From IMG/VR virus record IMGVR_UViG_3300025037_000025, positions 1-31,942 of that record: a stretch of DNA of 31,942 bases; one strand, written 5' to 3'. Of the stretch, positions 1 through 31,942 are shown piece after piece (position 1 is the stretch's first letter; each line of letters opens with the position of its first letter). The position numbers and the translations under genes were made by a program. The notes under the pieces are model-generated. The model searched no databases. It saw only the letters and a program-made list of their open reading frames with translations, and was not told where the DNA came from. The DNA comes from a virus.

Positions 1-26
1 ACTCCGAGCTGAAATCAGAGCCAAGT

Positions 27-665
27 ATGGCTCAAGCCAGCAGTCAAACGATATCCGAACCGTCAGTACGCTTACTTGAGTTGATCACTGACCTGTTTGA
101 AGACTGGAAGCGAGTATTTGGAGCCAAGCTACAAGAACGCCAGGTGTTAGACGTAAGAACTACTGAACTATGGGCAATTGCACTACAGGGATTAAGAATT
201 ACTCCAGCGGAATTCAGCACAGCTTTAGCCAAGTCATTAACCCTGAAATGGCCACCAACAGCCCCAGCTGATTTTTTAGAGTTAGCGAGGTCTGGCAAGC
301 AAAGTGAATACCTAGACACACAAACCGCATTTGAAACAGCCTGTAGATGCTCAGGAATGCGCGGAGACGTCGAAAGAGACTGGAGACACCCAACTGTACT
401 AGAAACGGCAAATCGCATCGGGTGGGGCAAATTAGCGAGTGCTGGTAACGGATTTATTAAATATTTTGCCACGGTCTATGAGCGGGTTGTCAGCGAGCAT
501 CAAGCCGGTGCTAATTTTGTTATCCAGCCAGCAAGAAGAATTGAGCATAAAAATATACCGGCTTCGGCTGAATTTGTGGATGAGCTATTGCGTACATATG
601 GGTTCAAGAAGGGTATAAAAGACAAGCAGTCAGAGCCTTGCGAACAAGAAACAGCTGAAATTTAA
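27..665 (+). CDS. Phage replication protein P-like (helicase-loader family)
   Basis: A 212-residue protein that resembles the lambda replication protein P family, which recruits the host replicative helicase to a phage origin. What I see is the family pattern of a helical N-terminal half, a W-P-P-x-x-P-x-x-F-L segment at about residues 75-86, and a W-x-H-P-x-(V)-x12-G-W segment at about residues 117-134, followed by an aromatic-rich helix. The reading frame is open to the left edge of the window, so an upstream start is possible. The ATG at 27 is chosen because another frame ends with TGA at 10-12, consistent with an upstream gene (an O-type initiator would be expected there). It heads a rightward early block. 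A different DNA-replication accessory protein remains possible. Confidence 0.55.
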   Translation: MAQASSQTISEPSVRLLELITDLFEDWKRVFGAKLQERQVLDVRTTELWAIALQGLRITPAEFSTALAKSLTLKWPPTAPADFLELARSGKQSEYLDTQTAFETACRCSGMRGDVERDWRHPTVLETANRIGWGKLASAGNGFIKYFATVYERVVSEHQAGANFVIQPARRIEHKNIPASAEFVDELLRTYGFKKGIKDKQSEPCEQETAEI

Positions 666-679
666 AATAAAGGGAATCC

Positions 680-1138
680 ATGGCTAAGAATAAATTGAAT
701 AGAAACCAGCGCCGTGCTAAGGCGTTAAGAGCAAAAAAAGCCACGAAGATACAACAAACGCAGTCTAAGCCGCGCCAGTATCAAGGGTACATGAAAATGT
801 TTTTGGACGGTGACAAGGTGGAGGACCTGATCAAGCGGCTAGTACGCACTGAAGACTTCTTAACCTGGCCCCATGATATTTTCAGCCACGACCGGACTTA
901 CACTTTCACCATGAATGCAGTTAGCAAAGATGGTCAACGTGCACACGCTAAGGCTGAAATAGAAGGGGAGCATGACCAAGCCGCACTAGTTGCTGCTATC
1001 GGTCAAGCGTTTAGGGACTTTTGCGATGAGCTCATGGAGCACGCGCCAGAGGTTGAGCTTGATTATCGTGAATGTCATGTAGTCATACGGGCGCTTAAAA
1101 CAAAGATTAAGGCACCAGGCGGTTATCGGTGGGTGTAA
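680..1138 (+). CDS. Hypothetical phage protein with basic N-terminus
   Basis: A 152-residue protein I do not recognise. The first 35 residues are very basic (several K and R runs) and could bind nucleic acid or be disordered. The remainder looks like a small mixed alpha/beta domain, with an acidic stretch near residues 118-125. A ribosome-binding site (AAAGGGAA) lies about 7 bases before the ATG. It follows the replication P-like gene by 14 bases and overlaps the next gene by 10 bases, so it is part of the early operon. Confidence 0.6.
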   Translation: MAKNKLNRNQRRAKALRAKKATKIQQTQSKPRQYQGYMKMFLDGDKVEDLIKRLVRTEDFLTWPHDIFSHDRTYTFTMNAVSKDGQRAHAKAEIEGEHDQAALVAAIGQAFRDFCDELMEHAPEVELDYRECHVVIRALKTKIKAPGGYRWV

Positions 1139-1392
1139 GAGTAGGTAAGCTTAAAACAAGTAGAGGGTATACCTTAGCACGTTTAAGCAGAGCATATGAC
1201 CCGGTTGTCAATTATTGGAGTCAATATAGCGCCCGGGTAAGAGTAGTTGAGGGTAATCCTTTTTTTGACCAAATCGTTCGATGGGACTTAAACGGCAATG
1301 CGATTAATCATGAGTTAGGCGATATTGTTTGGGGTGTAGATGGTGTTGGGGATTATCAACTAAGACAAGGCGAAAATATTTTTAGATTTTAG
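1129..1392 (+). CDS. Small hypothetical phage protein, GTG start
   Basis: An 87-residue protein of unknown function starting at a GTG that overlaps the end of the preceding gene by 10 bases, consistent with translational coupling. It has a basic N-terminus and an aromatic-rich middle and C-terminus (repeated W, Y and F). No transmembrane segment or known motif is visible. The start is uncertain because there is no ATG close by in the frame. Confidence 0.45.
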   Translation: MGVRVGKLKTSRGYTLARLSRAYDPVVNYWSQYSARVRVVEGNPFFDQIVRWDLNGNAINHELGDIVWGVDGVGDYQLRQGENIFRF

Positions 1393-1404
1393 TAAGGGAT
1401 TTTT

Positions 1405-1617
1405 ATGTTAAGCAAATTATTTTTGATGATGTTGTGGTGCTATCTTTTTCTTTCCCTATTTAGCACGTATTTAATTGCTCGTGTTGTTTTTGGTGATGGC
1501 AGGCGGGTGTATAGGTTTCAGGTGCAGTGGTACCACAAGTGCGTTTTAGGGTATCTGATAGCCGTTCCAGTTATTTTTTTTACAGCATGGTTTATCAGTT
1601 TGTTATGGGGTAAGTAA
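1405..1617 (+). CDS. Small two-span membrane protein
   Basis: A 70-residue protein with two clear hydrophobic segments, about residues 4-27 and 48-67, separated by a basic loop (GDGRRVYRF). It would sit in the inner membrane. An AAGGGA ribosome-binding site lies about 6 bases before the ATG. Small two-span proteins in phage early regions can be holin-like or superinfection-exclusion proteins, but nothing specific supports either here. It sits between two early genes with short spacing (12 and 13 bases). Confidence 0.55.
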   Translation: MLSKLFLMMLWCYLFLSLFSTYLIARVVFGDGRRVYRFQVQWYHKCVLGYLIAVPVIFFTAWFISLLWGK

Positions 1618-1630
1618 GGGTTAAAAGGGT

Positions 1631-2077
1631 ATGAAGGGTAAACGAATAGGATTATCAGAAGATGAAGTACAAACGGTAGTAATGAATTGGTCAAAGCGCC
1701 AGAAATTTAAAGGCCGGCCATTGTTTGATTATATTCATCATTCGCCAAACGGCGGCAAGAGAGCCGCTAAAATTGGGTCTAGCGGTAAGCGCTATTCACC
1801 AGAGGCGGCTAAATTCAAGCGTATGGGTGTTAAAGCGGGCTACCCAGATTTGATTATTGATATTGCTAGAGGCGCTTATCACGGTCTACGCATTGAGATT
1901 AAAAAAGATGGTAACAGCTATGCCACGCCCGCCCAAAAAGAGCGAATCGAAATGTTGGCCAAAGAGGGGTATTGCGCGGTTGTCGCTAAAGGGATTGATA
2001 ACGTTATATCAGTTATTCAGCAGTACATTAAGTTAGGTGACTTTGATGGCATAAGCCAGTTAACGGCCGACAAATAA
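1631..2077 (+). CDS. VRR-NUC domain nuclease
   Basis: A 148-residue PD-(D/E)xK nuclease of the VRR-NUC type. The core is visible: G-Y-P-D-L-I with Asp73, followed by I-E-I-K with Glu89 and Lys91, then a helix containing a conserved Gln and a C-terminal G-Y-C-A-V-V strand with a helix ending near residue 138. The N-terminal helix carries a Q-x-x-V-x-x-W segment, also usual for the family. Phage stand-alone VRR-NUC proteins are thought to act on branched DNA during recombination or replication, or to help process DNA for packaging. The ATG is preceded by AAGGGTTAAAAGGGT. It closes the first early block and is followed by a hairpin. Confidence 0.85.
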   Translation: MKGKRIGLSEDEVQTVVMNWSKRQKFKGRPLFDYIHHSPNGGKRAAKIGSSGKRYSPEAAKFKRMGVKAGYPDLIIDIARGAYHGLRIEIKKDGNSYATPAQKERIEMLAKEGYCAVVAKGIDNVISVIQQYIKLGDFDGISQLTADK

Positions 2078-2091
2078 ACAGGCCAAAAAAA

Positions 2092-2115
2092 GCGCTCATG
2101 CGGTTACATGAGCGC
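2092..2115. terminator. Hairpin with T-tract only on the minus strand
   Basis: A perfect 9-bp inverted repeat, GCGCTCATG (2092-2100) and CATGAGCGC (2107-2115), with a 6-base loop. A run of seven A precedes it on the plus strand, so the T-tract needed for an intrinsic terminator exists only for minus-strand transcription. On the plus strand it could still be an RNA-stabilising or weak terminator structure after the VRR-NUC gene. Confidence 0.5.
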
Positions 2116-2198
2116 CAAAGGATGACAATTCCAGCCCTTATTCCATTAGGCAACATGATTATATCAATGACAGAAAAAACTGCAATGAGGGCGCGCGT

Positions 2199-2888
2199 GT
2201 GGCAAAAAAACGGCTTGGGTTTACGGATAAACAGTTAAGGCAAATTAGAGTAACAGTAGGTCGTAATTTAGCGGCTGCAAGAAAGAATGCTGGCATGACG
2301 CAAGCTGAGGTCATGCGCATTGTGTGGAATGTGGATAACAATAGAAACCGTATTAGTGAAATTGAGAACGGCAATAAGGATTTAACGCTTACAGACTTGC
2401 TGATATTTCAAAATCTTTATAACCAGTCGCTTGATTATATTTGCGGCTTATCGGTAGAGCCAGAGATGGATATGCTGGCAAGCACTGTTAATCATGTGGT
2501 GACTCAATCGCGTGCAATGGTAGAGCATTTAACAGAACAGTTTGCCGAAACAATCACTGAGCATATGAAATCGATTTGCGTCAATGATCAAGAAGCGCTA
2601 TTGGCTGAGGCGAAACAGTTATGCAGACTGCTAAAAGAGCAAGAGGTTCAAAAAGACTCTCAAATCGCTCAAAGCGCTAAAAGTCTTATATCAACAATAC
2701 GTAAGATTGAATCTAAGCAAGCGAGGCAAATTATGGCCGTTGAGACGCAAATGATGCAGATAAAGCAGCGACTAGACAAAGAAGATAAGCATATCATGCT
2801 ATCTGATCTTGATTGCGACTATCAGTACAGTCTACCTTTGCCGGAACCTGTATATAGCGATGAAGAAATGGTTAAAGGGGTTAACTGA
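2199..2888 (+). CDS. XRE-family HTH protein with coiled-coil C-terminus
   Basis: A 229-residue protein. Residues 16-85 form a Cro/CI-type helix-turn-helix: an N-terminal basic helix, G-M-T-Q-A-E-V (about 32-38), then the typical R-I-S-E-I-E-N-G recognition-helix ending at about 51-58 and a final L-D-Y-I-C-G-L. The rest is long charged helices, probably a coiled coil for oligomerisation. The GTG start is supported by GAGG eight bases upstream. It shares a TGATG stop-start with the next gene. It could be a phage regulator or a DNA-recognition factor for packaging or replication. No operator is identifiable, though the 120 bases upstream would be the natural place for one. Confidence 0.7.
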   Translation: MAKKRLGFTDKQLRQIRVTVGRNLAAARKNAGMTQAEVMRIVWNVDNNRNRISEIENGNKDLTLTDLLIFQNLYNQSLDYICGLSVEPEMDMLASTVNHVVTQSRAMVEHLTEQFAETITEHMKSICVNDQEALLAEAKQLCRLLKEQEVQKDSQIAQSAKSLISTIRKIESKQARQIMAVETQMMQIKQRLDKEDKHIMLSDLDCDYQYSLPLPEPVYSDEEMVKGVN

Positions 2889-3778
2889 TGGCAAGAGTTA
2901 AAGTGCCTGAAGAAGTTTGGGAGGCGGCTCAAGCATTATGGGAAAGTGAGCCAAATATTTCTTATCAAGACGTCGTTGAGCATTTGCAAGAAGTTTACGG
3001 GGATAAGGCGCCAGCTTCTAAATCCGCCGTGTACAATAGGGCGAAAAAGTATGATTGGAAGAAATTACCTGTCTTAGACTCTACACCAGAGCCTAAAAAA
3101 GATAGCCAAAAACACAGAACGAACAAAAAAAGTAGTGAACGAAACGGAACGCTAAAAAAACAAGAGAACGATAAAAACAATAAAGTCAAAAACGAACCTA
3201 AAAATCAGGTTTACAGAACGATAATTAACGAAACGCAGAAAACAAAACAGAAAATCGTTCTCTCAACTGAACAGCGTGCCAGCGTCATTATTAAACACAG
3301 AAATAGGCTGCATAATCTGGGTGCATTAGAAGATGCAATCACTATGCTATCACTTGACGTAGCAGAAAACGTATTAAATCCAACACCTATTGAGTTGGAC
3401 CACGTTAGTACTGGTGACGATGATGATTATAGGTTCTATGATGATGAAGAGGACCCTATTGCTAAGAAGTTAGGGGTGATAAAAAGTCTAAGTTTTGTAT
3501 TGGGTAATTTAACCCAGGCACAAAAGGTGATTGCTGAACAAGAAATGCCCATGTGCGGTATTAGTGCTGAAGACTTTAAGCAATCAGAACAAGAGCGCCG
3601 TTTAGGGGCGCTTGAAGCGCTGGCAGGTATTGACGAAGAAGAGCGTGCGGCTCGTGAAAAACTGCATAGGCAGTTGCAAGAGCGGATGCAGTCGCTGACC
3701 CAGCTTGAGCATGACCCTGATTTTTTTGGTAATGGTGATGCTGAGAATATTGAAGATGCAGAATTTGATGAAGACTGA
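2888..3778 (+). CDS. Putative terminase small subunit-like DNA-binding protein
   Basis: A 296-residue protein. Residues 1-60 resemble a helix-turn-helix of the kind found in phage small terminases: alternating helices, an S-K-S-A-V-Y-N-R-A-K-K-Y-D-W segment, and the tryptophan that often closes this domain. A disordered Lys/Asn/Gln-rich linker follows (about 70-120), then helices rich in acidic residues and a very acidic C-terminus. Small terminases use such an N-terminal HTH to bind pac DNA and an oligomerising helical core. The large subunit is about 9 kb downstream (12896), which is unusual, so the assignment is tentative. Start and stop overlap the upstream gene (TGATG). Confidence 0.4.
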   Translation: MARVKVPEEVWEAAQALWESEPNISYQDVVEHLQEVYGDKAPASKSAVYNRAKKYDWKKLPVLDSTPEPKKDSQKHRTNKKSSERNGTLKKQENDKNNKVKNEPKNQVYRTIINETQKTKQKIVLSTEQRASVIIKHRNRLHNLGALEDAITMLSLDVAENVLNPTPIELDHVSTGDDDDYRFYDDEEDPIAKKLGVIKSLSFVLGNLTQAQKVIAEQEMPMCGISAEDFKQSEQERRLGALEALAGIDEEERAAREKLHRQLQERMQSLTQLEHDPDFFGNGDAENIEDAEFDED

Positions 3779-4020
3779 CATACTCCTAAAAAAGGGTTAC
3801 AAACAATAACCAAAAATTCATATGATTGATGAAAAGGTAGCAGCAAACAAAAAACGCTATAAAAATTGAAGTAATTTTCTAGCAACTTTGGCAGAAAGGG
3901 AATTGATCTCGAACTAGCAGTCCCAGATCAATATAAAGCTCATTATTTAGATAATCAAAATTATACAAGCTATATGCTCGTAAATCTAAGGAAGGTGAGG
4001 AAGTTAGTTTCATGGCCTGG
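3779..4020. other. Intergenic junction between phage block and LysR gene
   Basis: About 240 AT-rich bases with no convincing gene. A short open stretch on the plus strand (3875-4081, no start codon near its beginning) translates to a plausible-looking peptide but matches nothing I know and runs antisense into the LysR gene. A 15-codon ATG frame at 3822 is also present. This may be decayed DNA at the left edge of the inserted bacterial segment. It begins with TGACATACTCC (3776-3786), repeated at 6302. Confidence 0.35.
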
Positions 4021-4908
4021 TTATATATTTTTTCTTATGTTATCGAACCATGCCCGCATACTCGGTGTAAGCAAGCGATGACGACGCCAAGCCATGACAA
4101 GCTCCCATTTTAACTGAGGCTGGGTGAGGGGTAAGCAGACTAATTCTGTTAAATCCAGTTTTTGAGTATAATATTGAGGTAAAAGAGTTACGCCCATATC
4201 TTGTTTTACCATGTCAATAAGTAAGTGCCACTGATTAGTTTGGCAAATAATATTAGGTTCAAAACCTAATACTTGACAGTTTTGTATAATCATTGGGGTA
4301 AATGATGAATTAGAGGTAAATAAGATTAAAGGTGCATTTGATAGCGATTTAAGTGTTACCTTGGTTTTTTGTTTCCCCATACGTTTTTTATTTGCAACGA
4401 CCACTACTGGATAGCTACATATCGACAAGTAGTCAAAATCATCATCAATCGGCTTCATCAATGTTGCCACATCCAGCTGCCCTTGTAAGAGGGCATCCTT
4501 AAGTGCTTCAGCCCCATCTTCGATAAGTGAAATTTCTATACTAGGATGCATTTGGTAGAAGTTAAAAATGGCTTCGCTTAATATTTCACTGCCTAACGGT
4601 GAGATCCCCAAACGCAACTTACCGCCTTTTAATTGTTGGTAATCTAATACTGTTTGTTCAAGATTATCTGCCTTTTGTAATATATCAACTGCTTGAATAT
4701 AAAGGTGCTCGCCAATTTCCGTTAAATTAACCAGCCGCTTTCTATGAGTTAACGGCTTATCAAATAGAGCTACACCTAAATATTCTTCAAGACTACTGAT
4801 AGATTTGGTAACGGTGGGTTGGGTTAGATTGAGTTGAATACTCGCTTGAAGAAATCCACCTGTTTTTACAACTGTCACAAAGCAGAGTAATTGCTTCAAA
4901 GTTATCAT
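4021..4908 (-). CDS. LysR-family regulator, probably of the cidAB pair
   Basis: A 295-residue LysR-type transcription factor. Residues 1-60 form the winged HTH (L-K-Q-L-L-C-F start, T-Q-P-T-V-T-K-S-I-S-S-L-E recognition helix at about 29-41, then L-G-V-A-L-F-D). Residues from about 90 form the periplasmic-binding-protein-like effector domain, with the G-x-L-R-L-G-I-S entry strand. It is transcribed divergently from cidA with 135 bases between them, the usual arrangement in which a LysR regulator controls the neighbour; CidR does this for cidABC in Gram-positive bacteria. The effector cannot be told from sequence. No good Shine-Dalgarno precedes the start. It is a bacterial-type gene inside a phage region. 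Confidence 0.85.
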   Translation of the reverse strand: MITLKQLLCFVTVVKTGGFLQASIQLNLTQPTVTKSISSLEEYLGVALFDKPLTHRKRLVNLTEIGEHLYIQAVDILQKADNLEQTVLDYQQLKGGKLRLGISPLGSEILSEAIFNFYQMHPSIEISLIEDGAEALKDALLQGQLDVATLMKPIDDDFDYLSICSYPVVVVANKKRMGKQKTKVTLKSLSNAPLILFTSNSSFTPMIIQNCQVLGFEPNIICQTNQWHLLIDMVKQDMGVTLLPQYYTQKLDLTELVCLPLTQPQLKWELVMAWRRHRLLTPSMRAWFDNIRKNI

Positions 4909-4981
4909 AAATAATAGACCACATTTAGGAGAAAGAACGAAGTTTATTATATAAATTAGGAATAAAAATAAAAATATAATT

Positions 4982-5011
4982 CATAATTTATGGCTATAGT
5001 ATTTTTATAAT
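4982..5011 (+). promoter_or_regulatory. Candidate cidA promoter and LysR-type operator
   Basis: A perfect -10 hexamer TATAAT at 5006-5011 lies 32 bases before the cidA ATG. The expected -35 position (about 4983-4988) has no good match, as expected for an activator-dependent promoter. An exact 11-bp palindrome, CATAATTTATG (4982-4992), covers that position and could be part of the site bound by the divergent LysR protein. This is an inference from position and symmetry. Confidence 0.45.
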
Positions 5012-5043
5012 AAGGGGTGTCGAGTTAACAAACAACAACTATT

Positions 5044-5535
5044 ATGCGTAATCTTAATCTTCGTCTATCCCCCTGTCTTTTAGCTAAAACAAAACTGGCA
5101 CTTCAAAGGTTCTATGGTCAATCCTGGCTTTATGTGCTTATACAATGCGTTATTATCGCAGCTGTCTGGTATTGTGCCGAGATATTAGTTGAATTATTGC
5201 ATCTACCTTTATCCTCAGGCGTATTGGGAATGTTTTTAATGCTGATATTATTAATGAGCGGTGCTATTAAGGTTAGCTGGGTCAGACTGGGAGCAAAATT
5301 TGTTTTGGGCGAATTAGTATTAATGTTTATCCCGCTTATGATGTCAATAATTCAATATAAGGCGCTGTTTGTCAGTAAGGGCTGGCAATTAATGCTGACC
5401 ATTATCTTGAGTACCGCGATGGTGATGTTAAGCTCAGCATTAACTTTTATCATGGCGCACCGTTTGCAGCGGAGATTTTATCGTCATCAGATTCATAAAG
5501 CCCAATTAAACTTAAAAAATGATGATAATGTGTGA
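5044..5535 (+). CDS. cidA: CidA/LrgA family holin-like membrane protein
   Basis: A 163-residue integral membrane protein of the CidA/LrgA (YohJ) family. About four hydrophobic segments are visible (roughly 30-50, 56-75, 82-102 and 115-138). The family pattern L-x-L-P-x-x-S-G-V-L-G-M is at about residues 55-67, with the F-V-L-G-E-L-V-L-M-F-I-P-L-M segment further on. Members resemble phage holins and, with CidB/LrgB, influence autolysis, membrane integrity and transport of pyruvate or related metabolites. The N-terminal cytoplasmic extension is basic. It is 9 bases upstream of cidB. The ATG is bounded by an in-frame TAA at 5026 but has a poor ribosome-binding site, so a later start is possible. 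Confidence 0.85.
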   Translation: MRNLNLRLSPCLLAKTKLALQRFYGQSWLYVLIQCVIIAAVWYCAEILVELLHLPLSSGVLGMFLMLILLMSGAIKVSWVRLGAKFVLGELVLMFIPLMMSIIQYKALFVSKGWQLMLTIILSTAMVMLSSALTFIMAHRLQRRFYRHQIHKAQLNLKNDDNV

Positions 5536-5544
5536 GGATTTGCG

Positions 5545-6243
5545 ATGAATATCTGGTCCATTCTTTGCCTCATTTGGACATTAGCTGCTTATTATATAGC
5601 TAAAGTAATTTATGTGCGCCATCGAAAATCTTGTCTAAACCCTGCTATCACAGTTCCAGTAGTAACACTTTCATTAATGATTTTTTTTAATATCTCTTAT
5701 GATACATATTGGGAAGATACAGCTTGGATTGTGCAGTTACTTGTCCCTGCAACGGTTGCTTTTGCTATACCTATTTATGAGTATCGTCGTTTAATACGTC
5801 AGAATGCTTTGGCTTTGGCCGCTTCTGTAACTGTTGGGATGGTGGTAGGAGTCTTAAGCATATATATATTTGCCGGCTTATTCAACTTTGATGAAACCTT
5901 GACGTATAGCTTGATGGCCCGTTCAATATCGACACCATTTGCGTTAGACTTATCTGAAAAAATCCACGGATCTTCCTCTTTGGTTTCATTGTTTACTTTA
6001 ATTACAGGGATGGTGGGAATGATTTTAGGGGATATGATCTTGGCTTTTTTTCGTATTCGCTCCCATTTTGCAAATGGGATCGCATTTGGCAATGCATCAC
6101 ACGGTTTTGGTACCGCCCGGGCAAGTCAGCGCAATGAAGATGAAGGCGTTATAGCAAGTTTAACAATGATTTTAGCCGGATTGTTTATGGTACTCTTAGG
6201 ACCTTCACTAATACATGGCGTAATGTTATTTGGGCAAGCTTAA
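5545..6243 (+). CDS. cidB: CidB/LrgB family membrane protein
   Basis: A 232-residue polytopic inner-membrane protein of the CidB/LrgB family. The diagnostic C-terminal half is clear: a variant of the P-K-S-V-T-T-P motif reading A-R-S-I-S-T-P-F-A (about 126-134), then I-T-G-M-V-G-M-I-L-G-D, and G-I-A-F-G-N-A-S-H-G-F-G-T-A-R-A at about 179-194. Several hydrophobic segments cover the rest. It acts with CidA as a holin/antiholin-like or metabolite-transport pair. A GAGG ribosome-binding site and the 9-base gap to cidA indicate a two-gene operon. Confidence 0.88.
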   Translation: MNIWSILCLIWTLAAYYIAKVIYVRHRKSCLNPAITVPVVTLSLMIFFNISYDTYWEDTAWIVQLLVPATVAFAIPIYEYRRLIRQNALALAASVTVGMVVGVLSIYIFAGLFNFDETLTYSLMARSISTPFALDLSEKIHGSSSLVSLFTLITGMVGMILGDMILAFFRIRSHFANGIAFGNASHGFGTARASQRNEDEGVIASLTMILAGLFMVLLGPSLIHGVMLFGQA

Positions 6244-6304
6244 GCTCAAGTTCAGAGTATAAGAGAAAAGATATCAATAACTCTTATTTGGTTTAGCATG
6301 TTGA

Positions 6305-6346
6305 CATACTCCCACCCAGCCTAACTATTGTGGGGTTGGGAGTATG
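6305..6346. repeat. Palindrome between convergent cidB and reductase genes
   Basis: CATACTCCCA (6305-6314) pairs with TGGGAGTATG (6337-6346), with further C/G pairing inside and a loop around TAACTATTG. There is no T-tract on either side, so it is not a textbook terminator, though its place between convergent ends would suit one. GC-rich imperfect hairpins like this also occur as REP-like elements or as end structures of IS200/IS605-type elements. Which one applies cannot be decided here. Confidence 0.5.
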
Positions 6347-6355
6347 CCCATATAA

Positions 6356-7234
6356 TTAGTGAGGCTCGCCAGGCAATATACGGGCGAAGCTTCTTTGTAA
6401 AATGTTAGGTTTAGCGTTTTTCTTTTTAGCTGCCTTAAAATCTGGAAAAATACGATACCCTAAAGACTGAATGCCTAAGTTAAATTTAGGCACTAAAGCG
6501 TAAGTAGCGGATGCAAAACGGCCCATATTACTGGAGATACTTACAGGCTGCTCAATAATCGCCTTAGCAACTAAATCTGCGGCTTCTTCAGGACTTAAAG
6601 CGGGCATATATTTGTAAATCTTAGTAGGTTCGATCATAGGGGTCCGTACTAGAGGCATATAGATAGAAGTTAAATGAACTTTTTTACCCTTAACTTCAGC
6701 TGCTAGACACCTACTAAATGCGTCCAAGGCTGCTTTTGAAGCTACGTATGCTGAAAAGCGAGGCGTATTCGCTAAAACTCCAATAGAAGATATATTGATG
6801 ATATGACCTCTTTTTCTCTTTAACATACTAGGAAGAAAAGCCAATACGAGCTTTACTGGACCAAAATAATTAATATCCATGGTGCGTTCAAAATCATGAA
6901 AACGCCCTAGAGATTCGCTAACTGAGCGCCGAATGGAACGGCCTGCATTATTTATTAAAATATCCACAAATCCGTGTTCTTTCAATATTTGTTTTGTGGT
7001 TTTGTTAATAGCCTCTATGTTGGTTAAATCACAGCTATAAATACTCGCCTTACCAGAAAATGTATTAATCTTGGACTGCACTTTTTCTAGGTCATTGAGG
7101 GTTCGAGCAATTAAAATTACATGTGCGCCTGCTTGAGCGAGTAAATAGGCAGTACTCTCACCAATACCACTAGAACCTCCAGTAATAACGATATTCTTAT
7201 TTTTTACAGTCTCAGATAAGACAGATTTTTGCAT
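6356..7234 (-). CDS. Acr1-like fatty acyl-CoA reductase (SDR family)
   Basis: A 292-residue short-chain dehydrogenase. Visible elements are the cofactor motif T-G-G-S-S-G-I-G (18-25), D69 before the adenine pocket, N-N-A-G (95-98) and the catalytic set N122, S150, Y163 and K167. The protein matches, from memory, long stretches of Acinetobacter Acr1, the 295-residue NADPH-dependent enzyme that reduces long-chain acyl-CoA to aldehyde for wax-ester synthesis. Shared marks include R-F-H-D-F-E-R-T-M, S-S-I-G-V-L-A-N, S-I-Y-M-P-L-V-R-T-P-M and the L-Q-R-x-(Y/F)-A-R-x-x-P-G-E end. A near-perfect AAGGAGGA ribosome-binding site sits 6 bases before the ATG. It is convergent to cidB and is a bacterial metabolic gene in a phage region. 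General SDR function is certain; acyl-CoA specificity is inferred. Confidence 0.85.
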   Translation of the reverse strand: MQKSVLSETVKNKNIVITGGSSGIGESTAYLLAQAGAHVILIARTLNDLEKVQSKINTFSGKASIYSCDLTNIEAINKTTKQILKEHGFVDILINNAGRSIRRSVSESLGRFHDFERTMDINYFGPVKLVLAFLPSMLKRKRGHIINISSIGVLANTPRFSAYVASKAALDAFSRCLAAEVKGKKVHLTSIYMPLVRTPMIEPTKIYKYMPALSPEEAADLVAKAIIEQPVSISSNMGRFASATYALVPKFNLGIQSLGYRIFPDFKAAKKKNAKPNILQRSFARILPGEPH

Positions 7235-7349
7235 AGTATATCCTCCTTTGGAGTGTGGTCGAATTTAAGATTTGAGCATTGATTAATTAGAGCGTTACCT
7301 TGACATGGTATAGGCCGCTATCTTTAGCTTAATTATGCCTGTCAAATTC

Positions 7350-7379
7350 AAAAGCCTCAATCTTTCGGTTGGGCTTTTT
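7350..7379. terminator. Bidirectional intrinsic terminator
   Basis: The sequence AAAAGCC-T-CAA, loop TCTTTCGG, TTG-GGCTTTTT forms a stem of ten pairs with one bulged T, followed by a T-run on the plus strand; the A-run on the left gives a T-run on the minus strand too. It separates the reductase gene region from the first late promoter. Confidence 0.8.
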
Positions 7380-7389
7380 CATGCCCCTA

Positions 7390-7428
7390 GGAACACTCAA
7401 AGTCACAACCCGCTAGTAATGCCATAAT
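7390..7428 (+). promoter_or_regulatory. Candidate late promoter, GGAACAC copy 1
   Basis: GGAACACTCAAA starts at 7390, with a -10-like CATAAT at 7423-7428 and the ATG of the tail protein 71 bases from the start of the motif. It belongs to a five-member family in this window (others at 10323, 14469, 18087 and 29604). It lies just after an intrinsic terminator, as expected of an operon boundary. Confidence 0.5.
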
Positions 7429-7460
7429 TCAAGCCACACGTACAGTATTAAGGCTTTATC

Positions 7461-10313
7461 ATGGCAACTTATCTTAATTATGACGACCAAGGCTTCATCG
7501 TTGGTACCAAGCGGTTAGAAAGCGGCATTAAATCCATTGGTGAAGATACTCAAGAAATCATTGAGATACTCAAATCACAAAATCAGATTAACCAAACGGT
7601 ATTAAACCGTATAGCCAAGTCTAATGAGCGTATAGCCAACAAAAAGTCTATGCGTATTCAGGGCGTTGTGCCAACTTATGACCCTAATAACGTAGATAGA
7701 AATAATGCGAGCCAGCCAGGTATGCAAGGCCAGGAACAGTCAAAGCAGCAACATAAGCAGGAATTAAGGAGTGCAAGTCAGACAGTAAAAAGCGAGAAAA
7801 AGGCAGCGGGTAGCAAGGACGGTGGTGCTCTTAGCAATGTCACCTCAAATGCTACCGTCAAGTCAGGATCAGCTACAAATAGGGCTGATATCCAACGCGA
7901 TAGCGGCTCAAATGATGTTAATAGATCAACGGCTGATAGAGGCAGGGAAGGTTTAGATACTACTAATGACGTAGCTGGCATCGTACCTATTGCAACTGGT
8001 GCAATACGTAAGGCAAACAATCCTATTGGCAAAAACGGACGTGAGAAAAAGAAAAATGACAGTGAACGTGACGAGCTAGGCCGTTTTACAGCCAAAGAGA
8101 AGTCGCTGTTTGACTCATTGTCTAAGATAGCCAAGAGTGGCCGCACAAGTTATGGTAGTTATGGCAGTACTCAAGATATTGATCCGCTAATTGCGTCAAT
8201 GAATGAGGTTAAAGACGTAGCAAGCCCGCTATTTAATATGGCTACACAAGCTGGAAAAATGGGTGGAATGGCTGGCAAGGCAGCTTTAAGGGCCGGCAGG
8301 TTCTCATTCTCTAAATACAAAAGCTTGAAGCGTAAAGAGCCATTGCCAAAAGAACAGGCAAGACACAATAAGCAGAACGAGGAAACGCTAGGTGAGATCC
8401 TAAAGAGGATGCCGAGTGGTGAGGGCTCACTATTAGGTAAATTAGGGCGTGGCTTAGGTCTTTTGGGAGGCGGCGGAAAAGGCAAAGGCAGGGGCAAGGA
8501 TAAGAGCAAGGGTAAAGGTAAAGGCGTTAAGGCCATCTTGTCTGGAGCTGGGGCCGCTATCTTAGGTGCTGGCAAGTCTGGCGGTAAACATATTGGTAAT
8601 GCCGCTAAAGCACTTGGTAAAACTAGGGTGCTAACCCCTCTGGCCACAGCTATTGGAGCAGGCAGCCTGGCAAGTCGATGGGACGAGCTCGACAATGAAG
8701 AAAGAACAGCGGGTATTGGTAGCATAGCTGGTGGAGGCGCTGGGGCTATGGCCGGTGGTGCAATCGGCTCAGTACTAATACCAGTCCCAGTGGTGGGTAC
8801 CGCTATTGGGGCGGCCGTGGGTGGCTGGATAGGTAGCGAGGGCGGCGAGGTTTTAGGCCGTACAGCTTCACCACATATTAAGTCATGGACCGATAGTATT
8901 AAGGCTTACAACTTACCTCAAAAAATGCAAACTAAGTGGGAGACCGGATTAGCACCGGTCCTTTCTAAACTAAGTGAAGCGGCCGGCGGCATGAAGTCGT
9001 GGCTATCAAGAATGGGTGATGGCGTTAGTAGCTTTTTCAGTGGCGATAGTGGCAGTGGCGCACCAACTCAAGCGGCAGCAAATGCCAGTGATTATGCGAT
9101 TAAAAATGCGGCATATGTATCGCTTGGCGCTTGCGCTAAGTACGTGAATGATGCTTTTCGTGCTCAAGGTTTACAGGCATCGGGTAACGGGGTTGACGCG
9201 GCGAAAAACCTAATCAACCTTAACAAAGGCAAGTTTCAAGAGGTGGCATACAGTGAGGGTTATACCCCTCAAGTTGGCGATGTTATGAGCATGCCTTCAA
9301 ACAGTAAGTCTAAGCATAATTACGGTCACGTTGCGGTATATACAAAAGAAGGGTGGGTTTCAGACTACAAGCAAGGCGAAAAATACGGCAATACCGCAGC
9401 GCCTAACAAAGACTACTACGAAGAAATTAAGTCAGGCAAGATTAAGCCCACTATTGCACGTATGATACCAGATGGGACACTACCAACAGGTAGCATTACT
9501 GATATTAGCTCAAGCAGACTAACAACACAGGAGCAAAAAGCCAAGCGTGACGAGGCTATGCAATACTTTATGTCTCAAGGGTGGACCAAAGAACAAGCCG
9601 CCGGCATTGTAGGCAACATTCAAAAAGAAAGTATGTTCGACCCTAGAGCTCAAGGGGATAAAGATAAAAACGGTGTATATAGGGCACATGGCTTAGCTCA
9701 ATGGCGAGATAGCAGGCTTGCAGACTTCCGTAGCACTATGGGTAAGTCAGTACAGCAAGCGTCGTTCGAAGAGCAGTTAGCTTTTATTCAGTATGAGCTA
9801 ACGAAGGGTAAAGAGAAGGCGGCTGGTAATAAGCTAAAACAAGCCAAAACAGCAGGCCAGTCCGGGGCTATTATGTCAGAGCACTACGAGCGACCAGGTG
9901 CAGTTGAGGCTGAAAAGAGAGAGCGTGCGAAAATTGCAGAGGGTATCTACAATAATACAGCGGTTCAATCGGTTCAGCAGAAAACCAAAACAACTAACAG
10001 TGTGTTAGGTGTTAACGTTGGTGGCTTAGCTAACAATTTTATTGCAGGTAAAACGCCAGCCTATCAACCGGCCAGCCTACCTAAATACGAGTCAGCCAAG
10101 CAATCATTAAGCCTTGATTTAGGTTCTTCTATTCTTAAAAACGTATTTAATATACCAGATATGCCTTCATTTAGATTGCCGCTGGCAGGTGGCGGTCTAG
10201 ACAAGCCCATCATTGTTCAGTCAAATAATGAGAGCATAGGCCAAAACGTGTCTGATAGAGATTTGGCACATGCAATTACAGGCGGTATTGGTATGAGTAG
10301 AGCTTGGGACTAA
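7461..10313 (+). CDS. Tape-measure-like tail protein with CHAP-like and tail-lysozyme domains
   Basis: A 950-residue virion protein. Residues 1-330 are charged and low in complexity, with K/E-rich helices. Residues about 330-360 are Gly/Lys-rich. About 360-480 contains Gly/Ala-rich hydrophobic segments (G-G-G-A-G-A-M-A-G-G-A-I-G), as in tape-measure proteins. A CHAP or NlpC-like fold is suggested at about 540-680, with Cys558 (S-L-G-A-C-A-K-Y-V) and His623 (Y-G-H-V-A-V-Y). A phage-tail lysozyme domain runs from about 695 to 835, with G-W-T-K-E-Q-A-A-G-I-V-G-N-I and the likely catalytic Glu723 in Q-K-E-S, followed by H-G-L-A-Q-W. The two domains would cut peptide and glycan bonds of peptidoglycan during DNA entry. 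It stands alone behind candidate promoter 1. Confidence 0.75.
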   Translation: MATYLNYDDQGFIVGTKRLESGIKSIGEDTQEIIEILKSQNQINQTVLNRIAKSNERIANKKSMRIQGVVPTYDPNNVDRNNASQPGMQGQEQSKQQHKQELRSASQTVKSEKKAAGSKDGGALSNVTSNATVKSGSATNRADIQRDSGSNDVNRSTADRGREGLDTTNDVAGIVPIATGAIRKANNPIGKNGREKKKNDSERDELGRFTAKEKSLFDSLSKIAKSGRTSYGSYGSTQDIDPLIASMNEVKDVASPLFNMATQAGKMGGMAGKAALRAGRFSFSKYKSLKRKEPLPKEQARHNKQNEETLGEILKRMPSGEGSLLGKLGRGLGLLGGGGKGKGRGKDKSKGKGKGVKAILSGAGAAILGAGKSGGKHIGNAAKALGKTRVLTPLATAIGAGSLASRWDELDNEERTAGIGSIAGGGAGAMAGGAIGSVLIPVPVVGTAIGAAVGGWIGSEGGEVLGRTASPHIKSWTDSIKAYNLPQKMQTKWETGLAPVLSKLSEAAGGMKSWLSRMGDGVSSFFSGDSGSGAPTQAAANASDYAIKNAAYVSLGACAKYVNDAFRAQGLQASGNGVDAAKNLINLNKGKFQEVAYSEGYTPQVGDVMSMPSNSKSKHNYGHVAVYTKEGWVSDYKQGEKYGNTAAPNKDYYEEIKSGKIKPTIARMIPDGTLPTGSITDISSSRLTTQEQKAKRDEAMQYFMSQGWTKEQAAGIVGNIQKESMFDPRAQGDKDKNGVYRAHGLAQWRDSRLADFRSTMGKSVQQASFEEQLAFIQYELTKGKEKAAGNKLKQAKTAGQSGAIMSEHYERPGAVEAEKRERAKIAEGIYNNTAVQSVQQKTKTTNSVLGVNVGGLANNFIAGKTPAYQPASLPKYESAKQSLSLDLGSSILKNVFNIPDMPSFRLPLAGGGLDKPIIVQSNNESIGQNVSDRDLAHAITGGIGMSRAWD

Positions 10314-10322
10314 GACTCCAAA

Positions 10323-10361
10323 GGAACACCCCAAAGGCAAAACAGCTTGACCCCTTAAACT
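10323..10361 (+). promoter_or_regulatory. Candidate late promoter, GGAACAC copy 2
   Basis: GGAACACCCCAAA at 10323-10335 is followed by TAAACT at 10356-10361, 33 bases from motif start to hexamer start. The -10-like hexamer overlaps the left arm of the terminator hairpin at 10351-10405. A separate sigma-70-like pair, TTGACC (10347-10352) and TATTAT 16 bases on, is an alternative promoter here. Confidence 0.55.
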
Positions 10362-10405
10362 AAGGCCATATTATTAATATTTATGCCTTGTTTAAGGGGT
10401 TTTTT
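10351..10405 (+). terminator. Strong terminator hairpin abutting the next start codon
   Basis: CCCCTTAAAC (10351-10360), a bulged T, and AAGGC (10362-10366) pair with GCCTT (10385-10389) and GTTTAAGGGG (10390-10399), followed by TTTTTT (10400-10405). This 15-bp stem is an excellent intrinsic terminator for the preceding gene. Its right arm also contains AAGGGG, the ribosome-binding site of the gene starting at 10407, so in a readthrough transcript that site would be hidden. Confidence 0.8.
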
Positions 10406-10406
10406 C

Positions 10407-11339
10407 ATGGCTAAGAAAACGAAAGTTATTACATACAACCTGGCGGATCGTGGCCGCAAATACAACGGCCAGGACCGTTCAGATTTAGATATTCGCTCAA
10501 TGGTTAACAAGATTAACTCACCAGAGGTTCAAGAGCTTGTTAGCAGTGGTGATTTGTTTGGCTTTAATGGCCATGAGATACGAGCACGTTTTGGCATGTA
10601 CCCACCAGACCAATGGGTGGATGAAAAGACGGGCCGTATTATTAAAATCCAGCCAGCCTTACGCACGATCAGGCTTGAAGCTGACGATGACGGCAACGTT
10701 GTTACCCAGCATGAGTTCTTAGATACAGACGACGGCCAATTTGCAGCACGCTTATACGCGAATAAAGCTGGCGGGTTTAGCAGTGCTATTAACCGCAGAC
10801 GCAAGCCAGACGGATATTATGAGGTTACTGGCTTCCATGGCTTTGACTATGTGCGAACACCTAATTACGCGACAAACAAAGGCGATGGCATCTTTGACAG
10901 TATTTTAAACGGTGCTTATACGGAAGGTGAGGCATGCTTTGATAGCCTCATTGATTTACCGCAGGATCAGATTGTCTTAAAAGAGGCCTTAGAGCGTATC
11001 ATCGTTGCTCAATACGATTCAATGCAAACGGCCCTACATTCAGAGTCACTGGTAAGCCATTATCAGCGTGAAGCACTAGCGGCCCAGGACGCTTTGATCA
11101 ATGCAGAAATGCGCCGGCAAAAAGTATTGGAACGCAAGAAGCAGCGAGAATTAGAGCTTTTTGACAGCCTAATTTGCCCATCTAAGCCGTTTGATGAAAT
11201 TAAGGCTCAATGGGATAGCTTTCATATTGGCAATACGTCAGACGCAGATTTACGCATAAGCGAGCTAGATAAAGCGGCTGGCAAGTCAGATAGACAAGAA
11301 GAGCGCATCAGCATCGTTGATAGATTCCGTGGCCTTTAA
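10407..11339 (+). CDS. Putative prohead protease fused to scaffold-like helices
   Basis: A 310-residue protein using the ATG at 10407, preceded by AAGGGG at 7 bases; an in-frame ATG at 10383 lies in the hairpin and is less likely. Residues 1-160 could be an assemblin-type capsid maturation protease. The support is His56 (F-N-G-H-E-I-R), Ser125/Ser126 in G-G-F-S-S-A-I 69-70 residues later, and the A-A-R-L-Y-A-N-K-A-G-G-F pattern seen in prohead proteases. From about residue 185 the protein is charged helix (Q/E/R/K-rich), as in scaffolds, which are often fused to the protease. It precedes the neck-like and terminase genes. No family is firmly recognised, so a different virion protein is possible. 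Confidence 0.45.
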   Translation: MAKKTKVITYNLADRGRKYNGQDRSDLDIRSMVNKINSPEVQELVSSGDLFGFNGHEIRARFGMYPPDQWVDEKTGRIIKIQPALRTIRLEADDDGNVVTQHEFLDTDDGQFAARLYANKAGGFSSAINRRRKPDGYYEVTGFHGFDYVRTPNYATNKGDGIFDSILNGAYTEGEACFDSLIDLPQDQIVLKEALERIIVAQYDSMQTALHSESLVSHYQREALAAQDALINAEMRRQKVLERKKQRELELFDSLICPSKPFDEIKAQWDSFHIGNTSDADLRISELDKAAGKSDRQEERISIVDRFRGL

Positions 11340-11353
11340 TTAAGGATTGAGCA

Positions 11354-12361
11354 ATGAGCAAGACAAAACGACTGCTATCACCGCTTGAATGCTTACAGAT
11401 AGCTTGGGCCATGAAACTAAGAGACTTTAGACAATGGTGCATGCCAACCACTCAGGGCGTTTATGACTGGAAACGACGCAGGTTGGAAGCAGCTATTGTT
11501 GTGGCTAAAACATCAATGGTTGATGACGTAGAGGGCATGCTAAAAGCAATACAAGAGAATGATAACGCAAAAAACGCTGGTTATAAAAATGAGTCCGGTT
11601 CGTCTGTTTACTTGCCAGTGCTTATGACGGCCATTAGTCCGATTGAAACGCCGCCTGAATATGACCAGGTAGGCGGCTTACCGTATTGGGTAAACGTGGT
11701 ACTACCTCAAGACCCATTAAAGCGAGTAGTGCAAATGCGATCGGTTCCCGTGGCTTATCGCTGTCAAATTGCCTTTTTTAGCCCCGATCCCCACAGTGCA
11801 TCAGATATTGCCAGGCAGTTTGCGAATTTTTGGAAACACGAAGAGAAAAGAACATTCCCAGTACCTTATGACGTTGGGGTTTTTGAGGGTAAGCCAATTA
11901 AAGATGACTGGAATTTTAGGGTGTTAGAAAACAGTCTTTATCCTGATAGTGCAACAACCGATCTTAAAAACCTGTTTATCGCCACTGTTGATTGCACCAT
12001 TGTCGGTGCTATTCCTGAGTTTGTAGGCTTGGGCGGTGCTTGGGACGAGGTGACCGATACTGGAGAGCCATACGAGAGCTTACCGACGCGGCCTAATCCT
12101 AATTATGATCCAGAGAAGCCAACGATACCGCTTGACCCTAATAATCCTAACGGGCCCGCGATTAACAGCCCAAGAGAGCCAATACCAGGCGAGGGCGGCA
12201 AGCCAATTGGGGGAAGCCGTGATAGTTATGAGAAGCTTAATAGCTTTGTTACTGAGGCAGACGTTACCGATGACTATACAGAGTTGGGAGTTAAGGTCGC
12301 TATTGATCTTAAAACAGGTGTAATCACCGAAACTAAGATAGAGCCACCTAGCAATGAATAA
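11354..12361 (+). CDS. Putative neck or tail-terminator virion protein
   Basis: A 335-residue protein. Residues about 90-225 form a beta-rich domain with Y-W-V-N-V-V-L-P, V-A-Y-R-C-Q-I-A-F-F-S-P-D-P and L-F-I-A-T-V-D-C-T-I-V-G-A-I-P-E-F segments. The overall pattern, including a W-x-F-x-V-L-E-N-S-L-Y-P-D stretch, resembles tail-completion or neck proteins of large myophages. A Pro/Asn-rich linker spans about 245-285, and a small acidic C-terminal tail follows. A GGA-containing ribosome-binding site is present, and the gene overlaps the next by 8 bases. The functional call is tentative; its place between protease-like and terminase genes fits head-tail joining. Confidence 0.35.
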   Translation: MSKTKRLLSPLECLQIAWAMKLRDFRQWCMPTTQGVYDWKRRRLEAAIVVAKTSMVDDVEGMLKAIQENDNAKNAGYKNESGSSVYLPVLMTAISPIETPPEYDQVGGLPYWVNVVLPQDPLKRVVQMRSVPVAYRCQIAFFSPDPHSASDIARQFANFWKHEEKRTFPVPYDVGVFEGKPIKDDWNFRVLENSLYPDSATTDLKNLFIATVDCTIVGAIPEFVGLGGAWDEVTDTGEPYESLPTRPNPNYDPEKPTIPLDPNNPNGPAINSPREPIPGEGGKPIGGSRDSYEKLNSFVTEADVTDDYTELGVKVAIDLKTGVITETKIEPPSNE

Positions 12362-12884
12362 CGCAGCACAAGACACACCAGTAATTATTGATGCAAGGGC
12401 GGCCGCTTACGCTGGCGAGGCTATACGCGTATTGGGCGTTGTCTTGCCAGCATCAGGCAGGGTAATGCTTAAAAAACAAGCCACGTGGAAAGAGCAGCCA
12501 GTACCAAAAGATAATGCTGTGGTGGTCACTGATACGCCAATGATTTTTGATTACTGGGATATGAGTTTTAACGAGTCCGAGCAAATGGCTGAGGTTATGG
12601 CTGTCTATAACGAAGCCCAGCGATCAGGCTTAATTGTGATTGAGGATGCGTTAAGACGATATGAGCCAAAAGACGTTATTCAGATGCGCAAAATGGACGA
12701 ACGAGGAAAAGTATTAGACTTTGATTCAATGGGTATTACCAATGGCCACATGGCCGTTTTATTGGCTATTTGGGCGGCTAGAAAGATACACGGCGGCTAC
12801 CTTATGTCAACCGCTCCAATAACGCTTGATGATAGCTCAAACGACAAGGATAGCGACTATGGTTTAATGCCTTTTAGTATTTAA
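12354..12884 (+). CDS. Hypothetical virion-operon protein
   Basis: A 176-residue protein I do not recognise. It has a beta-rich N-terminal 60 residues, an acidic and helical middle, and an A-V-L-L-A-I-W-A-A-R-K-I helix near residues 134-145. It begins inside the end of the preceding gene and ends 11 bases before the large terminase start, so it is translated with them. A head-completion or packaging accessory role is possible from position only. Confidence 0.5.
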   Translation: MNNAAQDTPVIIDARAAAYAGEAIRVLGVVLPASGRVMLKKQATWKEQPVPKDNAVVVTDTPMIFDYWDMSFNESEQMAEVMAVYNEAQRSGLIVIEDALRRYEPKDVIQMRKMDERGKVLDFDSMGITNGHMAVLLAIWAARKIHGGYLMSTAPITLDDSSNDKDSDYGLMPFSI

Positions 12885-12895
12885 TGGGGTAGTTG

Positions 12896-14458
12896 ATGCT
12901 AGATGATTTAATGCTGTTACCTGAATGGCAGGAAGTATGCCAAAGGTATCGCTATGACATTACACGCTTTGCCGTTGAAGCTTTAGATATGACAATACAA
13001 GCCGGACAAGCGGTAACCTGGCAGCAAGAGCTATTATTTAAGTCTATTGTTGTGCCTGGCAGTCGTACAAGCGTTGCGTCTGGCCACGGTACTGGTAAGA
13101 GTAGATCGGCTGGCATTATCGCCTTATGGCACCTTTTGTTTTACCCCGAGTCGGTAATGCTATTTACCGCGCCTCAAATCGGACAGCTTAGAACGGTTGT
13201 TTGGAAAGAGATTAATATCTGTTTGCAGCGCCTACGCAACAACAAGGCGCTAGGCTGGCTTGCTGATTATGTTGTCGTGCTGGCAGAAAAGATCTATATC
13301 AAGGGTTTTAAAGATACCTGGTTCGTTTTTGCTAAGACCGCACCGAAGCACCAGCCAACTAACATTGCCGGTCAACACGGCGATCACTACATGGTATGGG
13401 CTGATGAAGCTTGTGGTATTGATGACGCGGTTATGGAAGTTGCTATTGGTGCATTGACCCATGAAAACAACCGGGCCGTACTGACCAGCCAGCCAGCTAA
13501 AAATACTGGTTTCTTCTACGACACACACCATAAGTTAAGCCACCATAATGGCGGTAAATGGATTGCCCTTGAGTTCAACGGTGAAATGTCACCGATTGTT
13601 AGTAAAGAAAAATTGATTGAGGCGTTATATCAGTATGGCAGTCGAAACAGTCCAGGGTATCTAATTCGTATTCGCGGTAAGTTTCCAGAGCTTAAAGGCG
13701 AGTACCTATTAACGCGCACTGACTACGAGAATATGAAGGCTCACCCTTGCGTGATTAAAGAGGGTGACAAGTGGGGTATCATCGTAACCGTGGACGTGGG
13801 CGGCGATGTTGGCCGCGATAGTAGCGTGATATCGGTGCTGCAAGTCGTTGATAAGATGGTTAAGGGCCGTATTGAGAGACACGTACATTTACTGGATATA
13901 CCGCTGTTTAGTAATAGAGCCAATATCAATACGCTTAAAGCCAAAATTAATGATGTAATGAGTGATTACCCGGGGGCAACATTGGTGATTGATCCATTAG
14001 GCGCTGGTATGGGCTTAACGCAGTCGGTAAAAGCTGACGGGGTGTATTTTGATGAAGTGAATTGGGGTTCACCTTGCTTTAACAACACGCTCAAACGCTA
14101 CTACATGAACAAGCGCAGCCACGCTTATGTATCAATGGCTAAGGCGGTCGAAAAAGGCTATTTCAGTGTAAGCGATAAAGTCAAAAAAATGTACCAGGTA
14201 ATCACCAACTTAGAAGAACAGATGACGCGCTTACCGTATTACTTTGACGAAAAGGCGCGCTGGTGCATGATGAGCAAAAAAGACATGCTCAAAAAGGGTA
14301 TTAAGTCACCGGATATTGCAGATACCATAGCGTTTGGCTTTATGGAAAATATAAGCTATGCGCCGGCTGAAAGTTACGAAGATCTAAACATAGGTAGCAA
14401 TGAAAGCGACGAATTGGACCTATTGAAGCAAGCAGCGGATGAATTACTTGGTGACTAG
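12896..14458 (+). CDS. Terminase large subunit
   Basis: A 520-residue DNA-packaging motor with both domains. The ATPase has Walker A G-H-G-T-G-K-S at 63-69, Walker B M-V-W-A-D-E ending at Asp170-Glu171, and a T-S-Q-P coupling segment near residues 201-204. The RNase H-like headful nuclease has acidic residues at Asp300 (T-V-D-V-G-G), Asp366 (V-I-D-P-L-G-A-G) and Asp473/Asp476 (S-P-D-I-A-D-T). All expected catalytic positions are present, so it looks intact. The ATG at 12896 is preferred over the TTG one codon earlier; GGGG lies about 7 bases upstream. It cuts concatemers and pumps DNA into the prohead. The probable small subunit is far upstream (2888). Confidence 0.92.
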   Translation: MLDDLMLLPEWQEVCQRYRYDITRFAVEALDMTIQAGQAVTWQQELLFKSIVVPGSRTSVASGHGTGKSRSAGIIALWHLLFYPESVMLFTAPQIGQLRTVVWKEINICLQRLRNNKALGWLADYVVVLAEKIYIKGFKDTWFVFAKTAPKHQPTNIAGQHGDHYMVWADEACGIDDAVMEVAIGALTHENNRAVLTSQPAKNTGFFYDTHHKLSHHNGGKWIALEFNGEMSPIVSKEKLIEALYQYGSRNSPGYLIRIRGKFPELKGEYLLTRTDYENMKAHPCVIKEGDKWGIIVTVDVGGDVGRDSSVISVLQVVDKMVKGRIERHVHLLDIPLFSNRANINTLKAKINDVMSDYPGATLVIDPLGAGMGLTQSVKADGVYFDEVNWGSPCFNNTLKRYYMNKRSHAYVSMAKAVEKGYFSVSDKVKKMYQVITNLEEQMTRLPYYFDEKARWCMMSKKDMLKKGIKSPDIADTIAFGFMENISYAPAESYEDLNIGSNESDELDLLKQAADELLGD

Positions 14459-14468
14459 GTGGGAAAGT

Positions 14469-14507
14469 GGAACACACGGCAGACTTGCCAGCCTAAGTGG
14501 TTAAACT
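14469..14507 (+). promoter_or_regulatory. Candidate late promoter, GGAACAC copy 3
   Basis: GGAACAC at 14469 is followed 33 bases later by TAAACT (14502-14507), the same hexamer and spacing as copy 2. The tail-fibre ATG lies 74 bases from the motif start. It sits directly after the terminase stop codon. Confidence 0.5.
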
Positions 14508-14542
14508 TATGCAGTACTGAAATTTTAAGGATTGCGTAAGTC

Positions 14543-15928
14543 ATGGCTAATAAACCAAACCCAATTATATTTAAAATAACCGAAGCAGGGCGTTTAGCAG
14601 TGTTAGACGCTCAAAAGCAAGGCATAAGCTTATCTTTAAAGACATTTGTCGCTGGCACGTCAAAATACGTGCCAAATGGCAGAGAAACACGCATTAAAAC
14701 GGAGACTATGCGGTCCGATATCGTGACAAGCGGCATCGAGAACGAAAGTAAGTCTTTACGGTTTAGCGTGACCTTAAATAGTGTCACTTCAAAAGATATC
14801 TACGAAGTTGGATTACTAACCAGCGACAACAAGCTTTTTGCAATTGCAGCCAGTACCGGACCATTGTTTACCGTTTATGCAAACGTCACATTTGTTGGCA
14901 GCTTTGGCTTGTCGTTAGGCGAAATTGACGTTGAGAATATAACAATTGAAGCCGATCCCAACAGCCCTATCGCTGTTAAGATGATGGAAGACCATTTAGC
15001 GGCAGCAGATCCTCACCCTCAATATATTAAGCTTGATAGGCTTACACAGCTCGATAAGAAGGTGGATAAGCTTGGCCAAAACATCAACGGTGCAGCTGGC
15101 GACTTAGCAGGACACCTGGCCCACGCAAACCCACACCCTCAATACACACTCAAAAAAGATAGCGATCAGAAAACTAGCCAGCTTGAGGCGGCAAACCAGG
15201 CACTACAAAAAGAGCTTGACGCTCAAAAAGGTACGTTATCTCAGCAGGGTGGCAATTTAACGCAGCAAGGTAAAGATATAGCCAACTTAGAGGACGGTCT
15301 TGCTAATCATATCAAGGCGGCTGACCCTCATTCGCAGTATGCCAAGAAAACAGACTTATCAGCCCATACAAGTGCGGCTGATCCGCATACGCAATACGCT
15401 AAAAAGACTGATTTATCTGCCCATACTAGTGCAGAACACCCTCATACCCAATATCTAAGAGAGTCTGATCTGGCTGGAATGAAACAACAGATTGACGAGT
15501 TACAAAAGCAGTTAACAGTTGCCCAAAACAAGGTCACTGAATTACCAATTGGCTCATTGTATGTGACGACCAATGACTATAAGAGCGGTGCAGAAGTTAA
15601 AGCGGCTTTAGGTTATGGCACGTGGGCTAGATTCGCAGAAGGTCAAACGCTTGTTGGCATATCAACCAAAGCGGCCGACCCTGAGTGGACTAAAAAACTA
15701 AAAACAGAGTTTGGTGAATATGACCACAAGCTTACCGTTGCTGAAATACCTAGCCACACTCACGACTTAAACTTTGTAGTGAGTAATATTAGAGGTAACA
15801 CAAGGCCTGCAACGCAAAGTACAAGTGCGTCGCCTTCAAACTTAGTAGCCTCAAATGTTGGGGGTGATAAACCCCATAATAACGTACAGCCATCAACTGT
15901 TGTCGCTTATTGGCTAAGAACGGCCTAA
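14543..15928 (+). CDS. Tail fibre protein with tail-collar-like C-terminus
   Basis: A 461-residue tail fibre. Residues 1-150 form a beta-rich virion-attachment domain (F-K-I-T-E-A-G-R, S-V-T-S-K-D-I-Y-E-V-G-L-L), as in baseplate-bound fibres. The shaft at about 155-320 contains five copies of an H-x-x-x-x-P-H-x-Q-Y motif, the later ones in near-identical repeats with A-K-K-T-D-L-S-A-H, separated by coiled-coil stretches. The last 130 residues match phage tip domains: P-I-G-S-L-Y-V-T, L-G-Y-G-T-W-A-R-F-A-E-G-Q-T-L-V-G, E-I-P-S-H-T-H and a final Y-W-L-R-T-A. It probably binds a host surface receptor. A AAGGATTG ribosome-binding site precedes it. Confidence 0.85.
   Translation: MANKPNPIIFKITEAGRLAVLDAQKQGISLSLKTFVAGTSKYVPNGRETRIKTETMRSDIVTSGIENESKSLRFSVTLNSVTSKDIYEVGLLTSDNKLFAIAASTGPLFTVYANVTFVGSFGLSLGEIDVENITIEADPNSPIAVKMMEDHLAAADPHPQYIKLDRLTQLDKKVDKLGQNINGAAGDLAGHLAHANPHPQYTLKKDSDQKTSQLEAANQALQKELDAQKGTLSQQGGNLTQQGKDIANLEDGLANHIKAADPHSQYAKKTDLSAHTSAADPHTQYAKKTDLSAHTSAEHPHTQYLRESDLAGMKQQIDELQKQLTVAQNKVTELPIGSLYVTTNDYKSGAEVKAALGYGTWARFAEGQTLVGISTKAADPEWTKKLKTEFGEYDHKLTVAEIPSHTHDLNFVVSNIRGNTRPATQSTSASPSNLVASNVGGDKPHNNVQPSTVVAYWLRTA
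15302..15465 (+). repeat. Tandem coding repeats in tail-fibre shaft
   Basis: Three adjacent units of about 54-57 bases encode H-x4-A-D-P-H-(S/T)-Q-Y-A-K-K-T-D-L-S. Two earlier, diverged copies lie at about 14995-15040 and 15108-15150. Near-identical units could recombine and change shaft length. Confidence 0.7.
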
Positions 15929-15930
15929 TT

Positions 15931-16215
15931 ATGGATGTATTGAATATTTATCATAATGCGATACGTGACCACGTTGATTTACTCTATCGACGTGGCCGTA
16001 CCGATAGATTAATCGCTTGGCAAGTGGGTAATGATGAAGTTCACGATCCTACGCTAATTGCTTTTAGAGCATATAAAAATCGCAGCTATGCAGATGTAGT
16101 GATGGTATGTGCTGGCACGAATAGAATTGGCGAACCACTACCCAAGGAAATTATCTTTTTGCCAGTGGCCGTGGATTTGATTGCAATTAAACGCAAGTAT
16201 TTGAAAGAGATGTAA
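15931..16215 (+). CDS. Small hypothetical virion-operon protein
   Basis: A 94-residue protein without a recognised family. The ATG at 15931, two bases after the fibre stop, is preferred; a TTG-initiated extension back to 15910 would overlap the fibre gene. It looks like a compact alpha/beta fold with two hydrophobic strands (A-D-V-V-M-V-C-A, E-I-I-F-L-P-V-A-V-D-L-I-A-I). Its stop codon directly abuts the next ATG, so the two are probably co-translated. The role is unknown. Confidence 0.5.
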   Translation: MDVLNIYHNAIRDHVDLLYRRGRTDRLIAWQVGNDEVHDPTLIAFRAYKNRSYADVVMVCAGTNRIGEPLPKEIIFLPVAVDLIAIKRKYLKEM

Positions 16216-17418
16216 ATGGATAGCCTAGATACTGATTGGTTTAACAATAACAGTCCACAGAATCACGACGACCCAGTAAGCAGGCAAGACAGGCTCGTTA
16301 ATAAAATGAGCCTTGAGGAGCTTAGACGCTGGCGTATTGATACAGCTAGGCAAGCCAGCGAGCAGGGCAAGTTTGCCAGCCGTCATAATCAGTATCTAAA
16401 AGATACGATCAGAGATATTAAAGGCGGTGAGAGGCTAACTAACCAGCAATTGGAGGGCCTGGTAGCCAGTGCTAAAAGCTTAGCTGGCATATCAGCAAGC
16501 GAGCTATTGGAATTTACGCTAGGCAACACTAAGCGTAACCAAAGCTTAATGCAGGTGCTAGACGCAAGTGTATTAGACGCATACTTAGCAAACGTTAAGA
16601 AAGCGGCTAAAAAGTTTGCTGGCGGTATCACACCTCAAGATGTGATTAATAATTCAAGGCCAGTAGATATCCAGCGTGCTAACAAGCAAATATACATGGC
16701 CATGGTTTACAAGCGGCAAGGCAATACCTTATTTTTCTTAACCAACTCAGGGCCAGAAAGTAAGGTTGCTAATCACAAAGTAACAGTGCAGCTGCTAGAT
16801 TATCCTGGATTGCTGCTAAGAACCAAGCCGCCTAGCATGACAGAGATAAGGAACAGTATCTTACACGGCAAGGTAAGGTTTGATTGCGATTGTGGCCGTC
16901 ATCAATTCTGGTATCGCTATATAGCCACCGTTGGTAAATACAACTATGGAATAGATGAAAATCGCTATCCATCGACACGTAACCCCAATCTAACGGGCGT
17001 GGCTTGTAAGCATACATTGCGAGTAATGAAACACTTAACAAGCGGTATCATGCTCAATCAGATCAGAGACTATGCCAAGGCCGATATAGCCAAGGCAGAG
17101 AACCAGGTTAAGCCGCATAGACGCACTAGCCAGCAAGTCAAGCGAGAGGCTGGCAAGCAGACAGAGGCCCTAAACAACTGGAATGGCCGTTTACATTGGT
17201 CGAAGGTTATTAAGCAAGCTGTTAAACAGGCTGAGCAAAAAGTACGCACTGAACAAAAACGACAAGCCAAAGCACGCCCGCACGAGCCAACAAAGGCTGA
17301 ATTAAGCAGTTATAAGTACGCTCAAAGCCAGTTAAAGCAAAAAGGCATACCTGATAGATATAAGCAGCTATACAAAGCAGATATTCAAGACTTTGAGAAG
17401 AAATGGGGTAAACGATGA
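16216..17418 (+). CDS. SWIM-like zinc-binding virion-operon protein
   Basis: A 400-residue protein. The central feature is a C-x-C...C-x-H arrangement: Cys224 and Cys226 (F-D-C-D-C-G-R-H-Q-F-W), then Cys264 and His266 (G-V-A-C-K-H-T-L-R-V), the order used by SWIM zinc fingers, with a longer spacer (37 residues) than usual. Around it, residues 20-160 are charged helices and residues 280-400 are a very basic helical tail. SWIM domains bind DNA or protein, so contact with packaged DNA is possible. It overlaps the next gene by 4 bases (ATGA) and sits between fibre and capsid genes. Zinc binding is a motif-based inference. Confidence 0.6.
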   Translation: MDSLDTDWFNNNSPQNHDDPVSRQDRLVNKMSLEELRRWRIDTARQASEQGKFASRHNQYLKDTIRDIKGGERLTNQQLEGLVASAKSLAGISASELLEFTLGNTKRNQSLMQVLDASVLDAYLANVKKAAKKFAGGITPQDVINNSRPVDIQRANKQIYMAMVYKRQGNTLFFLTNSGPESKVANHKVTVQLLDYPGLLLRTKPPSMTEIRNSILHGKVRFDCDCGRHQFWYRYIATVGKYNYGIDENRYPSTRNPNLTGVACKHTLRVMKHLTSGIMLNQIRDYAKADIAKAENQVKPHRRTSQQVKREAGKQTEALNNWNGRLHWSKVIKQAVKQAEQKVRTEQKRQAKARPHEPTKAELSSYKYAQSQLKQKGIPDRYKQLYKADIQDFEKKWGKR

Positions 17419-17981
17419 CGCTTAAAATTGAAAATAAGCTAGTCACAGACGGCCAGGCACTAAGTACGCGCATTATCACACTACGCAATCAATCAACGAT
17501 TCCGACGTTTGTATTTAGGCGTAAAGTGCTAACAGTGAGTGATGATGATTATGAGCGTTCAGACTTGTCATGGGCAGGCCTGGGTACAGTAAGTGACAGT
17601 GATGAGCATTCAATAGACTATGAGCCTTTAGGACACGCAATGGTCGTGCTACTAGATAGCTTAGGTGGTCCTATGCACGATAGCGGCATGTTTATCACAC
17701 CAGAGCAATTTAGTTCAATGGTATTGATTGAGCCTTACGATATTGATTTGGAAGGCGATGATCGCATAAGAATGAGACCAGACTGGAACCCCAAAAAAGG
17801 CGACTTGTTTTGTTTCTTGCTAAACAACCATAAAGAATACCATGAGTGCGTGGGCGTGGTTGGTAATTCATTATTGGTGAGTCATGGCCATAGGTACCTA
17901 TTAAACCAAAGATTTGACCTGGAATATTTAGATGCGTTCGATGAAAGCAAAATTGAGGATGTTGAGACGCCATATAAGTAA
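17415..17981 (+). CDS. Hypothetical virion-operon protein
   Basis: A 188-residue protein, acidic in its middle and C-terminal parts, without a recognised motif. Residues 1-45 look beta-rich, and a K-K-G-D-L-F-C-F-L-L segment near 125-135 suggests a barrel-like fold of the sort used in connector or tail proteins. It starts at ATGA inside the previous gene and is followed by a terminator, so it ends the operon that began at the fibre gene. Head completion or neck is plausible only from position. Confidence 0.5.
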   Translation: MTLKIENKLVTDGQALSTRIITLRNQSTIPTFVFRRKVLTVSDDDYERSDLSWAGLGTVSDSDEHSIDYEPLGHAMVVLLDSLGGPMHDSGMFITPEQFSSMVLIEPYDIDLEGDDRIRMRPDWNPKKGDLFCFLLNNHKEYHECVGVVGNSLLVSHGHRYLLNQRFDLEYLDAFDESKIEDVETPYK

Positions 17982-18056
17982 GGTTTTGGATGTAATCAAC
18001 CTTGCCCTGGTATTTATTTTGACTTTCTTGATGTAAGCCTGTCAGTAATGCCAATC

Positions 18057-18080
18057 AACCGCCTTAAATGGCGGTTTTTT
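18057..18080 (+). terminator. Intrinsic terminator before the capsid gene
   Basis: AACCGCC (18057-18063), loop TTAAAT, GGCGGTT (18070-18076), and a run of six T (18075-18080). It is a textbook terminator closing the fibre-to-17981 operon, just upstream of candidate late promoter copy 4. Confidence 0.9.
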
Positions 18081-18086
18081 GCTGTT

Positions 18087-18126
18087 GGAACACCCCTAAA
18101 TAGGCGATGTAGGCGAGTCTTAATAT
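18087..18126 (+). promoter_or_regulatory. Candidate late promoter, GGAACAC copy 4 (capsid)
   Basis: GGAACACCCCTAAA at 18087-18100, with TAATAT at 18121-18126, 34 bases from motif start. Downstream, CCTATCG (18130-18136) can pair with CGATAGG (18161-18167), which partly covers the AGGAAG ribosome-binding site of the capsid gene. Strong expression is expected for a capsid gene. Confidence 0.55.
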
Positions 18127-18176
18127 AACCCTATCGGATATGTTTAATTTTTTTCAATGACGATAGGAAGTGCCTT

Positions 18177-19985
18177 ATGAATAAAGAACAAGCCAAACAA
18201 CATTTATCCGTTGTTTCTAGTGAATTAACCAAAACACGCCAATTTATGCGTGAATTTGCGAAGTTCGACACCAAACAATCTGACGTTGCACAATTTGACT
18301 CAATGATCGCAGCCAACTCGCATGACCGTGAAATGGGATTACAGGCAATTCCTGAGTCATTGCAAAAACTGTTAGAGGCTCAAAACATCGCAGCTACAAC
18401 AGCTGGCAAGCAAGCGGTATTTGACGGCTTACGTGATGGTATTGCAGAGTATCAACGTCGTAACGGCGGTGATATGCCACCAGTAGAAGTTGTGCAATCA
18501 GCTTTATCAGCTGCTACCGCATTTACTGAAAACGCGCATCGCGGTGATGACAATGATCCATCGTTCGACAGCCTATCATTTAGCCACCATGAAGCCTTAT
18601 CAGTAGTACCAGCTGCCGTACAAGTTGTTATTACTATGGGTATCGCAAACAGCCTCCCATTAATCTCAATGCTACCTAACCCTACTGGCTCAAACGAAGT
18701 GCCAATCGTTGCCGGCGAAGGTACCGCTGGCATGGATATGGGCGTTATGCGTCGTGGTGAATTAATCGACGGTGAAAAAGCTGGTTTACCATACTTCGAT
18801 AACCGTCACCTATTGGTAATGGAAGATGCTGGTGAGGGTAAGTTCACCCTTGAATCACATGTTGCTTACACTAAAGAAATTCGTGACAACAAAACTACCA
18901 AGTTTGTTGTAGATAAAGACTCTATCAAAGCTCCATTCTTGGGCGGTCGAGTTAGCATTAAAGTTCGCGGCGTGGAAGTTGCTAATGATAATCATCGAAA
19001 CCACCCAACTTTTGGCGGTAAGAGCACGTTACAGCCGCTTGAGCCGGTTACTTTAGGCGCTGATACCTTTATCGTTAAGTCAGCAGTTGCAGACCTTGAC
19101 AATCACACAGTTGAAGTTGCTTTTGACACTACCGATGGTGCTACCCCAGGTGCAGATGAAGTAGAAGTTGAATTAATCTTTGACTATGAACGTAAAGACG
19201 AGAAAGGTGAGTATATTTTACGCGCCCCAAGTCACGACATGGCGTTTAACTACTATGGCGTTTACGCTTATCCAAGCCGCGCACGTTCAAGTGCTACCAT
19301 CGACGCTATCACCCAGCTACAAAATGAGCTTGGCATTAACTGGTATGCAGCCGCTCAAATGATCTTTATCAACAAGTACAACTTTGAGCAAAACGGCCGC
19401 TTGCTACGTGGTGCAGTTAACCAGTGTTTAGCTAATCAAGAGAAGCATGTCAAAGTGTTTGATGCTGATATCGCTGGCGTGACTCATACCACATTAACTG
19501 ATCTTTACTCAAACATTCGTGTTGTCCTAGGTAAAGCTCGTACCGCACTATCAACAATCACCAACACAGCTATTGGTCAGTACGATTTATACGTGTCAGA
19601 CCGTGGTGCAGCGTTCTTTGAAGCTATGAGCCGCGACGAATATACCCCAACTGGCGAGCAGTACGGTGATCAATACTCAATCTACCGCATTGGCCAGTTA
19701 AACACTGGTGCAAACATTTACTACGTGCCAGCCTCAATGGGCGTGTTCAACGAAGATGAATTAACCCAGGGCGGCTATGCGTTGTTAGTACCACGTGCAA
19801 CAACACCAGCTAAAGCACCATTCGTAGGTACTGTGGCAGTCCCAACTATGGTTCTAGCATCATCAGCCAATGCGTTTGAAAAAGACGTAGCGGTTTATAA
19901 CCGTATGGCAGCAGAAGCTAACCCAATTCCACGTTATCGCAATCAGTGCATGTTAATTGAATTACGCAATTTACCAACACTTTAA
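18177..19985 (+). CDS. Major capsid protein
   Basis: A 602-residue protein, the best capsid candidate in the window. The N-terminal 110 residues are helical and Gln/Lys-rich, like a delta domain removed on maturation. HK97-like features follow: an extended E-loop-like stretch rich in G, M and E (about 180-215), an inserted beta-rich segment at about 225-345 (V-S-I-K-V-R-G-V-E-V, V-E-V-E-L-I-F-D-Y), and helices plus strands to the end (A-I-T-Q-L-Q-N-E-L-G-I-N-W-Y). Codon use is strongly biased toward CGT, GGT and GCT, as in highly expressed genes. It has its own terminator-bounded promoter region and an AGGAAG ribosome-binding site. Length is above the usual 300-400, consistent with an inserted domain. 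Confidence 0.7.
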   Translation: MNKEQAKQHLSVVSSELTKTRQFMREFAKFDTKQSDVAQFDSMIAANSHDREMGLQAIPESLQKLLEAQNIAATTAGKQAVFDGLRDGIAEYQRRNGGDMPPVEVVQSALSAATAFTENAHRGDDNDPSFDSLSFSHHEALSVVPAAVQVVITMGIANSLPLISMLPNPTGSNEVPIVAGEGTAGMDMGVMRRGELIDGEKAGLPYFDNRHLLVMEDAGEGKFTLESHVAYTKEIRDNKTTKFVVDKDSIKAPFLGGRVSIKVRGVEVANDNHRNHPTFGGKSTLQPLEPVTLGADTFIVKSAVADLDNHTVEVAFDTTDGATPGADEVEVELIFDYERKDEKGEYILRAPSHDMAFNYYGVYAYPSRARSSATIDAITQLQNELGINWYAAAQMIFINKYNFEQNGRLLRGAVNQCLANQEKHVKVFDADIAGVTHTTLTDLYSNIRVVLGKARTALSTITNTAIGQYDLYVSDRGAAFFEAMSRDEYTPTGEQYGDQYSIYRIGQLNTGANIYYVPASMGVFNEDELTQGGYALLVPRATTPAKAPFVGTVAVPTMVLASSANAFEKDVAVYNRMAAEANPIPRYRNQCMLIELRNLPTL

Positions 19986-20029
19986 TTCGATAACTTAGCC
20001 ATGTAACCGCCACGTTGTATGGCTGAATT

Positions 20030-20064
20030 GGCCTTGTTGTCTGTGGCAACAGGGCCTTTCTTTT
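20030..20064 (+). terminator. Intrinsic terminator after the capsid gene
   Basis: GGCCTTGTTG (20030-20039) and CAACAGGGCC (20047-20056) pair with one T-G wobble around the loop TCTGTGG, followed by TTTCTTTT. A weaker hairpin (AGCCAT/ATGGCT, about 19997-20024) precedes it. It would shape a capsid-only transcript. Confidence 0.85.
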
Positions 20065-20085
20065 GACAAAAATACGAGGCTGATT

Positions 20086-20538
20086 ATGACAGAACCAAAA
20101 CAAGTACCAGGCAATTTAGCAGAGCTTGTTATCACCCCTGGATATGCAGAAGTTGATGAAACCTATACGGTTAAAGAGCTGCAAGCAGAGCTTAAAGGCC
20201 TGGGCGTTGCTTATCGCTCAAGCGATAGTAAAGACGCTTTAGTATGGCGATTTCTTGACGCTCAACAAGAAGGCGTTAAGCCAGAGGTAGAGCTTGGACC
20301 AGAAGTAGAGCAAGAAGCTGAGCTTGAACCAAAACCAGAAGCGAAAAAAGAAGAGTTTGAAAAAATCACTGTTTATAACAGTGGCTCATACAATCTATAT
20401 GATCCACATAGCCGCACTTTATTTTACGCTCGTAAAGAAGCGGTTATCGAATTAAAGCCAAGCATTACTAAAGAGCGAGTGTTGCGCAATATCGAACAGA
20501 TCAACGCGACACGCGGCAAAGTTTTAGTAATTCGTTAA
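20086..20538 (+). CDS. HeH-domain head-tail connector-like protein
   Basis: A 150-residue protein. Residues about 26-62 (Y-T-V-K-E-L-Q-A-E-L-K-G-L-G-V) look like the HeH/LEM-type helix-extended-helix motif often found in small proteins encoded after phage capsids. Residues 63-95 are a disordered E/P/K-rich linker. The last 55 residues form a small beta-rich domain. Proteins of this plan are annotated as head-tail joining, capsid-associated or Rho-N-domain phage proteins. GAGG lies about 8 bases before the ATG, and the gene sits between two terminators. Confidence 0.5.
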   Translation: MTEPKQVPGNLAELVITPGYAEVDETYTVKELQAELKGLGVAYRSSDSKDALVWRFLDAQQEGVKPEVELGPEVEQEAELEPKPEAKKEEFEKITVYNSGSYNLYDPHSRTLFYARKEAVIELKPSITKERVLRNIEQINATRGKVLVIR

Positions 20539-20543
20539 TTTTG

Positions 20544-20575
20544 GGCTGTGGTGCATTGCATCGCAGCCGTCTTTT
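20544..20575 (+). terminator. Terminator-like hairpin
   Basis: GGCTGTG (20544-20550) and CGCAGCC (20562-20568) pair with one wobble, followed by GTCTTTT. The T-run is short and interrupted, so termination may be partial. It lies between the connector-like gene and the fibre cluster. Confidence 0.55.
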
Positions 20576-20592
20576 GGCTAAGGGCGGCTTAA

Positions 20593-21846
20593 ATGTTAAA
20601 CAGCAATACTTTAGGACGTGCAGTAGGCATAAGCCAGGACGAAGTATCTGGAAATTCCGGCCCAAACGTACCGTCAATCAATCAAAATGGCGTGATTGTA
20701 GGCCGATTTAAACGCGGCCGTTCAGATAAGGCGTTCAAGGTCAATTCCCAAAACTACAAGGCCTTATTAGGCGAAGATAGAACCAATCCAAGCTACACAA
20801 TCGTTCAAGATGCTTTTATTGCTGGTGCCTCTGAATTATGGATTTTGCGTATCGGTAATCCCACCCTAAAGCTTAGCAATGAGACTGAGATTACCGACGG
20901 GAAGAAATTTGAGCAAATAGCATTTGAAAGTAATTTATACCCAATACCAGTCATCAAAGATGATATTTACAAGCCATTGGTTAAGCTGCTTGACGTTGAA
21001 TTGAGATCGCTAATCAAAAAAGCAGCCGATGTTGTAGATGCATACTTTCCTAGTATTAATCACTTTGATATTGAAAAAACGACATTTGGGAAGGCGTTTG
21101 ATATCACAGAAGGCTATCAGACAAAAATTGACCCGCTTCATATTCACCTAGGGTCAGTAGTTAAACAACCAGTGCCGATCGTAGACGGTTATCAGGCGGG
21201 ATTTGAGGCTCTTTCACTATCACTGCGTTATGGCTTTAAATCATTTGAATATGAATACGGTTACCGTGCATCAGCCAAGCAGTTAAACATTGAGCGTATA
21301 TCGAAAATTAAAGAAAAAGAGGTGGGTTCAAGATATACGCATCAAGCTGAAATACTAGATGTTCGATTATCACAAGCATTACAGACTCATAGCTTAAACA
21401 TAGGAACAGGCTTCTATACGCAAACTTACACCTTGCTAGACTTAACCATATCGAGCGGGCTAGTTGAGACAGCCATTAATACTGAAGGCTACCAGGTACA
21501 GATTGAGCAGTTATCACTGGTATTACAACAAGCATTAAGCGTTGTTGATATCAAGGTTAATAGCGGTTACTTGCCAGCCATTGAGGCGTTGAGTGTTCAC
21601 TTAACAGACAAAGGCCAATACGCAACATTAAATGATGGTTATCTCGCTAATTTAGAGCAGTTAAATATCGAATATGTCAGCTACCTTGCTGGCAATTATG
21701 ATGCAAATAGCGGCTATTTAGTTGGAGTTGAAGCCTTGGATGCAGCCAAGGTTAATTTTGAGCAAGTGGATATAGATGTTTCCCAGGACGGCTACACCCC
21801 AATTATTAAACCACTAGATATCTTTACAACACAGAGGATTAAGTAA
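20593..21846 (+). CDS. Sheath-N-domain-like protein with about 12 tandem GY repeats
   Basis: A 417-residue protein in two parts. Residues 30-90 (G-V-I-V-G-R-F-K-R-G ... A-L-L-G ... E-L-W-I-L-R-I-G) resemble the small N-terminal domain of tail-sheath-type proteins and are clearly homologous to the protein at 23413. From about residue 123 to the end there are roughly 12 tandem units of 24-26 residues with a loose consensus (E/D/S)-G-Y-x5-(E)-x-L-(D/N/S)-(I/V)-x-(L). I do not know this repeat; alternating hydrophobics suggest stacked beta-hairpins or a solenoid. AAGGG lies 9 bases before the ATG. It starts the fibre cluster, and its stop overlaps the next ATG by one base. It is probably a tail spike or fibre component. 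Confidence 0.6.
   Translation: MLNSNTLGRAVGISQDEVSGNSGPNVPSINQNGVIVGRFKRGRSDKAFKVNSQNYKALLGEDRTNPSYTIVQDAFIAGASELWILRIGNPTLKLSNETEITDGKKFEQIAFESNLYPIPVIKDDIYKPLVKLLDVELRSLIKKAADVVDAYFPSINHFDIEKTTFGKAFDITEGYQTKIDPLHIHLGSVVKQPVPIVDGYQAGFEALSLSLRYGFKSFEYEYGYRASAKQLNIERISKIKEKEVGSRYTHQAEILDVRLSQALQTHSLNIGTGFYTQTYTLLDLTISSGLVETAINTEGYQVQIEQLSLVLQQALSVVDIKVNSGYLPAIEALSVHLTDKGQYATLNDGYLANLEQLNIEYVSYLAGNYDANSGYLVGVEALDAAKVNFEQVDIDVSQDGYTPIIKPLDIFTTQRIK
20956..21840 (+). repeat. Coding array of 25-residue GY repeats
   Basis: About 12 units of 72-78 bases, diverged at DNA level but clear in protein: the repeated element is G-Y/A-Y, five residues, then E/K-x-L-x-I. The best-conserved units are in the last third (about 21480-21830). 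Confidence 0.65.
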
Positions 21847-22823
21847 TGAAAACAGGTTTTGCAGGCGAGCTGCGTTGCGTTGTCAAAAAGAAAGACGGCT
21901 CAACCGTCCAAGATACTGGCTACCAAAAGAACATGTTTCTTAACACAGGCTTAGATTTTTTTGGTGGTGGCCATGGTGATGATATTTTTGCTAACTGCTT
22001 AGTTGGTAGCGGTAACACGGCACCAGAAGCCACTCAGGCTAAGCTGATCAGTTTTGTAGCTAAGCATAACTCAATCGAGGCCACTGACAGCGGATCAGAG
22101 CCATATCTAAGCGGTGATCAGGATTTTAAAGCCTGGCGTTCTAGTACATATCGTTTTGAGGGTATCAGCGGCAAGACTATTTCAGAGGTAGGGCTGGCTA
22201 GCGAGTTTACAAGCAAAGATGAGTATCACCTTTGCACGAGAGCCTTAATTAAGAGTGCCGAAGGCGCGCCAATTTCTATCACTTTGAAAGATGATGAAGT
22301 GTTAGAGATAACCTACCGTATCTGGCAGGTTTTCGAACTGTCGGATAAAGACTTTTCTATCAAAATCACTGACGATATCGGAGGCGAGAAGCTGTATAAG
22401 GCTAAATGCCGCTTGTCTGGTATTGGTGATGAAGGGGCTTACTATGAATCTAAAGTAGGTATGGTGTTTGCAAAAGATACTGAGTACGCATCAGAGACGT
22501 ACAGTGAGTTTTACTCATACGCTGGCGATATTGGTGAAGTTACAGGCGTGCCTAATATTAATATGGGGGCAGCCGCGAGTGTAACTCTTAGTGACTACGA
22601 GGAAGGCTCATATACACGTGATATGAGTATTTTCTTTGGCCTTGATGATGCACGTTTCCCAGTTAGAAGCGTACTGGTGCCTACCACTATGGGTAACTAT
22701 CAGATTCAGTATGGCTCAAAAGACGGTGACGACCCAATTCCTAAATCCAAAAACGATACCTTGACAGTACCAATTCGCTTTACATGGGCTCGTTACGAGG
22801 GTGAGCTTAATGTTACCGAATAA
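21846..22823 (+). CDS. Fibre-cluster virion protein, unknown role
   Basis: A 325-residue beta-rich protein. The beginning (G-F-A-G-E-L-R-C-V-V, then D-T-G-Y-Q-K-N-M-F-L-N-T-G-L-D-F-F) is a pattern I associate with phage tail-fibre or baseplate-attached proteins, with a strand-rich remainder and a final W-A-R-Y-E-G-E-L. It contains no visible enzyme motif. It overlaps its upstream neighbour by one base and its downstream neighbour by 14 bases, so it is firmly in the fibre operon. The exact role is unknown. Confidence 0.55.
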   Translation: MKTGFAGELRCVVKKKDGSTVQDTGYQKNMFLNTGLDFFGGGHGDDIFANCLVGSGNTAPEATQAKLISFVAKHNSIEATDSGSEPYLSGDQDFKAWRSSTYRFEGISGKTISEVGLASEFTSKDEYHLCTRALIKSAEGAPISITLKDDEVLEITYRIWQVFELSDKDFSIKITDDIGGEKLYKAKCRLSGIGDEGAYYESKVGMVFAKDTEYASETYSEFYSYAGDIGEVTGVPNINMGAAASVTLSDYEEGSYTRDMSIFFGLDDARFPVRSVLVPTTMGNYQIQYGSKDGDDPIPKSKNDTLTVPIRFTWARYEGELNVTE

Positions 22824-23403
22824 CAAAATAAAGCGTGTCAGAAAATGGCTTGAAGATCTAAATGAGCCAAGGGATAGAAAACACCCTGATACACGCTCGT
22901 TTTGTTTGGGTGGTGCTGATATAGGCGATATCACCCAAGGTATAAAAGATTATGTCTGGCAGGCTTGGACGGACGGTGCAGCTATCTACTTGCAGCGTAC
23001 CGACGTTTCTAGGCCTGATAGAGTGCTAACCGACAAGAATATAACATCAGTTTCAGTTGCTTTTGATCGCAATATGAATCTGGTAATAGCTTACCAGGCT
23101 GGAATTGACTCCAAACTGTGGGTAGGTCGCAATGGCTCGCTTGTTGGCGGCATTGCTGCATCAATTAGAGGTGGTATAACCCCTATGGTGGCACTTGATG
23201 ACAATAGATATGCAACTGATATCACATCAGATGTGATATTTGCATACATCAGAGATTCAAAGCTTTGTTGTCGATACCAGCGTGACCGGTATGAGGTTGA
23301 GCGCGAATTGCAGGTGTTAGATAGCAATACAAGCTTGTATCGCATAGGTATGGGCAGGGATGAACGATTTTTATTCTTACTTCAAAAAGAGGTTAAAAAC
23401 TAA
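22810..23403 (+). CDS. Fibre-cluster virion protein, unknown role
   Basis: A 197-residue protein from the ATG at 22810, supported by GAGGGTGAG just upstream; a GTG three codons earlier is possible. The composition is beta-rich, with repeated strand-like segments (V-S-V-A-F-D-R-N-M-N-L-V-I-A-Y, V-I-F-A-Y-I-R-D-S-K-L-C-C-R-Y-Q) that look like successive blades or strands of a receptor-facing domain. It overlaps the preceding gene and ends 9 bases before the next. No family name is supported. Confidence 0.5.
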   Translation: MLPNNKIKRVRKWLEDLNEPRDRKHPDTRSFCLGGADIGDITQGIKDYVWQAWTDGAAIYLQRTDVSRPDRVLTDKNITSVSVAFDRNMNLVIAYQAGIDSKLWVGRNGSLVGGIAASIRGGITPMVALDDNRYATDITSDVIFAYIRDSKLCCRYQRDRYEVERELQVLDSNTSLYRIGMGRDERFLFLLQKEVKN

Positions 23404-23412
23404 GGCGGATCT

Positions 23413-23802
23413 ATGATCAACACTAAGATTTTAAAAACCGCTGTTGGCGTACAGCGTGGTGATGTTATTGATAAGACAGAATCCACGAAACTTCAAAACG
23501 TCACGAACGGTATCATCATTGGTCGGTTCAAACGTGGCGTTATGGGTATCCCATTTAAGGTCAATGAAGGCAATTTTTCAGCCATTCTGGGCCGTGATGT
23601 GGCAAACCCTAGTTTCCTAGCTATTGAGGACGCTTTAAACAGTGGATTGAGTGAAGTTTGGGTTATGCGAGTGGGTAGTAGCTATAAGCGTGCAGATGTA
23701 AGCGGCTTAGATGAATGCCTTAGCAAAGTTGCTAGAGACGACGATATGAGCGTAGGTGAGGACGGTTATATCCCTGATTATGAAGGCCAGAGACAGCAAT
23801 AG
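23413..23802 (+). CDS. Truncated paralogue of the sheath-N-domain/GY-repeat protein
   Basis: A 129-residue protein whose residues about 30-88 align with residues 33-88 of the protein at 20593 (shared G-R-F-K-R-G, F-K-V-N, A-L/I-L-G, N-P-S, D-A, E-L/V-W). After this domain it has only one short repeat-like remnant (E-D-G-Y-I-P-D-Y-E-G) instead of about 12. It could be a deliberately short, repeat-free adaptor or the product of a deletion. A GGATCT ribosome-binding region is weak. It lies in the fibre operon. Confidence 0.65.
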   Translation: MINTKILKTAVGVQRGDVIDKTESTKLQNVTNGIIIGRFKRGVMGIPFKVNEGNFSAILGRDVANPSFLAIEDALNSGLSEVWVMRVGSSYKRADVSGLDECLSKVARDDDMSVGEDGYIPDYEGQRQQ

Positions 23803-23812
23803 GAGTTTATTT

Positions 23813-23953
23813 ATGGCGTATGTTCTAGTAGAAGAAAGCAAGTTGCAAGAGTTTGAAGAAGCCTGCAAGCAGGCCTTAAAGGCTGACGACATTAAGTTGG
23901 GTAGTAGTTATATTTCAGATTATGAACAATCAGGCGAAGAAGAGGAAGGTTAA
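23813..23953 (+). CDS. 46-residue small protein in fibre operon
   Basis: A short frame with AGGAG 8 bases before its ATG, ending 2 bases before the next gene. It is acidic. Its residues 15-41 resemble the tail of the preceding 129-residue protein: both contain a pattern like E-x-C ... A-x-x-D-D ... G-x-x-Y-I-x-D-Y-E. The frame differs from the upstream gene. A longer in-frame ATG at 23756 lies inside the upstream gene and is unlikely. It may be a chaperone-like or regulatory small protein, but nothing shows its function. Confidence 0.55.
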   Translation: MAYVLVEESKLQEFEEACKQALKADDIKLGSSYISDYEQSGEEEEG

Positions 23954-23955
23954 GT

Positions 23956-26900
23956 ATGAGTATTAAAGGCGTCGTTATTGCGAAGGATGCAGACGTAAAA
24001 GAGCTCGCAGCCCGCATCGGTAAAGATGTTGGCGGTGTTGATAAGCTTGCGACTACCAATAAAAAGAGCATTGTTGATGCTATTAATGAGGTTAAAGGAG
24101 CAACCGTTAAAGCAGAAGAAATCTATGCTACCAAAGAAGAAGCTAGTAAGCTTGCCAGCAAGGTTGAGCTGAAAAAAGCTATTGATGATCTTGTCAACAA
24201 TGCTGACGATGACAGCGATACGCTAAAAGAGCTTTCTGATCAAATTGATGCTTTGGTAGAGACTGATAAGACCCTAGTAAGTGCTACAGAGGTCCAATCG
24301 TTTAAAGAGGCTAACAAAGAGATTGCTCGTAATAACATCGATGCAGTTTCAACGATCAACTTTAATAAGGCGATTGACACACTTACAAAAGATAAGGCCA
24401 CCCGTGTAGAGCTTAACCAGGCTAAGGCTGAATTAAACAGTTCTATCGAAACAAACAAGGCTGAATTGCAAGGCTCTATCAAGGCAGAAGAAAATGCTCG
24501 CAAAGCGGAAGGCACAGCCATTCGAGGCGAATTTACTAAGGCCGATCAGGATTTAAAGAAAGCCGTTGACGCAGCAGATGCAGCCATTCGCGTTGAGTTT
24601 GCAGCGGCTGATAAGTCGCTTAAAAGCGCAGTTGAAGCAGCAGATGCAGCTATTCGCAGCGATTTTACCCAAGCTGACCAGACTTTAAAGCAGGCCGTTG
24701 ATACAGCAGATGCGGCCATTCGTAGCGAATTTGCACAGGCTGATAAAGTGTTAAAAGCCACAGCAGATAAAGAGACAGCAGAGCGTAGAGAAGAAGATAC
24801 AGCTATTCGTAACGAGCTTGCTGAATCTAACAGACAGACTGAGCAAGCTATCGAAAAAGAAACAGCTGATCGCAAAGCAGCAGACGCAGCTATTCGTAAT
24901 GAGTTTGCCTTGGCTGACCAAGAGCTACAAAAAGCGATTGATTCAGAGGCAGCAACCCGTAAAGCACAAGACACTGATATTCGTAATAAGTACGCAACTA
25001 AAGTTGAGCTTACCCAGGCTATCACCGACTTAATTAACGGTGCTGATGTTGATTCTGACTCTTTAAAAGAGCTTGCCGATAAGATCACGGCCCTTGCTCA
25101 AGCTGACAAGGGTTTGGTGAGTGCAACAGAAGTACAGTCTTTCAAAGAAGCCAACAAAGAAGTTGCTCGCAAGAATATTGATGCAGTATCTAAAGCAGTT
25201 TTTGATGCAGCGGTAACTTCAATTAACGACGCTAAAGCAACTCGCAGTGAGCTTGCAGATACCAAGACAGAGTTATCTGAATCTATTAAGGCTAAGGGCG
25301 TTGAACTACAAAAAGTTATCGATGCAGAAGAGACTAGCCGTAAAGAGCAAGATACCGCTATTCGTGCCGCATTTGCTCATTCAGATACTATGGCTAAAGA
25401 GGCCCTTACAGCGTTTGTTAATACTAAAGAAACGGCCATGCGTAGCGAGTTTACCAAGTACGACGAGCTATTGCAGAAAACTATTGATGCAGAAGAAGTG
25501 GTGCGTAAGGTAGAAGATGCTTCTATCCGTAGTGAGTTTGCCCTGGCAGACCAAAAGCTTAAAGAAAATGTTAGAGAAACCATCAACGTTCGTGAAGCCA
25601 CTATTCGCAATGACTTCACCGACGCTGATCGACAGCTACAAACAGCCGTTAGAACAGAAGAGTGGGCCCGTAAGTCAGAAGATGCGGCCATTCGTAGCGA
25701 GCTGGCTAGAGGCGATCAACAAGTTCAAGCGATAGTTGATGCAGAAGTAAGAGATCGTAAAGCAACAGATGCGATTATCCGAAACGAGTTTGCACAAGCT
25801 GACCAACTACTTCAACAAGCTATCAATGCAGAAGGTGAAGCACGTAAGGCAGCAGATACAGCTATTCGTAACGAGTTCGCTACTAAAAACGAGCTTACCC
25901 AAGCTATTAATGACTTGATTAACGGTGCTGATGTTGATTCAGATACGTTGAAAGAGTTGGCCGATAAAATTACCGCCCTGGCACAAGCCGATAAAGGCCT
26001 AGTTAGTGCTACCAGTGCTCAAGCATTTAAAGAAGCCAATAAAGAAATTGCACGTAAGAATATCGACGCAGTATCTAAGGCTGACTTCAATGAAGCGGTA
26101 ACAACAGTCAAGAGCGACAAGGCCGATCGTGAAGAGCTTGAACAAGCCCAAAACACGCTAGCGGGTGCTATTAGTGCAAAAGGTGTTGAACTTCAAAACG
26201 CTATCAATGCAGAAAAGTCTGAACGCAAGGCACAAGACGTACTTATTCGTAGCGAATTTGCACAAGCCGATAAGAGCCTAAAAGAAGCAGTTGATGCAGT
26301 TGATGCGGCTATCCGTAGCGAGCTTGCCCAGTCTAGCCAGCAACTTCAAGAAGCGATTAGTGCAGAAGAGGGCGCAAGACTAGCAGAAGGTGCTGTTATT
26401 CGTAGCGAGTTTGCCCAAGCTGACCAAAAGCTAAAAGAAGCCGTTGATGCAGAAGATGCAGCGATCCGTAGTGCGTTTGCTAAGGCTGACCAGCAACTAC
26501 AAGCAGCTATCAATGCAGAACAAAAAGCACGTCAAGACGCTGATACTGCTATCAATAAGCAGATTGCTACTAAAGCTAATAAAGCCCCAGAAGGCGAGGA
26601 ATACGCTTTAGTTTCAGCGCTTCCTGATTTGGCCCCATACGCCACTAAGGACGAGCTAACACAGGCCATTGTGGACCTGATTAATGGCGCTGATGCCGAT
26701 TCTGATACGCTAAAAGAGCTCGCGGACAAGATCACAGCTTTAGCCCAGGCTGATAAAGGCTTAGTAAGTGCAGCTAACAAACAAAGCTTTAAAGTAGCTG
26801 AAAAAGAAACGGCCCGTAAAAACATTGATGCAGTGTCAACGGCAGAGCTTAGCAGCGCAGTAGAAAAACTTAGCAACACTCATTCTACACGCAGCGAACT

Positions 26901-27744
26901 TGCGCAAGCTAAAACTGAATTGACTGATTCTATTGAAGCTAATGCAAGCCAGCTGTTAGAAGCTATTGGTGCAGAAGAGGAAACCCGTAAAGCAGAAGAT
27001 GAAGCGATCCGTGGTGAACTTGCTAAGACTGGCGAGAAAATCCAAGAAGCTATCGACGCTATCCCAGAGATCGACTTAACCCCATTTGCTACTAAGGTTG
27101 AGTTAACAAAAGCTGTAACGGACCTTATCAATGGTGCTGATGCTGATTCAGATACATTAAAAGAATTAGCCGACAAGATTACCGCTTTAGCTCAAACCGA
27201 TAAGGGTCTGGTTAACGTAACAGTTGAACAGGAATTTACAGTAGAGCAAAAAGCACAAGGACGCAGCAATATTGGCGCAGCCTCAATTGATGATCTTGAG
27301 GCACAAAAAGAAGGCCTATTGGGTGGGATCGCAACTGCTATTGAGCCGCTGGCAACTAAAGAAGAGTTGAAAGCTAAGGCTGACAAGGCGCCAGAAGGCG
27401 AAGAATACGCCCTTGTTTCATCGTTACCTGGGTTAGTAGCACCTTATGCTACCAAGGACGAATTAACGCAAGCTGTTACCGACTTAATCAACGGTGCCGA
27501 TGCTGATTCAGATACTTTGAAAGAATTGGCGGATAAGATTACAGCGTTAGCTCAGGCTGATAACGGTATCGTTAGTGCAGCAAAAGCTCAATCTTTCAGT
27601 GCAGAACAGCAAAAGCAGGCACGCACCAATATTGCCGCTTTAGCAGAAGAAGATTTAGAGTTTGGTGAGGGTTATGCACAGTTGTTTGTAGCAGCCTTGC
27701 AAAAAGCAATCCAACTACCTGGCGATAACGCAGGAAATATTTAA
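23956..27744 (+). CDS. Giant repetitive coiled-coil tail fibre
   Basis: A 1262-residue fibre. Residues 1-45 form an attachment segment ending T-T-N-K-K-S-I-V-D-A-I-N-E-V, as in phage fibre N-termini. The rest alternates two kinds of repeat. The first is six copies of a module of about 75 residues with A-T-K-x-E-L-T-x-A-x-x-D-L-I-N-G-A-D then S-D-T-L-K-E-L-A-D-K-I, starting near residues 68, 346, 641, 894, 1044 and 1164. The second is long heptad stretches with A-I-R-x-E-F-A-x-A-D-x-x-L units. It should trimerise into a long rod. The tip (last 30 residues) is small, so receptor binding may be done by the downstream protein. The only gap to neighbours is 2-9 bases. Confidence 0.85.
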   Translation: MSIKGVVIAKDADVKELAARIGKDVGGVDKLATTNKKSIVDAINEVKGATVKAEEIYATKEEASKLASKVELKKAIDDLVNNADDDSDTLKELSDQIDALVETDKTLVSATEVQSFKEANKEIARNNIDAVSTINFNKAIDTLTKDKATRVELNQAKAELNSSIETNKAELQGSIKAEENARKAEGTAIRGEFTKADQDLKKAVDAADAAIRVEFAAADKSLKSAVEAADAAIRSDFTQADQTLKQAVDTADAAIRSEFAQADKVLKATADKETAERREEDTAIRNELAESNRQTEQAIEKETADRKAADAAIRNEFALADQELQKAIDSEAATRKAQDTDIRNKYATKVELTQAITDLINGADVDSDSLKELADKITALAQADKGLVSATEVQSFKEANKEVARKNIDAVSKAVFDAAVTSINDAKATRSELADTKTELSESIKAKGVELQKVIDAEETSRKEQDTAIRAAFAHSDTMAKEALTAFVNTKETAMRSEFTKYDELLQKTIDAEEVVRKVEDASIRSEFALADQKLKENVRETINVREATIRNDFTDADRQLQTAVRTEEWARKSEDAAIRSELARGDQQVQAIVDAEVRDRKATDAIIRNEFAQADQLLQQAINAEGEARKAADTAIRNEFATKNELTQAINDLINGADVDSDTLKELADKITALAQADKGLVSATSAQAFKEANKEIARKNIDAVSKADFNEAVTTVKSDKADREELEQAQNTLAGAISAKGVELQNAINAEKSERKAQDVLIRSEFAQADKSLKEAVDAVDAAIRSELAQSSQQLQEAISAEEGARLAEGAVIRSEFAQADQKLKEAVDAEDAAIRSAFAKADQQLQAAINAEQKARQDADTAINKQIATKANKAPEGEEYALVSALPDLAPYATKDELTQAIVDLINGADADSDTLKELADKITALAQADKGLVSAANKQSFKVAEKETARKNIDAVSTAELSSAVEKLSNTHSTRSELAQAKTELTDSIEANASQLLEAIGAEEETRKAEDEAIRGELAKTGEKIQEAIDAIPEIDLTPFATKVELTKAVTDLINGADADSDTLKELADKITALAQTDKGLVNVTVEQEFTVEQKAQGRSNIGAASIDDLEAQKEGLLGGIATAIEPLATKEELKAKADKAPEGEEYALVSSLPGLVAPYATKDELTQAVTDLINGADADSDTLKELADKITALAQADNGIVSAAKAQSFSAEQQKQARTNIAALAEEDLEFGEGYAQLFVAALQKAIQLPGDNAGNI
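24127..27650 (+). repeat. Coding repeats of the giant fibre
   Basis: Six modules of about 225 bases (near 24160, 24991, 25876, 26638, 27085 and 27445) plus many units of about 60 bases encoding A-I-R-x-E-F-A-x-A-D. They are similar enough at DNA level to recombine and make assembly of this region error-prone. Confidence 0.85.
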
Positions 27745-27753
27745 GAGGACGAC

Positions 27754-29604
27754 ATGAAAAAATTAGTATCACATGAAGAAATGCTAAAGCTGGTTCAAGC
27801 TTTAGCAGGTTCGATTGGCCAAAATTTAACCACGATTATTCAAGGTATTGAAGGTCTTTATCAGCAAACGGGCCGCCACTCAAATCAGATCTTTGAGATT
27901 GAACGAAAGATTGAAGAGCTAAATTTAAAGGTTGATAACTTCCACGCCCCTGATGTCGTTTTTAACGATGTAGGCCTAGATAAAGACTATTCAGGCCACG
28001 GTTGGTATAAAGCGACTGATACTGGCATTATTTATAACAAGGGTGTGCCAGAAGGTGAAACCCATGTATTCTCAGACGGTGATCCGACACAGTATTTAAG
28101 TGTCTACACTAAAGAGGACGCAGTAGATAATATTTATGTTGCGGCCACGTCAAATATAACTGATTTAAGCTCCGCTTTTTTCAATGAAGAAGAATACAAA
28201 TCGTTTTATAACGGTCAAAACCTATCTCACTGGGACGTGTCAAACGTAACTAACTTTGAGAAGATGTTTTTCTATGCCCAAGTCCCTGACATTGTAGGTA
28301 TTAGAAACTGGAAAACAAGTTCAGCAACCAACATGGCTCGCATGTTTACTATGGCTAACCTTTTTAATAGTGATATTTCAAAATGGGACGTATCAAACGT
28401 GACTAGTATGAGAAGTATGTTCTCTCAGGCGAGAGCATTTAACCAGGATATCAGCGGATGGGATGTGTCAAACGTTGAGGATATGGGGGCTATGTTCAAC
28501 TTTACCGATAAGTTCAACCAAGATCTATCTCAATGGTGTGTGGCTAAAATCCCAACTCAACCAGAAGGTTGGGAAGGCTATGAAAACATCGTACCTCCAG
28601 TTTGGGGTACGTGCCCACGAGGGGAGGATGGTTCTAACCCAAAGGCTGAGCCAGACGATCAAGGTTTAGCTAAAGACTACCCTGGCACTGGCTGGTATAA
28701 AGCTACTGACACTGGCGTTGTTTACAACAAAGATGTACCAAAAGGTGAGGTTCACACCTTCGAAGGCGATCCTAAAGAATATATTTCAGTTTATACCAAA
28801 GAAGATGCTTTTAAACATGCTGAATATGCTGCTACTTCAAACCTAACTGATATGTCAATGTTGTTTCGCGGAGAAAGTAGCTTTAATGGCGATATCTCGC
28901 ATTGGGACACCTCAAACGTTACCAATATGAGCAATATGTTTGCCGGTGCGACAGCATTTGATCAGCCGTTAAACTTTGATACCAGCAGTGTTACTAACAT
29001 GAGCGGTATGTTTCAAGGGGCTGAATCATTCAATCAGCCGTTAAGCTTTGACACCAGTAAAGTTACTATTATAAATAGTATGTTTTATGGTGCTACATCG
29101 TTCAACCAGCCGTTAAGTTTTGATACCAGTAAAGTTACCAATACGAGCTATATGTTTAGCGGTGCGACAGCATACAACCAACCAATAAAACTTGACACCA
29201 GTAATGTTACTGATATGAACAATATGTTCGCTAGGGCGGCATCTTTTAACAAGCCGCTAAGCCTTAATACCAGTAAAGTTACTAACATGAGCTGTATGTT
29301 TCAAGAAGCTACATCATTCAACCAGCCGTTAGACTTTGATACCAGTAGTGTTGTTGATATGAGGTATATGCTTAGCGAGGCGACAGCATTTAATCAGCCG
29401 TTAAACTTTGACACCAGTAGCGCCACTCTTATGAACGGCGCGTTCTCTAAGGCAGAATCGTTTAACCAAGATTTGTCGCAATGGTGCGTATCTAAAATCC
29501 CAAGTACGCCGCCGTTATTTGATGAAGATGCAAGCGCCTGGATTAAACCTCGTCCAGTTTGGGGCACCTGCCCGCGCGGTGAGGATCAAGCTGTGTTTGC
29601 ATAG
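27754..29604 (+). CDS. BspA/DUF285-repeat protein, probable receptor-binding adhesin
   Basis: A 616-residue protein. Residues 1-65 form a coiled-coil-like attachment region. Two homologous modules follow, each opening with G-L-x-K-D-Y-x-G-x-G-W-Y-K-A-T-D-T-G and closing with L-S-Q-W-C-V-x-K-I-P then P-V-W-G-T-C-P-R-G-E-D. Module A (about 74-291) has three BspA-type repeats; module B (about 304-612) has one 25-residue and seven 24-residue repeats of the F-N-Q-P-L-S-F-D-T-S-K-V-T-N-M-S-x-M-F type. Such repeats belong to the DUF285/BspA leucine-rich-like surface family of bacteria and mycoplasmas. Directly after the giant fibre and before the sheath, it is probably a fibre tip. Its stop codon overlaps candidate promoter copy 5. 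Confidence 0.8.
   Translation: MKKLVSHEEMLKLVQALAGSIGQNLTTIIQGIEGLYQQTGRHSNQIFEIERKIEELNLKVDNFHAPDVVFNDVGLDKDYSGHGWYKATDTGIIYNKGVPEGETHVFSDGDPTQYLSVYTKEDAVDNIYVAATSNITDLSSAFFNEEEYKSFYNGQNLSHWDVSNVTNFEKMFFYAQVPDIVGIRNWKTSSATNMARMFTMANLFNSDISKWDVSNVTSMRSMFSQARAFNQDISGWDVSNVEDMGAMFNFTDKFNQDLSQWCVAKIPTQPEGWEGYENIVPPVWGTCPRGEDGSNPKAEPDDQGLAKDYPGTGWYKATDTGVVYNKDVPKGEVHTFEGDPKEYISVYTKEDAFKHAEYAATSNLTDMSMLFRGESSFNGDISHWDTSNVTNMSNMFAGATAFDQPLNFDTSSVTNMSGMFQGAESFNQPLSFDTSKVTIINSMFYGATSFNQPLSFDTSKVTNTSYMFSGATAYNQPIKLDTSNVTDMNNMFARAASFNKPLSLNTSKVTNMSCMFQEATSFNQPLDFDTSSVVDMRYMLSEATAFNQPLNFDTSSATLMNGAFSKAESFNQDLSQWCVSKIPSTPPLFDEDASAWIKPRPVWGTCPRGEDQAVFA
28873..29480 (+). repeat. Tandem 72-bp BspA-type coding repeats
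   Basis: One unit of 75 bases and seven of 72 bases encode the F-N-Q-P-L motif repeat of module B. Adjacent copies are close in DNA sequence, which would allow gain or loss of units. The flanking module borders (27973 and 28663 starts) show that the whole domain was also duplicated. Confidence 0.85.
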
Positions 29605-29643
29605 GAACACCCCTAAACAATACTGTTAGCCCAACTCTATACT
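29604..29643 (+). promoter_or_regulatory. Candidate late promoter, GGAACAC copy 5 (sheath)
   Basis: GGAACACCCCTAAAC at 29604-29618 begins on the last base of the preceding stop codon. TATACT follows at 29638-29643, 34 bases from the motif start, the same spacing as copy 4. The predicted transcript start (about 29650) falls inside the terminator hairpin at 29645-29674. Confidence 0.55.
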
Positions 29644-29644
29644 A

Positions 29645-29674
29645 TGCCTATATTCACCAATATAGGCATTTTTT
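29645..29674 (+). terminator. Terminator hairpin touching the sheath start codon
   Basis: TGCCTATATT (29645-29654) and AATATAGGCA (29659-29668) form a perfect 10-bp stem with loop CACC, then TTTTTT (29669-29674), and the ATG begins at 29675. It would end transcripts coming from the fibre operon. The sheath gene has no clear Shine-Dalgarno apart from AGG within the stem. Confidence 0.85.
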
Positions 29675-31048
29675 ATGGCAACTCAACTGTTTATTAATAT
29701 CCTGCCTACTTCCGTTACTATCACCAATAGCAAGGAAAGTAAGGCATTAGCAACTATCGAGCTTGTTACTGAATACGGCTTTGATAACAACGTCGTAGCC
29801 AAGATACAAGTAGTTGATGATAAGACACCAACTAACGCAGCTGATCCGTTAAACAACCTGTTATTTGACATTACATTTGCAGATAAGGTTGATGATAGCA
29901 AGATCACATCACTGCAAGGCCGTCTATATACCGGCGGTGGCGCAGACGAGCTTGAAAACAACTATCCTAATGACTTCTCATATATCAGTCAAAAGCTTGA
30001 CTTCCATGGTGCGCTAGATAGCAGCAATGACTTCTTTGAGCAAGTAGAAACCACGTATTCTAAGACCAATGCTACTCAAGTCGTTTCAGCCCTAAAAGCC
30101 GTTAAAGCCTTAAAAGATCATGGCACTTACCGTAAAGCTGAAATTGTGGTTGACGTGCCAGCCAGCAAGGTTGTTGAGTCAACACCAGAACAGATTACAC
30201 GTAGCCTACTTGATATGCGTGAACGCCCACGCTATATCGTTGTTTGCTCAACTGACGATATGCCAACTATTGAAGCTACAACCAAAGTTATGGATAAGCT
30301 TAACTGTCACGTACTGCTAGATTTAGGCAATATTAATGACTGGGTGGCAGCCGCGGCACTTGCTGACTCAATTAACATTAAAGACCATCGTTTTTGGATA
30401 TTCTGGAACCCGAACGTATCACGCCCTTCAAACAGCGCAAGCGTACTATCACGTAAAAAATGGCGCCCTTGTGTCGGTGATTACCTAGGCCAATTGCTTG
30501 TTCGTAACGCCCTTACCAATGCGTCTGGTATCCCGCCTGTTAACCGTCCTGTTGCTGGTTACGACTTTCCCGTTAGCTTCCGTGATATGGAAGTGTTACC
30601 AAACGTCAGCCTTGATGAAGAGGCTCAAAACGCCCTAGCGGCTGCTGGCGTGAACGTGGTCTTAAACGAGCGTTTCGATGCAGGCGATCGCTGGATTTAT
30701 GGTGATGCTTTAACTCAGTACGATAGCAAAACAAGCGCTTTACGCTTAATCAACGCATCTGAAATCACAACTTACGTTGATAACGCAGTAGTTAGCATTG
30801 CTAAAAAGCACCTTCTCAAAGGTATGGCCAGCTATGTGAACGATGCAGACGCAGAAATCCGTCGCTTCTTGAACGCTTGTAGTTCAGCGGGCTTATTGCA
30901 ACCAGTTGCAGAGCTATCAGGCAAGCTTTACGGTCTAGAAGTTGCGCCAAGATCAGACAATCCATTTGAGAAGGTTGATATCAGACTTGTTAAACGCCCA
31001 GAGGGTTGTGCTCGACAAGTTTACTTTGAAACCACAATCACCAAGTAA
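29675..31048 (+). CDS. Contractile tail sheath protein
   Basis: A 457-residue protein with tail-sheath character. It has an alpha/beta N-terminal half (about 130-235) with Y-I-V-V-C-S-T-D-D and V-L-L-D-L-G strands, then a conserved C-terminal half with G-D-Y-L-G-Q-L-L-V-R-N, N-R-P-V-A-G-Y-D-F-P, A-A-G-V-N-V-V-L-N-E-R-F, W-I-Y-G-D-A-L-T and a T-Y-V-D-N-A-V helix. The order (N/S-R-P-V-A-G, then A-G-V-N, then G-D-x-L-T) is the signature of contractile sheaths that polymerise around the tail tube. This is the main evidence for a myovirus. Codon use is biased as in the capsid gene. A tail tube gene would be expected next. Confidence 0.7.
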   Translation: MATQLFINILPTSVTITNSKESKALATIELVTEYGFDNNVVAKIQVVDDKTPTNAADPLNNLLFDITFADKVDDSKITSLQGRLYTGGGADELENNYPNDFSYISQKLDFHGALDSSNDFFEQVETTYSKTNATQVVSALKAVKALKDHGTYRKAEIVVDVPASKVVESTPEQITRSLLDMRERPRYIVVCSTDDMPTIEATTKVMDKLNCHVLLDLGNINDWVAAAALADSINIKDHRFWIFWNPNVSRPSNSASVLSRKKWRPCVGDYLGQLLVRNALTNASGIPPVNRPVAGYDFPVSFRDMEVLPNVSLDEEAQNALAAAGVNVVLNERFDAGDRWIYGDALTQYDSKTSALRLINASEITTYVDNAVVSIAKKHLLKGMASYVNDADAEIRRFLNACSSAGLLQPVAELSGKLYGLEVAPRSDNPFEKVDIRLVKRPEGCARQVYFETTITK

Positions 31049-31087
31049 TAACGTCACTTTGTTAGCGTAAAAAAGGAAAACCAACTA

Positions 31088-31942
31088 ATGTTAGTATCAA
31101 GCCATATTATCGAGCGTAACCAGGATCGCATGTTAGAGCGTCAAGAGTCACAATTTGACGCTACTAATAGTGCCAAGCAAGCCGCAGAATCTATTGAGTT
31201 TGACCCAATTGATGAGCGCATTGCCACGCATGCCACAACTCAAATGCGTTTAGCAGCACTGCAAGTAGCATTTATGCTGGCAGGCATCATGTCAGAGGTT
31301 GACTTTGAGGACCAAGAATTACTACCAAGCGAGCTTCTTGATAGCCTAATTCTTGAGGCGTTTGTTGAGGACCCAGACGATGATGATGATGAAATCGACT
31401 CAACTGTTAAGACTATCCTATCAGCGCATATTGCAGACGCTATGAGTACTTTGGGTGTTGATGAAGATTTGATTAATGATGTGTTTGATGGCGATGTTGA
31501 TATTGCAGATGCAGCTATTGAAACAGCGTCAGAAATCATCTTAGAGAACATGCCAGCAGACGACGAGCTAGACGACTTTATTTCAATCTTTGCATACGGT
31601 GACGAAGACACCTATGACGCAATGATGAAAGAAGAAGACGATGAAGATATGTACGACGCAGCCAAAAAGCCATTAACAGTTGGCCGCAAGACACGCCGCA
31701 AAGTAGGTAATAAGACTGTTACTTACAAGGCAGTTAAAGCGGTTCGTGACGGTAAAATCAAGGTTGTTAACAAGCGTATTGGTGGCAACGTCCGCTTGAG
31801 TGCAGCCCAAAAAGCGGCCCTTAAAAAAGCTCGCAAAAAGTCTGTAACGGGTACCGCAGTTAAAAAACGTATGAGGTCATTTGCTAAAGGATTGCAACGT
31901 AATATCTATAACATTGATCCACAAAAAGCACGCAATATGCGT
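31088..31942 (+). CDS. Acidic-to-basic virion-like protein, 3' truncated by window end
   Basis: An open frame of 285 codons from ATG 31088 to the window edge without a stop. AAAAAAGGAA lies about 11 bases upstream, and the gene follows the sheath by 39 bases. Residues 1-190 are strongly acidic, with a hydrophobic helix near 54-68 and a D-rich run at about 97-101. From about residue 192 the character flips to very basic (G-R-K-T-R-R-K, A-A-L-K-K-A-R-K-K, V-K-K-R-M-R). It is not a typical tail tube protein, and I do not recognise the family. Possible roles are scaffold or DNA-contacting virion protein. Confidence 0.6.
   Translation, partial: MLVSSHIIERNQDRMLERQESQFDATNSAKQAAESIEFDPIDERIATHATTQMRLAALQVAFMLAGIMSEVDFEDQELLPSELLDSLILEAFVEDPDDDDDEIDSTVKTILSAHIADAMSTLGVDEDLINDVFDGDVDIADAAIETASEIILENMPADDELDDFISIFAYGDEDTYDAMMKEEDDEDMYDAAKKPLTVGRKTRRKVGNKTVTYKAVKAVRDGKIKVVNKRIGGNVRLSAAQKAALKKARKKSVTGTAVKKRMRSFAKGLQRNIYNIDPQKARNMR

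Follow-up and report, generated by a model that had tools for sequence, protein, structure and literature searches.

What is a phage protein that joins a domain resembling part of a contractile tail sheath to a long tandem repeat, and where on the virion would it sit? The question is raised by a 417-residue protein encoded in the window (the whole stretch of viral DNA analyzed here, 31,942 nucleotides), which the sequence-only reading had tentatively called a new class of tail fiber or baseplate spike. Our conclusion is that the protein most likely serves as a plug-in by which a repeat fiber is hung on the exterior of the tail. The features on which the argument turns are collected in Table 1.

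Table 1. Features of the sheath locus, in window coordinates
Feature	Position	Strand	Basis
Probable major capsid protein; borders the ancestral sheath locus on the left	18177..19985	+	phrog_1014 (unknown function), E 2e-91
Small conserved gene between capsid and head genes	20086..20538	+	Conserved order
Gene of the 417-residue protein	20593-21846	+	ORF; head of ~90 residues, linker, and 12 repeat units
Head domain of the 417-residue protein (residues 1-90)	20593..20862	+	phrog_1036, AF2, Foldseek, alignment to P1 gp22 and one-chain sheaths
Linker, head to first repeat (residues 91-123)	20863..20961	+	Sequence; no library match
GY repeat array, 12 tandem units (residues 124-417)	20962..21843	+	No Pfam, PHROG, or PDB relative
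Tail-fiber-family protein	21846..22823	+	phrog_4176, E 8e-43
Second tail-fiber-family protein	22801..23403	+	phrog_4950, E 2e-35
Second head copy, 129 aa (head and 40-residue tail)	23413..23802	+	phrog_14345, E 2e-21; phrog_1036, E 1.5e-4
Sheath body, 457 aa, tail sheath without its first ~100 residues	29675..31048	+	phrog_1036, AF2/Foldseek, alignment
Conserved gene following the body; borders the locus on the right	31088..31942, runs off the window	+	Conserved order

Repeat array and head domain

The repeat part consists of 12 units of 24-26 residues each, starting at residues 124, 149, 174, 199, 223, 247, 273, 299, 325, 349, 374, and 400 and making up 70% of the protein; units 1, 2, 5, 7, and 12 are the more degenerate ones. 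Their consensus is GY-x4-E-x-L-x-[ILV], or more loosely [GD]-Y-x4-[E/K/D]-x-L-x-[ILVA]. The earlier description of a 25-residue GY tandem repeat in about 12 units was accurate, except that its spacer (x5, in G-Y-x5-E-x-L-x-I) was one residue too long. The array is far beyond chance: the pattern [GRNCS][YF]x4[EDPQI]x[LM][DSNAHP][ILVA] occurs seven times in the protein, versus 0.02 expected and at most two in 5000 shuffles, and the best 12-unit register scores 1.16 per column, versus -0.44 +/- 0.06 in shuffled tails (12 shuffles, each optimized like the real tail). Its alternating hydrophobic pattern suggests strands. In the AlphaFold model of the full protein the head is confident and the repeat part has a pLDDT of ~20-45. 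Searches of Pfam and PHROGs with residues 91-417 matched no family, and a phmmer search of the PDB with the repeat part gave nothing credible (best E 0.18, an unrelated RidA-family chain). A profile of the units found only its own gene in the phage genome, and tblastn of the whole protein against phages and plasmids gave matches in the head alone and none in the repeat. Across Pfam, PHROGs, and the PDB, the repeat thus remains one of no named family, with no match to a known fiber repeat.

The head, by comparison, is recognizable. It matches positions 10-65 of the tail sheath profile phrog_1036 (E 3.8e-4), and also three PHROG families listed as of unknown function (14345, 24956, and 5283). 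In its AF2 model, residues 31-89 reach a pLDDT of 71-92, and residues 1-31 are predicted to be unstructured or extended, as expected for a sheath arm. The top PDB matches of this model in Foldseek are the tail sheaths of KP1, phiCD508, T4, and P1 together with sheaths of contractile injection systems, at probabilities of 0.75-1.0 but with a best E no lower than 0.01, a result of the disorder in most of the model. Against BFVD, it matches stand-alone viral proteins of 91 and 115 aa (E 2e-6 and 1e-5). The Pfam profile PF22671 (Gp18_domIII_N) has no match in the heads of the window; several cargo-bearing heads of relatives match it weakly (E 0.01-0.055; 14-16.5 bits), under the curated cut-off of 27 bits. 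These profile and fold matches bear out the earlier impression that the head is sheath-N-like. As judged from sequence and model, it is the N-terminal piece of a sheath, predicted to comprise the inter-subunit arm and the first half of domain II.

A tail sheath encoded in two genes

The phage has a separate gene for the rest of a sheath. The body matches positions 110-531 only of phrog_1036 (E 2e-64), and the best Foldseek matches of its AF2 model are the P1 sheaths (E 6e-11). In all 11 related phage records the same profile detects separate heads (positions ~5-97) and a body (from 92-112, where the match is complete, to 531), and in none of these records, each searched whole, did it find a one-chain sheath. 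Placed end to end, head and body are collinear with P1 gp22 (529 aa) and with the other one-chain sheaths, those of Xanthomonas phage Rb1 (547 aa) and the Burkholderia plasmid pBVIE05 (539 aa), at 15-19% identity to gp22. In all eight head and body pairs tested by alignment, the break between the halves corresponds to gp22 residues 100-103. Domain II of gp22 spans residues 35-99 and 243-425, and domain III, which extends outside the sheath, residues 100-242 (PMC10304247); the break thus matches the published boundary between the two domains (99/100). Taken together, head and body give a full-length phrog_1036 match with a sheath fold in both pieces. That this phage makes its tail sheath from two separate genes is well supported by sequence, and on the same grounds head and body are a P1/PHROG 1036-type tail sheath in two chains.

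The sequence-only reading was therefore right to see a sheath N-terminal domain, but not in taking it for a look-alike, since the phage's own sheath gene lacks exactly that domain. This bears on its proposal that the protein is a stand-alone tail fiber or baseplate spike. Although the repeat array and the neighboring fiber genes would suit such a role, the two sheath halves are complementary, and the 417-residue protein matches no fiber, spike, or collar family in Pfam or PHROGs, so we give the proposal very little credence. We see no evidence for a location at the baseplate, and the anatomy favors instead a position along, or at the ends of, the sheath.

A split sheath is also found in a phage with observed tails. 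In Acinetobacter phage ABMM1, a 92-aa head gene (11718-11996) lies downstream of the body gene (9575-10870); the two are annotated as 'tail sheath protein', and a phrog_1036 search of the genome finds these split genes only. The contractile tails of ABMM1 have been imaged relaxed, partly contracted, and fully contracted (PMC10345192). With the body gene upstream of the head gene, fusion by read-through or frameshifting is impossible in ABMM1 and, given its contractile tail, the halves must assemble in trans.

Several other explanations of the split were considered and rejected. A frameshift or sequencing error does not account for it, as the split is kept over many genomes, with the halves up to kilobases apart and, in ABMM1, in reversed order. 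In four records (L104, L147, L149, and L162), 2-10 nt separate the head gene from the body gene; a programmed frameshift fusing such adjacent genes is impossible where the order is reversed or the genes are kilobases apart. A 528-aa head ORF in record L146, a candidate one-chain sheath, proved to be a head followed by a PEPE linker and cargo. The 'split' sheath of Salmonella phage 38 in databases was dismissed as a precedent: its pieces adjoin in shifted frames, the annotated portal and terminase are also in pieces, and the whole looks like sequencing error.

Gene order places the split in an ancestral locus. In Psychrobacter-type elements, the capsid gene is followed by a small gene, one or more heads, other genes, the body, and a conserved gene. 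Rb1 likewise has a small gene after the capsid gene, then a one-chain sheath and a further gene, and in P1 the sheath gene (22) stands between the capsid gene (23) and gene 21. By this shared order, window positions 20593-29675 lie between the two halves of the ancestral sheath gene. The assignment of the gene at 18177 as the major capsid protein is probable and comes from its position, which in Rb1 and P1 belongs to the capsid gene; the gene at 31088 likewise occupies the position of the gene after the sheath in these two. The Rb1 one-chain sheath is the product of a gene (L002:17023-18666) annotated as 'tail connector protein'.

Between the halves, the window encodes two fiber proteins, a 1262-aa coiled-coil protein, and a BspA-repeat protein, among others. 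The ATG of the first fiber gene overlaps the stop codon of the 417-residue protein gene, an order kept in L006 and L159, and translational coupling of the two genes is likely from this arrangement. The second head copy has a head 40% identical to that of the 417-residue protein; its tail (GYIPDYE) was rejected as a single GY repeat unit, without support from the unit profile. It is followed by a 46-codon ORF (23813-23953) whose end, DDIKLGSSYISDYE, resembles by eye the tail of the 129-aa protein, DDMSVGEDGYIPDYE. The long, repetitive coiled-coil protein (23956-27744) varies in length, with 164 aa in L006 and 1211 aa in L159. The DUF285/BspA-type repeat protein (27754-29604) has 616 aa, and its relatives 269, 287, and 581; in L030, a repeat of this type is fused directly to a sheath head. 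Outside the sheath locus, a cargo island at 4021-7234 holds, by Pfam, a LysR regulator, LrgA- and LrgB-family genes, and a short-chain dehydrogenase. This slot is occupied in G004, a near-identical phage, by genes that by eye resemble type I restriction-modification genes, so the site is variable.

Copies of the head and their cargo

At least one head is present in 25 of 299 Moraxellaceae genomes sampled. Across elements of this family (Psychrobacter, Acinetobacter, and Alkanindiges), heads occur bare (91-99 aa), short-tailed (110-144 aa), or with long C-termini (187-858 aa), and about 25 head proteins carry cargo at the C-terminus. Profile searches identified Ig/PKD/Hoc-like repeats in L028 and BspA/DUF285 repeats in L030 and L154; most other cargo matches no family. 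The search for the same head with other C-termini, which had been proposed with the sequence-only reading, thus found many, and this diversity agrees with its suggestion that the head serves as a docking module. By eye, many long cargo proteins have a cysteine motif just after the head (ISCxGA / ITCTP and similar; records L028, L036, L103, L148, L150, L151, L154, L155, and L158), and 'TVSRNGGxFxTF/YxLN' recurs in three of them, which hints at a possible common second domain.

In the tree, the 91- and 762-aa heads of pGFJ2 pair with each other with support, as do the 110- and 278-aa heads of L103, which indicates that head duplication is recurrent. The head of the 417-residue protein branches with the Ig-cargo head of L028 (support 98/94) and is 40-46% identical to the other heads in the same phage, and could thus have a specialized site. 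In the near-identical record G004, a bare 93-aa head of the window's kind lies ~9.5 kb beyond the body, past the point where the window ends. It bears on the reading in which the 417-residue protein is itself the main small subunit, with a GY-repeat arm on every sheath protomer. In favor of this reading, the gene directly follows the conserved gene at 20086, where the N-terminus of the sheath was ancestrally encoded. However, near-identical phages also encode bare 93-aa and 129-130-aa heads, and in single-head Acinetobacter prophages the head is bare, which makes a repeat arm on every protomer quite improbable.

Copies can also decay. In L155 (9127-9294), a head gene is stopped by a TAA after 55 residues, beside an intact 421-aa head protein; judging by its sequence, it is a decaying copy. 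Such degraded heads lend some color to the idea that the 417-residue protein, too, is a functionless remnant, a broken sheath fragment fused by accident to repeats. Measured against relatives 73-84% identical, however, dN/dS is 0.06-0.09 for the head, as opposed to about 0.17 for residues 91-417, values that cover most of the gene and indicate purifying selection, stronger in the head. The reading frame is open in every relative found with its 3' end and, with one-chain sheaths absent, heads are needed. Already disfavored by the selection test, the remnant idea is hardly credible.

A modular sheath and its known counterparts

We regard as probable a two-subunit sheath, with a TssB/TssC-like layout, in which the small subunit was copied with cargo and the 417-residue protein forms an outside appendage in some protomers. 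The small N-terminal subunit (~90 residues) would supply the inter-subunit arm and the first half of domain II, and the body would supply domain III, the rest of domain II, domain I, and the C-terminal arm; the two would associate noncovalently to form a single sheath protomer, in the manner of TssB and TssC of type VI secretion. Of the copies of the small-subunit gene, one would be bare (the 93-aa head downstream of the window) and others would have gained C-terminal cargo, the head of the 417-residue protein filling the small-subunit place in some protomers. By the P1 structure, the head ends at the point where the chain passes from domain II into the outward-facing domain III, and cargo attached there is accordingly expected on the surface of the tail. 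The 12-unit repeat would emerge at the base of this domain and be displayed on the virion as an appendage outside the tail, whose task would most likely be weak adhesion to the cell surface or anchorage of the coupled fiber proteins (21846-23403).

The main rival keeps the split sheath as described but confines cargo heads to its ends, where they would cap the first or last ring, on the side of the baseplate or of the terminator, and their cargo would act as a fiber. This is unlikely in our estimate, yet has points in its favor: the gene of the 417-residue protein adjoins the tail-fiber genes, with its stop overlapping the start of one; its head has diverged from the other heads; and the end ring of the P1 sheath uses the same arms to bind a partner protein (PMC10304247). 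Against it, cargo heads elsewhere stand alone, up to ~19 kb from the body and without these fiber genes. Moreover, several share 74-91% identity with a head in their own element that is bare or short-tailed (L103, pGFJ2, and L028), which suggests the same binding site. We thus favor placement of the 417-residue protein along the sheath.

More broadly, the sheath may be modular in this P1-like lineage: cut at the domain II/III boundary, with freed small subunits of varied cargo competing for sites and producing mosaic tails, a proposal on which our judgment is evenly divided. If it is true, the surface of the tail changes by gene duplication and domain swapping, with the contraction machinery untouched. 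If cargo is displayed, the small subunit would be a natural anchor for surface domains on contractile tails. The split sheath also gives a function to PHROGs 5283, 14345, and 24956, as sheath N-terminal subunit proteins with varied C-termini. In full-text searches of open-access literature, we found no report of a natural two-gene tail sheath in a phage. In a survey of 112 contractile sheath proteins the word 'split' is absent, and T6SS provides the two-protein sheath that it names (PMC9230969). The step between a one-chain phage sheath and the two-protein sheath of T6SS is thus seen here in a phage, where it becomes testable.

Among known systems, P1 gp22 (PDB 8jan, 8jaj, and 9ay3) is collinear with head and body and shares the order of capsid, sheath, and next gene; it is one chain, whereas here there are two genes, extra copies of the small subunit, and other genes between the halves. 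In the T6SS sheath, VipA/TssB contributes the N-terminal linker and VipB/TssC the C-terminal one (PMC5813253). The likeness to this two-gene sheath, in the division of these linkers between two chains, is one of layout and not of membership; neither heads nor body matched the T6SS sheath families of Pfam at E<=1. In TssB, a helix at residues 100-130 binds TssC (PMC3840085); the phage small subunit, at ~90 residues, is too short to have it. TssB/TssC also differ in that here we have a phage tail, whose small-subunit copies carry cargo. The N-terminal region of T4 gp18 domain III (PF22671) represents the same fold region, as seen in weak profile matches and a Foldseek match, but in T4 it is part of a one-chain sheath. 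The extra sheath proteins of AFP (Afp2-4) and PVC are whole sheath paralogues, whereas here only the N-terminal piece is multiplied. These eCIS likewise have several sheath proteins per particle (PMC10304247). Finally, Ig-like domains on phage sheaths and capsids (e.g., Hoc) are also surface-displayed repeats, and the cargo of L028 matches Ig/PKD and Hoc-like profiles; unlike these fusions, display here would use a separate, exchangeable sheath subunit.
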